A stretch of DNA of 64,000 nucleotides from an uncultured Bacteroidota bacterium (lineage in GTDB: Bacteria; Bacteroidota; Bacteroidia; Chitinophagales; Chitinophagaceae), in contig CAIVKC010000043.1 of the NCBI GenBank assembly GCA_903906365.1, positions 62,001 through 126,000 on the forward strand. Direction: 5' to 3'. A model generated the notes under the pieces. The model worked only from the letters and a program-made list of their open reading frames with translations, searched no databases and was not told the DNA's origin. A program made the position numbers and the translations under genes. Below are positions 1 to 64,000 of this stretch, piece after piece; within the stretch, counting starts at the first letter, position 1; each line of letters opens with the position of its first letter.

Positions 1-10
1 AATATATTGC

Positions 11-46
11 TGAAAGCTGTTTCGTCCTTGCACGAAATAGCTTTTA
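11..46 (+). terminator. Hairpin upstream of tRNA-Trp
   Basis: Bases 13-25 (AAAGCTGTTTCGT) pair with 32-44 (ACGAAATAGCTTT) around a CCTTGC loop; one pair is G-T. A short T run follows. In many bacteria tuf lies just before tRNA-Trp and secE, so this could be the end of the preceding unit, but that gene is outside the window. The T tract is weak for a terminator. Confidence 0.4.
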
Positions 47-53
47 GCTTTCT

Positions 54-125
54 ACGGGCATCGTACAACGGTTAGTATAGAGGTCTCCAAAACCTTCGAT
101 CTGGGTTCGAATCCTAGTGCCCGTG
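54..125 (+). tRNA. trnW: tRNA-Trp (CCA)
   Basis: The acceptor stem ACGGGCA (54-60) pairs fully with TGCCCGT (118-124), with G125 as discriminator. The anticodon stem GAGGT (80-84) pairs with ACCTT (92-96), allowing one G-U, and the seven-base loop carries CCA at 87-89, which reads UGG. The T arm has the usual GGTTCGAATCC. The 3' CCA is not encoded. The tRNA lies directly upstream of secE, as in many bacteria with a tuf-trnW-secE-nusG order. Confidence 0.96.
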
Positions 126-220
126 CGAACAAAAAAGGGAGGGATATGCGGTAAGGCTGCCTAAAAAACAGCCCGTTGCGTTCCCCCGGATAATTCACAA
201 GCATTAATAATTGGAGGCAC

Positions 221-412
221 ATGAACAAGATAGCAACCTACTTCAGAGAGTCCTATAAAGAATTACTCGAAAAAGTGACCTGGCCCTCCTGGTCACAGCT
301 TCAGCAGTCAACGGTTATTGTGCTGGTAGCCACCTTGTTAATTACGCTGGTTGTGGGAATCATGGACTTTATTTCCAGTTCCCTATTAAAATTGATCTAC
401 TCATTCTTCTAA
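221..412 (+). CDS. secE: Preprotein translocase subunit SecE
   Basis: This 63-residue protein is a single-span SecE of the short bacterial type. SecE clamps SecY in the inner-membrane Sec channel. The amphipathic segment before the membrane contains the family signature KELLEKVTWPSW (residues about 13-24), and one hydrophobic span covers about residues 30-55. The start is supported by a clear GGAGG at 213-217, which is uncommon in Bacteroidota. nusG begins 2 bases after the stop, so the two are almost certainly co-transcribed, as in most bacteria. Confidence 0.95.
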   Translation: MNKIATYFRESYKELLEKVTWPSWSQLQQSTVIVLVATLLITLVVGIMDFISSSLLKLIYSFF

Positions 413-414
413 TA

Positions 415-978
415 ATGGAAACGGCAAATCTTCAGGAAACCAAATGGTACGTGCTCCGGGTTGTCAGTGGCAAGGAGCGTAAGGTGAAAGAATACCTTGA
501 CAAGGAAATATCTCGCAGCGGCTGGAGTGAAATCGTCAAGCAGGTGTTTTTGCCGGTGGAAAAGGTCTATAAAGTGCAAAACGGCAAGAAGGTCATGCGC
601 GAGCGCAACTATTATCCCGGTTATGTAATGATCGAGGTAAAGGACGGCAAGCTCAATGACGACATCCGGGAAGCCATCAAAAATACCAACAGTGTGATTC
701 ATTTCCTGGGCAAGGAAAATCCCATTGCCCTGCGTAAGGCCGAGGTTAACAAGATGCTCGGTAAAATGGACGAAATGGCCGAAGCCGGCGGAATGAGTAT
801 GAGCGAACCCTTCATTATCGGGGAGACCATCAAAATCATCGAAGGTCCTTTCAATGATTTCAATGGTATTATTGAGGAAGTAAACGACGAAAAAAAGAAA
901 CTGAAGGTGACCGTGAAAATATTCGGTCGGTCTACTCCTGTCGAACTCAACTACATGCAGGTCGAAAAGATAGCATAA
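415..978 (+). CDS. nusG: Transcription termination/antitermination factor NusG
   Basis: The 187-residue protein has the two NusG parts. The NGN domain opens with KWYVLRVVSGKERKV near residue 10 and binds RNA polymerase. The C-terminal KOW domain (about residues 128-186, with EGPFNDFNGIIEEV) contacts Rho or ribosomal protein S10. Length and order are normal. It follows secE by 2 bases. The usual next gene, rplK, is displaced by 3.4 kb, and a strong palindromic terminator starts 21 bases after the stop, so here nusG ends its transcript. Confidence 0.97.
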   Translation: METANLQETKWYVLRVVSGKERKVKEYLDKEISRSGWSEIVKQVFLPVEKVYKVQNGKKVMRERNYYPGYVMIEVKDGKLNDDIREAIKNTNSVIHFLGKENPIALRKAEVNKMLGKMDEMAEAGGMSMSEPFIIGETIKIIEGPFNDFNGIIEEVNDEKKKLKVTVKIFGRSTPVELNYMQVEKIA

Positions 979-998
979 ATTTCATGATTCATTTCATC

Positions 999-1041
999 AG
1001 CCCATGGCACAAAATATATATTTTGTGCCATGGGCTTTTTT
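999..1041 (+). terminator. Terminator with perfect 38-bp palindrome after nusG
   Basis: Bases 999-1036 equal their own reverse complement over all 38 positions. The outer part is AGCCCATGGCACAAAA and the centre is TATATA. A T run follows at once. As RNA it gives a stem of 15 or more pairs with a small AU-rich loop and a U tract, a textbook intrinsic terminator. It closes the secE-nusG unit. Confidence 0.9.
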
Positions 1042-1197
1042 GCCATAGACCAGGGGGAGCCGGGACCGCCCCCGGCAGGGTGCCGGCCGGGAATGACCGG
1101 ATGCGCCCCGGAAGGGAACAAATAACGCAAGAAATACAATATTTGTCAGGTTTTTAAGTTTTAAAAAAAACAGTTATCCTGAAAAAATATACTCTCC

Positions 1198-2073
1198 ATG
1201 CGGCAAGCATATGTAATCACTGCTTATAAGGACCCGGCACAGATCGAAAGGTTAATCAGGCGGTTTTCCCATCCTTGCTTTGATTTTTATATCCACCTTG
1301 ACAAGAAAAGTGATATCCGGAAATTTATATATCTGGCTGATATTGAGCGTGTATCCTTTGTTAAGAAACGGGCAAAGGTCCGTTGGGGCGCCCATAATCT
1401 TACCGTGGGTATCCTGAATTCCTTTGCAGAAATCCTTCAGACCGGGCGGCAATATGATTTCATCAGCGTCGTCAGCGGGCAGGATTACATGCTTAAACCC
1501 ACCGAACAGCTTGTTTCCTTTCTGGAAAACAACATGGGAAAGAATTTCATCTATTTTGAGGATCCGGGAGAAGCCTGGTGGAGTCATAACATAAAGAGGG
1601 TCAATCAGTACCATATGACCAACTTTGGTTTCCGGGGCAGATACCGACTGCAGTTTTTCATCAACAGCATTCTGCCAAAGCGGAAATTCCCGCTGCCCTA
1701 TAAACTTTACGGAGGGCCCTGTGCCACCCATATGACCCTGAGTACCGACTGTGCCAGGTACGTGGTGGATTTCATGGCCAAAAACAGAAAATTGCAGCGC
1801 TTTTCCTTTTTTACCTGGGGTACCGATGAATTCCTGATCGATACCATCATCATGAATTCTCCCTTTCGGGATACGGTGGTCAATGACAACCTCTATTACA
1901 TAGACTGGTCACAGGGTGGATTCAATCCGAAAATATTCACGATGGCGGATTTAGAGGCGTTGAAAAATACCGATAAACTCTATGCCCGGAAATTTGATAT
2001 TAAGGTGGACAGTGCCGTTATGGATGAGCTGGACATGCTGACTTCCAGGCCATCGCTGTCCTATGCGCAATAG
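1198..2073 (+). CDS. Core-2/I-branching-type glycosyltransferase (GT14-like)
   Basis: This 291-residue protein resembles the bacterial Core-2/I-branching enzymes, which in animals transfer beta-1,6-GlcNAc. Visible family features are the N-terminal AYVITAYKDPAQIERLIRRF, the HLDKKSD motif near residue 34, VSGQDYML (about 93-100), and FFTWGTDEFLIDT in the C-terminal half with the acidic residues expected for catalysis. No signal peptide or membrane span is seen, so it probably acts in the cytoplasm on a surface-glycan precursor. Two sugar-nucleotide genes follow downstream, which fits an O-antigen or capsule cassette. The donor and acceptor sugars cannot be told from sequence. Confidence 0.8.
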   Translation: MRQAYVITAYKDPAQIERLIRRFSHPCFDFYIHLDKKSDIRKFIYLADIERVSFVKKRAKVRWGAHNLTVGILNSFAEILQTGRQYDFISVVSGQDYMLKPTEQLVSFLENNMGKNFIYFEDPGEAWWSHNIKRVNQYHMTNFGFRGRYRLQFFINSILPKRKFPLPYKLYGGPCATHMTLSTDCARYVVDFMAKNRKLQRFSFFTWGTDEFLIDTIIMNSPFRDTVVNDNLYYIDWSQGGFNPKIFTMADLEALKNTDKLYARKFDIKVDSAVMDELDMLTSRPSLSYAQ

Positions 2074-2195
2074 CGGGCAGATGCCCCGTGCGGTAATGGC
2101 GCCGGCCCAACAGCCCGGATGGTCTATTTGACTTTTTTTTCATCCAAATTTCAATAAATACCATTTAATCACATTCCCTAACTACCTTATTTATC

Positions 2196-2570
2196 ATGTC
2201 CTATTTTAAGTCTTTACCCAACCACTCCGATAAGCGTGGAAGTCTCACCATCATTGATGATGCCAAATCCAAGCTTCCCTTTGAAGTGGAGAGGATCTTC
2301 TGTATTCACAGCACTACCGATCTTCCCAGGGGCGGCCACAAACACTACAAGACAGAAGAAGCCGTTATATGTATTAAGGGCAGTTTTGTCATAACCACCC
2401 ATGAAGATGGCCAGCCGGAGACCGACTATGTATTGGACAGTCCGGACAAGTGCCTGATCGTAGAGGCCCGGGAATGGAGGGTACTCCACAGTTTTTCGCC
2501 AGATGCTGTCATCATTGTGCTGGCCTCCTATCATTATGATCCGGCTGATTATATTTATGACCACAAGTAA
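2196..2570 (+). CDS. FdtA/WxcM-type dTDP-4-keto-6-deoxyhexose 3,4-ketoisomerase
   Basis: The 124-residue single cupin has the layout of FdtA, QdtA and WxcM-like enzymes, which shift the keto group of dTDP-4-keto-6-deoxyglucose from C4 to C3. Signature segments are DKRGSLTIID near the N terminus, RGGHKHYKTEEAVICIKGS in the cupin core (with the HKH histidines) and REWRVLHSFSPDAVIIVLAS near the C terminus. It ends 11 bases before the DegT aminotransferase, the usual partner that aminates the 3-keto product. The family is clear; which of the two stereochemical products (Fuc3N or Qui3N type) is made is not. Confidence 0.82.
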   Translation: MSYFKSLPNHSDKRGSLTIIDDAKSKLPFEVERIFCIHSTTDLPRGGHKHYKTEEAVICIKGSFVITTHEDGQPETDYVLDSPDKCLIVEAREWRVLHSFSPDAVIIVLASYHYDPADYIYDHK

Positions 2571-2581
2571 AAACCTTACCC

Positions 2582-3667
2582 ATGATACCCTATGATGATC
2601 TCAGGTTGGTAAACCAGCCATTTGAAGAGGCTTTTAAACAGGAGTTTGCCGAAGTACTCGCCAACGGATGGTATATCCTGGGAAAAAAAGTAAAAGAATT
2701 TGAGGAGGCCTATGCGGCCTACCACGGGGTGCCGCACGCCATTGGCGTGGCCAACGGACTGGATGCCCTGATCCTGGCTTTGAAAGCCTACCAGTTTGAG
2801 CCGGGTTCGGAGGTTATCGTGCCGTCCAATACCTTTATTGCAACCATTCTGTCCATACTCCATAACCAGCTCAGTCCGGTACTGGTAGAACCCGATATCG
2901 CAACCTGTAATATAGATCCTTCAAGGATCGAGGCAGCCATCACCCCCCGTACCAAGGCCATTATCGTGGTTCATCTTTACGGCAAATGCTGTGATATGGA
3001 TCCCATACTGGCCATCGCAGCCAGGCATGGCCTGAAACTGGTGGAAGACAGCGCACAGGCTCATGGGGCCAGGTACAGGAACCGGCTGGCGGGCACCATG
3101 GGAGAGATCGGGTGCTTTAGTTTTTACCCGGGCAAGAACCTGGGAGCCCTCGGCGACGGGGGCGGCATCGTCACCAGCCAGGATGATCTGGCCAGGAAAA
3201 TGCGCCAGCTCAGGAATTACGGCTCTGAAATCAAATATTACAATGAGGAGGTTGGATACAATTCCCGGCTCGATGAAGTGCAGGCAGCCCTGCTCAGCAT
3301 CAAATTGCGCGCACTGGACCAAATCACCGCCCATAAAAGAAAGCTGGCACAGATCTATCATGATCACCTCAAAGCGGATTTTATGAAGCCCCAGGTCCAT
3401 CCCGACTTTTTTGATGTATATCATATATATAATATACGTCATCCCAAAAGAGATGCCCTGCGGGAATTCCTGCTGGCAAGGGATATCCGTACCGAAATTC
3501 ACTATCCGGTTGCACCCAACCGTCAAAAAGCCCTGCAGGGACTCTACCAGGGGCAGGATTTCCCTATTTCAGAGCAAATCCATGCCACCACCCTGAGCCT
3601 GCCCTGTTCAACCTGCCACAGTGAGCAGGATATATACCGGGTAGTAGAAGCCCTCAACCAATTCTGA
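2582..3667 (+). CDS. DegT/DnrJ/EryC1 (FdtB-like) sugar aminotransferase
   Basis: The 361-residue PLP enzyme belongs to the DegT/DnrJ/EryC1 family. The PLP lysine is K185 in SFYPGKNLGALGDGG. VEDSAQAHGA near residue 150 is the usual cofactor-binding stretch, and NYGSEIKYYNEEVGYNSRLDE is the conserved segment after the lysine. With the FdtA-like gene just upstream the likely reaction is transamination of a dTDP-3-keto-6-deoxyhexose, giving a 3-amino-3,6-dideoxy sugar. A following N-acetyltransferase, common in such clusters, is not present nearby. A bidirectional terminator lies 24 bases after the stop. Confidence 0.88.
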   Translation: MIPYDDLRLVNQPFEEAFKQEFAEVLANGWYILGKKVKEFEEAYAAYHGVPHAIGVANGLDALILALKAYQFEPGSEVIVPSNTFIATILSILHNQLSPVLVEPDIATCNIDPSRIEAAITPRTKAIIVVHLYGKCCDMDPILAIAARHGLKLVEDSAQAHGARYRNRLAGTMGEIGCFSFYPGKNLGALGDGGGIVTSQDDLARKMRQLRNYGSEIKYYNEEVGYNSRLDEVQAALLSIKLRALDQITAHKRKLAQIYHDHLKADFMKPQVHPDFFDVYHIYNIRHPKRDALREFLLARDIRTEIHYPVAPNRQKALQGLYQGQDFPISEQIHATTLSLPCSTCHSEQDIYRVVEALNQF

Positions 3668-3690
3668 GTCATTCCGAACTGCCGCATAAA

Positions 3691-3714
3691 AAAACCCTCC
3701 TTTAAGGAGGGTTT
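3691..3714. terminator. Bidirectional terminator between aminotransferase and H1-like gene
   Basis: AAAACCCTCC and GGAGGGTTTT flank a five-base TTTAA loop. A runs on one side and T runs on the other make it work in both directions. It separates the plus-strand sugar gene from the converging minus-strand histone-like gene. Confidence 0.85.
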
Positions 3715-3744
3715 TGAATTTATTATATAAAGTATTGATATTAT

Positions 3745-4080
3745 TTAACTTCCGCTTGTTGAGGAATCGTTGGAAGCGGCAGGTGCTGCCGGTGTTTCTG
3801 CAACCGGGGCGGGAGCCGCTGGCTTGGGGGCCGCTTTTTTTACCGCTTTCTTGGGAGCTGCTTTTTTGGGAGCCACTTTTTTGGGAGCCGCTTTTTTAGG
3901 GGCTGCTTTCTTGGGGGCCGCTTTTTTTGGAGCCGCTTTCTTGGGCGCTGCTTTCTTTGGGGCCGCTTTTTTGGGTGCTGCTTTTTTCGCTACTTTTTTT
4001 ACTGCTTTTTTAGGAGCAGCTTTTTTTACTGCTTTTTTGGGAGCAGCTTTCTTGGCTGACTTTTTCTTTGACTTTGCCAT
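3745..4080 (-). CDS. Histone H1-like lysine/alanine/proline-rich protein
   Basis: The 111-residue protein begins MAKSKKKSAKK and is then built almost wholly from KKAAPKKA and KKAVKKAAPKK repeats to about residue 85. It ends in an acidic/neutral tail rich in A, P, S and T. Such eukaryote-H1-like proteins occur in several bacterial groups, Bacteroidota among them, and are thought to bind and condense DNA. No folded domain is visible. The DNA repeats give a long mirror ORF on the plus strand, which is an artefact of the composition. It diverges from rplK and lies inside the insert that splits nusG from rplK. Repeat number is probably variable among strains. Confidence 0.85.
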   Translation of the reverse strand: MAKSKKKSAKKAAPKKAVKKAAPKKAVKKVAKKAAPKKAAPKKAAPKKAAPKKAAPKKAAPKKAAPKKVAPKKAAPKKAVKKAAPKPAAPAPVAETPAAPAASNDSSTSGS

Positions 4081-4289
4081 AGTTTGTAGTGAGTTTTTTT
4101 AGTTGTTTGAGAATTACAATGGAGATTAAGGCAAAAGTTAGTTAGAAAAATTCAAATAGAAAAAAATGATAAATGTTTTTTTGGAAGAAAAATGCAAACA
4201 GAACCGAGCCATCCCGGGATATTTATTTTTGCCCGCCCCCCGGGTAAAAACCGGGGGCTTGGAAAAGGGCTAAAAAATCCTGTAATTTC

Positions 4290-4320
4290 TTTGGAAAAAA
4301 GGATTTTTACCCTACCTTTG
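4290..4320 (+). promoter_or_regulatory. Bacteroidota-type promoter for rplK
   Basis: TTTG (4290-4293) and TACCTTTG (4313-4320) are separated by 19 bases. This matches the known Bacteroidota consensus TTTG-N19-TAnnTTTG exactly. It lies 88 bases before the rplK start and supports rplK as the first gene of a new unit. Confidence 0.85.
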
Positions 4321-4408
4321 CGACCCCAAACAAAAGAGTTCTTTTTTACACATTGGATTTGGGAGTGGGCCCCGGAGGTCCACGTTAACACCAAAAAATT
4401 GAAGCAAC

Positions 4409-4852
4409 ATGGCAAAAGAAATTACAGGTTATGTCAAGTTGCAGGTTAAAGGCGGTCAAGCCAACCCTGCACCTCCCATCGGACCAGCATTGGGTTCCAA
4501 AGGAGTCAACATCATGGAGTTCTGCAAACAGTTCAACGCAAGGACCCAGGACAAAATGGGAAAAGTTCTTCCCGTTCTCATCACAGTTTATAACGACAAG
4601 TCTTTCGACTTCATCATTAAAACGCCCCCCGCAGCCATTCAGCTGCTGGATGCCGCTAAAATTCAAAGCGGTTCCAAAGAGCCAAATCGTAATAAAGTCG
4701 GAAAAGTTTCCTGGACACAGGTAGAGGCCATCGCCAAGGATAAAATGCCTGACCTCAACTGCTTTACTGTTGAATCCGCCATGCGTATGGTTGCCGGTAC
4801 TGCCCGCAGTATGGGAATCAATGTAGATGGTAAAGCTCCCTGGGAAAACTAA
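4409..4852 (+). CDS. rplK: 50S ribosomal protein L11
   Basis: The 147-residue protein is a full-length L11. It forms the stalk base with L10 and binds the GTPase-associated region of 23S rRNA. The N-terminal proline-rich segment [20 protein letters not shown] (residues about 15-34) is typical, as is the C-terminal RNA-binding part with [12 protein letters not shown]. The 4409 ATG gives the usual [12 protein letters not shown] start. It normally follows nusG directly; here it has its own promoter at 4290-4320. rplA follows after 27 bases. Confidence 0.98.
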
Positions 4853-4879
4853 TTTGATTCACTAAAAAAACTGTACGAA

Positions 4880-5572
4880 ATGGCTATCGCTAAAAAAAGA
4901 AAAATAGCAACCGCGAAGGTTGATAAAAATAAAATGTATTCGCTCAAAGACGCCTCTACCCTGGTAAAGGAAGTGAATACCACCAAATTCGACTCCTCTG
5001 TTGATTTGCATGTGCGCCTGGGCGTAGATCCCAAAAAAGCCGACCAGTCCATCCGTGGAACGGTCAGCCTGCCACATGGTACCGGTAAGACCAAGCGGGT
5101 GCTGGTTCTTTGCACGCCTGATAAAGAAGCGGATGCAAAGGCTGCCGGTGCTGACTTTGTGGGTTTGGATGAATTCATCCAGAAAATAGAGGGTGGATGG
5201 GTTGATGTGGATGTGATCGTGGCTACCCCTTCAGTTATGCCGAAGATCGGTAAACTCGGAAAGGTGCTTGGTCCCCGCAACCTGATGCCCAATCCAAAGA
5301 CCGGTACGGTTACCAATGATGTGGCTGCAGCCGTCAATGAAGTTAAGGGCGGTAAGATTGCCTTTAAGGTGGATAAGGCCGGTATCATCCACGCTTCCAT
5401 CGGAAGGGTAAGTTTTACCACCGAAAAGATTGTGGAAAACAGCCAGGAACTGATCAATGCGATTATCAAAGCCAAGCCTGCTACAGCCAAGGGCACTTAC
5501 CTGAAAAGTGTTTTTATGGCCTCAACCATGAGCCCCGGTATCGCCGTTGATACAAAACCTTTTGCTCACTAG
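4880..5572 (+). CDS. rplA: 50S ribosomal protein L1
   Basis: The 230-residue L1 begins [14 protein letters not shown] and has the two-domain pattern, with domain II inserted in the middle. [20 protein letters not shown] (residues about 120-139) is the family signature. L1 forms the mobile stalk at the E site and in many bacteria also binds its own mRNA to limit L11-L1 synthesis. No clear L1-binding mimic can be picked out here by eye. It sits between rplK and rplJ in the usual order. Confidence 0.98.
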
Positions 5573-5625
5573 CCCTAACTGATTCCATTTGATGGAGGCG
5601 TTAATGCATCTAAATTAAAAGCGTT

Positions 5626-6156
5626 ATGAACAAAGAACAAAAAAATGAAGTAATAGAACTGTTGAAAGACAAGTTCTCCCAATATAATAACTTTTATGTT
5701 GCCAATACTGAGTCCTTAACCGTGGAACAGGTTGGTAAACTCCGCCGGATCTGCTTCGACAAGCAAGTAGAGATCAAGGTGGCCAAAAATACACTGATCA
5801 AAAAAGCACTGGAGAGCCTGGACAGCAGCCGCTATGCCGGGGTGATTGAATCCCTTAACGGGGTGACCGCCCTGATGTTCTCTGCTGACGCCAAGGAGCC
5901 GGCCCTGATCATCAGTTCTTTCCGCAAAAGTGCCAATACCGACAAGCCCATTCTGAAGGCCGCCTTCATTGACGGGGATGTCTTTGCCGGTAATGACCAG
6001 CTTAAGGCGCTCACCACCCTGAAGAGCAAGCATGACCTGATCGGAGAAATCATCGGTCTGTTGCAGTCCCCGGCCAAGAATGTCATCAGTGGCCTCAATG
6101 CCGGCGCCAAACTGGCCGGCCTGGTCCAGGCACTCGAAGCAAGGGCAGAAGCTTAA
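5626..6156 (+). CDS. rplJ: 50S ribosomal protein L10
   Basis: The 176-residue L10 anchors the L7/L12 dimers to the ribosome. MNKEQKNEVIELLKDKFSQY is a typical N terminus, and IKVAKNTLIKKAL (about residues 50-62) matches the rRNA-binding segment. The C-terminal helix that binds L7/L12 is present as a run rich in A, L and K up to EARAEA. It starts 53 bases after rplA. A 147-base gap to rplL is longer than the neighbouring gaps, but no strong hairpin is seen in it. Confidence 0.97.
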   Translation: MNKEQKNEVIELLKDKFSQYNNFYVANTESLTVEQVGKLRRICFDKQVEIKVAKNTLIKKALESLDSSRYAGVIESLNGVTALMFSADAKEPALIISSFRKSANTDKPILKAAFIDGDVFAGNDQLKALTTLKSKHDLIGEIIGLLQSPAKNVISGLNAGAKLAGLVQALEARAEA

Positions 6157-6303
6157 AGCAAGCGACCCGGTACGGATGGAAGATCCGGCGCCGGTTCGTT
6201 CCGCATACACCCAGGCCTGTGGGTTAACAAAGGCAACATTTTTTTAAACCTCCGCCGGAGTTTCGCAAGAAGGGACAATGAAGGCGGAAAAAATTGTACA
6301 ATT

Positions 6304-6681
6304 ATGGCAGATTTAAAAGCATTCGCAGAACAGTTGGTTAGCCTGACTGTCAAAGAAGTAAACGAACTGGCTAAGATCCTGAAAGAAGAGTACGGTATTG
6401 AACCTGCAGCCGCTGCTGTAGCAGTTGCTGCCGGACCTGCTGCCGGCCCCGCTGCCGCTGCTGAAGAGAAGACTTCTTTCAACGTAATCCTCAAAGCCGG
6501 TGGACCCAACAAGCTGAACGTGGTAAAAATCGTTAAGGATATTACCGGTTTGGGCCTGAAGGAAGCCAAAGACTTAGTAGATGGCGCTCCCAAGCCAGTG
6601 AAAGAAGGTGTCAGCAAGGCTGATGCTGAAGGTGTTGTAGCCAAGCTGAAAGAAGCTGGTGCAGATGTAGAAATTCAGTAA
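6304..6681 (+). CDS. rplL: 50S ribosomal protein L7/L12
   Basis: The 125-residue protein has the N-terminal dimerisation domain (to about residue 35), an Ala/Gly/Pro hinge and the C-terminal factor-binding domain. That domain carries [19 protein letters not shown], the surface that contacts EF-G and EF-Tu. The acidic, alanine-rich composition is typical. A hairpin with a T tract 22 bases after the stop separates it from rpoB. Confidence 0.98.
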
Positions 6682-6703
6682 TCCTGGCTTTCGAAACATT
6701 ATT

Positions 6704-6727
6704 AACCCCGGTTAGCCGGGGTTTTTG
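6704..6727 (+). terminator. Terminator or attenuator between rplL and rpoB
   Basis: AACCCCGG (6704-6711) and CCGGGGTT flank a TTAG loop, followed by TTTT. It ends or attenuates the ribosomal transcript. A separate promoter for rpoB lies just downstream, so rpoB can be expressed partly on its own. Confidence 0.85.
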
Positions 6728-6761
6728 CCTTTTACGGTCATCCCGGAAAGGATAAAGATTT

Positions 6762-6792
6762 ATTGATTATTTATCTTTATTGCTTACCTTTG
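6762..6792 (+). promoter_or_regulatory. Bacteroidota-type promoter for rpoB
   Basis: ATTG (6762-6765, one mismatch to TTTG) and TACCTTTG (6785-6792) are separated by 19 bases. The -7 element is identical to that of rplK. The predicted leader before rpoB is about 150 bases long. Confidence 0.75.
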
Positions 6793-6950
6793 CCGTCCAT
6801 TTCCTTAAATTCATTTTCGGCCGGGCTGCCTGTCGGGGGTTATTTTTTAGAGATAACCGGCAGTTTACAGAGAGGGTTATTTAAAGACTCTTAGCAGTGG
6901 TTACATAGACGATTTGAAGTATGAACATCTAAAAAAAGGTTTTAAACAAT

Positions 6951-9900
6951 ATGTCTTCAACAAAATTGCAAACCAGGGTCAATTTCGGTAAAATCAAGCA
7001 TCTTGCTGAAACTCCTGACCTTCTCGAAGTACAGATTCAATCTTTTAAAGAATTCTTCCAGTTAGAGACCACCCCGGACAAACGCAATATCGAAGGCTTG
7101 TTCAGGGTGTTTAAGGAAAATTTTCCCATTACCGATACGAGGAACATTTTCATGCTGGAGTTTCTGGATTATTTCATTGATCCACCCCGCTATACGATTG
7201 AAGAATGTATGGAACGTGGACTGACCTATGCGGTTCCCCTGAAGGCCAAACTTCGCCTGAGCTGCAACGATGAAGAGCATGTAGATTTCCAGACCATCGT
7301 CCAGGACGTGTTCCTTGGAAATATTCCTTATATGACCCCCCGCGGCACCTTTGTAATCAATGGTGCTGAACGCGTGGTGGTTTCGCAGTTACACCGCTCC
7401 CCGGGTGTATTCTTCGGGCAGTCGATCCATCCCAACGGGACCAAGATATATTCTGCCAGGGTTATCCCTTTCAAGGGCGCCTGGATGGAATTTGCCACAG
7501 ACATCAATAACGTGATGTATGCCTATATAGACCGAAAGAAGAAATTTCCGGTTACCACCCTGCTGCGTTCTATTGGTTATGAGACGGATAAGGATATCCT
7601 GGAGCTCTTCGGAATGGCTGACGAGGTGAAAGGCGATAAGAAAGCATTGCAGAAATATATCGGCAGAAAGCTGGCTGCCCGCGTCCTGAGGACCTGGGTG
7701 GAGGATTTCGTGGATGAGGATACCGGCGAAGTGGTTTCCATTGAGCGCAATGAGATTGTGCTGGAACGTGATACCATTCTCGATGAGGAAGCCATTGATA
7801 TGGTGGTGGAAATGGACGTTAAGAGCGTCTTTATCCAAAAAGAAGATGTGGGTGGTGACTATGCCATTATTTACAACACGCTTAACAAGGATACCTCTAA
7901 TTCAGAACTGGAGGCCGTACAGCACATTTACCGCCAGCTGCGCGGCGCCGATGCACCGGACGATGAAACGGCCAGGGGTATCATAGATAAATTGTTCTTC
8001 AGTGACAAACGGTACGATCTCGGTGAGGTGGGCCGCTACAAGATCAACCGCAAGCTCAACCTGCACCAGCCCCTGGAGCAAAAGACACTGACCAAGGAAG
8101 ACATGATTGAGATTGTCAAATACCTGGTTCGGCTGACCAACGCCAAAGCGGAAATCGACGATATCGATCACCTGAGCAACCGCCGTGTGCGCACGGTGGG
8201 AGAGCAGCTTTACGCCCAGTTCGGGGTAGGTCTGGCCCGTATGGCCAGGACCATCCGTGAACGTATGAACGTGCGCGACAACGAAGTATTTACCCCTGTT
8301 GACCTGATCAATGCCAGGACCCTGTCCTCGGTGATCAACTCCTTCTTTGGTACTTCCCAGTTGTCCCAGTTCCTCGACCAGACCAATCCGCTCAGCGAGA
8401 TCACCCATAAACGCCGTATCTCCGCCCTCGGGCCCGGAGGTTTGAGCCGCGAGCGTGCCGGATTTGAAGTCCGTGACGTGCATTACAGCCATTATGGACG
8501 TCTCTGCACCATTGAAACCCCCGAAGGTCCCAATATCGGGCTGATTTCAACCCTTTGCGTGCATGCTAAAATCAACGAAATGGGTTTCATTGAAACCCCC
8601 TACCATAAAGTTCACGACGGCAAGGTTGACTTGAAGAAGCTGACCTACCTGAGCGCCGAAGAGGAAGATGTTGCCAAGATCGCACAGGCCAATATCGCCC
8701 TGGACGAGAAGGGCCATTTCATAGAGGACCGTATCGTATCCCGTCAGACGGGCGATTTCCCGATCCTGGAAAAAAATGAAGTGGAATACATGGATGTGGC
8801 TCCCAACCAGATTGTGGGATTGAGCGCTTCACTGATTCCCTTCCTGGAGCATGATGATGCCAACCGCGCCCTGATGGGTTCCAATATGCAGCGCCAGGCT
8901 GTGCCCCTGATCCGGCCTGAAATGCCGATTGTTGGTACCGGTCTGGAAGCCAAAGCAGCCCGCGACGCCCGCATCCAGATCCATTCCGAGGGAGAAGGCG
9001 TGGTCGAATTCGTGGATGCCAACGAGATCCATGTCCGTTACGAAAGAAATGAAACGCAGAAGCTGGTTAGTTTTGAAGAGGACCTGAAAATCTACAAACT
9101 GACCAAATTCATAAAGACCAACCAGGAGACCTGTATCAACCTGAAACCGGCCGTTAAAAAGGGCCAGCGTGTAAAGGACGGGGATTTCCTTACCGAAGGG
9201 TATGCCGTTCAGGCGGGTGAAATGGCGTTGGGCCGTAACCTGAAAGTGGCTTTCATGCCCTGGAAGGGATATAACTTTGAAGATGCCATTGTGATCAGTG
9301 AAAAAGTTGTCCGGGAAGATCTTTTTACCTCAGTACATATTTCCGAATATGAACTCGAAGTAAGGGATACCAAACTCGGTGAAGAGGAACTGACTCCTGA
9401 TATTCCCAATGTCTCCGAAGAAGCCACCAAAGACCTGGATGAGAACGGTATCATTCGGGTAGGTGCCCAGATCAAGGAAGGAGATATCCTGATCGGGAAA
9501 ATTACTCCCAAGGGTGAAAGCGATCCCACACCGGAAGAAAAATTGCTGCGTGCCATCTTTGGTGACAAGGCCGGTGATGCCAAGGATGCTTCCCTGAAGG
9601 CTCCAAGCGGTACGGAAGGGGTAGTGATCTCAAAGAAACTCTTCCAGCGTGCCAAAAAGGACAAGAATGCCAAGCTTCGCGAGAAGGCTGCATTGGACAA
9701 GATCGAAAAAGTGCATGAAAAGAACGTGACGGATCTGATGGATGTGTTGCTCAGCAAACTGCAGGTATTGCTCAAAGACCACACTTCCGCCGGCGTAAAC
9801 AATAATTTCGGTGAAGTCCAGATTGGCAAAGGGGCTAAGTTCACCGCCAAGAACCTCTCCGGTATTGACTACCTCAATGTCAATCCCCTGGGATGGTCAG

Positions 9901-10754
9901 GTGATCCCAAGACCGATGAACTGATCAACGTGCTCCTGCACAACTATAATATCAAGTACAATGAAGAACTCGGAAGATACAAGCGCGAGAAATTCAATAT
10001 CTCCATCGGGGACGAACTGCCCGCCGGGGTGCTGAAACTCGCCAAGGTATACCTGGCCGTAAAGCGTAAGCTCAAGGTGGGTGATAAGATGGCAGGACGT
10101 CACGGTAACAAGGGCATCGTTGCCAAGATAGTGCGTGCTGAAGACATGCCATTCCTCGAAGACGGAACCCCGGTAGACGTGGTCCTGAACCCGCTGGGTG
10201 TGCCTTCCCGTATGAATCTTGGCCAGATCTATGAAACCGTGCTTGGCTGGGCGGGTGAAAAGCTGGGTCTGAAATTTGCCACTCCCATCTTTGACGGGGC
10301 CACCGTGGAAGAAATTGCCGAACATATCCAGCGCGCAGGACTGCCAAGTTTCGGGCATACCTACCTCTATGACGGAGAAACAGGAGACCGATTCGACCAG
10401 AAGGCAACCGTGGGTATCATTTATATCATCAAACTGCATCATATGGTTGATGATAAGATGCACGCCAGAAGTATCGGGCCATACAGTCTCATTACCCAGC
10501 AGCCGCTGGGAGGTAAGGCTCAGTTTGGAGGCCAGCGCTTCGGTGAAATGGAGGTTTGGGCACTGGAAGCCTATGGAGCATCCAACATATTGCAGGAATT
10601 ATTAACTTTGAAATCGGATGATATTATCGGCCGTGCCAAGACCTACGAGGCGATCGTCAAGGGTGATAATATTCCGAGACCAGGAATTCCTGAATCCTTC
10701 AATGTGCTGGTTCATGAACTCAGGGGGCTTGGCCTGGATCTGAAATTTGACTAA
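6951..10754 (+). CDS. rpoB: DNA-directed RNA polymerase subunit beta
   Basis: The 1267-residue beta subunit is complete, from the N-terminal [20 protein letters not shown] to the C-terminal [16 protein letters not shown], close to the usual Bacteroidota length. The rifampicin region begins near residue 464 ([20 protein letters not shown]); the positions matching E. coli D516, H526 and S531 are the sensitive-type residues. [14 protein letters not shown] near residue 1040 is the conserved active-site part. The promoter is at 6762-6792 and a strong terminator at 10789-10816. The oddity is that rpoC does not follow. Confidence 0.99.
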
Positions 10755-10788
10755 GTTTATTCTCGCTAACTGACGAATAATACCAGGA

Positions 10789-10816
10789 GCCATTCACGAA
10801 AGTGAGTGGCTTTTTT
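10789..10816 (+). terminator. Intrinsic terminator after rpoB
   Basis: GCCATTCAC (10789-10797), a GAAA tetraloop and GTGAGTGGC are followed by six T. The stem is complete except for one T-G pair. Termination here confirms that rpoB ends a unit, in contrast to the usual rpoB-rpoC read-through. Confidence 0.92.
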
Positions 10817-10879
10817 AATGGGTTTGTGAACGCTGGCTATCTTTGACCCGCCAATTCAAGAAAACATAAGCACCTTCTG

Positions 10880-12475
10880 ATGGATACAGCCCCCATGTTT
10901 GCCCTCCTTGCAGCCGCCTTTGGCCTCGCATACGGGCTATTTTACCTGCTGCATAAACCCCGGACGGTCCCCCGGAAGTCCTATGAACACTTAGAGGCAC
11001 TGCACCGGGAAACCCAGACTTCGCTGCGGATTTCAGAGGACCGTCTGGCCAGCCGGGATAAGGAGGCCCAGCGACTTGGTCTGTCGCTGCAGACCCTGGA
11101 AAAACAACTGGAGTCTCTCCGTTCCCTGAATGCTACCCATGAAACGACCCTGATGCACCGGGAAGAAAGGATCCGGGAATTGACCCATTCCATGGAACAA
11201 CTCGCCGCCATTCAGGAAACTCAGCAGCAGCGGATCACGCAGACAAGGGAAGAGCTGGCGCAGGCAAATGCCAATAACAGGTCCTGGGAAGAGCGAAACC
11301 GTTTGCAGGCAGAGGCCGAAAGTAAAATGGCTGAACAGGTAGCTTCGATGACAGCGCGGATAAACCAGCTTACACAGGACAACAGTTACCTTTCGGCAGC
11401 CAAAGCCTCGCTGCAGGAAAAACTCAGCCAGCAGCAGGAAGCCATCTCAGATATGCAACGTTCATCCCACCTGCAGTTTGAGCGCATTGCCAACCAGATT
11501 CTGGAAGAGAAATCCGGGAAATTCACCGAACTCAACCGGACCAACCTGGAAGCCATGCTTAAGCCGCTGGGGGAAAATATTGATCATTTCAAAACGAAGG
11601 TGGAAGAAACCTATGACAAGGAATCCAGGCAGCGCTTTTCGCTTGAGCAAAGGGTGAAGGAGCTGGTCGAACAAACCAATAAGGTCAGCGCGGAGGCCAA
11701 TAACCTGGCTTCGGCCCTCAAGGGTCAGGCAAAAAAACAGGGAAACTGGGGTGAGGTCATATTGGAAAGCATATTGCAGAAATCCGGGCTTGTCCGGGAC
11801 CGGGAGTATTATATACAGAAAAACATCCGCGATGATCAGGGGCGGAATTTCAGGCCTGATGTGCTGGTAAATCTTCCGGACAACCGGATCATCATCATAG
11901 ATTCCAAAGTATCACTGGTGGCTTATGACCGGTTCTCTTCGGCGGAAACACCCGAGGAGCAGGCCCTGCATTTGCGGGAGCATCTCAGGTCCATCTATGG
12001 CCATATCGATGACCTGCAGGGCAAACAATATGATAATCTCGAAGCATCCCTTGATTTCACCATGATGTTTATTCCCATAGAGCCGGCCTACGGGGCTGCC
12101 ATGCAGGGCGATCCTGAACTCTGGGCCTATGCCTATTCCAGGAGAATCCTGCTGATCAGCCCGACCAACCTGATTGCCTGCCTCAAGCTGATTGCAGATC
12201 TATGGAAAAGGGAGTTGCAAAGCAAAAATGCCATGGACATTGTAAAAAGAGGCGAACTGCTCTATGAAAAATTCGTAAGTTTTACCAGCTCCCTGGAGGA
12301 TATCGGAAAGCATCTGCACAAGTCACAGGAAGCCTATAACAATGCCCTGGGGCAGCTCAGCAGCGGCACCGGCAACCTGGTTGGACAAGCCATGAAACTA
12401 AAGAGCCTTGGATTAAAATCCAGTAAGGAAATCCCGCCTGGGATGTTACCCAACGAAATGGATGGGGCTGGGTAA
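10880..12475 (+). CDS. rmuC: DNA recombination protein RmuC
   Basis: The 531-residue protein has an N-terminal hydrophobic anchor (about residues 5-23) and a long coiled coil (about 35-230). The RmuC domain follows (about 250-500), with KGQAKKQGNWGEVILESIL and FRPDVLVNLPDNRIIIIDSK, the latter resembling a nuclease-type core. RmuC was found in E. coli as a factor limiting recombination at inverted repeats; its biochemical activity is not settled. It starts 64 bases after the rpoB terminator, in the place where rpoC is normally found. Confidence 0.93.
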   Translation: MDTAPMFALLAAAFGLAYGLFYLLHKPRTVPRKSYEHLEALHRETQTSLRISEDRLASRDKEAQRLGLSLQTLEKQLESLRSLNATHETTLMHREERIRELTHSMEQLAAIQETQQQRITQTREELAQANANNRSWEERNRLQAEAESKMAEQVASMTARINQLTQDNSYLSAAKASLQEKLSQQQEAISDMQRSSHLQFERIANQILEEKSGKFTELNRTNLEAMLKPLGENIDHFKTKVEETYDKESRQRFSLEQRVKELVEQTNKVSAEANNLASALKGQAKKQGNWGEVILESILQKSGLVRDREYYIQKNIRDDQGRNFRPDVLVNLPDNRIIIIDSKVSLVAYDRFSSAETPEEQALHLREHLRSIYGHIDDLQGKQYDNLEASLDFTMMFIPIEPAYGAAMQGDPELWAYAYSRRILLISPTNLIACLKLIADLWKRELQSKNAMDIVKRGELLYEKFVSFTSSLEDIGKHLHKSQEAYNNALGQLSSGTGNLVGQAMKLKSLGLKSSKEIPPGMLPNEMDGAG

Positions 12476-12660
12476 TCGTCATCTTAAGTGTAAAAGGCAG
12501 GTTTCTTGTCCGCACGGCATAAATGAAACCTGTGGTTTCTAAAAGGTATACGAACCGACAGTTTTGCGCCTAGCCGGTTTGCAAGGATTCTGTCATTTCC
12601 AGGTGGCAGAGGCTCCCCTGAATGCCCCCTTTTTTATGGGATGAAAACCCTTGATATGGA

Positions 12661-12837
12661 TTAATGGATAATTTCTTTGCGGTTGTTCATCATCACCACG
12701 CATAATGAAACGGACAAAAACGAGGCAATGGTCAGAATCGCTGATATATCGTAGTGCTTGTTCTCAAACAAACGCAGACTCGCCAGGCCTGTGATGGCAA
12801 CTGAAACCAGCGTGGAAAGGGTAAATAGCGTTTTCAT
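12661..12837 (-). CDS. Small predicted membrane protein (58 residues)
   Basis: A minus-strand frame from ATG (12837) to TAA encodes 58 residues beginning MKTLFTLSTLVSVAITGLAS and ending NNRKEIIH. It shows two hydrophobic segments (about 4-22 and 31-50) with a short charged link, FENKHYD, between them. AAAGGATT lies just upstream as a possible ribosome site. No family is recognised. It lies between rmuC and ahcY with no obvious partner. The composition looks like a real membrane hairpin and not random sequence, but homologues would be needed to be sure. Confidence 0.6.
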   Translation of the reverse strand: MKTLFTLSTLVSVAITGLASLRLFENKHYDISAILTIASFLSVSLCVVMMNNRKEIIH

Positions 12838-12970
12838 TGTAATCCTTTTTATTGTTTGCTAATTGTACTGTCCAATACTAGACCGGTCAAATGGCAATAG
12901 GTTTATTAATGAATTCCTAATATGGGAGAATCCCGCCATGGACCGGTTTGCCCCTGGGGTCTGTCACAAT

Positions 12971-12998
12971 AAAGAAACCCGCTCCATTAAGGAGCGGG
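12971..12998 (-). terminator. Terminator of ahcY (minus strand)
   Basis: On the minus strand CCCGCTCC and GGAGCGGG flank a TTAAT loop, then TTTCTTTATT follows. It lies 33 bases past the ahcY stop. Confidence 0.85.
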
Positions 12999-13030
12999 CC
13001 TGACAGATCATGCTTAGGTAATCCGTTGTA

Positions 13031-14359
13031 TTAGTACCTGTAATGTTCGGGCTTGAAGGGACCTGCTTTGGGTATACCCAGGTATTCACTCTGTTCGGTG
13101 GTCAATTCGTCGAGTTCAACGCCGATCTTGGCCAGGTGAAGTCTGGCAACCTTTTCATCCAGGTGCTTGGGCAGCACATATACCTTGTTTTCGTATTTGC
13201 TGTGATTGGTCCAGAGTTCCAGTTGTGCCAGTGTCTGGTTGGTGAATGAATTACTCATCACAAAGGAAGGGTGCCCTGTAGCGCATCCCAGGTTCACCAG
13301 GCGGCCTTCGGCGAGCACGATGATATCCCTGCCGTCAATATTATAAACATCAACCTGTGGCTTGATGGTATCCTTGGTGTGGCCATAATTGCTATTGAGC
13401 CATGCCATGTCGATTTCAATATCAAAGTGGCCGATATTGCATACAATGGCTTTGTCTTTCATGAGGCGGAAATGCTTTTCAGTGATCAGGTCACGGCATC
13501 CGGAGGCCGTGACAATGATGTCGGCTTCCTTAACTGCATCCACCATTTTCTTCACTTCAAATCCGTCCATGGCTGCCTGCAGGGCACAGATCGGATCGAT
13601 CTCAGTAACAATAACCCGGCATCCGGCTCCCTTGAGTGAAGCCGCGGAACCCTTACCCACATCACCATAGCTTCCTACAACGGCAACCTTTCCGGCCATC
13701 ATGACATCGGTAGCACGACGGATCGCATCCACCAGACTTTCTTTGCAGCCGTATTTGTTGTCAAATTTGGATTTCGTAACCGAGTCATTGACATTAAAGG
13801 CAGGGATGGGCAAAGTACCCTTTTCCATGCGCTCGTACAGACGGTGCACTCCGGTAGTGGTTTCTTCGGAGAGCCCTTTGATATGCTGTATGAGTTCGGG
13901 GTATTTGTCAAAAACGATGTTGGTCAGGTCCCCGCCGTCATCAAGAATCATATTGAGCGGCCTTTCGGTACTGCCGAAAAACAGGGTCTGCTCAATACAC
14001 CAGTCTGCTTCTTCGAGTGACTGTCCTTTCCAGGCAAAAACACCAATGCCCGCAGCGGCAATGGCTGCTGCCGCCTGGTCCTGGGTGGAAAATATGTTGC
14101 ATGAGCTCCAGCGCACTTCTGCGCCCAGTTCCACGAGCGTCTCGATCAGTACGGCAGTCTGGATGGTCATGTGCAAACAGCCTGCGATGCGGGCTCCCAG
14201 GAGTGGCTTTTGTTTGCCGTATTCTGCCCTGAGGGCCATCAGGCCGGGCATTTCAGCTTCTGCAAGCCTGATTTCCTTGCGACCCCAGGCGGCCAGACTC
14301 ATGTCCTTCACTTTGTAGGGAAGGCTGAGATCAATACTTGTTTTTGTGTTGCTTGACAT
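13031..14359 (-). CDS. ahcY: S-adenosylhomocysteine hydrolase
   Basis: The 442-residue enzyme splits S-adenosylhomocysteine into adenosine and homocysteine and so keeps methylation going. The NAD-binding motif [13 protein letters not shown] lies near residue 225, and [20 protein letters not shown] before it carries catalytic lysine and aspartate residues. The C terminus [12 protein letters not shown] is characteristic, with the final K and Y reaching into the partner subunit's cofactor site. It diverges from an Lrp-type regulator, with a TACCTTTG -7 element between them. Confidence 0.98.
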
Positions 14360-14413
14360 GTATTTAATTTTTATTTATTTGAATTGGGTTTCCTATTAGT
14401 GTAAACCGGGTAA

Positions 14414-14421
14414 CAAAGGTA
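14414..14421 (-). promoter_or_regulatory. -7 element for ahcY
   Basis: The minus strand reads TACCTTTG here, identical to the -7 elements of rplK and rpoB, 54 bases before the ahcY start. A matching TTTG at the right distance is not seen, so only the -7 box is claimed. Confidence 0.6.
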
Positions 14422-14512
14422 AGTTCGAAGAACAAAGTATTGGTAAATATCCTTAAATTTGGAATGAAATATGTTATTTAGTCGGTATTATAGAACAAAA
14501 CAATAGATTGAA

Positions 14513-15013
14513 ATGGAAAAAGCAGGCCCAACAGAAGAATCCACTAAACCGGTTTATGAACTCGATGAAAAGGACCGGGCCATTCTTCGGCTACTGCAGG
14601 AAAATGGCAAGATCACGGTCCGGGAGATAGCCGGGCTGGTTCATCTAAGTACCACACCCGTTCATGAGCGCATCAAGCGTATGGAGGACAGCGGGGTCAT
14701 TAAACAATATGCTGCCCTGGTCGATCAATCCAGGGTCAAGAAGGGTTTGATGATTATCTGCTACGTATCACTAAAGGAGCATAATAAGAAATCCGGTGCC
14801 CGGTTTATAAAAACCATCCATGAATTGCAGGAAGTGACTGAGTGTTACAATATTTCCGGTGAATTTGATTTCATGCTGAAGGTTGTGGTGGAAAACATGG
14901 ACGAGTATTATAATTTTCATGTCAATAAGCTGGGGCAGCTCGAAAACATAGGCCAGCTGCAGAGTACTTTTGTGATGGGTGTTATCAAAGAGACCCACCA
15001 GCTGGTATATTAA
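14513..15013 (+). CDS. Lrp/AsnC family transcriptional regulator
   Basis: The 166-residue protein has the two Lrp parts. An N-terminal winged helix-turn-helix covers about residues 18-70, with LDEKDRAILRLLQENGKITV and the recognition region LSTTPVHERIKRMEDSGVI. A C-terminal RAM ligand-binding domain (about 80-160) contains CYNISGEFDFMLKVVVENMD. Lrp-type proteins respond to amino acids and usually form dimers or octamers. It diverges from ahcY, so control of methionine-cycle genes is possible, but the target is inference only. Confidence 0.92.
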   Translation: MEKAGPTEESTKPVYELDEKDRAILRLLQENGKITVREIAGLVHLSTTPVHERIKRMEDSGVIKQYAALVDQSRVKKGLMIICYVSLKEHNKKSGARFIKTIHELQEVTECYNISGEFDFMLKVVVENMDEYYNFHVNKLGQLENIGQLQSTFVMGVIKETHQLVY

Positions 15014-15091
15014 GGGCCGCGCGGGTTGGAAGGTTATTCGTAACTTTACAATTACAAGACTCGTGCAACCTAACAATAAACTCCTTCGACC

Positions 15092-15403
15092 ATGTATAGT
15101 TATGATACGGTTTCCGAAGCAGTCAGCGGGCTCAAAAAAAGAGGGTATACCCTGGATTTTAACCTGGAGCAGGATGGAATCAGCAGCCGGGATTTGCCGG
15201 CAGCTTTATCCCCATCCGAATTTGAAATCACTGAAATACACCGATTTGAAGGCAACAGTGACCCCGATGATGAGGCAGTGGTCTATGCCATCGAATCCAG
15301 GCATGGTACCAAGGGAATCCTGGTCAATGGATTCGGAATTTCCTCTGATACCATCGGTGAGGAAATGATCCGCAAACTGACCATACATCACTCCCCTGAA
15401 TAA
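15092..15403 (+). CDS. Small conserved protein, function unknown
   Basis: The 103-residue protein starts MYSYDTVSEAVSGLKKRGYT and contains FEITEIHRFEGNSDPDDEAVVYAI before SRHGTKGILVNGFG. Proteins of this pattern are common in Bacteroidota. From memory some are labelled phosphoribosylpyrophosphate synthetase; that seems a misannotation, because the PRPP-binding loop and the family's usual length of about 310 residues are missing. It has no signal peptide or membrane span. The GNAT gene follows after 14 bases, so the two are probably co-transcribed. Confidence 0.8.
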   Translation: MYSYDTVSEAVSGLKKRGYTLDFNLEQDGISSRDLPAALSPSEFEITEIHRFEGNSDPDDEAVVYAIESRHGTKGILVNGFGISSDTIGEEMIRKLTIHHSPE

Positions 15404-15417
15404 AACAGGCATTTCCC

Positions 15418-15945
15418 ATGATATCAGTTCGTGTAGCCAGGGAGGAAGACATAGGTCCCATACTGGCCATTTATAACGAGGTTATCGAAAAAACAACAGC
15501 CGTTTTTGAGTACAAACCGCATACCTATCAAATGCGAAAGGCCTGGTTTGAGGCCAAGCAAAGGGAAAACCTGCCTGTTTGGGTGGCAGAATCCGATCAG
15601 CAGATCATCGGATTAAGCACTTTTGGTCCCTTCCGTGCATGGGCAGCTTATCAATATACCGTGGAAAACTCAGTTTATGTGGCTTCCGGTTGGCAGGGCA
15701 GGGGGATCGGCAGATTGCTGATGATACCCCTGCTGGAAAGCGCCCGGGCCATGAAACGGCATGCCGTCATTGCCGGCATTGAAGCGGGCAATACAGCGAG
15801 CCTGCGTTTGCATCGATCACTGGGATTTGAAGAAGTGGCCCATTTCAGGGAAGTGGGTTATAAATTCGGCCGCTGGCTCGACCTGAAGTTCCTGGAACTG
15901 CTGTTCAGCGATACGCCTGAAATGCCGAGGGAACATTCATCCTGA
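15418..15945 (+). CDS. GNAT N-acetyltransferase (phosphinothricin acetyltransferase-like)
   Basis: The 175-residue protein is a GNAT of the phosphinothricin/methionine-sulfoximine acetyltransferase group. The N-terminal ISVRVAREEDIGPILAIYNEVI is typical of that group. The acetyl-CoA pyrophosphate loop is seen as GWQGRGIGRLLM (about residues 90-101), and NTASLRLHRSLGFEEVAHF is the following motif. The substrate is probably an amino acid or a small toxic analogue. It lies just after the small unknown protein and converges on the Nudix gene. Confidence 0.88.
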   Translation: MISVRVAREEDIGPILAIYNEVIEKTTAVFEYKPHTYQMRKAWFEAKQRENLPVWVAESDQQIIGLSTFGPFRAWAAYQYTVENSVYVASGWQGRGIGRLLMIPLLESARAMKRHAVIAGIEAGNTASLRLHRSLGFEEVAHFREVGYKFGRWLDLKFLELLFSDTPEMPREHSS

Positions 15946-15955
15946 AAAGGGGCTC

Positions 15956-16420
15956 TCAATATTTTTCCTTTAGCAGCCTGGAAACCACTTTATCAATAGG
16001 AAGGGTTACACTGTGTTCAGAAAAGGATTCCCAATCAATATAGCGGAAGGTCTCCGTTTCTTTTTTCTTTTCATATACCTCCAGCTGAGCGGCGTCAAAG
16101 TCAAATGGCTTCTGTCTGATGGGTACCCTGATTGGTTCGAGGGCTTCGGCAAAATAGTATATGGAAATGATCTGGTGTTCCTTATTGAATGCAGACATCT
16201 GAAAAAAATCGGTGGTGTATAGATGATCTCCGACGCGGACTTCCAGATCCATTTCCTCTTTAAATTCCCTTTTCAGGCAGTCCCTGGTTCCCTCCCCAAA
16301 TTCCAGACCTCCCCCGGGGAATTTGGTGATATAGTCCCCTCTGATCAGTTCATCGCTTACCAGTACTTTCCTGTCCTCTCCCAGCAGAATCCCATAAACC
16401 CTGACATTGAACAAACTCAT
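15956..16420 (-). CDS. Nudix hydrolase
   Basis: The protein has 154 residues from the ATG at 16420. The frame stays open further upstream and overlaps dapF, but the extra sequence does not look like Nudix, so the MSLFNVRVYGILL start is preferred. The Nudix box covers about residues 37-59 (GGLEFGEGTRDCLKREFKEE); the usual glycine after EE-x is aspartate (D58). Such enzymes hydrolyse nucleoside diphosphates linked to other groups; the substrate here is unknown. It lies 64 bases after dapF on the same strand and is probably co-transcribed with it. Confidence 0.88.
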   Translation of the reverse strand: MSLFNVRVYGILLGEDRKVLVSDELIRGDYITKFPGGGLEFGEGTRDCLKREFKEEMDLEVRVGDHLYTTDFFQMSAFNKEHQIISIYYFAEALEPIRVPIRQKPFDFDAAQLEVYEKKKETETFRYIDWESFSEHSVTLPIDKVVSRLLKEKY

Positions 16421-16484
16421 ATTGGCTTTGATTGTTTGACTTTTAGTAAAAAAACAGGAGTCGTTGACATTTGAGATATTGTAT

Positions 16485-17273
16485 TCATGGTAATAATTCC
16501 AGGTCTCCTTCAAAGACCTTCTCAGCGGGGCCGCATAGCCAGATGTTTTCAAATTTATTTTCCCCCACCCGGTCATATTCTACATGGAGTGTGCCCCCCC
16601 TGGTCAGGACGGTTACATCATTGAAGCCAATATCATTGTGATAAAAGACCAGCGCACTGGCCGTGACCCCCGTACCACAGGAGAGTGTTTCATCCTCAAC
16701 ACCCCTCTCGTAGGTGCGCACCATGATCTCATCCGGCTTTTTTTGCTCCACGAAATTCACGTTGATACCCTCTTTGGCAAACTCAGCGCTGTAGCGGATG
16801 TCCATTCCCTTTTTGAATACATCATAATCCATGACATCACCCACCAGTTTGACATAATGGGGAGAACCCGTATCGAGGATAAAATCCCCGTTGGTTTCAC
16901 GAACCTGTCTGACATCATGCATTTTAAGTTTTACAATACCGTTGTCCGTTATCTCAGCATCGTGTTCCCCGTCAGCGGCCATAAAATGATACCTGTTTTT
17001 ATGTATTCCCAGGGCGTAGGCAAACTTAACCAGGCAGCGGCCTCCGTTTCCGCACATCGTGCTTTCACGGCCGTCAGCATTGTAATACTTCATTTCAAAG
17101 TCATAACCTGAAACCGGGTTGAGCAGCATCAGTCCGTCAGCACCAATGCCAAAACGCCGGTCACACAGATGTTTCACCTTCTCAACCGGCAGGGCGGTGA
17201 TCAGCCAGTTTCGGTTATCAATGATGATGAAATCGTTACCGGTTCCCTGGTATTTATGAAAATGTATTTTCAA
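16485..17273 (-). CDS. dapF: Diaminopimelate epimerase
   Basis: The 262-residue enzyme converts LL- to meso-diaminopimelate for lysine and peptidoglycan synthesis. Both catalytic cysteines are present: C74 in RESTMCGNGGRC and C199 in ETLSCGTGVTAS. The N-terminal FHKYQGTGNDFIIID is the family opening. Length is normal. It precedes the Nudix gene on the minus strand; no other lysine-pathway gene is in the window. Confidence 0.97.
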   Translation of the reverse strand: MKIHFHKYQGTGNDFIIIDNRNWLITALPVEKVKHLCDRRFGIGADGLMLLNPVSGYDFEMKYYNADGRESTMCGNGGRCLVKFAYALGIHKNRYHFMAADGEHDAEITDNGIVKLKMHDVRQVRETNGDFILDTGSPHYVKLVGDVMDYDVFKKGMDIRYSAEFAKEGINVNFVEQKKPDEIMVRTYERGVEDETLSCGTGVTASALVFYHNDIGFNDVTVLTRGGTLHVEYDRVGENKFENIWLCGPAEKVFEGDLELLP

Positions 17274-17373
17274 AACAAAAAAAGATTAAAGACAAGAATT
17301 TAGTTCAGCCATCCCCCTTCCGGATGGAAGTTCCTTCCAGGCTCTGACAGTCAAAAATAACACAAAGAGTTCT

Positions 17374-18249
17374 TTACCAGCCAGAAATTGTTTCCAGTGT
17401 CTGTATAATAAGCCTTTCTACGGCGGCCTTGCCGTCCGGGGAAAATTGTCTGGTAACCCGGTTGGCAACAATGGCGCTCAGGCTTAGACAGTGATGCCCC
17501 AGAAGTTTCCCCAGACCGTAAAGCCCGGCCGTTTCCATCTCGAAATTGGTGATTCGGTGCTGGCCAAAAGCGAACTGCGAAAGGCGGTCGGTCAGCCCGG
17601 GATTACTCAGTCCCAGCCTGAGCACCCTGCCCTGTGGGCCGTAAAAACCCGGGCAGGTTACAGTGATCCCTTGATGGTATCCTTCCACAAAGTGCTTGAT
17701 CAGCGAACCGCTGGCTCCTGAAATATAGGGATAAGAAAAGCGATGGTGGAGCTGGGTCTGTGTGACAAAGGCATGGAGTAGCTGGTTTTCCTCTTCATTT
17801 TGCTCATGACGATAGAAATTCAACAGGTTATCAATCCCAAGCCCATGGGTAGATACTACAAAACCATCCACCGGGATATCCGACTGCAGGGAACCGGAAG
17901 TCCCGATGCGGATGATGTGAAGTTGGGTCAGCTCGTCTTTGATAGACCTTGTGTTGAAATCAATATTTACAAGGGCGTCAAGTTCTGTAAGGACTATATC
18001 AATATTATCGGTTCCTATCCCTGTGGAAACCACAGAAATCCGCTTTTTTCCCAGGTAACCGGTATGGGTTACAAATTCCCGGTGGCTGGATTTACATTCC
18101 AGCCGGTCAAAATGCTTGCTGACCTCAGAAACCCTGTCCGGATCCCCTACGGTAATAACGGTATTAGCCAGTTCTCCCGGGCATAGATCCAGGTGGTAAA
18201 TTGCCCCCCGATCATTAATTATCAGCTCACTTTCAGCAATTCGTTGCAT
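17374..18249 (-). CDS. Nucleoside phosphorylase (uridine phosphorylase type)
   Basis: The 291-residue protein belongs to the PNP/UDP phosphorylase family, which splits nucleosides with phosphate into base and ribose-1-phosphate. Seen are VITVGDPDRVSEVSKHF (phosphate-binding region, about residues 32-48), STGIGTDNIDIVLTELDALV, RIGTSGSLQ (about 122-130) and the late FEMETAGLYGLGKLLGHH. The last motif is that of the uridine phosphorylase branch. Base preference cannot be settled by eye. It stands alone on the minus strand, 101 bases before dapF. Confidence 0.9.
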   Translation of the reverse strand: MQRIAESELIINDRGAIYHLDLCPGELANTVITVGDPDRVSEVSKHFDRLECKSSHREFVTHTGYLGKKRISVVSTGIGTDNIDIVLTELDALVNIDFNTRSIKDELTQLHIIRIGTSGSLQSDIPVDGFVVSTHGLGIDNLLNFYRHEQNEEENQLLHAFVTQTQLHHRFSYPYISGASGSLIKHFVEGYHQGITVTCPGFYGPQGRVLRLGLSNPGLTDRLSQFAFGQHRITNFEMETAGLYGLGKLLGHHCLSLSAIVANRVTRQFSPDGKAAVERLIIQTLETISGW

Positions 18250-18290
18250 AAAAAGTACAATTGGCTTTAGGGAAATTAACCCTAATATAC

Positions 18291-18298
18291 TACTTTTG
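18291..18298 (+). promoter_or_regulatory. -7 element before tRNA-Cys
   Basis: TACTTTTG fits TAnnTTTG and lies 12 bases before the tRNA 5' end, a proper distance for transcription starting at or just before the tRNA. The -33 element is unclear. Confidence 0.6.
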
Positions 18299-18309
18299 CT
18301 CCTCCCTAT

Positions 18310-18380
18310 GGTTCCGTGGCCGAGCGGCTAGGCAAAGCTCTGCAAAAGCTTCTACAGCGGTTCGAATCCGCTCGGGACCT
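18310..18380 (+). tRNA. trnC: tRNA-Cys (GCA)
   Basis: The acceptor stem GGTTCCG (18310-18316) pairs with CGGGACC (18373-18379) with one T-G pair; T18380 is the discriminator. The anticodon GCA is at 18342-18344 in the loop CTGCAAA. The T arm shows GGTTCGAATCC. The 3' CCA is not encoded. A hairpin terminator follows at 18394. Confidence 0.95.
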
Positions 18381-18393
18381 CAAATGTTCTTTA

Positions 18394-18425
18394 AAACCCA
18401 TTGATATTCAATGGGTTTATCTTTT
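18394..18425 (+). terminator. Terminator of tRNA-Cys
   Basis: AAACCCATTG (18394-18403) and CAATGGGTTT (18409-18418) flank an ATATT loop, followed by ATCTTTT. A perfect ten-pair stem with a U-rich tail. Confidence 0.85.
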
Positions 18426-18792
18426 AGAGCCATAGCGGGTAACTAAAAGAAAGGCACTGACTATAACATTTGGGATGTAAATTATTATCAGCGCCCTTAA
18501 GAAGTTTTCACTGGCAAATCTGCACATAAGTGTTTAGGAAACTAAATCAAAAGTTGCCAGAGACATCCAGTCGATAATAGCCTTTTCTATTCAATGGGAT
18601 CTACACAGAAAGCGGTTCTGGAAAATTATTTTCGAATTACGCAACAACTTTCGGAGCAATGGATGTAATCCCTACTTGCAACCTCAAACTAAGAATAGCC
18701 ATGGTATGGTAAATATTTAGGGTCACTTAGATTTTATAATAATTACAACCAGGTTGCGTCACTCCCCTATAGTAAGAAAAGGTGGGCTATGA
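18426..18792. other. Gene-free stretch after tRNA-Cys
   Basis: No convincing gene, RNA or repeat is seen in these 367 bases. The stretch is somewhat AT-richer than its neighbours and has stops in all frames. Confidence 0.5.
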
Positions 18793-19872
18793 TCAATGTT
18801 TTTCAGACAAGTAATGTTGTTTTAAAATATCTTCCCCGTATTCATTGCCCTTTTCGCGCCAGATTGTATGAATATGGTTTGCATTGCCTTCAAAACCGCA
18901 GTTATCAAATTCAATCAGGAAAGTTGGCCCGTTTAAAACAAAATAGTGGGGTTTGGATTCATCATAAGGCCCTATCCAGCCGAAATATACTTTTCCAATC
19001 CCCGCTTTCAGTATTTTATCATATTCTGCAGTAGCCTTTTCATACGCGAGGTTGAACACGTATTCGCGGATAATGTATTGCAAAATGGTCTGTTGCTTCA
19101 TGGTCATTTCAGAGGCCAGAAGCCCCCAGTTGTCTACCAAACGCCTGCCACTTTCCGCTCCGGTAATAATGTCTTTTGGAACATCCGTATTCATGGTGGC
19201 TTTTTTTTGCTGTGCGGGTGAAAGCAAATGGATCAGTTTAATACCCATATCTTCTTCCTGGCCAAGTATCCGCCAGCCTGCATATTCAGTAGTGGGATAT
19301 TCTGCCGGATCCGTGCCTTCAAAGAGGGGGGTAACTGAGAGTTTATCATGGATGAATGTAAAATTTACGGAAAGATGATGACCCTCAAGTTTGAATCCCC
19401 AATTTTTGTCAGTAGGAAGACCGTAGAGAGCAAAAAAGTAGTTTCTATGCGACCACAGGAGGTTTCTGACCATCTCATAGGTAGTGTCATTGATCTGTTT
19501 TTTATAATAGAGGCTGTCCCAATAAGAATTGAGCAGGTTATCCAAATGCATTATACTGGTCGCCTTAAGATATCCCTGGGAACTCAAGGAGACGGATAAT
19601 ATCCGGTGAAGCAACTTTCGTTGTTCAATGGTCATATTGCCAATGCTGATACCAGCCCTGGCCCTGAGACCAACGGGTAGGTTATTCCACTTCAGCCGTG
19701 AGGTATCCCCGAATTCCAGTAGGCCCGCTCTTTTTTGCATCGGGTCATAGGAATTCAACAGGGCAATAGCAGCTTGTTTGATTTCAGTGTGGTAACTGGT
19801 TTGTCCTTTCGATGAGGTGGAAAATAGCAATAAAGCCAGAGTTAAAAAATACAGGGATCCTTGCCTGATCAT
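18793..19872 (-). CDS. DUF3500 family secreted protein
   Basis: The 359-residue protein has a signal peptide (MIRQGSLYFLTLALLLFSTS, cleavage near residue 23) and then the DUF3500 pattern. GHHLSVNFTFIHDKLSVTPL lies near the middle, with FEGTDPAEY next to it, and the C terminus contains NHIHTIWREKGNEYGEDILK. The histidines in GHH and HIH suggest a metal or active site, but no function is established for the family. It stands alone, between tRNA-Cys and a gene-poor stretch. Confidence 0.85.
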   Translation of the reverse strand: MIRQGSLYFLTLALLLFSTSSKGQTSYHTEIKQAAIALLNSYDPMQKRAGLLEFGDTSRLKWNNLPVGLRARAGISIGNMTIEQRKLLHRILSVSLSSQGYLKATSIMHLDNLLNSYWDSLYYKKQINDTTYEMVRNLLWSHRNYFFALYGLPTDKNWGFKLEGHHLSVNFTFIHDKLSVTPLFEGTDPAEYPTTEYAGWRILGQEEDMGIKLIHLLSPAQQKKATMNTDVPKDIITGAESGRRLVDNWGLLASEMTMKQQTILQYIIREYVFNLAYEKATAEYDKILKAGIGKVYFGWIGPYDESKPHYFVLNGPTFLIEFDNCGFEGNANHIHTIWREKGNEYGEDILKQHYLSEKH

Positions 19873-20503
19873 ATGGTTGTTTTGGTTTTTGGGTTGTCAA
19901 ATGGATTAGGCTGCGGATCGTTGGATATATTCATGGAGCGTCATAAGGGGTAAGGAATAAAATGATACTGTCTGTACACCTAATTTAAGAGATATTTAAT
20001 AAAGAAGAAAAAAAATCATCCGCACTGTATGAAGCGGGTATCGCCCTGCGCAAAGTCTTTTCAACGGTTTGCGAATGCTACATTACGGCATGTAGTTTAA
20101 TAAAAAGGCATTTGTAGCAGGGGGATCCAACCGAGATTGTCAGAAAAATGAAAGGGCAGGATGAAAATCCCGCCCCTTTTTTAAACCAAAAGCTTTATGC
20201 TATATATTCAAAAATAATGTTAGGACAATTCATGAATACTAACTGAAAATAATCTTTGGGATGATTGTGGTCATGCAGGGTACCTATTATCAATGTGTGC
20301 TTCGGGTCTGACCTGGGGATATTAGCAGGACGGATCCTGATGGGATAAATCATGGGACTGTTGCTGCTCCCGGAAACGCTCTGCCAGGGATAGTGCTATG
20401 GAAGTACAATAGGTTCGTTGACCCGTTAGGCAGGTCCCGCGCTTACACAGGGAGGCCTTTTTTTTCCCAAAAGGAAAAAGGGGCGAATATTCCCTGGGTG
20501 GTT
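19873..20503. other. Gene-free stretch before the glycan island
   Basis: These 631 bases contain no convincing gene. They hold one strong hairpin (20154-20183, listed separately). They mark the border between housekeeping genes and the glycan-use island. No integrase, direct repeat or tRNA fragment that would mark an insertion was found by eye. Confidence 0.5.
20154..20183. terminator. Isolated bidirectional hairpin
   Basis: GGGCAGGAT (20154-20162) and ATCCCGCCC (20167-20175) flank GAAA, with one A-C mismatch. CTTTTTT follows on the plus strand and CTTTCATTTTT on the minus strand. It lies 320 bases past the end of the DUF2231/cytochrome gene in that gene's direction of reading and could end its transcript, or belong to an unseen small RNA. 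Confidence 0.55.
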
Positions 20504-21919
20504 TTATTTTACCGGTTTGGGCTTTAGCTCATTGACAGTATCCCATGGATTAAAAGGCATTGAATAGCCTCCTGAATCCAGGAGTGTCTTTGGGAAGGAT
20601 TTCTGCAAGGATCCCCAGTCCCCGGGGGTGGTTCCTGTTTTATACAGATAAAAAGACTGCAGGTTTCTGAGGCCACTGAGGGAACTCACACCTTTGGCTG
20701 TGACGGAGGTGCCAACCAGGTTAAGTATTCGGAGCCTGTATAGGTTTTTCAGGTTCAAGAGCCCACTATCATTAATGCGCGTATTATTCAAATGCAATAC
20801 GGTAAGGGCCTGGCATTGGCCGATGTAGACCAGGCCGCTGTCCCCAACGGGCTGTCCACCCAATTTCAGCCAGACCAGTTGCTTTTTAAGTGGCAACAGC
20901 AATTCAAGATCGCGGTCTGTAAAATGGACGGCATTGATGAAATTGGCTGACAGGTAGTGACTTCCCTGTGATACAGGAATGATTTCCACTTTTTTGGCCC
21001 GCAGTAATTCAATATCTTTTTCGGATGCTGCTGCAACTGGGGAGTCCGGAACCAGCGCAGCGGAGCCGGCCATGGCACTGTTCCCGTCTTGAAGGGCCAG
21101 CAGGTAGGAGGCGATCCGGGGAGGCTGTGGCAGTTCTTTGACCTTTCGTGAAAAGTCTGATCCCTGGGCAACCCACCATCGGAGTATAGCTATTTCACTT
21201 TCCTTCAAGGGATGTTTTTCCTTGGGAGGCATGCGATGCTCGTCATCGGAAGGGAGCAGGATCCTTTTTATCAGCTCGCTTTCCTCCGGTTTGAAGGGAT
21301 GTAATACCAAACCATCCTTCCCACCCCTGCATATCCATACAGAATCATCCAGTCTCAGTTTGCCTTTCTGGCGGTTGGGGCCATGACACCCCACGCAATT
21401 GGCCTGGATCAGAGGCTGCACCACGTCGGCATAGATTTTTGCTTCCTTTATATCCGGGATGGGTTTGCGCGTAACCAGATTGCCGGTACCGGCATTTTCC
21501 AATGGAGCGGTGAGGTAGTCCGCGCCATGCGTAAGGGAGCCGCCCAAATGTCCCGTAATGGTAATCAATAACAGCAGGCCTACGGACAGTACAGAGTATA
21601 GACGATCCCGTTGCTGGCGAATTATTTTCACGTACAGAAAAAATGCGACCAGCACCACAGCAAAACCCATCCACATATGCAGGTCTACCAGGTCTTCCTC
21701 ATAGTCACCGCTTAACGACAGCATGTACCCGCTCACCGAGGAGAGGATGGCTGAGACCAGTCCGCATAACAGAACAATCCTGATCACGCTGGGAGAAATA
21801 TTATTGGCCGGATTGCGGGAGAGCAGCTGGAGCAGCAGCCCTACCAATAGAATACCAATGGGCAGATGAACAAGAACCGGATGTAAATGGCCCACAAATT
21901 CCTGGATAGATAGAAACAA
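20504..21919 (-). CDS. DUF2231 membrane protein with cytochrome c and leucine-rich repeats
   Basis: The 471-residue protein joins three parts. Residues 1-125 hold about four membrane spans of DUF2231 type (GHLHPVLVHLPIGILLVGLL). A cytochrome c domain of the planctomycete type follows, with the heme site CVGCH (175-179) and an IKRILLPSDDEHRMPPKEKH stretch. Residues about 330-450 form leucine-rich repeats of about 24 residues (LTVLHLNNTRINDSGLLNLK). It is the last gene of the DUF1549-DUF1501 operon, 27 bases after DUF1501, and could pass electrons at the inner membrane. No quinone-binding motif can be named. The fusion is more typical of Planctomycetes than of Bacteroidota. Confidence 0.85.
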   Translation of the reverse strand: MFLSIQEFVGHLHPVLVHLPIGILLVGLLLQLLSRNPANNISPSVIRIVLLCGLVSAILSSVSGYMLSLSGDYEEDLVDLHMWMGFAVVLVAFFLYVKIIRQQRDRLYSVLSVGLLLLITITGHLGGSLTHGADYLTAPLENAGTGNLVTRKPIPDIKEAKIYADVVQPLIQANCVGCHGPNRQKGKLRLDDSVWICRGGKDGLVLHPFKPEESELIKRILLPSDDEHRMPPKEKHPLKESEIAILRWWVAQGSDFSRKVKELPQPPRIASYLLALQDGNSAMAGSAALVPDSPVAAASEKDIELLRAKKVEIIPVSQGSHYLSANFINAVHFTDRDLELLLPLKKQLVWLKLGGQPVGDSGLVYIGQCQALTVLHLNNTRINDSGLLNLKNLYRLRILNLVGTSVTAKGVSSLSGLRNLQSFYLYKTGTTPGDWGSLQKSFPKTLLDSGGYSMPFNPWDTVNELKPKPVK

Positions 21920-21946
21920 GGGAGTTTATTTAATGGGGTAATTAAA

Positions 21947-23452
21947 TTAAGCAATAATGTCATCAATAACGGTGCCTCCCACATCAGTCAGACGGAAGGG
22001 CCTTCCCTGGAATGGAAAGGTGAATTTGGTGTGATCAAACCCCAGCAGATTAAGCATGGTGGCCTGTATATCGAATGCGTTGGTTTTGCCGCTGACTGCG
22101 GCATATCCGATTTCATCGGTTTCCCCGTAGCTGCCGCCTTTCTTAATACCTCCGCCAGCCATCCAGATGGTGAATGCATCCACATGGTGGTCCCTTCCCT
22201 TGAAAGGATTTTGTTTCCCGTCGCGGTTTTCCATCATCGGCGTCCTTCCAAACTCCCCGCCCCAGACCACCAGTGTTTCATCGAGCAGTCCACGTTGTTT
22301 GAGATCCAGCAACAAGGCTGTCTTGGCCCTGTCGACCTGCTTGCATTTGGTGATCAGACCCATGTCCACCGCCGTGCTTGGGTCCGTTCCATGGCTGTCC
22401 CAGCCCCAGTCAAATAGCTGAATAAAGCGGACCCCTTTTTCCACCAGTTTTCTGGCTAACAACACGTTGTTGGCAAAGCAGGCCTTACCGGGTTTGGTAC
22501 CATACATCTCATGGATATATGCCGGCTCGTTATTGATGTCCATCACTTCGGGTACAGCCATCTGCATACGGTATGCAAGCTCGTACTGGGATATCCTGGA
22601 TAATATTTCCGGATCCTGGTATTCCTGGTATTCCACTTTATTGACTTCATTGATAGCATCAATGGAAGCTTTTCGTATATCCCTGTTCATTCCCTGCGGA
22701 TCCTTTATGAAAAGAACCGGATCGCCTTCGCTGCGGCATTGTACACCCTGGTAAACGGAAGGCAGAAAACCACTGCCCCAGACACTTTTTCCCGCATCCG
22801 GGAAATGACCTCCGGAACTCAGCACGACAAATCCGGGCAGGTTCTGGTTTTCCGTTCCCAAACCGTAGGTGACCCAGGATCCGATACTGGGCCTTCCCAG
22901 CCTGCCAGAGCCGGTATGCATCATAAGCTGGGCCGGTGCATGGTTGAACTGGTCGGTGGTAACCGCCTTTAGGAAACTAACTTCGTCTGCCACCGTGGCA
23001 AAATGGGGCAGGTAATCACTCACCCAGGCGCCACTTTGCCCCCGCTGCACAAAATTAGCCTGGGGCCCTAGCATTTTGGGCACTCCCCTGATAAAGGCAA
23101 AACGTTTACCCTTCAGGAGCGAATCCGGGCAGTCTTGTCCGTCGAGTTTTTTAAGTACGGGTTTGAAATCAAACAATTCGAGTTGGGAAGGTGCTCCTGC
23201 CATATGCATATAGATAACACTCTTTGCCTTGCCGGGAAACATGGGCAGTTTAGGCGCCAGCGGATTGGCAGGATCGAAAGCAATGCTGCCGTTATCAGCA
23301 TGGGATAAGCAACCAGGCAATAGGGATCCCAGGGCCAGGGCCCCCAGTCCCATGGCGCTCTCCTTTAAAAAATGCCGGCGGGTAAGATGGCTAAGCGTCC
23401 TTGCATTTGCCTCGTTGACCAGGCGTTGGTTATGAAGTTCCTTCTGGGTCAT
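21947..23452 (-). CDS. DUF1501 family protein, Tat-exported
   Basis: The 501-residue DUF1501 protein has a twin-arginine signal (LTRRHFLKESAMGLGALALG, RR at 25-26) and a possible lipid-anchor cysteine, C48 in SLLPGC. The body shows the alkaline-phosphatase/sulfatase-like pattern of the family: KSVIYMHMAGAPSQLELFD at the start, FDWGWDSHG near residue 350, LVVWGGEFGRTP and GRDHH near the end, which are likely metal ligands. Its reaction is unknown. DUF1501 and DUF1549/DUF1553 genes are usual neighbours in Planctomycetes; here they are 29 bases apart in a Bacteroidota genome. Confidence 0.92.
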   Translation of the reverse strand: MTQKELHNQRLVNEANARTLSHLTRRHFLKESAMGLGALALGSLLPGCLSHADNGSIAFDPANPLAPKLPMFPGKAKSVIYMHMAGAPSQLELFDFKPVLKKLDGQDCPDSLLKGKRFAFIRGVPKMLGPQANFVQRGQSGAWVSDYLPHFATVADEVSFLKAVTTDQFNHAPAQLMMHTGSGRLGRPSIGSWVTYGLGTENQNLPGFVVLSSGGHFPDAGKSVWGSGFLPSVYQGVQCRSEGDPVLFIKDPQGMNRDIRKASIDAINEVNKVEYQEYQDPEILSRISQYELAYRMQMAVPEVMDINNEPAYIHEMYGTKPGKACFANNVLLARKLVEKGVRFIQLFDWGWDSHGTDPSTAVDMGLITKCKQVDRAKTALLLDLKQRGLLDETLVVWGGEFGRTPMMENRDGKQNPFKGRDHHVDAFTIWMAGGGIKKGGSYGETDEIGYAAVSGKTNAFDIQATMLNLLGFDHTKFTFPFQGRPFRLTDVGGTVIDDIIA

Positions 23453-23481
23453 GGTATGAATTGTTTATTGGACAATGGCAT

Positions 23482-26283
23482 TTAGTTCTTGGTGACTACT
23501 TCATCCAGGTTCAACAATGCTTCCGCAACCACTACATAGGCCGCTGAAGTGGGATTATTATGCTCCCCTGGCTGGCCTACCAATTCACAGGTTGATTCCA
23601 GATCGTGTTGAAATTTGACAAAGACCTTATCGTAAAGATTACTCAGTATCTTGAGCCGTCCGGCCTCAATGGGGCGGAACATAAGCAGTTCATATCCTTT
23701 TCGTATGGCATCCTGCTTATCGCCCGGATCAGCCAGGGTCAGCATTCTAAATGCCAGTTTCCTGGATGCTTCCACATAGGCAGAGTCGTTGAGCCCTACC
23801 AGTGCCTGCAGGGGCGTATTGGTCAGTATACGCCTTGCGGTGCATACTTCCCTGGAAGCACCGTCAAATGTGATCATGGAAGGGTAGGGGGCGGTCCTTT
23901 TCCAGTAAGTATAAATCGCCCTGCGGTACTGATCCTCACCAGGGCTGGTTTTCCATACGTCGTCGTTATAAGGGGATAGCCATATTCCCTGTGGCTGCCA
24001 GGGCATCACCGGCGGTCCGTACATTTTAGAACTCATCAGGCCGCTGGCGCACAGGGCCTGGTCACGGATTTGTTCTGCCGATAAACGGTTCCTGGGACCC
24101 CTGGCATAATATTTATTGTAAGGATCTTTTTCCAGTTTTTCCTGGGTCGTTCTTGAATCCTGGCGGTAGGTGGCTGACAGGACCATATATTTCAGGCATT
24201 TTTTGAGGCTCCATTGATCATCGTTCATCAGTTTCCAGGAAAGATAGTCAATCAGTTCCCGGTGGGTGGGTGCCGCACCCTGCGTGCCCATGTCCTCGAG
24301 GGTTTCAACGAGGCCTTTGCCAAAGAGTTTTTCCCACAATCGGTTTACTATGGTCCTGGAAACCAGCGGGTTCTTTTTATCCGTAAGCCACATGGTAAGA
24401 CCCAGGCGGTTGCGTGGAGCCCCTGCCGGAAACGGATTGAGGGAATGGGGCACATCCGGCTCGACGACCTTTCCTTTCACCAGCCAGTTGCCCCTTTCAA
24501 ATACCTGCGATGGTCTGTGCATATCCGCCGGGTTTTCCATCATGACGGGTATGCCCGGCAGATTTTCCCTCAACAATTCCCAATAGGTATTTTCAGCCTG
24601 CGCATAGCCGCTTTTGGATTCGCCGGAAAGTTTCTTGCCGAAATGCAGCCAGTCAAATTGCAGTCCGTCGTCGGTGGGTTTTTTCAGTGAATTGTTTACG
24701 AAATGGAAGAACAGGTCATGTTTACCACCGATAACGGGCAGGGACTGGGGCTTGATTTCCCATCCCTTCTTGGTCTTGCCAATAGCCATTACCTGCAAAA
24801 TAGGGCCGTCGGGACTGTCCATTCGAATGGTCAATATGCCGCCGTCCACAGGCGCATTATAGCGGTAAATCAACTGGTCTTTTCCATTCAGGTCGACCTG
24901 ACTGAACCTGGCCGAACCCTGGTTGCGAAAGGTCAGATACTTGGTATCCTCCAGCGCACTGTTTACAAACTGGTCTGCCCGTATCGAATTGATGGCAGGC
25001 TGCCAGGTTTTCAGGAAACGGATTTGTTCTGTGGCGTCTTTTGGTGAAATGTTGGTGCTGATCCATTTTTCCAGGTCCATTAACCTGGCACTGTCTGATT
25101 TGCCGAATTCCCGGAGCAGGGGGTAGTCTGCATAAGTATCCTCGTCTCTGGTATCGTTGAAAAATGCCATGAAGCTGTAATATTCTTCCTGTTTGAAAGG
25201 GTCATAGGGATGACTGTGGCATTGGACGCAGGCAAAGGTGGATCCCATCAGCCCCACCCAGGTGGTATTCACGCGATCCAGGACAGCTGCTGTGCGGAAT
25301 TCTTCATTGTCGGTTCCCCCTTCATCATTGGTCATGGTGTTTCGGTGGAAACCGGTGGCGAGGAACTGGTCATCACTGTGACCGGGCAACAGATCGCCTG
25401 CAATCTGCTCGGTGAGAAACCGGTCATAGGGCTTGTCCTGGTTGAAGGCCCGGATCAGCCAGTCCCGGTAGCGCCAGATCTCCGGCCTCGTGTCATCTTT
25501 TTCATATCCCTTGCTGTCAGCATACCGGGCAATATCCAGCCACATGGAAGCCCAGTGTTCCCCGAAATGGGGGGAGGCCAGCAGCGAATCCACCAAACGC
25601 TCATAGGCGTGCTCATCTTTGCTTTGTAAATAAGCGGCTGCCAGGCCGGAGGAAGGGGGTAAACCCACCAGGTCCAGACTGACCCTCCTGAGTAAAACGG
25701 CCTTATCGGCTTCTCCCGCCGGATGAAGGTGCTCTTTTTGGAGTTTGTCCAGAATAAAGTAGTCGATATCGTTGCGGGCCCACTGGTCGCTATTGCTGCC
25801 AAACAGGCCAAAGAAATGCCTGCCGGGCCGCGGTACTTCGGTCTTTTCCACGGGAAGATAGGCCCAATGATCTCCCCAGACCGCGCCTTCTTTGATCCAC
25901 TGGCGTAAAATGGCGATGTCTGTTTTGGAAAGGGGCTCATGCTGATAGGGCATACGTTCCTCGGGGTCCTTTACGGTAAGCCTTCTGATCATTTCACTTC
26001 TGTCAGGATCTCCCGGGATGATGGCCCTTTTTCCGGACTTGGCTACAGCCAGGGCTTCGGAGCGGAAAAGCAGGCTGAAATCGGCTTTACGCCTGACCCC
26101 GCCATGACATACTATACAGTTTTTATTGAAAATGGGTTTGACCTGTGTATTGAAATCCACCTTATCCTTTGGCATGAAATAATAAATCAGTATGGCCAGC
26201 AGGATCAGCAGTCCTGTAATGACCAGGGTAAGTTTGCTTTTCATGATCCGCTCCAGGCGGCTGGGGACAATTTCTTGATCCAT
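23482..26283 (-). CDS. DUF1549/DUF1553 protein with N-terminal cytochrome c (PSCyt1-PSCyt2-PSD1)
   Basis: The 933-residue protein has a membrane anchor (about residues 17-37) and a planctomycete-type cytochrome c domain with heme site CIVCH (56-60). DUF1549 follows (from about 165, with IDYFILDKLQKEHLHPAGEA) and DUF1553 closes the protein (about 630-900, with TMWLTDKKNPLVSRTIVNRL and SGLMSSKMYGPP). M14 is another possible start. A second CVQCH (near residue 353) may bind a further heme. The family is linked by context to polysaccharide breakdown; no reaction is proven to my knowledge. It lies 164 bases after the GH109-like gene. Confidence 0.92.
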   Translation of the reverse strand: MDQEIVPSRLERIMKSKLTLVITGLLILLAILIYYFMPKDKVDFNTQVKPIFNKNCIVCHGGVRRKADFSLLFRSEALAVAKSGKRAIIPGDPDRSEMIRRLTVKDPEERMPYQHEPLSKTDIAILRQWIKEGAVWGDHWAYLPVEKTEVPRPGRHFFGLFGSNSDQWARNDIDYFILDKLQKEHLHPAGEADKAVLLRRVSLDLVGLPPSSGLAAAYLQSKDEHAYERLVDSLLASPHFGEHWASMWLDIARYADSKGYEKDDTRPEIWRYRDWLIRAFNQDKPYDRFLTEQIAGDLLPGHSDDQFLATGFHRNTMTNDEGGTDNEEFRTAAVLDRVNTTWVGLMGSTFACVQCHSHPYDPFKQEEYYSFMAFFNDTRDEDTYADYPLLREFGKSDSARLMDLEKWISTNISPKDATEQIRFLKTWQPAINSIRADQFVNSALEDTKYLTFRNQGSARFSQVDLNGKDQLIYRYNAPVDGGILTIRMDSPDGPILQVMAIGKTKKGWEIKPQSLPVIGGKHDLFFHFVNNSLKKPTDDGLQFDWLHFGKKLSGESKSGYAQAENTYWELLRENLPGIPVMMENPADMHRPSQVFERGNWLVKGKVVEPDVPHSLNPFPAGAPRNRLGLTMWLTDKKNPLVSRTIVNRLWEKLFGKGLVETLEDMGTQGAAPTHRELIDYLSWKLMNDDQWSLKKCLKYMVLSATYRQDSRTTQEKLEKDPYNKYYARGPRNRLSAEQIRDQALCASGLMSSKMYGPPVMPWQPQGIWLSPYNDDVWKTSPGEDQYRRAIYTYWKRTAPYPSMITFDGASREVCTARRILTNTPLQALVGLNDSAYVEASRKLAFRMLTLADPGDKQDAIRKGYELLMFRPIEAGRLKILSNLYDKVFVKFQHDLESTCELVGQPGEHNNPTSAAYVVVAEALLNLDEVVTKN

Positions 26284-26447
26284 ATTAATGATTATATTCT
26301 CAGATCTCCCCGAACTCAGCGCAGGATAGCCATCCCTTGCCTTGTCGGAGCGTGTAATTTACCAAATTCAATATAGAACCCTGTGTGGTCAGGCTTTGGT
26401 TTGCTGCAATAATACACTCACCAAAAAACATTTTAAAAATGCCTGTT

Positions 26448-27809
26448 TTAGAACTCCGATCCTCGGGCAAAGTCATTTTGCCGGTACATCCATTGCCCTC
26501 CGGTAAAATCCGGGAATTCGACGGTCTGGTTACCAAGTTCAATCGACTTTTCACTCAAGGGAGTAATGGCGCTCCATGTTGCTGCATCATAAACGTCCTG
26601 GGGTGTGGCCACCTGTCTTTTGATGGATTCGATGAAGGCATGTAACACAAAAAAATCCATGCCCCCGTGTCCGGCACCCTCCGCATGGGAGCTCCATTTT
26701 TTCCAGAGTGGATGATCATATTTTTCAAACCAGGGTTCCTCTGGTGTCCATTCATCTTCTTTTCCTGAACCATCTATATATATACTTTTATTAACGTCCA
26801 TCCACAAGCCCTTGGTTCCCTGAACCCTAAAACCCAGTGAGTAGGGGCGGGGCAGGTCTGTATCGTGTTGCAAAAGGATGGTTTCCCCATTGGCGCATTT
26901 GATTTGCGTGGTGACTACATCACCCAGCTTAAACTCAACTTTTGCATTGGGATGGTTGGCCCCGCCCTTTTCCACGATATAATCATGCAACCCCCTGGCT
27001 TTTGAACTAAAGGAGCACATGCTCATGAACCGGTTGCCCCGGTTGATATCTGCCATCATCGCCAGGGGTCCCACACCATGTGTTGGGTACAGGTCGCCAT
27101 TGCGGTGAACGGAGTGAAAGGTGCGCCATCTTGCCTCAGATTCGGCTTTCGGTCCGAATTCCAGATCCGAATTGGCCGGGTTATCCCCGTTATTAAATTT
27201 TACGCCGCGCAGGTTATGCTGGTACCCCCCCTGCAAGTGGATGATCTCTCCAAAAAGTCCCTGTCTGACCATGTTCATGGCGGCCATCACATCCCTGCGG
27301 TAACAAACGTTTTCCAGCATCATTACCTGCGCCTTATTGGCCTCGCCAGCGCGAACCACGTCCCAGTGTTCTTCCAAAGTAAGGCCCAGCACCACTTCAG
27401 TGGCCACATATTTGATGCCGGCTGCCAGGGCGTCCAGTATCATGGGCGTATGCCACTCCCAGGGAGTGGCGATGATGATTCCATCCAGATCTTTTAGTTC
27501 GAGTAATTTCCGGTAGGCATAGTTATCACCGGTAAACACTTTTGGCATGGGCTTGCCGGATTTCTTAAGTATTTCATTACTCCTCTGTAACATCGGCGGA
27601 TCGACGTCACAAATAGCCACCACATCTACATCATCCCTCAATAATGCCTGATGAAGGTGCCCCTGGCCTCTGCCTCCGACTCCGATAAAGCCGATCCTGA
27701 CTTTTTTGGAACCTTTCTTTGCGGCAAATAACTGCTGTGGATCAAGCATGGCAAGGGCGGCCCCTGCTATTGAAATTTCCTGGACAAATCTTCTTCTGGT
27801 AGATTTCAT
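26448..27809 (-). CDS. GH109-like NAD-dependent glycosidase, Tat-exported
   Basis: The 453-residue protein has a twin-arginine signal (STRRRFVQEISIAGAALAML) and a Rossmann NAD site (RIGFIGVGGRGQGHLHQALL). It fits the GH109 branch of the Gfo/Idh/MocA family better than ordinary oxidoreductases. The EKP lysine motif is replaced by TEVVLGLTLEEHW, and MMLENVCYRRDVMAAMNMVR, LYPTHGVGP and PRPYSLGFRVQGTKG all match the GH109 pattern. The Y and H of YPTHG are the residues known to be important in that family. GH109 enzymes remove alpha-GalNAc by a redox and elimination mechanism with bound NAD. It leads the DUF1549-DUF1501 operon. The exact sugar is inference. Confidence 0.85.
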   Translation of the reverse strand: MKSTRRRFVQEISIAGAALAMLDPQQLFAAKKGSKKVRIGFIGVGGRGQGHLHQALLRDDVDVVAICDVDPPMLQRSNEILKKSGKPMPKVFTGDNYAYRKLLELKDLDGIIIATPWEWHTPMILDALAAGIKYVATEVVLGLTLEEHWDVVRAGEANKAQVMMLENVCYRRDVMAAMNMVRQGLFGEIIHLQGGYQHNLRGVKFNNGDNPANSDLEFGPKAESEARWRTFHSVHRNGDLYPTHGVGPLAMMADINRGNRFMSMCSFSSKARGLHDYIVEKGGANHPNAKVEFKLGDVVTTQIKCANGETILLQHDTDLPRPYSLGFRVQGTKGLWMDVNKSIYIDGSGKEDEWTPEEPWFEKYDHPLWKKWSSHAEGAGHGGMDFFVLHAFIESIKRQVATPQDVYDAATWSAITPLSEKSIELGNQTVEFPDFTGGQWMYRQNDFARGSEF

Positions 27810-28123
27810 AATTTTGCAGGTTTGTATTAAAATTAAAAAATAAACGGCTCATTGTGAGTTAATCCGGGAAATCATTTAAACAGGGGTTGCCATTGTAGGG
27901 TCCAAACGCCGGTTGGATAAGATTTAAAGGATCCGGGTTTCATAGGATTTTCCGGGAACATTCCCGGAGAAAGACCCATTCGGGTTTCAAAGGCCCCTGC
28001 ATGCTGCAGATACTCCGTTAAACCAAACTGCCATGGCTATAAAATGGGACTGCAAGTCAAACTTAATCAACAAAGCGTTCCGGCGGACAGGCAAACGATT
28101 GCGTTTAATTTAAACGATATCAA
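27810..28123. other. Upstream region of the GH109-like operon
   Basis: These 314 bases separate the end of lacI from the GH109-like gene, both on the minus strand. They hold the LacI-type site at 28091-28102 and, beside it, a perfect 15-base palindrome CGTTTAATTTAAACG (28102-28116). No gene is seen. Confidence 0.6.
28091..28102. promoter_or_regulatory. LacI-type operator, site 1
   Basis: GCAAACGATTGC is an imperfect palindrome with the central CG of LacI-family operators. It lies about 280 bases upstream of the GH109-like gene and directly past the lacI stop. Four other close copies occur in intergenic regions of the island. Confidence 0.6.
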
Positions 28124-29146
28124 TTACCTGCAATCGTGAATGGCCAGTTGAGACTCAACGGTAAAATTATTGTATGTGGGAGTCTCTGCATTCCCGGTCC
28201 GGTTGCTGAGTAATTCCACCAGGATCTCGGTGGCCTTCTGACCCTGCTGGTAAGGAAACTGCTCTACGGAAGCTACTGGTGGAAAGGCCGTATAGTTACT
28301 CATGGGGAGGTTTGAATAACTAACAAAAGTGATATCCTCGTTGATTTTCAGTTTTTTACTTCTTGCATATTGAATCGCATCGAGGGCAACATAGTCATTG
28401 AATACTACCAAGGCAGTTGGCTTCCTTTTAAGGGATAAGAGCTGTTCCATTGCACGCTCGGTGCCTTCCCGGGTAAGGTCAGAGGAAACAATCAGGTTGG
28501 GGTCATATTTCAAAGGATGACTTCTGAGGGCCTTGATGTAACCCTCCACCCGCTGCTGGCTCGCATAAAGTTTTTCGGGTCCGTTGATCATGCCGATTAC
28601 CCGGTGGCCGCTTTTTAAAAGGAATTTCATTGCTTTCATAGTCCCTGTTTCCATATTACAGGCCACGTAATGAATATTCGGAATATTGGGGATACGGTCG
28701 AAGAAAACAACCGGAATATCATATTTTTTCAGGCGTTCAAAGTGCTCATAACTGGTAGTGTGTTTGGCTATAGAAACGATTAATCCGTCAACCCGGTTTA
28801 ATTTCATATTTTCTATGATCTTTTTTTCCCTTTCCTCGCTGTCATGTGACTGTCCGACCAGGACAGAATACTTGCATTTGTAGGAAGTGTCTTCAATGGC
28901 ACTAAATGCAGCGGAGAAAAAAGCCTCTGATAATTCCGGGAGGATTACCCCGATGGTGAAGGTCTTCCTCTGCTGGAAGAAAATGGCATTCTGGTTGGGT
29001 TCATAATTCAGTTCACTGGCCAGCTGCCTGACCCTCATTTTCGTCCTCAGCCCAATACTCTGGTGGTCATGAAGCGCCCTTGATACGGTGGAAGGGGAGA
29101 TATTTAGTTTTTTTGCGATTTCTGTGATTGTGGGTAGGTTGCTCAT
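28124..29146 (-). CDS. LacI family transcriptional regulator
   Basis: The 340-residue protein has the LacI helix-turn-helix at its N terminus (TITEIAKKLNISPSTVSRAL, residues about 6-25) and the hinge helix near RVRQLASELNYEPNQNA. A periplasmic-binding-protein-like domain follows (TFTIGVILPELSEAFFSAAF onward), with FFDRIPNIPNIHYVACN and MINGPEKLYASQQRVEGY in the usual places. Ligands of this branch are usually sugars. Five operator-like palindromes in the island are probably its targets. It lies upstream of the GH109-like gene on the same strand and diverges from no gene directly. Confidence 0.95.
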   Translation of the reverse strand: MSNLPTITEIAKKLNISPSTVSRALHDHQSIGLRTKMRVRQLASELNYEPNQNAIFFQQRKTFTIGVILPELSEAFFSAAFSAIEDTSYKCKYSVLVGQSHDSEEREKKIIENMKLNRVDGLIVSIAKHTTSYEHFERLKKYDIPVVFFDRIPNIPNIHYVACNMETGTMKAMKFLLKSGHRVIGMINGPEKLYASQQRVEGYIKALRSHPLKYDPNLIVSSDLTREGTERAMEQLLSLKRKPTALVVFNDYVALDAIQYARSKKLKINEDITFVSYSNLPMSNYTAFPPVASVEQFPYQQGQKATEILVELLSNRTGNAETPTYNNFTVESQLAIHDCR

Positions 29147-29702
29147 AATGGGAATTTGAAAACTTATTAAGTAACCTTTTTTCCGATATCAATTTTATTA
29201 TAGTATGCCTTGCCTTAAGTGCATTTTAAAAATCCATACTGAAAATGATCCGCGTAATCCCGGCGTACCGGTCCGCTTCCTTTCATCAGACTAACCAGTA
29301 TTTCATAGGATCGGTTATTTTTTTCATCTGAGCCTGTTTACCGGATGGATGCCTTTTTGGGCTTCCTGATGTGCATCCACCCAGCGGGCTTTTTGCCATC
29401 TGCATGGGAATCGAGGTAAACACCACCAGCAAAGGGGGGCAGCAGCATGAATATTCATATGGTAGAGAATTGGATTTTAGCGAAACCTCGAACAGTGGAA
29501 GTTGATGCCGATGAAAATGGAGCAGGTTGCTGTAGAATTGAAGTCTGTTTGATGGAAACAGCCTGCAATCCCGAATGGGTAAAAAATAACTACCCACTGT
29601 CTGGAATAATTCCTGCATATGGCTAAAGGTTAGTTTGGCTTTTTTCTAATCTAAAGTAATAAGTAATATCACCATTTTTAAGCTAACCTCTCGCATTTAT
29701 TT

Positions 29703-29718
29703 ACGAAACCGTTTTCGT
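29703..29718. promoter_or_regulatory. Second-type LacI-like palindrome
   Basis: ACGAAACCGTTTTCGT matches its reverse complement at all but two symmetric pairs of positions and has the central CG of LacI-family sites. It differs from the RCAAWCGWTTGN group. It lies 557 bases upstream of lacI, far for autoregulation. Confidence 0.35.
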
Positions 29719-30003
29719 GATTTTTATTTTGAACGGTATCAAAAACTGGAGTTATCGGGAGGAGGCATATTGCGTGTAGCCCGGCAGACGCGGAGTCTGT
29801 ATGAATTAATTCGTATTTGGGGGTCCTGCCTACCGAAGAAATAATGCCCGGGATCCTTAGATAATGCTCAAAGGAGGACTGTAGGATGGATGGTCTGGGC
29901 GAGTATGGTATGTAGGGAAACCATCCACTTATCTGCTTTGGTTCAGACATGATCAGGACTTGCAAAGGGGATGGATTGGGTAATTTCTACTCTCGGCAAG
30001 TTT

Positions 30004-30030
30004 GCCGCCTTTTTCCTGAAGGCGGCTTTT
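30004..30030 (+). terminator. Hairpin past the cytochrome gene
   Basis: GCCGCCTT (30004-30011) and AAGGCGGC flank TTTCCTG, followed by TTTT on the plus strand. It lies 75 bases beyond the end of the minus-strand cytochrome gene; on that strand the T tract is missing, so its role is unsure. Confidence 0.45.
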
Positions 30031-30104
30031 ACTACCGGAAAAGGGTATGCGCATGATATGCGGAGGATACCTGGCCTGTTCAGTGAATGGAAGTCGAGAT
30101 GGTT

Positions 30105-30863
30105 TTAGGGCAGGCCTGCAGGCTTTAATAAAATTGTTTTTGATACCCTTTTGCTGGAATGGGGGGTATTTTTCAAGCCCTTGTCCGTGTAGCTGGCCGT
30201 TAACAGATAGACCCCTTTATTTCCTGATTTCCCCGGGTACTCTCTGGTACGGAAAGCGCCTTCAAGCCCGGGATAATAACAGATATCCGGGTCTGCGCTC
30301 CGGGTAAGAATCCATAGGACGATCTCTTTGAGTTGTTCTTGGCTGATGTCAGGATGCGGCGGCATGGGGGTGCTTCCCCATACCCCGGTCGAACCATGGA
30401 TTACTTTTTGGACCAGCTGTCCGGCCGAAAGTTCTGTATGGGGGTATCGTTTGGATATCAGCTCGAATGCCGGGCCGATCAGTTTATTTTTAACCGCGTG
30501 GCAGGTAAAACAATTTGATTGCATCAGGTAAGTCAGGGCCGGTACCTCCCTGTTTTCGCGGGCCAGGGAAGCGAGTTGGTTTTTTAATTTGGAAGAATCG
30601 GCCAGGTACTGGACTTTAAGCAGGACCTCGCCTGCGGGGATCTCATTGTAATCGGAGGAACCATCTTCTTTGTCTGTAACGGCGATGGCATAATTAATCA
30701 GGCTATTCCAGGAAAACTTTCCCTGATCTGCAGGCTGCACAAACCGGATTACCGCCGGTGTGTTCTCCTGGCTTTTCGACTGCAAAATAAAGGCGGTTGT
30801 GGGGATATACATAAGAGCTGCACCAAACACCAGTCCCGCCATATATTTTCTACTTTTCATCAT
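30105..30863 (-). CDS. Cytochrome c with C-terminal CBM6-like tail
   Basis: The 252-residue protein has an N-terminal hydrophobic signal or anchor (about residues 7-25) and a class I cytochrome c domain with heme site CFTCH near residue 117. The distal methionine is likely in STPMPPHPDIS near residue 166. After the heme domain, GNKGVYLLTASYTDKGLKNT resembles the end of carbohydrate-binding modules found in related cytochrome proteins. It starts 16 bases after the amine oxidase gene, so the two are co-transcribed and the cytochrome is the likely electron acceptor. Confidence 0.85.
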   Translation of the reverse strand: MMKSRKYMAGLVFGAALMYIPTTAFILQSKSQENTPAVIRFVQPADQGKFSWNSLINYAIAVTDKEDGSSDYNEIPAGEVLLKVQYLADSSKLKNQLASLARENREVPALTYLMQSNCFTCHAVKNKLIGPAFELISKRYPHTELSAGQLVQKVIHGSTGVWGSTPMPPHPDISQEQLKEIVLWILTRSADPDICYYPGLEGAFRTREYPGKSGNKGVYLLTASYTDKGLKNTPHSSKRVSKTILLKPAGLP

Positions 30864-30879
30864 GGTAGTAGGTAATTAA

Positions 30880-32361
30880 CTATGCTTCATCAATTTGTTT
30901 AGCCACCCTGTTGGCCGAGCGGGTGGCAGCCTCGGTTCCCCAGTTCAGATTGTCTGCGTAGGCACCAGCGAAATGGATACGGCCCTCCGGCTGGATGATC
31001 AACGGCCAGAATTTGTCCATGGTTCCAATGGGGAAAGCCATCCTCTCGCAGGTGGACGAATAGGTTTCCTTTGTCCAGTCCTTGCTTACGACCTGCTCAA
31101 TGGTGTCTCCTTTGCCGGGGTAGACTTCCCGGAAAGCTGCGAGTGCGCGCTGAGGGGATATTCCTCCAGGACCTGTTCCGAGAATGATGACCCGGTGCGT
31201 ATCGACTTCTTCGGCCGATTGCCAGGTGGCCCATAGATCCGGATGATCAAGGTCCATATTGATGGTCAAGCCGTCTTGTTCCCAGAACCTTGAACTGGCC
31301 TGGAACACAAAGCGCTGATAGGAGTCATAGGTGACATTATCCAGGACATATTGCCTGTTGGCGGGTAAGGCCGGTTCAACGGGGATATTTCGGAAGGCGG
31401 GCAAGGGGATGCAATTGACATAATAATCAGCCGTCAATTCCTTTGACTGGTTTTGTTGCCGGTAATTAATGGTTACGCCCCGGTTGCCCTGGCGGATAGA
31501 CAAAATCTTAGCATCCAGCTTTACCCGGTTGCCAAGCCTTTTGGCAAAGGCATTGGGGAGCATCTGGTTGCCGCCCTTTAACCGGAATAGTTCGGTAGGC
31601 CGCAGCGGGACCCCCCTGAGTTTTAGAATGGCCGTTCCCCACAGGGAGGCTAGTGCCGAAGGCTCATCACCCCCCATAAATCCCAGGGCAGCTTTGGAGG
31701 CCCCGTCTTTTTTAAACAATGCCGACATGGATATATGATCCAATTCGTCATACCCGATATTAAAGGGCTGGTATTCATCTTTGAATTTGTCCAGATATGG
31801 CATTTTATAGAGCAGCTCGAGGTCAGCCCATGGATGTTTTGTCAGGAAGTCCACCTCTTTGTCATTTAAGCCAAACCCGCTGAGTACCGAAGGATCAGCG
31901 AGCATTTTTTCGGAATAAAATTTTCCCGCAATCCGGGTGGATAGATCCTTTCGCCTCGGATAGGGCAGGGCTTCCAGTCCAAACTCCCGGATATATCCCC
32001 AGTACAGATCATAACCCGGACGGGTGATATGTTCCTGCCCGTAGTCTCCGTATAAACCGTCCGATAGCCCATCATGGGCGGTATAGACATGGCCGCCGTG
32101 TCGGCCCGACGCTTCCAGGACGGTCACATCATGCCCCCTTTTCATCAGTTCGTAGGCACAGCAGAGGCCCGCAATGCCTGCCCCGCCCACTATGATTTTC
32201 TTTATATTGATGGGTCCTGGCATGGGGGCGGGGATGGAATGTTCCTGAGCAAGGGGGGCTGCTTTATCCTGGGCCCTGGAAAAATCCGCCCAGGAAATGG
32301 CCACTCCTGCCAGCAGGGAGTTTTTTAGAAAATCGCGTCTTTTGGATCCTTTTTTCTGCAT
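30880..32361 (-). CDS. Flavin amine oxidase family protein, Tat-exported
   Basis: The 493-residue FAD protein has a twin-arginine signal (GSKRRDFLKNSLLAGVAISW). The FAD Rossmann motif IIVGGAGIAGLCCAYELMKR begins near residue 56, with the following VLEASGRHGGHV. The late GRIHFAGAYADNLNWGTEAA is the flavin-binding end of the amine oxidase family. The family oxidises amines or, in other branches, amino acids and carotenoids; the substrate here is unknown. Tat export means folding with FAD in the cytoplasm and action in the periplasm. A cytochrome c gene follows after 16 bases, and a divergent SusC lies upstream. Confidence 0.9.
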   Translation of the reverse strand: MQKKGSKRRDFLKNSLLAGVAISWADFSRAQDKAAPLAQEHSIPAPMPGPINIKKIIVGGAGIAGLCCAYELMKRGHDVTVLEASGRHGGHVYTAHDGLSDGLYGDYGQEHITRPGYDLYWGYIREFGLEALPYPRRKDLSTRIAGKFYSEKMLADPSVLSGFGLNDKEVDFLTKHPWADLELLYKMPYLDKFKDEYQPFNIGYDELDHISMSALFKKDGASKAALGFMGGDEPSALASLWGTAILKLRGVPLRPTELFRLKGGNQMLPNAFAKRLGNRVKLDAKILSIRQGNRGVTINYRQQNQSKELTADYYVNCIPLPAFRNIPVEPALPANRQYVLDNVTYDSYQRFVFQASSRFWEQDGLTINMDLDHPDLWATWQSAEEVDTHRVIILGTGPGGISPQRALAAFREVYPGKGDTIEQVVSKDWTKETYSSTCERMAFPIGTMDKFWPLIIQPEGRIHFAGAYADNLNWGTEAATRSANRVAKQIDEA

Positions 32362-32485
32362 GAACCGGTTTTTGGGATGAAAAAATCAATGAATAACCGT
32401 GTCGCAACATTAAATTTGTATGATGAATTTATGCTGCTTTATTACTTACTGATAAAAATAAAGGATAAATCCACCGAAAAAATAA

Positions 32486-32497
32486 GCAAACGTTTGT
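32486..32497. promoter_or_regulatory. LacI-type operator, site 2
   Basis: GCAAACGTTTGT has a perfect ten-base palindromic core, CAAACGTTTG, with the central CG. It lies 125 bases upstream of the amine oxidase start. Confidence 0.75.
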
Positions 32498-32772
32498 CTG
32501 ATATGAATGTTTAGGGACAGCTTGTTTGGCCGGAGTGCAAATGAGCGGCCCTTTGAAAAGACCTTGATTCATATTGGTCTTGCGTAGCATTGAACTGCAA
32601 TGACAGTGAAATCTACAACCCCGCTGCCGGGCATCCGGCGTATCTAAACGCTTCCATATTGCCGGGCAGGGTATTGCCCCCCTTTGCCGGGTGCCCGTTG
32701 TTTGGTTCCGAATCCATCACCTTCGATTTCAGGCCGGTTTTGGTCATTTATATGATGAATTCAATATTTCAG

Positions 32773-32784
32773 ACAAACGTTTGC
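32773..32784. promoter_or_regulatory. LacI-type operator, site 3
   Basis: ACAAACGTTTGC has the same CAAACGTTTG core as site 2 in mirrored flanks. It lies 169 bases upstream of the SusC start and 275 bases from site 2, a distance that would allow looping by a tetramer. Confidence 0.75.
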
Positions 32785-32873
32785 CTAATTCAGACAGTTC
32801 TTTCCGGAATACTTTGTAAGTTATTGTATTTCAATGGTATAGAAGATAAGGTATTTAAACATATTAATTAACG

Positions 32874-32892
32874 TATTGTTTACACAACAATA
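32874..32892. promoter_or_regulatory. Inverted repeat before SusC
   Basis: TATTGTT (32874-32880) and AACAATA (32886-32892) flank TACAC. The arms match fully. The site is 60 bases before the SusC start, next to a possible -7 element, and may bind a second regulator. Confidence 0.45.
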
Positions 32893-32952
32893 TGTTAATG
32901 TTTGAAGGGAAGGGGATTTCCCTAATTTCAGCGAACTAAAAAAGTATTGCTT

Positions 32953-35900
32953 ATGAACCAGAATTCAAAGAAAAGACTATTGTTCTTGGTGTTTTACCTG
33001 TTTGTTATGTTATTGCAGGTGACAGCACAGACAAAGATCATCACCGGTAAAGTCACCGATGATAGCGGAAAACCCGCTGTCGGTGCCACCGTTACTGTGA
33101 AGGGCTCCAAATCGGGGACTTCCACCGACGCCACAGGCTCTTTTTCGCTGTCAGTTCCAGCGGGCGCCAAGACCATCGTGATTTCCTATGTAGGTTATAT
33201 CGACCAGCAGATAAGTATACAGTCCGAAAGCAATGTATCCGTTTCACTGAAGCCAGCCTCCGGAACCACCCTCAATGATGTGGTCGTTGTTGGTTACGGT
33301 ACCGCCAAACGTAAGGACATCACCGGATCGGTTTCCAGTATTACAGCCAAAGATTTTAACCAGGGACCTGCAGCCAACCCCATGGACCAGGTTCAGGGAA
33401 GGGTACCCGGACTGGTGGTTACTTCACCGGATGGTGACCCCAACTCCAACCCGATCATCCGCCTGAGGGGACAAACCTCACTCTACGGCAGCCAGACTCC
33501 CTTGCTGGTGGTAGACGGAATCATCCTGGACAATTATGAAATCCTGGCCTCCATTCCCCCCGCCGACATCATATCTTTTGACTTCCTGAAAGATGCATCG
33601 GCCTCGGCCATCTATGGTTCACGCGGCGCCAACGGGGTTATCCTCATTACTACCCTCAAAGGTAAAGCAGGCAGCAGCCAGATCAATTATTCCGGTTCAA
33701 TCACTACTTCCAAAGACGCCAAATATTATGACCTGCAGAATGCCTCCAGTTTTGTGAAGCATTCTCTGGCCCTTGGTTTTGATACTACGGGTTATAACTG
33801 GGACGGTAGAAGCAGCACCGACTGGCAAAAACAGATCACCCAGACGGGCGTTTCCAATAACCACCTCCTGGGTATTTCAGGCGGTACTGATAATTTTATT
33901 TATAATGGATCCCTCACCTATGCTGACCAGCAGGGTATCGTTATCAACACCGCCCGCAAACAGTTTGGCCTCCGCATCAATGCGGAACAAAAGGCCCTCA
34001 ATAACAAACTGGTCATACAGTATAATATCCTGAGTTCAGAAACACAACGAAAAAATATTGATGCCAATATCTTTTACTGGGCCTATAATATCCCTCCGAC
34101 GGTTCCTGAAAAACTGGCCAACGGAACGGACAATCCCATTTACAATTACAACTATGTGAACCCTGTGTGGATGGAGAACAATGAAGTGCGTCGTTCCACC
34201 GATTATCTACACCAGATAAACGTGGTTGCCAACTATGAACTCTTAAAAGGCCTCAAAATCGGAGCCGGCGGTAACATCAGCCGCTTCAATATTCAGTACG
34301 ATTATTTTCTGCCGGTCATACCCGGAGCAGGCGCCATCCTGAACCAGGGATTCAAATACAACTTGAATACTAATTCCGACAAAGGAGATATGCATATTAA
34401 CTACATCAAAAGTGTAGGCAAACATAATTTCACGGCTACGGGAGTTTATGAGTACAATTATTACACCGATGATAATTTCTTTGCCAGGGGCTCCGGGTTC
34501 CCTGTAGATATCACTACCAACAATGCCCTGTCTTCAGGCATACCCAGTTTTAATACCATTTCCTCCTATAAGGATGAGTATAAGCTCATATCCTTCCTGG
34601 GAAGGATTACCTATAACTACGACAACAGGTATTACCTGACGGGTAGTTTCCGTAGAGATGGTTCTTCCAAATTCGGCCCTAATGACCGGTATGGAAATTT
34701 CCCCTCTGTATCAGGTGCCTGGCGCATCAGTAAGGAAAAGTTCCTTGCAGACGCAAGCTGGATTGATGAACTGAAATTAAATGTTGGTTACGGTGTCACC
34801 GGTAATTCCGATCCAATCGGTGCCTATAATACACTGGCCCTGCTTGGACCCAATGTACGCACCTACGATCCTACTAACCCCAACAACCCCTATCCCGTTG
34901 GTTACTCACCCGTGCAAAATCCAAACGCGGATCTGAAATGGGAAAAGAGGGTGGGGGAAAATCTCGGACTTGAATTCTCTTTCTTAAAATCCAGGATCAC
35001 GGGTAGTTTCGCCGTCTTCAATGACAAAACGCAGGACCTTCTGTATAACTATGGTGTACCAACCCCGCCCAACTATATCGGTTCGGTGCTTGCCAATGTC
35101 GGTTCCCTTACCAATAAGGGGGAAGAACTTGGTTTGAACCTGGAGATCATCCGTGAAAAGGATATCTCTTTTTCCATAGGCGGTCAAATTACCGTGGCAC
35201 ATACAAAAGTGACAAGCCTCTCGGGTAACTGGGATGGCAATCATGTCACCACTGATCTGATCAATATTGGTTCAGCCGGTGGTCAGGGGCTTAGTTTCAA
35301 TCCCCTGACTTACATCAAAGTGGGTTATGCTGTGCCTGTTTTCTATATTTCTCATTTCACCGGTATCGACCAGAATGGCCAGCAGCTGCTGGATTCAGCC
35401 GGTGTCAAAAGCCTGACGCTGGCCCAGAACGGCAGCCCCACGCTTCATTTCATCGATCCTACACCCAAATTCACCTATGGTATTAATACCAATTTCCGTT
35501 ACAAGGCCTGGACCCTGTATGCCGCATTTAATGGAAATTATGGCCAGAAAATCTATGACAACTCTAGGCTGAACCTGGAAAACTTTCCCCGTTTCCCGGG
35601 TCTGAATGTTAAAAATGAAGCATTTACCAACGGCCTCAAGGAAAGCCCCAATTCATCCGATTATTGGCTGGAAAAGGCTTCCTACCTGAGACTTCAGAAT
35701 CTGACGATTGCCTACGTTTTCCCCAAAATCGGATACCTGCAGAACCTGCGTGTATATGTAACTGGTACCAACCTGTTTGTGATCACCAAATACAAGGGAC
35801 TTGATCCGGAAGTTTCTCCCGTCTCCAACGCAGGCGGAACCAGGGCCGGTATCGGCTCCCTGGCTAGCACCCTGTCCAGCGCCTACGGTGGTTTGGGCGG

Positions 35901-36003
35901 TGGCGGCACCGGTCAGGCTTATATTGATAATAACTACAGTGGCGGCGGATTTTATCCAAGGGCACGCTCATTTACTTTGGGAGTTAACATCACTATTAAA
36001 TAA
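32953..36003 (+). CDS. SusC/RagA-type TonB-dependent outer-membrane transporter
   Basis: The protein has 1016 residues from the ATG at 32953; a TTG two codons upstream is less likely. A signal peptide (KKRLLFLVFYLFVMLLQVTA) is followed by a carboxypeptidase-regulatory-like domain (about residues 28-110, ITGKVTDDSGKPAVGATVTV). The TonB-receptor plug has DVVVVGYGTAKRKDITGSVS and GANGVILITT, and a 22-strand barrel ends in the usual RSFTLGVNITIK. SusC forms the outer-membrane channel below its SusD lid and imports oligosaccharides. SusD follows after 31 bases. Confidence 0.97.
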   Translation: MNQNSKKRLLFLVFYLFVMLLQVTAQTKIITGKVTDDSGKPAVGATVTVKGSKSGTSTDATGSFSLSVPAGAKTIVISYVGYIDQQISIQSESNVSVSLKPASGTTLNDVVVVGYGTAKRKDITGSVSSITAKDFNQGPAANPMDQVQGRVPGLVVTSPDGDPNSNPIIRLRGQTSLYGSQTPLLVVDGIILDNYEILASIPPADIISFDFLKDASASAIYGSRGANGVILITTLKGKAGSSQINYSGSITTSKDAKYYDLQNASSFVKHSLALGFDTTGYNWDGRSSTDWQKQITQTGVSNNHLLGISGGTDNFIYNGSLTYADQQGIVINTARKQFGLRINAEQKALNNKLVIQYNILSSETQRKNIDANIFYWAYNIPPTVPEKLANGTDNPIYNYNYVNPVWMENNEVRRSTDYLHQINVVANYELLKGLKIGAGGNISRFNIQYDYFLPVIPGAGAILNQGFKYNLNTNSDKGDMHINYIKSVGKHNFTATGVYEYNYYTDDNFFARGSGFPVDITTNNALSSGIPSFNTISSYKDEYKLISFLGRITYNYDNRYYLTGSFRRDGSSKFGPNDRYGNFPSVSGAWRISKEKFLADASWIDELKLNVGYGVTGNSDPIGAYNTLALLGPNVRTYDPTNPNNPYPVGYSPVQNPNADLKWEKRVGENLGLEFSFLKSRITGSFAVFNDKTQDLLYNYGVPTPPNYIGSVLANVGSLTNKGEELGLNLEIIREKDISFSIGGQITVAHTKVTSLSGNWDGNHVTTDLINIGSAGGQGLSFNPLTYIKVGYAVPVFYISHFTGIDQNGQQLLDSAGVKSLTLAQNGSPTLHFIDPTPKFTYGINTNFRYKAWTLYAAFNGNYGQKIYDNSRLNLENFPRFPGLNVKNEAFTNGLKESPNSSDYWLEKASYLRLQNLTIAYVFPKIGYLQNLRVYVTGTNLFVITKYKGLDPEVSPVSNAGGTRAGIGSLASTLSSAYGGLGGGGTGQAYIDNNYSGGGFYPRARSFTLGVNITIK

Positions 36004-36034
36004 AAATATATCATAGCATTAAATTCTTTCAAAT

Positions 36035-37789
36035 ATGCAAAAACATAATAATTCGAAAAATTGGGCGATGGTTGTACTGCTGTTATGGCTCAGCGGGATT
36101 GCCTGTACCAAGCTCGATGTTAAGACCTATAGTGTCGTGCCTACCGCGTCCTATTTCCAGACAGCGGCAGAAGTTGCCGCAGCCAAGGCGCCTTCCTATG
36201 CAGCAGTTCAGAACTTATACACCAACGGAGCTACCTGGCTTGCCACGGAGATTCCTTCTGACGAGATGGTCTTCCCGACCCGAGGAAGTGACTGGTATGA
36301 CGGAGGCACCTGGGCCAGCCTGTATTACCATAACCAGACAGCCGTGGACGTCTATGGCTGGATCGGTGGTACCTGGAACGATAATATCGGCGGAGCCAGT
36401 CAGTGTAATTACATCATCTACACGGAGAAGAACCTGCCCACTCCTCCGCCAACTCTTGCCGCTGACCTGGCTGAAATGATCGCCCTGAGGTCCTATTTTT
36501 ATTACAATGCCATGGATATCTTCGGAAATATCCCTTATGTAACCAATTTTAAGGTAGATCCTGCCACCGTGCAGACGCTCCCAAGGGCCCAGCTATTCGA
36601 TTCCCTGGAGCGTGACCTGCTGGCCGCTATACCCAATCTGGCTGCCAACGTGGATGTTACTACTTACGGAAAAGTCACCAAATGGATGGCCTACAGCCTG
36701 CTGGCTCGTATGTACCTCAATGCGGGTGTTTACAAATCCCAGCCCGGCAGCTATACCTACGGCGCCTCCAACACCTATTGGCAGAAATGTAAGGATGCCT
36801 GTGATCAGGTCATTAATTCCGGGGCCTATTCACTGGATCCCGTCTATTTTAACAGCTTTTTTGGCCAGAACAATACCAGTGCACCTGAAAATATTTTCGT
36901 CGCTCCGGCTTCAGGAACAGGCATTATTCCGGGCAACGGCATAGTTCAGCGGACCATTGAATTCAATTCTTCCCTGACTTTTGGCACTCCCTGCTGTAAC
37001 TATGGCAATAACGGCGCCAGCGCCACGCATGATTTTTACAGCCAGTATGATACCAATTCCACCTATTCCTATAATTCGGTGGTGATAAACGGACGTACCG
37101 TAAACAACAAACTCAGGACCTTCGCTGACCAGCGTACTGCACAGTGGCTCATTGGCCAGCAGTTTCAGGGTGACGGCGTCAGTAATTATCCTCCCAATAT
37201 CAACTGGGTAGTGGATAATAATGATTACTGCTGTACCTATAACGGGGATACCTCAACCGCCCATACTACACGGATTGGCGATTTTTACAATGGACTCTAT
37301 ACACCGGTGATTTATTATGACCGGATGACTGAATTCAGTAACCCGGCAGACACGTTCCGCCATGCAGGTGTGCGCAATATCAAATACTGGCCTCAGCCCG
37401 GAAACGCTACCGGCAACCAGGGCAATGCATTTGTTATTTTCCGCCTGGCTGATATTTACCTGATGCGCGGGGAAGCCGAATACAACCTCGGAATGATTCC
37501 GCAGGCGCTGGCTGATTTCAACGCTGTCCGCGAACGGGCCTATTCAGGAAGTACGGCCCATGACTGGGTGGCAGCTGACCTCACTCCGGCCAATATCCTG
37601 GCTGAAAGGGGCAGGGAACTTGCCTGGGAAATGGTCAGAAGAACCGACCAGATCCGATTCGGCACATTTGGTGCGGCCAAGAATTTCCCGCCCAAACCCG
37701 CCGATCCGGATGCGCATCTGACGATCTTCCCGATTCCCCAGAACCAGATTACGGCCAATCCGAATCTGAAACAAAATGCGGGATATTAA
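36035..37789 (+). CDS. SusD/RagB-type glycan-binding lipoprotein
   Basis: The 584-residue lipoprotein has a lipobox, SGIAC, with the anchor cysteine at C24. The helical SusD core shows EMIALRSYFYYNAMDIFGNI near residue 148 and, in the C-terminal part, VIFRLADIYLMRGEAEYNLG and ILAERGRELAWEMVRRTDQI, both SusD signatures. It caps the SusC channel on the cell surface and binds the imported glycan. An insert with paired cysteines (TPCCNYGN, DYCCTYNG) is unusual and may hold disulfides. The glycan is unknown. Confidence 0.96.
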   Translation: MQKHNNSKNWAMVVLLLWLSGIACTKLDVKTYSVVPTASYFQTAAEVAAAKAPSYAAVQNLYTNGATWLATEIPSDEMVFPTRGSDWYDGGTWASLYYHNQTAVDVYGWIGGTWNDNIGGASQCNYIIYTEKNLPTPPPTLAADLAEMIALRSYFYYNAMDIFGNIPYVTNFKVDPATVQTLPRAQLFDSLERDLLAAIPNLAANVDVTTYGKVTKWMAYSLLARMYLNAGVYKSQPGSYTYGASNTYWQKCKDACDQVINSGAYSLDPVYFNSFFGQNNTSAPENIFVAPASGTGIIPGNGIVQRTIEFNSSLTFGTPCCNYGNNGASATHDFYSQYDTNSTYSYNSVVINGRTVNNKLRTFADQRTAQWLIGQQFQGDGVSNYPPNINWVVDNNDYCCTYNGDTSTAHTTRIGDFYNGLYTPVIYYDRMTEFSNPADTFRHAGVRNIKYWPQPGNATGNQGNAFVIFRLADIYLMRGEAEYNLGMIPQALADFNAVRERAYSGSTAHDWVAADLTPANILAERGRELAWEMVRRTDQIRFGTFGAAKNFPPKPADPDAHLTIFPIPQNQITANPNLKQNAGY

Positions 37790-37899
37790 TTGAAGCAGAA
37801 AGACGCTTAATGATTATCTTGTAGGCTGATATTAACATCAGGCCGGAATGGTGACCACCGGTTGCCGATCCGGCCTGATTTGTTTATTTTATTCATTAA

Positions 37900-40800
37900 A
37901 TGCTGCCTCCCGTGATCCATTCCAAGAGCCTGGCCTGCCTTTTATGTTCCGGCATGATCTTTCTGGGGGGATGCAGGGACAAAGAGCCTTCCCTGTTTAC
38001 GCCGCTGGCCTCCTCAGAGACAGGAATCCATTTTGTCAACCCCAATGTGGATACCGACACGCTCAGTATCATGGACTACCTCTATTACTACAATGGTGCA
38101 GGGGTTGCTATCGGGGATATTAACAATGATGGCCTGCCGGATATCTATTTTGCATCCAATACGGCCGGCAATAAACTATACCTGAATAAGGGGAATTTTC
38201 AATTTGAGGACATAACGGCACTTGCCGGCGTGGCCGGACAGGCCGACTGGACCACCGGCGTCACGATGGCTGATGTGAACGGAGATGGTTTTTTGGATAT
38301 ATATGTATGTACGGTTGGTAATTTCACACCCCGGGATCATAACGGAGATCCGCATGCGTATTTCCAGCATTCACGCAACCAGTTGTTCATCAATAACGGG
38401 AACAATACTTTTACGGAAAGCGCCAAAAAGTGGGGGCTCGATATCGTAGGCTATAATACGCAGGCTGTATTTTTTGACTACGACAAGGATGGTGACCTGG
38501 ACATGTTCCTGCTACAGCACTCCACCCACCAGACAGATGCCTACGGAAGCACTTCCCTGCGCGATAAATACAGCCCGGAGAGCGGAGGGAAATTATACAG
38601 GAATGACGGGGATCATTTTACAGACGTCACCCGGTCCTCCGGTATTTACAGCAGTGCTACCGGCTACGGTCTGGGCGTCGGGGTTGCTGACCTCAACCAG
38701 GACGGGTATGACGATATATATGTAAGCAATGATTTTCATGAGAACGACTATTATTATGTCAACCAGGGCAATGGTACTTTCCGCGAGATGAATAATCAGG
38801 CCTTTGCCCATGAGTCCAAATTTTCCATGGGAAATGACATTGCAGATATCAACAACGACGGCTGGCCGGACATCATGACCGTTGACATGCTTCCCGAGGA
38901 CGAAAAGGTACTCAAGTCCTCCCTGGGGGATGACCCATTGAATTTATATATGTACCAGCGTGGATTCGGATATAACTACCAGTTTGCTCGCAACGCCCTT
39001 CAGCTCAATACCGGTCGGGGAAAAAAATTTTCTGACATCGCGCTCTACAGCGGGGTTTCTGCCACGGACTGGAGCTGGTCGCCGCTTATTGCTGATTATA
39101 ACCTCGACGGTCAAAACGATATCTTCGTTTCCAATGGTATAAAAAACAGGCCCAATGACCTGGACTATGTCAAATTTATTTCCGGACTTCCACAGCCCAG
39201 CCAAAACAGCGGAAAAAGGCAGCACGACAAGGAGATACTCAAACACCTTCCTCCCGGAGCCTGGCATAATTATATATTTGAAGGGCAGCCGGACCTAACT
39301 TTCAAGGACCGGTCGGCCCAATGGGGTTTTGACGCAAATACCCTTTCACAGGGAGCTGCTTATGGCGACCTGGATGGCGATGGTGACCTGGATCTGGTGA
39401 CCAACAATATGAACGAGACCGCCGGAATTTACCGTAATAATACCCGTGTCATGCATCCCGGCTCTCATTATCTGACCGTGGCCATCAGGGGAAAGGGACC
39501 CAATACCTTCGGAATCGGCACCAAGGTCTTTGTTTTTGCCGCCGGAAAACTGTACTACCAGGAGTTGCAAAATGAGCGTGGATTTATGAGCAGCAGTGAG
39601 CCCGTACTGCATTTTGGACTCGGAGAGGCAGCCATGGCGGACAGCCTGGTAGTCATCTGGCCCGATAATACCTATGAGCGAATCCCAAAGGTGGCAGCCA
39701 GCCAGCGCCTGCAACTTAACTATGACCCCAAAAAGGCCACACCCATTGGGAATTATGCCGGATTTATTGACCAGCTGCTCCATACGCCGGCCTCCGGCAG
39801 ACTGACCGATATGACGGAAGCCTCCGGTATGACCTACCGGCACCAGGAGGACGTATCCTTTATTGACTTTAACCAGCAATGGACAATACCCCATGAACTT
39901 TCTACACCTGGACCCAAAATCGCAGTTGCCGACGTGAACGGAGACGGACGGGAAGATTTCTTTGTGTGCGGGGGTAAAGGGCAAGGGGGCACCCTCTTTT
40001 TGCAACAGCCGGATGCCCGGTTTGTGGTTTCGGCAGATTCAGCCGTATTTCTCAAAGACCGCTCCTGTGAAGATGTTGATGCCGTTTTTTTTGATGCCAA
40101 TGGGGACGGGTTTGCCGACCTGTATGTGGCCAGCGGCGGCAATGAATACCAGGGTAAGGCTGCCGAACTCAAAGACAGGCTTTACCTCAATGACGGCAGG
40201 GGGCATTTTACCAAATCATCGGGCCTGCCTGATCTTTTTGAAAATAAATCCGTGGTCCGGGTAGCAGATTTCGACCACGATGGCGATATGGATATTTTCG
40301 TGGGCGGAAGGGCCGATTCCCGGATTTACGGGATGCCGCCATTTAGTTACCTGTTGCAAAATGACGGTAAAGGGAATTTCAGGGTGGTTACCCAGGAACT
40401 AATACCCGAACTGGAACATATCGGGATGGTTACCGATGCCACCTGGTGTGATATTGACAAGGACGGATGGCCAGACCTGATTGTAACCGGGGACTGGATG
40501 CCCCCGACGCTTTTCAAAAATAACCATGGGCATTTTGTCAAGGCTTCACTCACCTCTAACGATGCAGCATTGTCAGGATGGTGGTGCAGCCTTAAAGCCA
40601 CTGACCTCAACGGGGACGGATTCCCTGACCTGCTGATGGGGAATCTGGGATTGAACAGCAAACTAACGGCCAGCTCAGATTATCCCCTGAAAATGTTTGT
40701 AGGCGATATCCTGGGAAACCAGCATATCACCCAAATACTGGCAGTTGCCAAAAACGGGAAATATTATACTTTCCTCAACAAGGAGGACCTTGAACTGCAG

Positions 40801-41280
40801 CTTCCCTACCTGAAAAAGGAATACTTAAGTTACTCCAAAATGGCAGGAAAGACGGTGGAGGAGATTTTCGGTCATAAGCTCGACAGCATTCCGCTCTACC
40901 AGCTTTCAACCCTGGCCTCCATGAAACTCATCAATGACGGCAAGGGGCATTTCACCGCTTCCCAGCTGCCTGCACCCATGCAATGGACCCCTATTTTTGA
41001 TTTTGCCATCCTGGATGCATCGGGCGGGGGCAGGGTGGATCTGCTGGCAGGAGGTAATTTCTTTGGAACCGAACCTTTTGAAGGGAGGTATGATGCGCTT
41101 CCGCTTTGCCTTTATCATGGGGACGGACATGGAAATTTCCAGGCTGATCTGCCCCTGCCAGCTCCGCTGGACACCATAACCGGTGAAGTAAGGTGTTTAC
41201 GACCCATCCGTCTGGCCAATGGCAAAAAGGCCATGATTGTTGGCTTTAACAACGGCCCGGTGAAATTACTTGGATACTAA
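37900..41280 (+). CDS. FG-GAP/VCBS repeat lipoprotein with ASPIC/UnbV domain
   Basis: The 1126-residue protein has a lipobox (FLGGC, C25). Many calcium-binding FG-GAP/VCBS repeats follow, such as GVAIGDINNDGLPDIYFASN, forming beta-propellers over about residues 55-500 and 670-1060. Between them, about 525-600, is an ASPIC/UnbV domain (GIGTKVFVFAAGKLYYQELQ). This set resembles CRTAC1-type proteins, which are often found next to SusCD in Bacteroidota and are thought to bind glycans or cells at the surface. It lies 110 bases after SusD. Its 3' end overlaps the converging minus-strand gene by 15 bases. Confidence 0.92.
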   Translation: MLPPVIHSKSLACLLCSGMIFLGGCRDKEPSLFTPLASSETGIHFVNPNVDTDTLSIMDYLYYYNGAGVAIGDINNDGLPDIYFASNTAGNKLYLNKGNFQFEDITALAGVAGQADWTTGVTMADVNGDGFLDIYVCTVGNFTPRDHNGDPHAYFQHSRNQLFINNGNNTFTESAKKWGLDIVGYNTQAVFFDYDKDGDLDMFLLQHSTHQTDAYGSTSLRDKYSPESGGKLYRNDGDHFTDVTRSSGIYSSATGYGLGVGVADLNQDGYDDIYVSNDFHENDYYYVNQGNGTFREMNNQAFAHESKFSMGNDIADINNDGWPDIMTVDMLPEDEKVLKSSLGDDPLNLYMYQRGFGYNYQFARNALQLNTGRGKKFSDIALYSGVSATDWSWSPLIADYNLDGQNDIFVSNGIKNRPNDLDYVKFISGLPQPSQNSGKRQHDKEILKHLPPGAWHNYIFEGQPDLTFKDRSAQWGFDANTLSQGAAYGDLDGDGDLDLVTNNMNETAGIYRNNTRVMHPGSHYLTVAIRGKGPNTFGIGTKVFVFAAGKLYYQELQNERGFMSSSEPVLHFGLGEAAMADSLVVIWPDNTYERIPKVAASQRLQLNYDPKKATPIGNYAGFIDQLLHTPASGRLTDMTEASGMTYRHQEDVSFIDFNQQWTIPHELSTPGPKIAVADVNGDGREDFFVCGGKGQGGTLFLQQPDARFVVSADSAVFLKDRSCEDVDAVFFDANGDGFADLYVASGGNEYQGKAAELKDRLYLNDGRGHFTKSSGLPDLFENKSVVRVADFDHDGDMDIFVGGRADSRIYGMPPFSYLLQNDGKGNFRVVTQELIPELEHIGMVTDATWCDIDKDGWPDLIVTGDWMPPTLFKNNHGHFVKASLTSNDAALSGWWCSLKATDLNGDGFPDLLMGNLGLNSKLTASSDYPLKMFVGDILGNQHITQILAVAKNGKYYTFLNKEDLELQLPYLKKEYLSYSKMAGKTVEEIFGHKLDSIPLYQLSTLASMKLINDGKGHFTASQLPAPMQWTPIFDFAILDASGGGRVDLLAGGNFFGTEPFEGRYDALPLCLYHGDGHGNFQADLPLPAPLDTITGEVRCLRPIRLANGKKAMIVGFNNGPVKLLGY

Positions 41281-42255
41281 GGGCTTTATCGGGTAAACCA
41301 ATTCGATTTTCACCATGGAACTGTCTGCAACAGGCAGGGGAGAAAGGTATTTTTCGTATTCTACGGACCCCTTAACCAGGGTATGGTCGGCGAAATATTT
41401 GTCCATGGCTGCATATGCCTTCATCCTGTCCCTGAAAGGCCCTTCATAGATCCCGGTGGCTAGTACCTGGGTGCGAGGCATTTGCCGGCATCTGACAAGG
41501 TAATCCCCTTCTATGATTTTGTTGATATGGATACCAGCCATGACATCGACCGAATCGCCGGGCAGGTAATGAATGGACAGATTCTTAGGGCCGCTTGGTA
41601 CCGTTTTATGTGCTACAGCGAAACTGTCCAGCTGGCTGAACAGGTAATGGATCTTGCCGAAGAGGTCCTGCCTGTGGGCCAGGGTGGCCTGCTGGGTCAA
41701 AAAAATGGTATCAGCAGGCTGCTTGATGTCAATAGACATACCATAAAACAGGGCCGGGTTTTCCAGGTATGACTTCAGGTGGGTGACGGACCGGTCTGCA
41801 AAGGACTCCGGTTCCAGAAATGGCAGTATCTTATACAATAAACGTGAGTCACGGGCATATTGTACCTGGGAATTTTCAAGCGCTGCCATCCGGGCATTGT
41901 CAAAGCTGGGAATAAAGGACAATATGAAAGAATCAGAATGATCTTTCTCGGTTTCAACAACCTGGTAAAGCAGGTAATCGAACTGGGTAATGGTGATGGT
42001 GCGGCCGCTAAAAGAAAAGGTGTTAATATGCCTGGAAGTATCTGAGTGAAAGGAAAAGGAAGCAGAATCCCTCTGCCATGCCTGTGCCACCGACTGATCC
42101 CAGCTGATCCAGCTTCGCGGCTGGAAGAGGGAGGCGGATATGTTCTTAAAGCTGTTCCCGATATAAAGGTCCTTTTTTTTGACCGAAGGAATAAAGTAGC
42201 AAATAAGGAAGGCTGAGATGACTAAAAGGATCAGAATCCGGAACACAGGTTTCAT
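41266..42255 (-). CDS. Membrane-anchored protein with GyrI-like effector-binding domain
   Basis: The 329-residue protein has one N-terminal membrane span (about residues 5-24, FRILILLVISAFLICYFIPS). The middle is not recognised. The C-terminal part (about 235-325, VDVMAGIHINKIIEGDYLVR, then ATGIYEGPFRDRMKAYAAM and VEYEKYLSPLP) fits the GyrI-like/AraC effector-binding fold, which binds small molecules. Many such proteins in Bacteroidota have a polyketide-cyclase-like N-terminal part. It converges on the FG-GAP gene and diverges from the beta-propeller glycosidase. Its link to glycan use is only positional. Confidence 0.75.
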   Translation of the reverse strand: MKPVFRILILLVISAFLICYFIPSVKKKDLYIGNSFKNISASLFQPRSWISWDQSVAQAWQRDSASFSFHSDTSRHINTFSFSGRTITITQFDYLLYQVVETEKDHSDSFILSFIPSFDNARMAALENSQVQYARDSRLLYKILPFLEPESFADRSVTHLKSYLENPALFYGMSIDIKQPADTIFLTQQATLAHRQDLFGKIHYLFSQLDSFAVAHKTVPSGPKNLSIHYLPGDSVDVMAGIHINKIIEGDYLVRCRQMPRTQVLATGIYEGPFRDRMKAYAAMDKYFADHTLVKGSVEYEKYLSPLPVADSSMVKIELVYPIKPLVSK

Positions 42256-42327
42256 AATGGGTTTTTTTCGGTATAGCAGTCTGGTTAAATATAAGGTTTA
42301 AAAATAATTAAAAGCGGGGGATCATAT

Positions 42328-43311
42328 ATGAAAAAAGAAAGCTTAATTTTTTTAATTTTTACAGCACTGTCTGTCCTGATTTCCTATTCCTGCCAGGGGC
42401 CGGAAAAAAAACAAAATGGCAGTTTACCCGAGACTGCCGGAGGATGGATCAAGTATGAAAAAAATCCGGTGCTCGGCGGGGATCTGGGAACCATCTTTGA
42501 TGTCAGCCTTTTGCATGAAGGCCCAGGGGATTTTCAAATGTACTGCTCCTGGCGCCCAAGGCGCAGTATCGCCCTATCCACCAGCCGGGACGGACTATTA
42601 TGGTCCAAACCCGCTGTCTGCCTGTCCTTTAACGACAGCAGCGGATGGGAGCGGGATGTGAACAGGCCTGTGGTCCTGTTCCTAAACGGGAAATACCATA
42701 TGTGGTATACGGGCGAAAATGACAGTGCCTCCGCCATCGGTTATGCCGTCAGTGACGATGGACGCCAGTTCCGCCGGGTCAGTCCATTACCGGTGATGGT
42801 TGCCGACCGCCCTTGGGAAAAAAAAGCCCTGATGTGCCCGCATGTGATCTGGGATGATCAGCTGAAATTATACCGGATGTGGTATTCAGGCGGGGAGCAG
42901 TATGAACCCGATGCCATCGGCTATGCGACCAGCCCCGACGGTATCCACTGGGATAAATACCCTGCAAACCCTGTATTCCGGGCGGACAGTTCCCGGCAGT
43001 GGGAACAGGCAAAGGTTACCGCATGCCAGGTCATCAGGCGCAGGGATGATTACCTGATGTTTTATATCGGCTTTAAAAATACGGACTTCGCCCAAATTGG
43101 CATGGCCCGCTCAAAGGATGGAATCACCCAATGGGAAAGGTACGCCGCTAATCCCATCATCCGGCCGGGCATGGGGTGGGATTCGAGTGCCGTCTATAAG
43201 CCCTTTGCGGTGATGGACGGGGAAAAATGGCTGCTATATTACAACGGCCGCAAAAACAACATGGAGCAAATCGGTATTGCCCTGCACCAGGGACCAGACC
43301 TGGGATTTTAA
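42328..43311 (+). CDS. Five-bladed beta-propeller glycosidase-like lipoprotein
   Basis: The 327-residue lipoprotein (lipobox near ISYSC, anchor C22) carries the repeats of the GH43/GH32/GH130 propeller group. Examples are HMWYTGENDSASAIGYAVSD, YRMWYSGGEQYEPDAIGYAT, YLMFYIGFKNTDFAQIGMAR and LLYYNGRKNNMEQIGIAL. The FDVSLLHE stretch near residue 60 could carry the first catalytic aspartate. The exact GH family cannot be told by eye, and catalysis is not assured. It starts a plus-strand pair with the MGH1-like gene 37 bases downstream. Confidence 0.75.
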   Translation: MKKESLIFLIFTALSVLISYSCQGPEKKQNGSLPETAGGWIKYEKNPVLGGDLGTIFDVSLLHEGPGDFQMYCSWRPRRSIALSTSRDGLLWSKPAVCLSFNDSSGWERDVNRPVVLFLNGKYHMWYTGENDSASAIGYAVSDDGRQFRRVSPLPVMVADRPWEKKALMCPHVIWDDQLKLYRMWYSGGEQYEPDAIGYATSPDGIHWDKYPANPVFRADSSRQWEQAKVTACQVIRRRDDYLMFYIGFKNTDFAQIGMARSKDGITQWERYAANPIIRPGMGWDSSAVYKPFAVMDGEKWLLYYNGRKNNMEQIGIALHQGPDLGF

Positions 43312-43348
43312 AAACCAACAAAAACATCCCTGTCACCAGGGAATTCAT

Positions 43349-44986
43349 ATGCGAAGCGTCCTTATTCATCTGGCCTGTCTTTGGCTTGCCATGACAGCCA
43401 CCGCCTTGCTGCCGGAGCCCGCTGCGGCCCAGGGAACCGTATTGCGTCCGGAAAGTTTCAAGCATTTTGTGGATAGTTTCAACCTGTGGGACCATGAATT
43501 GTATCCGCAATTTATTTCCAATGCAAAAAGCTGGGAATTCCTGTCAGCCAATATTCCTTTGCTGGACTGTCCCGATAAACAACTGGAGCAGACCTATTAT
43601 TTCAGGTGGTGGACCTACCGGAAGCATATCCGAAAGACGCCGGAGGGCTTTGTGATCCTTGAATTCCTTCCCGATGTCAGCTGGGCCGGTAAATACAATA
43701 CCATCAATTGTGCAGCCGCATTGCATGTATATGAAGGAAGATGGCTGCACGACAGTCAATACATCAGCGATTACATAAAATTCTGGTACCGGGGAGGAGG
43801 TGATATGGAAGCTTACAGCTGCTGGATGGCCGATGCGCTGTGGAACCAGTCCCTGGTAAAGGGTGACAGAAAACTGGCCATATCGCTGGAAGCAGACCTG
43901 GTCAGGGAATATGGAAACCGGGAAAAAGCGCAATTGGACAGCAATGGTCTGTATTGGCAGATTGACGGCAAAGACGGAATGGAAATGTCCATCTGCGGGG
44001 GCAGCGATGGGGACAGGCCTGCCTACCGGGCCACCATCAATTCATACCAGTACGGGGATGCCATGGCCATTGCCCGCATTGCGGACTGGTCAGGTCAGCG
44101 GGAGGCGGGGGATTTGTTTCGCAACAAGGCCCTCACCTTAAAAAATAACATAGAGCGCCTGTTGTGGGATGACACGGCGCGATTTTTCAAAGTACTGCAA
44201 AAGCCGGTGGCAGATTCAGGTTACCGCAAAGGAATGCCTTTATGCAGCGCCAGGGAGTTACACGGATATACGCCCTGGCTTTTCAGCCTGCCATCCTCGC
44301 GTTATTCGGTTGCCTGGAAATTCCTAATGGATCCCCGTTATTTTTATGCCCCCTACGGGCCCACCACCGCCGAACAGGGACATCCGGGATTCGACATTTC
44401 CTACAAGGACCATGAATGCCAGTGGAACGGCCCTTCCTGGCCGATGGCGACCTCCATAACGCTCACCGCCATGGCCAACCTGATCAATAATTATCCTCCC
44501 TCCCCGGTGAGGGCTCAGGATTTTTTTAAGCTTCTGCTGCAGTACGCAGGCTCCCAGCAACGAACCAGGGAGGATGGACGGGTGGTCCCCTGGATTGATG
44601 AAAACCTCAATCCCTTTAACGGGGACTGGATATCCCGTACACGCCTTTCTACCTGGGAAAACGGGCATTGGTCCAAAGAGAAGGGAGGCCCCGAAAGAGG
44701 CAAGGATTATAACCATTCCACTTTCTGCGACCTGGTTATAACAGGTCTAATCGGGCTTCGGCCCTCGGAGGGAAATACAGTCCTGGTCAATCCAATGATA
44801 CCTGCCGGCACCTGGGATTATTTTTGCCTGGACCACCTGACCTATCATGGAAAAATGCTGACCATTCTCTATGATCGTCTGGGAACCCGCTACCACCGGG
44901 GCAGGGGGATGATGGTTTTTGTCGATGGCAGAAAAGCGGCAGCCAGTCCGGTGCTGAAGAAAATCATGGTTAGGTTGGAGCATTGA
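43349..44986 (+). CDS. MGH1-like (alpha/alpha)6-barrel glycoside hydrolase
   Basis: The protein has 545 residues from the ATG at 43349, which begins a good signal peptide (MRSVLIHLACLWLAMTATAL); the open frame starts 24 codons earlier but inside the previous gene. It fits the mannosylglycerate-hydrolase-like domain related to GH63. Visible are EFLPDVSWAGKYNTINCAAA, ICGGSDGDRPAYRATINSYQ, ELHGYTPWLFSLP and KDHECQWNGPSWPMATSITL, the last being a strong family mark. It probably removes alpha-linked sugars from imported oligosaccharides in the periplasm. A strong hairpin follows downstream. Confidence 0.85.
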   Translation: MRSVLIHLACLWLAMTATALLPEPAAAQGTVLRPESFKHFVDSFNLWDHELYPQFISNAKSWEFLSANIPLLDCPDKQLEQTYYFRWWTYRKHIRKTPEGFVILEFLPDVSWAGKYNTINCAAALHVYEGRWLHDSQYISDYIKFWYRGGGDMEAYSCWMADALWNQSLVKGDRKLAISLEADLVREYGNREKAQLDSNGLYWQIDGKDGMEMSICGGSDGDRPAYRATINSYQYGDAMAIARIADWSGQREAGDLFRNKALTLKNNIERLLWDDTARFFKVLQKPVADSGYRKGMPLCSARELHGYTPWLFSLPSSRYSVAWKFLMDPRYFYAPYGPTTAEQGHPGFDISYKDHECQWNGPSWPMATSITLTAMANLINNYPPSPVRAQDFFKLLLQYAGSQQRTREDGRVVPWIDENLNPFNGDWISRTRLSTWENGHWSKEKGGPERGKDYNHSTFCDLVITGLIGLRPSEGNTVLVNPMIPAGTWDYFCLDHLTYHGKMLTILYDRLGTRYHRGRGMMVFVDGRKAAASPVLKKIMVRLEH

Positions 44987-45060
44987 TGGATGCTGGCCCG
45001 AAGGGTTTGCAGTCCGGGGGAACCTGCCAAAGGGTATTGTCAATAAAACGTATACAAAGG

Positions 45061-45099
45061 AACAGGCCGGCCCGGCTGGATGCGCGGGACCGGCCTGTT
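45061..45099. terminator. Strong GC-rich hairpin between converging genes
   Basis: AACAGGCCGG (45061-45070) and CCGGCCTGTT (45090-45099) pair fully, and CCGG/CGGG inside extend the stem. There is no clean T tract on either strand. Placed between the MGH1-like gene (plus) and DUF1080 (minus), it probably ends or protects both transcripts. Confidence 0.6.
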
Positions 45100-45144
45100 G
45101 GGGAAGGTCTCATTATTGAATAATGCCGTGACTAGGTCACAACC

Positions 45145-45909
45145 TTAATTGTTCTTAATGCGGATATTGCGGTATTCTACTTTCATGGAAGGAAGCACAT
45201 GCACCTGCAACCCGATCAGGCCGCTGAATTTACGGCTGGTGGTATCATTGTCGGTCGCTTCACTCATCAGGACCTTGTTGATGTAGTGTTTCATGTGGTT
45301 ACCCTTCACCACCAGGTATACCTCATTCCAATCATTGTTCTTTATGAATGCTTTTAATGAATCGGGATTACCCAGCGAGCCGGTAATGACGGGTTTCTGA
45401 TTGGCCTCCAGCGTGGCAATCTGGCCCCTCATGGCCAGGAAACCGCGCCCCCTTTCTTCGTAATTCTGACCGGTATACTGGTTGGCTCCGTCTATATCGG
45501 CCTGGTAGCCTTTCAGGGCATAGCGGATATCCGGGAGTTCTTCACTCCGGTATTGGATGCCACTGTTGCCGCCTTCGCTGATCCTGTACTCGGCCTTGAG
45601 TTCAAAATCAGCGGGTTTCCCTCCGCGCCAGATCAGAAAAGTATTGGTACTGATCTGTTTTTGCGGGGTTACCTCCCCGATGAAACTGCCGCTGTCTACT
45701 TTCCAGACGGAGCTATCCCCTTCCCAACCGCTAAATGTCTTGCCATCAAATATCGGGACAAAGCCGTCTTTGTCGGCCAGGCTGCTGCTGTCGGTACCGG
45801 CATTGCCGGCGGCGGAGGGCCCCTTGTCACCGCAACCGGCCAGCAGACAGATCAAAATCAGTGGGAAGGCCAAGGCAGTCAGGGATTTATTCCAGGTGTT
45901 TTTTTTCAT
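45145..45909 (-). CDS. DUF1080 (3-keto-disaccharide hydrolase) lipoprotein
   Basis: The 254-residue lipoprotein has a lipobox (CLLAGC, anchor C26) and a DUF1080/PF06439 domain from about residue 50. FVPIFDGKTFSGWEGDSSVW opens the domain, GNSGIQYRSEELPDI lies in the core and IGLQVHVLPSMKVEYRNIRI closes it. Known members include 3-keto-glycoside hydrolases or lyases that act after C3 of the sugar has been oxidised. It is the last gene of a six-gene minus-strand operon and follows the Gfo/Idh oxidoreductase by 50 bases, the expected partner in such a pathway. Confidence 0.92.
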   Translation of the reverse strand: MKKNTWNKSLTALAFPLILICLLAGCGDKGPSAAGNAGTDSSSLADKDGFVPIFDGKTFSGWEGDSSVWKVDSGSFIGEVTPQKQISTNTFLIWRGGKPADFELKAEYRISEGGNSGIQYRSEELPDIRYALKGYQADIDGANQYTGQNYEERGRGFLAMRGQIATLEANQKPVITGSLGNPDSLKAFIKNNDWNEVYLVVKGNHMKHYINKVLMSEATDNDTTSRKFSGLIGLQVHVLPSMKVEYRNIRIKNN

Positions 45910-45959
45910 TTTTAATTTATTGAAGTGTTAAAATGGATGGTATGATGGGATTTGGGTGG

Positions 45960-47114
45960 TCATTGGTTTATTGACGTGTCTCTCCAGGTTCCCGTCAGGG
46001 CTGAATCATAGACCGCCTGGCAAACCTTCTGCGTTTCCAGTGCCTCTGAAAAAGTGGGTGAACATGGTTTGCCCGTCGTGAGGCTTTCCAGAAAATCTGC
46101 TGCCTGGTGAACAAAGGAATGTTCATAGCCAATACCCAGCCCCGGCACCCACCATTTGTCCATATAGGGATGGTCTCCGTCCGTTACATGGATGGAACGC
46201 CAGCCTTTCAGCCTGGATTCATCACCATTGTCGAAAAACTCCAGCCTGTTCAAATCATGCAGGTCCCAGCGGAGGGAGGCATTGGCTCCGTTGATTTCAA
46301 AGGTATAGAGGGCTTTGTGTCCGCGCGCATAGCGGGTGGATTCAAAATTACCCAAAGAACCATTGTGGAAGTGACAATGGAAGGTGCAGGCATCGTCAAT
46401 GCTCACCTGCTCTACGTGGCCGGTAAGCTGATGCATCCTTTCCTTGATAAATGTTTCCATCATGGCTGATACGTCCCGGATACCCCCGTTGAGCCACATG
46501 GCCGTATCGATGCAATGGCTCAACAGGTCCCCCAGTACGCCTGAACCTGAAACGGCAGCATCCATCCGCCAAAGGCCTTCCCCGCCCTGGGGCAGGTTGG
46601 CGTTGATGGTCCAGTCCTGGAGAAAATTGGCCCTGAAGTGAAATATCCTGCCCAGTTTACCGGAGTCCACGATCTGCTTGGCCAGGGTAACGGCCGGGAT
46701 GCGCCGGTAATTATACCAGACCATATTGGGTACGCCGGCTTTTTCCACTGCGTCCACCATCGTCTGGGATTCTGCCAGTGTTCTGGCCAGGGGTTTTTCG
46801 CAAAGAACCATTTTTCCTGCCAGGGCGGCCGCCCTGGCAATCTCCGCATGGGAGTCATTGGGTGTGCAGATATCCACCGCGTCGATATCCTTTCTTTCAA
46901 TTAGTCGCCTCCAGTCTGTTTCAAAGGATTCATAACCCCATTGTTCGGCAAAGGACTTTACTTTGTCCCCGTTGCGGGCGCATACGGCTTTCAGAACCGG
47001 CAGATAATCCAGGGCCGGGAAAAAATCACCCACCCGCTTATAGGCGTTGGAATGGGTCCTTCCCATGAACCCGCATCCTATCAGTCCAATTCGGAGTTCT
47101 TTCTTATTTTTCAT
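45960..47114 (-). CDS. Gfo/Idh/MocA family sugar oxidoreductase
   Basis: The 384-residue protein has a Rossmann motif at the start ([20 protein letters not shown]), no signal peptide, and the catalytic EKP at 106-108 ([11 protein letters not shown]). The C-terminal part holds [17 protein letters not shown], with the active-site D and H pattern of the family. Such enzymes oxidise or reduce sugars with NAD(P); some oxidise glycosides at C3. It is cytoplasmic and differs in that from the exported GH109-like protein, which lacks EKP. It lies between the TIM-barrel isomerase and DUF1080. Confidence 0.92.
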
Positions 47115-47177
47115 TGTTTGATTGTATTTGAAGGGTTTTCCATCATTCCCCTATACCAAAACAGGGGACTGTATTAT

Positions 47178-48224
47178 TTATTCAGCTTCATACCAGCCGT
47201 GTGCTTCGCGAACCCGGACCATTGCGCCCAGGATGTCATTCCATGTTTGCTGCCGCTCCATCACGGCATTGGGGAACATACAGCCATCCCAGCAAATATG
47301 CCTGAAGGCCTTGGTCAGTCTGCCTTCCTCGTCCCTGAGCCAGTATCCGGCATCATGGGGTATATCCAGTTTCCCGTTGGGATCGGTCGCCTGGCAATGC
47401 CGGCCTGTTTTGTCGTGGGAACCCGCACCATGTACCGTTCCGTCATTTTGAGCAACATGGAAATCAATGGTCCAGGGCCTCAACGCCCGGGTAAGTGTCT
47501 TCAGCCCCTCGGAGAGAGCCTGGCGGTCCCCCCACTGGAAATCAGGCGGCAGGATGCGGTCTTCCGGACGGTTAACACCCAGCAGATACAGCAGGGTATG
47601 GGCCATATCGGCCTGGAAACCGATATTTGGACGGTCTACGGCTTCCAGCGTATCGACCATGGTCTTCCAGCTGTGCATTCCACCCCAGCAGATCTCTCCC
47701 TCTGCAGCCAGCTTTTCCCCAAATTCCGCTGCTGCGTCGCAGGCTTCCCTAAAGGTCTGGGCTATTAGTTTGGTATTGCCTTGCGGGTCAGCGGACCAGG
47801 CTTCCGGGTTGGTGGCTGAATCAATGCGCACGATACCATGCGGCCGCACACCCAGCTCGCGCAATTTCATGGCAAACCGGCAGGATTTGCGGACCTGTTC
47901 TACAAACCGGGTTCGGTCTTCCCGGGTACCCATAGCCGAACCGCCGGCGGGCGGCCAGACGGGAGCCACAATGCTGCCTATGTGCAGGTTGAGTGCCGAA
48001 ACTTTATCGGCCAGTTTTTTGATGCCGTCATCTGAACTGTCGATGTCAAAATGCGGTTCGAACAGGCCGATGTCAATTCCGTCGAATTTAACGCCATTCA
48101 CCTCGGCCGCAGCGGTGAAATTCAATAGTGTATCCAGGGCTAAGGTCGGTTCGGAGCCAGGACCTTTGCCGACCACGCCGGGCCAGGTGGCATTGTGAAG
48201 TTTTGGATAGTTATTAGCTTGCAT
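47178..48224 (-). CDS. Sugar phosphate isomerase/epimerase-like TIM-barrel protein
   Basis: The 348-residue protein fits the xylose-isomerase-like TIM-barrel family (AP endonuclease 2 fold). [19 protein letters not shown] lies near residue 38. [12 protein letters not shown] and [18 protein letters not shown] carry the E, D and H expected as metal ligands, and [20 protein letters not shown] the next histidine. Members isomerise, epimerise or cleave keto-sugars. No signal peptide is seen. Its place between the cupin and the oxidoreductase fits a step in keto-sugar conversion; the exact reaction is unknown. Confidence 0.85.
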
Positions 48225-48245
48225 ATCGTTTGATTAAATGGTGAT

Positions 48246-49460
48246 TTATATGGAAAGGTCCGGATTTGCCGGTCCGAAATGTTTGAGCATGACAATGGGA
48301 TCGGTGGTGGATGCGTTGACGATGTCAACCCCTTCCCTGGCGGCTTTTTCCGAAACGAAAAACTCATCATTGGTCAACTGCCCATAGCGTATCAGGGAGG
48401 GGGTCTCTACTTCCCAAACACCCATCCTGCCCCTTCCCTGCATCATGATGATGCCATAAGCCGCACTGTCCCGAATGGTTACTTTGCACCCAGGTAGTAC
48501 GGTCAGTTCTTTGGCACTGAAAGCCTCCGATTTGTAACAGACCCATTTTTCGATATAGCCTGAAGCCAACATTTCGGATTCGGACCGGACAGGCAAAGGT
48601 TCCATAAAACGGTTCTGGTGAAGCAGGGGGTCTACATTCAGCTCCCAGTCAATCACATCGAGCAATTGCTCATAGTCACCTATGCTTTCCTTGGGGGTAC
48701 CGTTCCACAGCAGTTCTTCGGGTATGATGGCCTCATTGACCAGCGACTGGTACATGGCAAATACGTCGGAGGCTTTTTGCGGTTCATAGGTGCAAAGACT
48801 GCCCGGGGCATGCAACAGCCCTGGCGGCACATCCCATCCTGTTCCCGGTTGCAGACGGAACGCCTGCGAGTAATTGGTGATCTTATTATCGCCTTTGGTG
48901 AAATTCATCAGGCATTCCTTGATCTGGGCCCTGGTGGTGCCGGGGGAAATTCCCATGAAGGTGTATGGAAAATCTCCGCCATGGTTATTGAGCTGGGGCG
49001 GAAAATAATAAGCTTCGGGCTTTCCCAGCTGGCCAATCAGGGCTGCTTTTTCATCATTGTGGTGAATATGATGGGGCAGGGGACCCATATTGTCAAAAAA
49101 TTTGGAGTACATCGGCCAGGAGCCATATTGATTCCATAAACGGTCTCCGATAAGCTCACCTTTGAGCTCGTCGATGGCATCTTTGAGCAGGATTTGCTGC
49201 TCCGTGTTTCCGTCCCGATAGACGACCGCACTTAATCCTTCATTTTTACCCGTCAGGGGCCCGTTTTTGGCAGGGGTGGTCGAAGACAACCAGCGTTCAT
49301 CTATTCCCCCTCGCTGACCGCCGAGTACATAATAATCATCGGGATGTAATTTTATCCTTCTTCCCGGTACGCAAAAGGAACGGGGGACCCAGGTGGGTGC
49401 TAAACGTAAAATGCCTTTACCTTGTTGGAGGGCATTGGCTGCTGCATGTCTTTTTTCCAT
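48246..49460 (-). CDS. Mannose-6-phosphate-isomerase-like cupin protein
   Basis: The protein has 404 residues from the ATG at 49460; the open frame begins two codons earlier at a TTG. It resembles class I mannose-6-phosphate isomerase. LPHHIHHNDEKAALIGQLGK holds the first metal histidines, and TGWDVPPGLLHAPGSLCTYE is the second cupin motif with the late histidine, like the IPAGTLHA of true isomerases. It is probably a zinc-dependent aldose-ketose isomerase. No signal is seen. It lies 21 bases before the TIM-barrel gene in the operon. Confidence 0.78.
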   Translation of the reverse strand: MEKRHAAANALQQGKGILRLAPTWVPRSFCVPGRRIKLHPDDYYVLGGQRGGIDERWLSSTTPAKNGPLTGKNEGLSAVVYRDGNTEQQILLKDAIDELKGELIGDRLWNQYGSWPMYSKFFDNMGPLPHHIHHNDEKAALIGQLGKPEAYYFPPQLNNHGGDFPYTFMGISPGTTRAQIKECLMNFTKGDNKITNYSQAFRLQPGTGWDVPPGLLHAPGSLCTYEPQKASDVFAMYQSLVNEAIIPEELLWNGTPKESIGDYEQLLDVIDWELNVDPLLHQNRFMEPLPVRSESEMLASGYIEKWVCYKSEAFSAKELTVLPGCKVTIRDSAAYGIIMMQGRGRMGVWEVETPSLIRYGQLTNDEFFVSEKAAREGVDIVNASTTDPIVMLKHFGPANPDLSI

Positions 49461-49543
49461 TGGCAAAATTTAGTAATCGTTTTTTAATGTGTTGCCTTTT
49501 TCTGCCGGCAGTTCATAGGAGCCCCTTTCTAAAAGGGCCGGAG

Positions 49544-50620
49544 CTAAGAGGCTTCAAAACCTCCCAGAAAATCATGGCAGGACTCGGTTCCCTGGAGCAC
49601 TTCCATTTCCAGGTCGTAAACCAGGCTTTCGCCCGGAGCCACAAACCGGAGAGTTGAGGCTTTCCTGGCAGCCGCCTGCCCAATGGGAGGATTTGTGCCG
49701 GGTTCCAGCCCGGTTATATATTCTCCGTAACCAAAATGCTGCCAGTTGGTAAGCCAGGGCAATTGGTCCTTGCGGAATCTCAGCACAAAGGCCAGATTAA
49801 TTCGCTCATTGTATAATCCACAGCTGCACTGCCCGTTCCGGTCGGCAAGGCTGTCAATAAAACCGACATCTTCTCCCTTTCCGGCATGCACTTCCAGGGG
49901 ACCCGGACATCTCCTGTAATCATGTCCCGGCCTAAAGATGTTACCGGGGTTTCCCGGCGGCTTTTGCTGTAAGTCTCCTTTCCACAGGATTCGGGTACCT
50001 TCATCCACCAGGGGCCACCCGAAATTGCAATGATACAGCAGCATATGCGGCGTGGGCTGGTTGGATAAGTTGGTCACTTCATCATGAATGAAAATGGATG
50101 ACTTTCCCAGGGTGGAAGAGATGGTCCTTCTTAATTCAAGGCTTGGTCCAAATATCGTCGTCTGCCGGATCAGCCCTGTTATACTCATTTTCATCCGACC
50201 TTTTCGGGGATCTGGCTGCAAAATGGATTCAACCTCCGCGGCCGTATTGCTGATGGGTCCGTGCAGTCCGCGTTCTCCATATTCATCCACTTCTGGTCCC
50301 CCGACGTGGTCAAGTCCGCAGGTGGTCAGCAGCCCCCCGCCAAAAGTGCGAAGCCAGCCGGCGCCCCTGTCAGAAAATGGCTGCGGTGCGGTTATACCCG
50401 ATAGGCTAAGCCAGGAGAGATTGTACTGATTATGACTGGCATCGGCAATGTCCATGGCCCGGTCTATGACCACTTTGTAACGCAGTCCTGAACCGGTATT
50501 GATCCAGGCAATGCGGGTGCCACGTCCGGGTCCGTTGTCCAGCACGGCCGTTTCTATCCCACCCAGCTGGGCTGGATGGGATAGTTTGCCGCTCCATGAT
50601 GGTACCGGATGATCTGACAT
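49544..50620 (-). CDS. DUF4432 family (aldose-1-epimerase-like) protein
   Basis: The 358-residue protein fits DUF4432, a family with the galactose-mutarotase fold. Seen are GIETAVLDNGPGRGTRIAWI at the start, YKVVIDRAMDIADAS and AGWLRTFGGGLLTTCGLDHV, then GLHGPISNTAAEV, all marks of the family. It may interconvert sugar anomers or epimers; the function is not established here. It starts 7 bases after the stop of the PVC-type cytochrome gene and precedes the cupin by 83 bases, on one transcript. Confidence 0.88.
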   Translation of the reverse strand: MSDHPVPSWSGKLSHPAQLGGIETAVLDNGPGRGTRIAWINTGSGLRYKVVIDRAMDIADASHNQYNLSWLSLSGITAPQPFSDRGAGWLRTFGGGLLTTCGLDHVGGPEVDEYGERGLHGPISNTAAEVESILQPDPRKGRMKMSITGLIRQTTIFGPSLELRRTISSTLGKSSIFIHDEVTNLSNQPTPHMLLYHCNFGWPLVDEGTRILWKGDLQQKPPGNPGNIFRPGHDYRRCPGPLEVHAGKGEDVGFIDSLADRNGQCSCGLYNERINLAFVLRFRKDQLPWLTNWQHFGYGEYITGLEPGTNPPIGQAAARKASTLRFVAPGESLVYDLEMEVLQGTESCHDFLGGFEAS

Positions 50621-50627
50621 GGATCAG

Positions 50628-53321
50628 TTATGGTTTTTTGGGTGCAAAAATGGTATCCTGTTTATTGCCGCCTGATTTAAGGTAGGCCAGCAAATCCTTC
50701 AATTCTTCGCCATTGAGCCTGTTTATCAGTCCGGGAAACATGATGGATTCCTTGGAAAGCTGGGTCTTGATCACTTCCTTTTTCGAAAGTTCGCGCTGGG
50801 TCAGTGGTGCAAAGGGATTCTGGGAAACATAATATTTGTCTGCATCCTGATTGACCAGCCTTCCCACGATGGTGCTGCCGTCCTTCATGTGGAAGACCGT
50901 GGCCGCAAACTGGTCGGAAACCGTCCTGCTTGGATCAACAATGGCGATCATCATATCCTTATAGGAAAACCTTGTCCCGAGTTCGGTCAGATCCGGTCCT
51001 ATTGTTCCGCCTTCGCCGCGCATGGTATGGCACAGGTTACACATCGAGGCACTGAACATGGCCTTGCCCCGGTTGAAATCCTGGTTATGCAGCCCGTTTT
51101 TGACAAGCACCATCGCAGAATCCACATCCCAGTCTACGCCGGGCCCTTTGGGTTGCACAACCCCTTTTGCCAGCCCCATCTGGGAGCGCTCCACCAGGGA
51201 ATCACCTGATATGGTATTAAAGTAGGCTAGTTTATCCTTGGGGACATTCTTCAGTGCATTCTTGCGAGCCTGGTTGATGAAACCGACAAAGCTGTGACCT
51301 CCCTTGTATCCAAAGGCCTTATAAAACCAGCGGAAATAGTTTTCCCTCAGTTCGGGTGTCCACCCTGTTTTGGCCGCACTCAGTACCGTGGCGTAATAAG
51401 TCTGCTGCTGGGCGGGCACATTGGATAGCATGGCGGCAATATCCATACCATAGGCCGGATTGCGGAGAATCTGGTCGGCAGAATTGGTGAAGGTCTTCAT
51501 GGCTCCCGGATCATCTTTGGCCACGGCCAGTAGCGCAATGGTCTTTTCCACGGCCTTTGGATCTCCCAGGTATACCAGTACTTTGCTCAGTGACCTGTTT
51601 AGGTCGTTTGAACTGGCAGGATATTGTTGGTCCAGGTATTGAATTACCTTGTTTTTTGTTGCAGGGCCAGGAAGCCCCATACGGGAAACTACCAGTTCAA
51701 AGGCCCTTAGCAGATCAATCTGCTGCGACTCGTTTAGCTGGGTGTAGGGAATGGCGGTCAGCGCTTGGAGCAGTTCGTCCCGCACAGAAGCCTTCCCCTG
51801 CCGGGCCAGCGCCAATGCAGCCTGGGTAAGGGCAACGGGATCTTTTTCATGAAGTGCTTTATCCTGCCACTGGCTAACCGGCTGGTGTTCTACTGCAATC
51901 CTGGCCGCGAACCGGATAAATCGGTCCCCGTTGTTCAGGTTTGGCCAGGCCACCTCAAGGGCATCGGCTTTGGGGGCCCCGTGATAGGACTCCAGTTTGT
52001 GTCTGAGTTTTTGCAGTTCCGTGGGTTCGGACACGGCCAGTTTCTCGGTATTGGCCTTATTGTCCCCATAATAGACGCGGTACAGGTCAGATTCCAGCCT
52101 GCGACCACCGGTGAGAAAATACAGGGCACCGTCTGGTCCGATCATGCCATCGGTCAGGGGCAGGGGGGAGCCAGATATGAATTCTTCAGCGGCAGCCTTA
52201 TAGGAAGCCCCTTCGGCCTGAGGCTGGAAGGCATATATAATGCCAAAGCTCCAGTCAAAAGCGAAAATGGAACGGCGATATTTTTCGGGGAACCTGGATT
52301 GCTGCCCGCTGAACACACTGGTGGGAGAACCCTGTCCGATATTCAGCAGGGGAGGCAGATTATCAGGGTAGTGTTCGGACCATTTGTCGGTTCCGGGACG
52401 CCAGCCGAATTCCCCGCCACTGGGTACATGGCAAATGCGGATCGGACGGTACCAAGGAAGGCCGAAATCCCATTCCATGTCAGAATCGAAGGTGAACATA
52501 TCACCGGCCTCATTGAAGGCCAGATCAAAGGGATTTCTAAATCCTGCACTCACCAGGTTGAAATTTCCACCTGTTGAATCGATTTGTGCGATCCATCCGC
52601 CATGTGTATTTACGGTATTGTCATGTCCGTTGGGATCCCTTATCAGGGGAAGCAGGTTGTCTATCTGCCAGACAGGAGGGGCCGAATAATTATCCATCTT
52701 GGGAATCTTGGTAAAATTGCCTGCGTTAATGTAGAGGGAATTTCCATCCGGGGCCAGCACGATGCTGTGAGGTCCGTGTTCGCCATCACCTTCCAGTCTT
52801 TTGATCAGGGTGATTTTGTCATACTGGTCATCCCCGTTGGTATCCTGCAAACGGTAGAGACCGCTGGGCCTGGAATTGGCCGTATCACCCTCATCATTGA
52901 CCATTACATATAGACTGTGAAATGCATAAAGCAGGCCGTGGGCATAACCAATCCGGCGGGAAGCCCGGCTGGTATCACCGGGAATATGTAATTCGATACT
53001 GTCTATTTTTATCTTGTCCTGGGTGGTATCCGCACCGATGGCGGGAATGGTGAGCCTGTATAAATTGCCATACTGGTCAGAAGAAATCATCCTGCCTTTT
53101 TCATCAAAGGTCATGGCCACCCAGGAACCCTGGTTATGTATGCCCGGACTGTAGAGATGGTCGGCATGAAAATCGGGTGGTAGTTTCAGGGCTGCAATTT
53201 TTGGATCTTTTGACACAGCTGCATTGTCCTCCTTTTTTGAAGCCGGATTACATCCCAGCGAACATTGAAGGACAATAAAAAGCGCGCAGCAAAAGCTGGG
53301 AAGGCGGAAGTGTTGGTACAT
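50628..53321 (-). CDS. PVC-type heme-binding lipoprotein (propeller, HEAT, cytochrome c)
   Basis: The 897-residue lipoprotein has an anchor cysteine at C24 (LQCSLGC). A six-bladed propeller resembling glucose/sorbosone dehydrogenases follows (about residues 60-430, with GEHGPHSIVLAPDGNSLYIN and SAGFRNPFDLAFNEAGDMFT). Helical HEAT-like repeats and a C-terminal cytochrome c domain with heme site CNLCH (761-765) complete it, with GTIGPDLTELGTRFSYKDMM and VDPSRTVSDQFA after the heme. It is the first gene of the six-gene keto-sugar operon. Probable role: periplasmic oxidation of a sugar with electrons passed to its own heme. No PQQ gene is nearby. Confidence 0.9.
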   Translation of the reverse strand: MYQHFRLPSFCCALFIVLQCSLGCNPASKKEDNAAVSKDPKIAALKLPPDFHADHLYSPGIHNQGSWVAMTFDEKGRMISSDQYGNLYRLTIPAIGADTTQDKIKIDSIELHIPGDTSRASRRIGYAHGLLYAFHSLYVMVNDEGDTANSRPSGLYRLQDTNGDDQYDKITLIKRLEGDGEHGPHSIVLAPDGNSLYINAGNFTKIPKMDNYSAPPVWQIDNLLPLIRDPNGHDNTVNTHGGWIAQIDSTGGNFNLVSAGFRNPFDLAFNEAGDMFTFDSDMEWDFGLPWYRPIRICHVPSGGEFGWRPGTDKWSEHYPDNLPPLLNIGQGSPTSVFSGQQSRFPEKYRRSIFAFDWSFGIIYAFQPQAEGASYKAAAEEFISGSPLPLTDGMIGPDGALYFLTGGRRLESDLYRVYYGDNKANTEKLAVSEPTELQKLRHKLESYHGAPKADALEVAWPNLNNGDRFIRFAARIAVEHQPVSQWQDKALHEKDPVALTQAALALARQGKASVRDELLQALTAIPYTQLNESQQIDLLRAFELVVSRMGLPGPATKNKVIQYLDQQYPASSNDLNRSLSKVLVYLGDPKAVEKTIALLAVAKDDPGAMKTFTNSADQILRNPAYGMDIAAMLSNVPAQQQTYYATVLSAAKTGWTPELRENYFRWFYKAFGYKGGHSFVGFINQARKNALKNVPKDKLAYFNTISGDSLVERSQMGLAKGVVQPKGPGVDWDVDSAMVLVKNGLHNQDFNRGKAMFSASMCNLCHTMRGEGGTIGPDLTELGTRFSYKDMMIAIVDPSRTVSDQFAATVFHMKDGSTIVGRLVNQDADKYYVSQNPFAPLTQRELSKKEVIKTQLSKESIMFPGLINRLNGEELKDLLAYLKSGGNKQDTIFAPKKP

Positions 53322-53638
53322 TTGGAAGTATTGATATGAATAGAAAATAATTTCGCAATCGTATAATCTATGGAGACTGAAGGTTTCCCAAATCTTCTTT
53401 CAGCAGTTGTACAATGATGCCACTTCTTTGCCTCTTGAGTTAGCAAGAATAGCGCATGTTTTTGAACTACCCAAATTCACTTTTCAGTTTTATAAAAATA
53501 TACAGCTGCCGGCCTGCTGTGGTTCCACGTCAGGAATTTGTCCAGTCTTTACAACCCGCGCAGTCCGGGTTTTTAAAGGGCGTTTACCAGCCACGGGCCC
53601 GGTTATTCTGCCTTAGGGGCAGGGTATTTTAAAAATGC

Positions 53639-53650
53639 ACAATCGTTTGC
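53639..53650. promoter_or_regulatory. LacI-type operator, site 4
   Basis: ACAATCGTTTGC; its reverse complement GCAAACGATTGT differs from site 1 at the last base only. It lies between the two divergent operons, 250 bases before GH92 and 317 bases before the cytochrome gene. Confidence 0.65.
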
Positions 53651-53789
53651 TCAGGTAAATGCAGGTTTTCTTCATTATGTTTGAAAATCTGATGCTAACG
53701 GGTGGCAGGGCTTGTCGTGTGGTTACCTGAGGGAGCAAACAGAAAGTCCCTGAAAACAGCAGGATGCCGGCCTTTGGCATTGACTTAAA

Positions 53790-53799
53790 GGGGGGGGGG
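53790..53799. repeat. Homopolymer of ten G
   Basis: Ten G in a row follow TTAAA and precede CGGTC. It is the longest homopolymer noticed in the window and lies in the probable promoter region of GH92. Its length may vary between cells or be a sequencing error. Confidence 0.7.
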
Positions 53800-53900
53800 C
53801 GGTCATGGTGCTGCCGAAAGATGCCTTGATTACCAGGGGACGATTTCTTTTGAGACGAAGAGAGCGTGTTACAAGCCTAACGAACTTTTAAAAAAAGACC

Positions 53901-56261
53901 ATGAGATCCCTTGTTAAAGTTTTATTGTTGCGGGCTGCCTGGTTAACCTTATCGGGAGTTACGAGCCTGGCCGGGCAATCTCTGCTGCCCTTAGCGCCAG
54001 CGGTCAAATCTCCGGCCGACTATGTCAATCCTTTCATCGGTGCCAGCACAAGCGCAGGCAAGGCCGGGATCTTTCACGGACTGGGAAAGACCTTCCCCGG
54101 GGCAGCTACGCCCTTTGGCCTGGTGCAACTGAGTCCCAATACGATAACGGGCGGAGATAACGGATCGGGATACAGCTATGAACATACCAGCATAGAAGGC
54201 TTTGCCTTCACCCAGATGAGTGGCGTGGGCTGGTACGGAGACCTGGGTAATTTACTGGTCATGCCAACGGGCGGCCCCCTGAAAACATTCGCTGGCAGGA
54301 TGGATCATCCCGGGGAGGGTTACCGGTCCGCTTATTCAAAAAAAAGCGAAAAAGCCTCTGCCGGTTATTATGCCGTGCGCTTAACTGATTATAATATTCG
54401 GGCTGAACTCACGGCAGCTCCCCACAGCGGAATGATGCGATTCACTTTTCCTGCATCCAGGCAATCCCGCATACAAATAGACCTGGGCCGGCGGGTAGGG
54501 GGCAGTTCCACGCTGCAATATGTTCAATATATCGATGCGCATACCATCCGGGGATGGATGAAGTGCACGCCCCTTGGCGGGGGATGGGGCAATGGGGACG
54601 GGCATGCCGACTATACCGTGTACTTCTATGCACATATCAGCAAGGCCATGGCAAATTTCGGCGTCTGGAGCGCGGGTATTGGGGAAGACTGGAATCCAAA
54701 ACTCGAAGATCTGGGAACCGACCGGTACCGGGAAAAATTGGCGACAGCCGCCGTATCAAGAGGAGTGACGGAAGGCAAGGGTAAGCATATTGGCTTTTTC
54801 GCGGAGTTTGCTACCAGTTCCAACGAGCAGGTATTGCTGAAGTCGGGTATCTCCTTTGTCAACATGGAGGGCGCCCAACACAACCTGGAAACCGAAATCC
54901 CTGACTGGGATTTCGAAAACATCCGCAGACAGGCCCGCCAGCTTTGGAACAATGCCTTGCAGAAGATTTCGCTGGAAGGCGGATCGGATGAGGAAAAAAC
55001 GGTTTTTTACACTGCCCTTTACCATACCCTGATTGACCCACGCGCTTTTGCGGATCTGGATGGAAAATATGTTGGGGGCGATGGCAGGATACATCAGTCG
55101 GGAAAATATACGCGGCGAACCATATTCAGCGGATGGGATATCTTTCGCAGCCAGTTTCCCCTGCAAACCATCATCAATCCCAGGGTGGTCAGTGACATGA
55201 TAAATTCCCTGGTTGACCTTGCCGATGAAACCGGCAGGCATTACCTGGAAAGATGGGAATTTCTCAATGCCTATAGCGGCTGCATGATAGGAAACCCTGC
55301 CGTATCGGTGATTGCCGATGCGTATGCCAAGAAAATCCGGGATTTTGATGTTGGCAAAGCCTATGGGTATTGCCTGAACAGCTGCCACCAGTTTGATAAT
55401 TCCCAGCTTGGGTATACCTGGGGGGAGGACGGGATTTCAAAAACCCTGGAGTATGCTTATTCCGACTGGTGCCTGTCCCGGCTGGCCTCCGCCCTGGGCA
55501 AAACAGAAGATGAAGCCATTTATGGAAAAAAGGCACTGGACTACAAGACTATTTTCGATGATTCGGTGGGCTGGTTCCGCCCACGCAGGCAGGATGGCAG
55601 CTGGGAACCCTGGCCGGCACAAGGGCGGCTACAGCAGGATTACGCAACGGTGGAAAGCAATCCCTATCAGCAGGGATGGTTTGTTCCACAGGACATTCCG
55701 GGGATGGTCCGCCTGATGGGCGGTCGGGAAAAAGTCAAAAAAGACCTGATTGATTTTTTTGAACACACCCCCCAAAACATGATGTGGAACGATTATTATA
55801 ACCATTCCAACGAACCCGTGCACCATGTCCCTTTCCTGTTTAACCGGATCGGATTTCCCTGGTTAACCCAGCAATGGACCCGGGCCATTTGCACCAGGGC
55901 CTATCATAATTCGGTGGAAGGGCTGGTCGGCAATGAGGATGTGGGACAGATGTCAGCCTGGTATGTGCTGGCTGCCAGCGGACTGCACCCGGTTTGTCCC
56001 GGGGATGAAAGGTATGAGATCACCAGTCCGGTGTTTAACCGCATTACCATCAGACTGGACAAAAACTATGCAAGCGGGTCCACCTTTACGATAATTGCTT
56101 CCAACAACAGTCCCCGGAATCTGTATATTCAGTCAGCAAAGCTCAATGGCAAACCCATTAACCGATGCTGGATTAATCATTCGGAGATTGCGGCAGGGGG
56201 AGTACTGTCTTTGACAATGGGAAACAAACCCAATAAGAATTGGGGAACAGGGGACCGGTGA
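53901..56261 (+). CDS. GH92 family alpha-mannosidase-like glycosidase
   Basis: The 786-residue protein has a signal peptide (about residues 1-25) and the GH92 layout: an N-terminal beta domain, with YVNPFIGASTSAGKAGIFHG and GATPFGLVQLSPNT near the start, and an (alpha/alpha)6 barrel. The likely catalytic acid is E585 in VESNPYQQGWFVP, where most members read TEGN, and the base pair includes D680 in GNEDVGQMSAWYVL. GH92 enzymes are calcium-dependent exo-alpha-mannosidases. The changed acid motif and the PYQQG stretch suggest a different linkage or sugar. GH31 follows after 86 bases. Confidence 0.95.
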   Translation: MRSLVKVLLLRAAWLTLSGVTSLAGQSLLPLAPAVKSPADYVNPFIGASTSAGKAGIFHGLGKTFPGAATPFGLVQLSPNTITGGDNGSGYSYEHTSIEGFAFTQMSGVGWYGDLGNLLVMPTGGPLKTFAGRMDHPGEGYRSAYSKKSEKASAGYYAVRLTDYNIRAELTAAPHSGMMRFTFPASRQSRIQIDLGRRVGGSSTLQYVQYIDAHTIRGWMKCTPLGGGWGNGDGHADYTVYFYAHISKAMANFGVWSAGIGEDWNPKLEDLGTDRYREKLATAAVSRGVTEGKGKHIGFFAEFATSSNEQVLLKSGISFVNMEGAQHNLETEIPDWDFENIRRQARQLWNNALQKISLEGGSDEEKTVFYTALYHTLIDPRAFADLDGKYVGGDGRIHQSGKYTRRTIFSGWDIFRSQFPLQTIINPRVVSDMINSLVDLADETGRHYLERWEFLNAYSGCMIGNPAVSVIADAYAKKIRDFDVGKAYGYCLNSCHQFDNSQLGYTWGEDGISKTLEYAYSDWCLSRLASALGKTEDEAIYGKKALDYKTIFDDSVGWFRPRRQDGSWEPWPAQGRLQQDYATVESNPYQQGWFVPQDIPGMVRLMGGREKVKKDLIDFFEHTPQNMMWNDYYNHSNEPVHHVPFLFNRIGFPWLTQQWTRAICTRAYHNSVEGLVGNEDVGQMSAWYVLAASGLHPVCPGDERYEITSPVFNRITIRLDKNYASGSTFTIIASNNSPRNLYIQSAKLNGKPINRCWINHSEIAAGGVLSLTMGNKPNKNWGTGDR

Positions 56262-56347
56262 ACTGAGAGGTAAACCATCCTGCCACATCACCTGAAGCGC
56301 CTCGTAGAGTAGGAGGGCAGTAGAGTCCGGTAAAAAAATATTCATAC

Positions 56348-58501
56348 ATGAAAAAACAGTTTGCCCTGTCGGCGCTTTTTTTGGTACTGGTACATTTTGT
56401 CAGCGCGCAGCCTGCCGGCCTGTCCTGGGAACCGGTGGCTGCCGGCGTGTGGAGGGCTAAGATAGGCGAACCCCAACTGACCGACCTGCTATCTGCAGGG
56501 GGTGCCCTTCCCCGCCTGGAAGCGCTTGAAAAACTGGGTGAACGTCCCTTTCCCCTGCCTGCAGGCCTTTGTTACGCAGAAAATCAGGCGGGTGGGATCT
56601 ATATAAGGCTCCCTTTGCAAAGGGAGGAACAGCTTTTCGGGCTGGGACTGAATTTCAAGACCGTCCAGCAAAGGGGAAGGATCCTGCATTTGCATACCGA
56701 CCATTATGACGGATCCGATAACGGGAGGACCCACGCGCCGGTTCCTTTTTATGTCTCCGACAGGGGATATGGCGTATTGATCAACTCAGCCCGTTATGTT
56801 ACGGTCTATGCAGGCACCGCCAACCGGGTCGACAGCCCGGATCCACCCCGGGTCTACGACCGCAATACGGAAACTGCCTGGGAGGCACAGCCCTATTCAG
56901 ATGCGGTGGAAACCCTGGTACCCGGTAATGGTACGGAAGTGTACGTTTTTGCGGGGAAAAACGCCATGGAAGTGGTACAGCGTTTCAACCTGTTCTGCGG
57001 TGGGGGGGTGCTGCCCCCTAAATGGGGTTTGGGTTTCACCCAGCGGGTGCCGGCCCTGTCCACGGAAGCGGATGTAATCAAGGAAGCGGATGCTTTTTCC
57101 GACCATAATTTCCCGCTGGATTTTATAGGACTTGAGCCTGGATGGCAAAGCAAGGCCTATCCCTGTACCTTTCAATGGGACCATGCCCGCTTTCCTGACC
57201 CGGCCGCTTTCGTCAAGCGGATGCTGGATAAAGGAATCCGTCTGAATCTTTGGCTCAATCCGTACCTTTCCCCTTCATCGCCCAGTTATAAGCAAATGAA
57301 ACCGCTCTCCGGCAGCCATACGGTGTGGAACGGGCTGGTACCGGATTTTAATATCCCTGCCGCCGGGAAAATCTACCAGGAAATCTTCGAAAAGGAACAT
57401 ATTGGAATAGGCATTTCCGGATATAAGATCGATGAGATCGATGGTTTTGATAACTGGCTTTGGCCTGATGTGGCAAGCTTTCCATCCGGGATAAGCGGGG
57501 AGCAGATGAGACAGGTCTTTGGACTTAAGATACAAAGACTCACGCTTGACTGGTTCAGGAAATACAACAGGAGGACCTACGGTCTTGCCCGCGCTTCCAA
57601 TGCCGGCGGAGCCTCGCTGCCCTATGTGATATACGACGATTATTATGATCACCGGGATTTCATAACGGCCATGTGCACCAGCAGTTTTATCGGGGTGCTC
57701 TGGACCCCTGAAGTTCGTGCCTCTGCATCAGCGCAGGAATGGCTTCGCCGCATGCAATCGGTCTGTTTTTCCCCGATGGCCATGATCAATGCCTGGGCAG
57801 ACGGAACCAAGCCATGGAGTTATCCGGAAGTGGCCGGTGCCGTCCGGGAAGTGGCCTCCCTGCGGATGCAGTTATTCCCTTACCTCTATACCACTTTTGC
57901 ACAATATTATTTTGAAGGCATTCCCCCGGTCCGGGCTATGAACCTGGTAGATGGCTTTTCCTATAACCCGGCTTCAACAGCGGGAGCCCTCCATTCCACC
58001 GGCAATCCCTACTCCCTGGCCCTGAAAGAGGATATCAAAGACCAGTTTATGCTGGGGGATAATCTCCTGGTCGCACCTATGTTTGCCGGTGAAACCAAAC
58101 GCAGGGTCGTGTTGCCACGGGGCAAATGGTATGACTTCTATACCGGCCGGCTGGCCGGCGAAGGTGAAGTCATTGAAATTGTACCGGCCGCGGAACGGAT
58201 ACCGCTGTTTGTGCGTGACGGAGGAATCATTCCCATGATCCCTGCCGTTTTGCATGCCCCTCGAAAAGGGGAGGTGTTACCCCTGGAGATCCGGTTTTAC
58301 GGTGATACCGCCGGCCGCTTTTCCCTCTATGATGATGACGGGGAAACGTTTAATTATGTAAAGGGTGAATACAACTGGTATCAGCTGCAGGTTACCCGGG
58401 ATAAGGGTGGAAAATGGAAGGGGCAGACCCTGTTGCCCGAAGGGCAGAAAAATATGGGGCAATACGGAACTGTCAGCTGGAAAATGATGAATGAACGATA
58501 G
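56348..58501 (+). CDS. GH31 family alpha-glycosidase
   Basis: The 717-residue protein has a signal peptide (MKKQFALSALFLVLVHFVSA) and a GH31 layout. The N-terminal beta-sandwich includes QLFGLGLNFKTVQQRGRILH. The barrel has FIGLEPGWQSKAYP and the nucleophile D362 in GYKIDEIDGFDNW. MAMINAWADGTKPW and FAQYYFEGIPPVRAMNLVDG are further conserved parts. The nucleophile segment differs from the usual WxDMNE, as in other Bacteroidota secreted members. Alpha-glucosidase, xylosidase or galactosidase activity is possible. It is in tandem with GH92. Confidence 0.95.
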   Translation: MKKQFALSALFLVLVHFVSAQPAGLSWEPVAAGVWRAKIGEPQLTDLLSAGGALPRLEALEKLGERPFPLPAGLCYAENQAGGIYIRLPLQREEQLFGLGLNFKTVQQRGRILHLHTDHYDGSDNGRTHAPVPFYVSDRGYGVLINSARYVTVYAGTANRVDSPDPPRVYDRNTETAWEAQPYSDAVETLVPGNGTEVYVFAGKNAMEVVQRFNLFCGGGVLPPKWGLGFTQRVPALSTEADVIKEADAFSDHNFPLDFIGLEPGWQSKAYPCTFQWDHARFPDPAAFVKRMLDKGIRLNLWLNPYLSPSSPSYKQMKPLSGSHTVWNGLVPDFNIPAAGKIYQEIFEKEHIGIGISGYKIDEIDGFDNWLWPDVASFPSGISGEQMRQVFGLKIQRLTLDWFRKYNRRTYGLARASNAGGASLPYVIYDDYYDHRDFITAMCTSSFIGVLWTPEVRASASAQEWLRRMQSVCFSPMAMINAWADGTKPWSYPEVAGAVREVASLRMQLFPYLYTTFAQYYFEGIPPVRAMNLVDGFSYNPASTAGALHSTGNPYSLALKEDIKDQFMLGDNLLVAPMFAGETKRRVVLPRGKWYDFYTGRLAGEGEVIEIVPAAERIPLFVRDGGIIPMIPAVLHAPRKGEVLPLEIRFYGDTAGRFSLYDDDGETFNYVKGEYNWYQLQVTRDKGGKWKGQTLLPEGQKNMGQYGTVSWKMMNER

Positions 58502-58570
58502 GAGATGCCGGGGCAGCCGTTTAAGGTTTGAAACACAATATCCACTGTAACAGATAAAATACCCATACAT

Positions 58571-59725
58571 ATGAGCAACAAAGAAAACAGTCCCCTTAGC
58601 CCGCCTCACCCGGCCGAACCAGGCAAACTGGCACAGGCCGGTCAGCGGTTATTATCCCTGGATTTTATGCGTGGCCTGACCATGGTCCTGCTCACACTGG
58701 AGAGTGCCCAGCTTTACAGTAAACTGCAGCCAGCCCTTACCGGTACGGCAGGCATTCACATTCTCAACGAATTTTTTCACCATGAGTGGCATGGGCTCCA
58801 TCTTTGGGACCTGGTTCAGCCGGTGTTTATGTTTGTTGCGGGAACTGCCATGGCATTTTCCTACCGTAAACAACGCCTGACGATGACCTGGGGACAGTCT
58901 TTTAGAAAGACACTCAAAAGATGCTTCTGGCTTTTTTTCTGGGGTGTGCTGGATTATGCCGTCAGCAAAGACGGACTCTCCTTCAAATTATGGGATATCC
59001 TGACCCAGCTGTCTTTTACCACCCTGGTTACCTTCCTGATCATAAACTGGTCAGTTAAATGGCAGGTCGCCGTGAGCTTTCTTTGTCTGCTGTTGCCCGA
59101 GTTCCTCTACCGGTTCACCCATATACCCGGATATGACCAGCCTTTTACCGACCAGCATAATTTCGGCAATTACATGGATATGGTCCTCATGGGAATGGTG
59201 AACACAGGTGGCTGGGTGGCCATCAACTGCATTTCCACCAGTGCCCATACCATTTGGGGCGCTTTGGCCGGCCGGCTGCTGCTCAGCGAAAAGACAGGTC
59301 CCCAAAAAGTCAAATACCTGGTGGGCAGCGGGATATTATTGCTGGCACTAGGTTTTGGTCTTGACTGGGCTGGTGTTACCCCAATCATCAAAAAAATTGC
59401 CACCAGCACGTTTGTAATGGCTTCCGGCGGGTGGGCCCTGCTTTTTTTGGCATTCTGTTACTGGTGGGTGGACATTCGCAAACACCAGAAGCATCTGCTG
59501 CCTTTCCTGATCTTCGGCATGAACTCCATCTTTATCTATCTTTTTTTTGAAATTGTCGGAGACCGGTGGTTCACTGAATATGTTTTCACCATTACCAATT
59601 CGCTTTTTGGTTATATTCACTTCCCGGTGGTGGCTGCCGGTATCATCGGTTCCCTGGTGGTATTCGGCCTGGAAGCCGGAATATTGTATTTCCTGTACCG
59701 GAAGAAGATTTTTTTCAAAATTTAG
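58571..59725 (+). CDS. HGSNAT/NagX-like membrane acyltransferase (DUF5009 type)
   Basis: The 384-residue protein has about ten membrane spans and no signal peptide. SLDFMRGLTMVLLTLESAQL (near residue 30) is the opening of the heparan-alpha-glucosaminide N-acetyltransferase-like family. HEWHGLHLWDLVQPVFMFVA, with histidines that may take part in acetyl transfer, follows. GMNSIFIYLFFEIVGDRW is near the C terminus. The family may carry acetyl groups from cytoplasmic acetyl-CoA across the membrane to sugars. Its place between GH31 and the second PVC cytochrome suggests acetylation of an amino sugar from the glycan; this is inference. Confidence 0.88.
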   Translation: MSNKENSPLSPPHPAEPGKLAQAGQRLLSLDFMRGLTMVLLTLESAQLYSKLQPALTGTAGIHILNEFFHHEWHGLHLWDLVQPVFMFVAGTAMAFSYRKQRLTMTWGQSFRKTLKRCFWLFFWGVLDYAVSKDGLSFKLWDILTQLSFTTLVTFLIINWSVKWQVAVSFLCLLLPEFLYRFTHIPGYDQPFTDQHNFGNYMDMVLMGMVNTGGWVAINCISTSAHTIWGALAGRLLLSEKTGPQKVKYLVGSGILLLALGFGLDWAGVTPIIKKIATSTFVMASGGWALLFLAFCYWWVDIRKHQKHLLPFLIFGMNSIFIYLFFEIVGDRWFTEYVFTITNSLFGYIHFPVVAAGIIGSLVVFGLEAGILYFLYRKKIFFKI

Positions 59726-59785
59726 TCTGGTATTTTTTACATGCTTTGTCAACACGGATCTATTCAATTCATTAAGTAAGTTTAT

Positions 59786-62700
59786 ATGATACGTACATAC
59801 GTTCTGCCTGCCTGCCTGCTCCTGATATGCTTTTGCTGGCTGGCTACAGGTTGTCAGTCGAATCTGGAAAAAAAGGAAGGGGACCATACGGCAGAACTGC
59901 CTGATTCTCTCCGTCATCTTCCTGAAAATGCGCTCAAGGGTCTGGTTGCGGCAGAGGACCTCAAAGTTGGACTCTTTGCCCATGAACCCATGCTAGACAA
60001 TCCCACCAATATGGATATTGACCAGAAAGGGCGGGTCTGGGTCTGCGAGGGATTTAACTACCGCAACCAGGTCAACCCCCAAAACCCCTACCGTAAGGAG
60101 GGTGACCGCATCCTCATCCTGGAGGATACCGACGGGGACGGAATAGCAGATAAGCAGACTGTCTTTTACCAGGGAACCGATATCGATGCGGCACTGGGCA
60201 TTGCCGTACTGGGTAACAAAGTAGTGGTTTCCAGGAGCCCCAATGTGGTGGTGTTTACCGATACGGACGGGGACGGAAAGGCTGACAGGAAGGACACCCT
60301 TTTTACCAGCATCGGGGGGGTACAGCATGATCATGCCATTCACTCTTTTAATTTCGGTCCGGACGGCAAGTTGTATTTCAATTTTGGCAATGAAGGCCAC
60401 AGCATTCGGGATAAACAGGGCAGGGAGATTGTAGACCTGGCGGGAAATGTGGTAAATAACAGCGGTCATCCCTATCGCCAGGGTATGGTTTTCAGGTGCA
60501 ACGTGGATGGAAGTGAATTTGAGGTCCTGGGAAATAATTTCCGCAACAATTATGAAGTCAGCGAGGATTCCTACGGGACCATGTGGCAGTCGGACAATGA
60601 TGATGATGGAAACCGCGGAGTTAGGATCAACTATGTCATGCCCTATGGAAATTATGGGTATACCGATGAGATGACGGGTGCCTCCTGGCCTGAAAGAAGG
60701 GTTAACATGGAAGACTCTATACCCTACCGCCACTGGCATCTCAACGATCCCGGCGTTGTCCCCAACCTCCTGCAGACGGGGGCGGGCAGCCCTACCGGTA
60801 TTCTCGTATATGAAGGGGACCTCCTGCCCCAAAGGTTCCGCGGCCAGATCATACATTCCGACGCGGGCCCCAACGTAGTGCGGTCCTATGCGGTAAGTCC
60901 TTCGGGGGCCGGTTATACGGCTACCATCAACAATATAGTGGAAGGCAAACATGACAACTGGTTCCGACCCTCGGATGTTTGCGTCGCTCCCGACGGTTCC
61001 CTGTTCATCGCGGACTGGTATGACCCAGGGGTTGGAGGTCACCAGGTCGGAGACCTTACGCGTGGCAGGATATTCAGGGTTACCACCGAAGGTCATGAAA
61101 AATACATCGTGCCCGCTATTGACCTGAGCAGTGCCGATGGCGCAGCCAGGGCCCTGCAGAGCCCCAATCTGTCCACCCGTTACCTGGCCTGGGAGAAACT
61201 CCACGCCATGGGTGAACAGGCGATACCCGTTCTGGAGCATATGTACCATGGGGATAATTCCCGCTTCCGGGCACGTGCCCTCTGGCTGTTAAGCAAGATT
61301 CCCTCCAGGGGATATGAGTATATAAAGGATGCCCTCAAAGACAAAGATGAGAACATACGTATAACCGCCATACGTGCGGCCATGGAAATTCATGCCGATA
61401 CACTGACAGTCGTCCGCGCTGTAATGCAGGACAGCTCTGCGGCCGTCAGGCGGGAAGCCCTTATTTCCCTCAGGCATAATACTTCCCCCGAAGCTCCCGG
61501 CCTCTGGGCCGGCTTTGCCCTTCAGTACGATGGAAAAGACCGGTGGTTCCTGGAAGCGCTGGGCATTGCAGCCGACAGGCAGTGGGAATCGTTTTTTTCA
61601 GCCTGGATGCAACGGGTCCATGACAACTGGAATACACCGGCCGGACGTGACATCGTCTGGAGAAGCAGGTCCGAATCCGCCCTTCCCCTGCTGGCAAAAA
61701 TAGTATCCGACCCTGCCGCTGACCCAGGCACCACGCTAAAATTCTTCCGGGCATTTGATTTTCACCGGGAGCCTGCCAAACAGGCCGTTTTACTATCCCT
61801 GTTACAGGGCAATCATCCGGCCCAGGACAGGATAGACGCCATCGTGCTCATGTTGCTGGATGCGGGCAAACTGCCCTCCTCACCAGCCTTTAAGGAATCA
61901 CTGGAAAAGGGATTGCTGGCCGTAAAAGGCACGGCGGCCTATTCCGATCTGGTGGGCAGGTACCATCTTACTACAAAGGGTTCCGAACTGTTGACGCTGG
62001 CTGAACAGGGAAAGGACGAAGATACCCGCTCGGGCGCCCTCCAGCTGCTGATCGCAACCGGTGGCAGCGGCCTGGTTCAGCAGGCGCTACTGCCCCAAAC
62101 CGAAACAGCCTTTAAAATCATTCAGACCCTGGGCCTTGCAGAGGATAAAAAAAACAAAGCCATACTGGAATGGGTCATGCTCAATCCCCATATGGGTGTT
62201 TCCATCAGAAACGAGGCCACCAAAGCCATGGGCAGGGACTGGACGGGAGAGGACCGCCTGCTGATGATGGCCAGATCCAGGAAACTGCCTGCGGACCTGA
62301 TGGATTCCACAGCCGCTATCCTGGCAGCCGCCGGAAGGGACAGTATTCGAAATGAGGCTGGCAGGTACCTGAAAACAGCCTCTGTGGCCAGCACGCAATC
62401 CATTGCACCGCTGGAGCAACTGGTTAAACTTTCAGGAAATGCCCATATGGGCAGCAGCGTTTACCAGGCCTATTGCAGCAGTTGTCACCAGGTCGGCAGT
62501 ATGGGGATCAATTTTGGCCCCAATCTATCTGAAATCGGGACCAAGCTGTCCAGGGAAGCCATATACACCGCCATCCTGCATCCCAGTGAAGGTATCAGTT
62601 TTGGCTTTGAAGGATATATTTTCAAGCTCAAGGACGGATCCCAGCTCATTGGTTATGTAGCCAGCCAGAGCGGTGGGGAAATAACCGTCAAAATGATGGG

Positions 62701-62851
62701 CGGACAGACCCGGAAAATCCCTGTGACCCAAATCGCTCAAAAAAAGGAATATGGCAAGTCCCTAATGACCGAAGGCCTGCCGCAGGCCATGGGTCAGCAA
62801 AAGCTGGTGGACCTGGTGGAATATCTCAGTACGCTCAAAAAGAAAGGATAG
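59786..62851 (+). CDS. PVC-type heme-binding lipoprotein with HEAT repeats (second copy)
   Basis: The 1021-residue lipoprotein has an anchor cysteine at C23 (LATGC). An N-terminal propeller (about residues 60-440) carries LDNPTNMDIDQKGRVWVCEG, two calcium-type DTDGDGIAD/DTDGDGKAD loops and HDHAIHSFNFGPDGKLYFNF. HEAT-like helices follow (about 445-860), then cytochrome c with heme site CSSCH (897-901) and the downstream GINFGPNLSEIGTKLSREAI. It is longer than its relative at 50628-53321 and differs in the propeller. Likely a periplasmic sugar dehydrogenase-like protein linked to electron transport. It lies 60 bases after the acyltransferase. Confidence 0.9.
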   Translation: MIRTYVLPACLLLICFCWLATGCQSNLEKKEGDHTAELPDSLRHLPENALKGLVAAEDLKVGLFAHEPMLDNPTNMDIDQKGRVWVCEGFNYRNQVNPQNPYRKEGDRILILEDTDGDGIADKQTVFYQGTDIDAALGIAVLGNKVVVSRSPNVVVFTDTDGDGKADRKDTLFTSIGGVQHDHAIHSFNFGPDGKLYFNFGNEGHSIRDKQGREIVDLAGNVVNNSGHPYRQGMVFRCNVDGSEFEVLGNNFRNNYEVSEDSYGTMWQSDNDDDGNRGVRINYVMPYGNYGYTDEMTGASWPERRVNMEDSIPYRHWHLNDPGVVPNLLQTGAGSPTGILVYEGDLLPQRFRGQIIHSDAGPNVVRSYAVSPSGAGYTATINNIVEGKHDNWFRPSDVCVAPDGSLFIADWYDPGVGGHQVGDLTRGRIFRVTTEGHEKYIVPAIDLSSADGAARALQSPNLSTRYLAWEKLHAMGEQAIPVLEHMYHGDNSRFRARALWLLSKIPSRGYEYIKDALKDKDENIRITAIRAAMEIHADTLTVVRAVMQDSSAAVRREALISLRHNTSPEAPGLWAGFALQYDGKDRWFLEALGIAADRQWESFFSAWMQRVHDNWNTPAGRDIVWRSRSESALPLLAKIVSDPAADPGTTLKFFRAFDFHREPAKQAVLLSLLQGNHPAQDRIDAIVLMLLDAGKLPSSPAFKESLEKGLLAVKGTAAYSDLVGRYHLTTKGSELLTLAEQGKDEDTRSGALQLLIATGGSGLVQQALLPQTETAFKIIQTLGLAEDKKNKAILEWVMLNPHMGVSIRNEATKAMGRDWTGEDRLLMMARSRKLPADLMDSTAAILAAAGRDSIRNEAGRYLKTASVASTQSIAPLEQLVKLSGNAHMGSSVYQAYCSSCHQVGSMGINFGPNLSEIGTKLSREAIYTAILHPSEGISFGFEGYIFKLKDGSQLIGYVASQSGGEITVKMMGGQTRKIPVTQIAQKKEYGKSLMTEGLPQAMGQQKLVDLVEYLSTLKKKG

Positions 62852-62966
62852 TAATACGAGGCTTTCACCCCCTGGGGGAAATGGCTGAACCAAGGGTCCG
62901 GAGCGGCCAAAGGCAGACCGGATAATTCCCATGCATGGAAGAAGCCGGGAGTCAGGGCAATTTGAT

Positions 62967-62978
62967 GCAAACGTTTGA
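62967..62978. promoter_or_regulatory. LacI-type operator, site 5
   Basis: GCAAACGTTTGA has the same CAAACGTTTG core as sites 2 and 3. It lies 59 bases before the start of the GH5-like gene. Confidence 0.7.
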
Positions 62979-63037
62979 CTGGGCATCATAATCAGCCTAT
63001 ATGTAAATTGAGTCATTGCAAAAACATTCCTACTATT

Positions 63038-64000
63038 ATGAGCAAATACGGCCTTATTGCTTTTTGCCTGCTGGTCCTGGCTTTGCCAGCCGTCATGGCA
63101 CAAAAGAAAAAACAGCCTCCTGCGTTGCCTGAAACAAAGGCAACCGTATGGACCCGGGAAAAAGCCAATACCTGGTATGGAGAACACCCCTGGCTGACCG
63201 GGGCTGATTATATTCCCCATACGGCCATCAACCAGCTGGAAATGTGGCAGGCTACCACCTTTGATCCCCAGACCATTGACCGGGAACTGGGCTGGGCCCA
63301 GGATATTGGATTCAATACATTGCGTGTTTTCCTGCACAGTTTGGCCTGGAAACAGGACCCGGAAGGATTCAAAAAACGCATGGACCAGTTTTTGGCCATA
63401 GCAGACCGACACCATATCCAGCCATTACTGGTATTTTTCGATGATTGCTGGAATGAGAGCGCCGCGCCTGGAAAACAGCCAGAACCCAAAGCCGGCAAAC
63501 ATAATTCCGGATGGCTGCAGGATCCTGGTATCAGGCTTTACAAGGACACCGGGGATTTAGCCGTATGGGCCGAACTGGAAAAATATGTCAAGGATGTGCT
63601 CACTTATTTTGCGCACGATAAGCGTATTTTACTCTGGGATTTGTACAATGAGCCGGGAAAAGGTCCTGATGGCAGCCTCAGCCTTCCTTTGGTCCGCAGG
63701 GTTTTTCAATGGGCGCGGGATATTAACCCCGACCAGCCTTTAACGGCGGGCATAAACAACTGGGATATGGAGGCCCTCAATACCTTTCAACTGAATAATT
63801 CCGATATCATTACCTACCATGATTATGAGAGCCCGGAATGGCATAAACTGGTTATTCAGCTGCTGAAAGCCTATGGAAGGCCCCTGATCTGCACCGAATA
63901 CATGGCCAGGCCCAGGAACAGCCGATTTTCCAATATCCTTCCCTTGTTAAAGGCCGAGCATGTGGGCGCCATCAACTGGGGCTTTGTTTCAGGAAAGACA
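63038..64000 (+). CDS. GH5-like glycoside hydrolase, cut by the window end
   Basis: The frame is open from ATG 63038 to the last base (321 codons seen; the end is missing). A signal peptide (about residues 1-21, ending PAVMAQ) precedes a TIM-barrel glycosidase of the GH5/clan-A type. The likely acid is E205 in LLWDLYNEPG and the likely nucleophile is E287 in LICTEYMAR. VFFDDCWNES near residue 132 is also typical of a Bacteroidota group often called cellulase family or 1,4-beta-xylanase. The substrate is open. LacI site 5 lies just upstream. Confidence 0.88.
   Translation, partial: MSKYGLIAFCLLVLALPAVMAQKKKQPPALPETKATVWTREKANTWYGEHPWLTGADYIPHTAINQLEMWQATTFDPQTIDRELGWAQDIGFNTLRVFLHSLAWKQDPEGFKKRMDQFLAIADRHHIQPLLVFFDDCWNESAAPGKQPEPKAGKHNSGWLQDPGIRLYKDTGDLAVWAELEKYVKDVLTYFAHDKRILLWDLYNEPGKGPDGSLSLPLVRRVFQWARDINPDQPLTAGINNWDMEALNTFQLNNSDIITYHDYESPEWHKLVIQLLKAYGRPLICTEYMARPRNSRFSNILPLLKAEHVGAINWGFVSGKT

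Follow-up and report, generated by a model that had tools for sequence, protein, structure and literature searches.

From our analysis of 64,000 nucleotides of DNA from an uncultured Bacteroidota bacterium (hereafter the window), we found that six genes form an operon-like conserved unit common to many Bacteroidota. The chances are about even that this unit is a conserved catabolic operon for a glycoside or rare sugar, with its steps split between compartments by the inner membrane. Its pathway is best read as a variant of the known 3-keto-glycoside routes.

Organization of the six-gene unit

In the window's ORF list, all six ORFs of the operon proposed in the earlier note lie co-directionally on the minus strand at 45145-53321. 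They run 5' to 3' as a propeller-cytochrome (CytPVC), a DUF4432 protein, a cupin, a TIM barrel, a Gfo/Idh/MocA oxidoreductase (Gfo) and a DUF1080 protein (Table 1). The intergenic gaps in gene order measure 7, 77, 21, 63 and 50 bases, in agreement with the 7 to 83 bases given in that note, the gap before the cupin being 77 if the start is TTG 49466 and 83 if it is ATG 49460. The hairpin 3' of the operon is strong (-34.2 kcal/mol, z -5.8) and is likely a terminator, perhaps for both strands. Promoter matches of the sigma-70 type did not exceed chance (8 found against 9.8 expected), the Bacteroidota-type promoter pattern was not found at the operon, and the divergent gap yielded no promoter. The flanks are likewise rich in glycosidases and PVC-type cytochromes.

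Table 1. Features of the six-gene unit and its borders (positions in the window)
Feature	Position	Strand	Basis
CytPVC, first gene, 897 aa	50628..53321	-	ORF, NCBIfam, structure, alignments
DUF4432 aldose-1-epimerase-like protein, 358 aa	49544..50620	-	PF14486, 3ty1
Cupin, type I mannose-6-phosphate isomerase-related, 406 aa (404 from likely ATG 49460)	48246..49466	-	Alignments
Xylose-isomerase-like TIM barrel, 348 aa	47178..48224	-	Pfam, fold, invariant residues
Gfo/Idh/MocA oxidoreductase, levoglucosan-dehydrogenase-like, 384 aa	45960..47114	-	Pfam, NCBIfam, PDB alignment
DUF1080 / 3-keto-disaccharide hydrolase family lipoprotein, last gene, 254 aa	45145..45909	-	Pfam, lipobox
Hairpin, convergent gap 3' of operon	45030..45125	-	Folding energy
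Divergent gap, 579 bases, operon / GH92 gene; presumed promoter site	53322..53900	.	ORF layout

Conservation across Bacteroidota

The earlier note had called for a search for the same gene set elsewhere, and the set recurs across many genera with short gaps; orthologues of the core genes occur in culturable genera such as Spirosoma, Dyadobacter, Chitinophaga and Pontibacter. Of the 14 loci whose cupin is close, 13 have all six genes, as do 41 of the 50 named loci; in 39 of the 41 they lie on a single strand. One scan gave at least 571 cupin-encoding stretches of 594; the 50 counted loci are those of at least 20 kb among the best 80 of these by cupin identity, and being chosen in this way they lean to close relatives. 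The block DUF4432–cupin–TIM–Gfo is the steadiest (48/50); DUF1080 is present in 48 loci and the cytochrome in 43, being absent nearby in the other seven. Core pairs adjoin on one strand in 188 of 205 neighbouring pairs in these loci, with a median gap of 27 bases, which is an underestimate as the ORF start was taken at the first possible start codon. Sequence distances correlate for every pairing among the six proteins (r 0.60-0.79; none of 500 permutations reaches any of the 15 values), as would also be expected from common descent alone.

In a sample of 392 genomes of the phylum, all 11 genomes whose cupin reaches at least 74% identity also have the TIM barrel, versus 7 of the 381 others (Fisher test), and the gene set is thus beyond chance. 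Those seven genomes keep the TIM barrel (55-73%) without a close cupin; six of them were read, G379 being left out. Any cupin match occurs in 50 genomes of the sample, 30 of which have weak short matches alone; 8 of 10 inspected weak-match loci were aligned (A9), and all eight match the PMI catalytic domain. A 15th close cupin (G019, on a 3.4 kb contig) was left out of the count of 14 strong loci. In three of these 14 (L046-L048) the cytochrome is just 38-39% and DUF1080 34-47% identical, and on these identities both could be paralogues. The six-gene claim is limited to close cupins, because at six of the nine distant cupins in the sample (L051-L056, 33-48%; L051 is a 3.7 kb contig) the other five genes were unmatched at E 1e-5.

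Viral contigs gave 11 pattern matches for the cupin and no relative. Plasmids gave no match for the TIM barrel and a single Arthrobacter record for the cupin (31% identity), which adjoins a ribose-type ABC importer, a dihydroxyacetone-kinase family protein and a ribose-5-phosphate isomerase. DUF4432 matched 253 plasmid records, every one below 60% identity, and the plasmid contexts H2, H3, H4 and H6 showed no annotated partner set of Gfo and sugar isomerase.

The propeller-cytochrome

CytPVC has a signal sequence, a quinoprotein-type beta-propeller (about 40-425), a helical HEAT-like region and a C-terminal c-type heme domain with heme residues C761, C764 and H765. The heme domain scores above the cut-off of TIGR02603 (97.3 versus 68.15 bits) and the propeller below that of TIGR02604 (77.1 versus 122.2 bits). 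The top matches of the structural model are soluble quinoprotein glucose dehydrogenase and PQQ aldose dehydrogenases. In hhalign comparisons with nine GSDH proteins, alignment A3 gave E 2.4e-7 (prob 93) and A8 gave E 4.5e-5 (prob 69), and CytPVC alone had no PF07995 match at E 0.01. H182 and R262-N263 align with the GSDH His and Arg-Asn, which we take to have catalytic and binding roles, and are invariant in 28 of 28 aligned sequences. The Arg pair of the last GSDH blade (R391/R393 in A10), presumably PQQ-binding, is absent from CytPVC; the aligned residues are Pro388 (28/28) and Thr390 (27/28), and owing to this replacement the cofactor and activity of CytPVC are uncertain. A search for PqqC gave no match in the source genome, nor any in the control genomes, and is hence uninformative. 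For the cytochrome-linked first enzyme that the earlier note envisaged, a sugar-dehydrogenase fold is supported, but the role of first enzyme is weakened by the missing Arg pair and by the seven loci with no cytochrome nearby. The lipoprotein label does not extend to the family as a whole, as Cys24 is kept in just 5 of 28 aligned sequences.

The isomerase-type proteins

Three proteins had been called isomerase-type, and catalytic-looking residues are conserved in all of them. The DUF4432 protein matches PF14486 (314.8 bits, cut-off 32.5) and PDB 3ty1 (E 1e-26), and inspection by eye found no signal peptide. E. coli yphB, tried as the E. coli member of DUF4432, was rejected (E 0.21). The cupin had no Pfam or NCBIfam match at E 0.01, with a mean column identity of 83% over 14 sequences. 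Aligned by hhalign with eight Pfam-confirmed PMIs, all of which match PF20511, it gave prob 96.7 and E 3e-10, which suggests a relation to type I mannose-6-phosphate isomerase. Its putative metal ligands are H133, H135, E151 and H219; PMI shares the last three and has Gln at H133, and we assume that the Q/H, H, E and H positions of PMI serve the metal. The PMI TYR motif has no counterpart in the cupin alignment. RhaA (PF06134) was absent from all six genomes tested, but we do not take this to prove a replacement of RhaA by the cupin, RhaA being the only isomerase covered there.

The TIM barrel matches AP_endonuc_2 (Pfam, 45.9 bits), has a mean column identity of 77% over 14 sequences and had no sequence match in PDB at E 0.01. 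Invariant E175, E177, D206, H209, H256 and D313 may constitute a metal site, and the loop HDKTGRHC (270-277) is invariant too. By Foldseek its model matches the 2-hydroxy-3-keto-glucal hydratase AtHYD (8ro4; E 4.6e-8, TMq 0.61) and the 3-keto-glucoside 4-epimerase YcjR (6wn6), in an unspecific search where tagatose and psicose 3-epimerases and xylose isomerase score alike.

Gfo and DUF1080

The closest solved structure to Gfo is 4h3v, followed by levoglucosan dehydrogenase, to which it aligns in full length (6a3f, 281 bits); K107, D196 and H200 are invariant in 14/14. Its score is under the LgdA equivalog cut-off (NF052479, 337.3 versus 650 bits) and those of BT_2158 (NF058561, 39.1 versus 750) and BT_2159 (NF058563, 33.9 versus 650). 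DUF1080 is a member of the 3-keto-disaccharide hydrolase family by its match to PF06439 (3keto-disac_hyd, 132.1 bits, cut-off 26.8), and a textbook lipobox read by eye (LLAGC), the sole one in the operon, marks it as exported; its lipoprotein label is upheld. The pairing of a levoglucosan-dehydrogenase-like Gfo with an adjacent DUF1080 was likewise borne out, and the two are known partners at the level of superfamilies, but not as the specific Bacteroides families, whose cut-offs Gfo falls far below.

Proposed pathway and alternatives

Outside the inner membrane, the propeller-cytochrome would oxidise a sugar hydroxyl, presumably at C3, and electrons would pass through heme c to the respiratory chain; the resulting keto-glycoside would then be split, still outside, by the DUF1080 lipoprotein. 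The freed keto-sugar may be imported, in many relatives, with SusC/SusD carrying it across the outer membrane and an ABC importer of the ribose type across the inner one. SusC and SusD are the next most frequent neighbours (27 of the 50 named loci each), followed by RbsA, RbsC and RbsB in 16, 15 and 13 of these loci. In the cytoplasm, and in an order that we infer, DUF4432 would mutarotate the imported keto-sugar, the TIM barrel would hydrate or epimerise it, Gfo, probably working reductively, would use NAD(P)H to reduce the keto group, and from the resulting non-phosphorylated aldose the PMI-like cupin would make a ketose.

Conceivably, though it is unlikely, the substrate (an anhydrosugar or a small glycoside) enters the cytoplasm intact and is oxidised there by the LgdA-like Gfo, the TIM barrel eliminating or hydrating, DUF4432 and the cupin processing the released sugar, and the cytochrome and DUF1080 just preparing the substrate outside. 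The structural relatives of Gfo and the greater constancy of the four cytosolic genes over the cytochrome point this way, as do sugar ABC importers in Lgd loci (PMC7676230; PMC10066097). However, Gfo scores about half the LgdA cut-off, the six genes hold neither a second Gfo nor a short TIM barrel of LgdB1 size, and DUF1080 is retained in nearly every locus. Still less probable is the use of a rare aldose without 3-keto chemistry, in which the cupin makes a ketose, the TIM barrel epimerises it at C3, Gfo acts on a side product by reduction or oxidation, and the last steps fall to a kinase and an aldolase. The matches of the TIM barrel to tagatose and psicose 3-epimerases and the PMI-like metal-type site of the cupin agree with it, and 2 of the 14 strong loci (L042 and L046) have an FGGY kinase and a RhaD-type aldolase beside the module. 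Yet neither kinase nor aldolase is a frequent neighbour in the 50 named loci, the L042 kinase is far under the rhamnulokinase cut-off (66.9 versus 528 bits), all six genomes tested have RhaD-type genes regardless, and the near-constant DUF1080 is left without explanation.

Two PF13618 genes (a family which we take to include LacB) lie elsewhere in the source genome, and the keto sugars could therefore come from another enzyme. That a LacABC-type enzyme makes the 3-keto step, with the cytochrome as an electron conduit or sugar sensor and no dehydrogenase, is improbable; the absent Arg pair and the seven loci with no cytochrome nearby favour it, against the cytochrome's presence in the remaining 43 loci, its invariant His and Arg-Asn, and the six genes themselves, among which Pfam found no GMC or PF13618 match. 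That unrelated sugar genes lie together here by chance, for which the glycosidases and PVC-type cytochromes of the flanks might speak, is refuted by conservation and has a negligible probability: the set is kept with short gaps across many genera, and none of the recurrent neighbours in the 50 named loci is one of the glycosidases of the flanks.

Comparison with known systems

The earlier note considered the six-gene set undescribed; this holds within the open-access literature that was searched, which also marks its limit. The variant of 3-keto-glycoside routes that we prefer shares parts with several systems. The Lgd pathway (LgdA-LgdB1-LgdB2-LgdC; PMC7676230; PMC10066097) also pairs an LgdA-type Gfo with a TIM barrel of the xylose-isomerase type, with a sugar ABC importer in some loci; LgdB1 is a TIM barrel of about 275 aa and LgdC occurs in about half of the loci (PMC10066097). 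In contrast, the operon has one Gfo and one long TIM barrel, and adds the cupin, DUF4432, DUF1080 and the cytochrome. The Bacteroides BT2157-BT2159 keto-disaccharide system shares DUF1080 and a Gfo according to NCBIfam models, whereas the Gfo families do not match. With the soluble PQQ glucose/aldose dehydrogenases and AA12 among its PDB matches, CytPVC shares the propeller fold, the His and the Arg-Asn, but it lacks their Arg pair and adds the helical region and heme domain.

The GlycDH-AtOGE-AtHYD-Gfo operon of A. tumefaciens follows the same logic of oxidation, elimination, hydration and reduction, and AtHYD is a fold match of our TIM barrel, as are many epimerases. As far as its available description goes (PMC10628242), its first enzyme is a flavoenzyme, a Pfam family not found among the six genes here; glycosides are cleaved by a TIM eliminase, whereas DUF1080 presumably does so here; and its four described enzymes include neither a cupin nor a DUF4432 protein, unlike the operon. 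In Caulobacter, a DUF1080 protein is reported to be important for lactose use and is proposed as the 3'-ketolactose hydrolase, and what becomes of 3-keto-galactose after DUF1080-type cleavage is said there not to be known (PMC9007349); the LacABC dehydrogenase of that route belongs to another family than that of the operon. The operon offers a widely shared candidate enzyme set for the step after such cleavage, for instance for 3-keto-galactose. As the cupin is highly conserved yet outside any Pfam or NCBIfam family, and is encoded in at least 571 stretches, a single biochemical finding could be enough to annotate several hundred genes. A more tentative and rather doubtful extension is that a hitherto undescribed two-compartment sugar-oxidation pathway, beginning with a cytochrome of quinoprotein fold whose cofactor site is atypical and ending in the cytoplasm with a new metal-dependent isomerase family (the cupin), gives many Bacteroidota the missing route by which free 3-keto sugars reach central metabolism.

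Organization and surroundings of the operon

The six genes of the operon are separated, from 5' to 3', by 7, 77, 21, 63, and 50 bases, and pattern searches of the window recognised no promoter for them. A plus-strand MGH1-like gene adjoins the 3' end convergently, with a strong hairpin inside the convergent gap, and a GH92 gene, likewise on the plus strand, points away from the 5' end beyond a gap of 579 bases. The glycosidase-type genes that flank the operon here do not figure in the list of its recurrent neighbours across the 50 loci compared below. The source genome of the window (4.66 Mb, 69 contigs) is listed as 99.94% complete, and its named relatives point to the Bacteroidota.

Coordinates of the operon genes, other window features, and loci (L) in other genomes
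Feature	Coordinates	Strand	Remarks
Cytochrome (propeller, HEAT-like, heme c)	50628-53321	minus	gene 1 of six
DUF4432	49544-50620	minus	gene 2
Cupin	48246-49466	minus	gene 3; start probably ATG at 49460
TIM barrel (xylose-isomerase-like)	47178-48224	minus	gene 4
Gfo (Gfo/Idh/MocA oxidoreductase)	45960-47114	minus	gene 5
DUF1080 lipoprotein	45145-45909	minus	gene 6
Glycosidase-type genes (GH43/GH130-like, MGH1-like, GH92, GH31-like)	42328-44986 and 53901-58501	plus	flank operon
SusC/SusD pair, then FG-GAP/UnbV_ASPIC protein	32947-41280	plus	upstream of glycosidase block
DUF1501 gene adjoining PSCyt1/DUF1549/DUF1553 planctomycete-type cytochrome gene	21947-26283	minus
GH109-like Gfo gene	26448-27809		next to DUF1501/PSCyt1 pair
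Canonical PVC-type protein, 1021 aa	59786-62851	plus	~6.5 kb from operon
L104; L135	3938-17636; 4351-17159		co-directional: DUF1080, epimerase-type TIM, ThuA, second TIM, alpha/beta hydrolase, four-gene core, ribose-type ABC importer
L046 kinase and aldolase ORFs	4674-7706		co-directional with module
L158	4742-17542		TIM without cupin
L188 cupin	7953-9158		Arthrobacter plasmid

Conservation and variation of the gene set

Using the cupin as probe, we found matches in 6 of 39 genomes among relatives (own included) and in 50 of 392 genomes of a phylum sample, of which 11 (own included) had at least 74% identity, nine had 35-50%, and 30 had weak and short matches only. Gene content was then read from stretches around 20 cupins (14 strong, i.e., close to the probe, and 6 distant). 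In named genomes, at least 571 cupin-encoding stretches were found and the best 80 retained; these include Spirosoma, Larkinella, Dyadobacter, Pontibacter, Adhaeribacter, Chitinophaga, Aquirufa, Maribacter, and Rhodonellum, and gene counts used the 50 of these loci that reach 20 kb or more. The same gene set, which the earlier note had proposed to seek elsewhere, indeed recurs, being complete in 13 of the 14 strong loci and in 41 of these 50, while the other five genes were not found around the six distant cupins. In the 392 genomes, TIM was present in 11/11 strong-cupin genomes vs 7/381 others; in a sample of 198 genomes, the cytochrome had a full-length match of at least 39% in 7/7 vs 7/191.

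All six genes share a single strand in 39 of the 41 complete loci. Over the 41 loci, 188 of the 205 pairs of neighbouring core genes lie next to each other on the same strand (median gap between core genes, 27 bases). Gene order differs between strong loci. One strong locus (L044) has no cytochrome nearby and a 56% copy on another contig of the same genome; in a fragmented assembly (L040, 80% complete) cupin and TIM are each split over two ORFs; in L037 the last gene extends to the contig end; and in L046-L048 the cytochrome is just 38-39% and DUF1080 34-47% identical.

Per-gene presence in the 50 loci was cupin 50, TIM 49, Gfo 49, DUF4432 48, DUF1080 48, and cytochrome 43, the steadiest part being DUF4432-cupin-TIM-Gfo (complete in 48). 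In three loci (L087, L126, L130) these four genes stand as a unit, DUF1080 lies on the opposite strand, and the vicinity has no cytochrome; two loci of Dyadobacter (L104, L135) replace the cytochrome by DUF1080, ThuA, two extra TIM proteins, and an alpha/beta hydrolase, followed by the ABC importer; L072 has neither DUF1080 nor cytochrome, and L128 only cytochrome and cupin. The six-gene form is thus the commonest but not a rigid unit. Seven genomes have TIM but no close cupin; in the six whose loci were read, both a ThuA-like gene and a cytochrome of the PVC type lie within the 20-kb stretch, often with further sugar genes. One of these cupin-less loci (L158), carrying L-arabinonate-dehydratase-like IlvD, FAH-family, psicose-epimerase-like, IolE-like, and enol-lactonase-like genes, probably encodes a pathway for a sugar acid that has this TIM in common with the operon.

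The commonest neighbours after the core, scanned for families through one member per group plus some further members, were SusC and SusD (27/50 loci each), followed by RbsA, RbsC, and RbsB (16, 15, and 13), a long SGNH-PVC cytochrome (16), ThuA (15), and epimerase-type TIM (15); SusC/SusD occurred together with RbsA/RbsC in 13. L046 additionally carries an FGGY-kinase-like ORF and a bifunctional RhaD-type aldolase/dehydrogenase, the latter scoring 935.6 bits against a cut-off of 568.

Predicted functions of the proteins

Among solved structures, the AlphaFold model of the cytochrome (mean pLDDT 79.3, low near the heme motif) best matched PQQ aldose dehydrogenases and the soluble quinoprotein glucose dehydrogenase, and AA12 ranked lower; PDB matches by sequence profile were limited to the heme and helical parts. 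Against nine proteins of the PQQ sugar dehydrogenase (GSDH) family from relatives, a 13-sequence profile gave E 2.4e-7 (probability 93) and a 28-sequence profile E 4.5e-5 (probability 69). H182 and R262-N263 align with the GSDH His and Arg-Asn, whereas the Arg pair is replaced by P388 and T390; we take these GSDH residues to serve PQQ binding and catalysis. The heme motif is kept in 28/28 sequences and Cys24 in only 5/28. A second, canonical propeller/HEAT/heme protein of 1021 aa encoded nearby scores 325 bits with TIGR02604 (cut-off 122), and the cytochrome of the operon is a divergent relative that falls short of this cut-off.

The cupin matched no Pfam or NCBIfam family, and aligned (probability 96.7, E 3e-10) with eight type I mannose-6-phosphate isomerases (PMIs) from other genomes of the phylum, all matching the PMI catalytic domain PF20511. 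Both have H135, E151, and H219 in common, but the PMI Gln is H133 in the cupin and the PMI TYR motif has no counterpart. We infer a putative metal-dependent isomerase acting on a non-phosphorylated sugar. A 31% identical Arthrobacter plasmid cupin (L188) has the same four metal-site residues and adjoins a ribose-type ABC importer and dihydroxyacetone-kinase family, ribose-5-phosphate isomerase, and triose-phosphate-isomerase family genes.

The predicted TIM model (pLDDT 88.5) matched SCO6571 (2zds) best; other matches, of similar score, included AtHYD (8ro4) and YcjR (6wn6) as well as the 3-epimerases of D-tagatose and D-psicose and xylose isomerase, so that the predicted fold by itself does not single out one reaction. 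Ten TIM residues (E175, E177, D206, H209, H256, H270, D271, K272, H276, D313) are invariant in 29 sequences.

Gfo scored 337 bits against the levoglucosan dehydrogenase (LgdA) model (cut-off 650), 281 against the solved levoglucosan dehydrogenase, and 332 against 4h3v, with K107, D196, and H200 invariant in 14 sequences. DUF4432 had 3ty1 as its sole solved relative at E 0.1, and the DUF1080 gene matches PF06439, one of 13 such matches in the source genome.

Candidate pathway and comparison with known routes

By eye, the N-termini indicate two exported proteins and four without signal sequence. Consistent with this localisation and with the importers, we give roughly even chances to a two-compartment scheme, in which oxidation and cleavage would occur outside and hydration and reduction inside. 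A levoglucosan-type route starting in the cytosol appears unlikely, and a rare-aldose route seems rather improbable.

Among the open-access papers listed for DUF4432 (all unrelated), DUF1080/3-keto, levoglucosan, keto-glycoside enzymes, and combinations of the family names, none was recognised as a description of the six-gene set. According to two papers (PMC10628242, PMC7676230), known oxidation-elimination-hydration-reduction routes require four activities. In the two-compartment scheme, a periplasmic dehydrogenase and DUF1080 might supply oxidation and elimination, TIM and Gfo might supply hydration and reduction, and DUF4432 and the cupin may channel the sugar onward.
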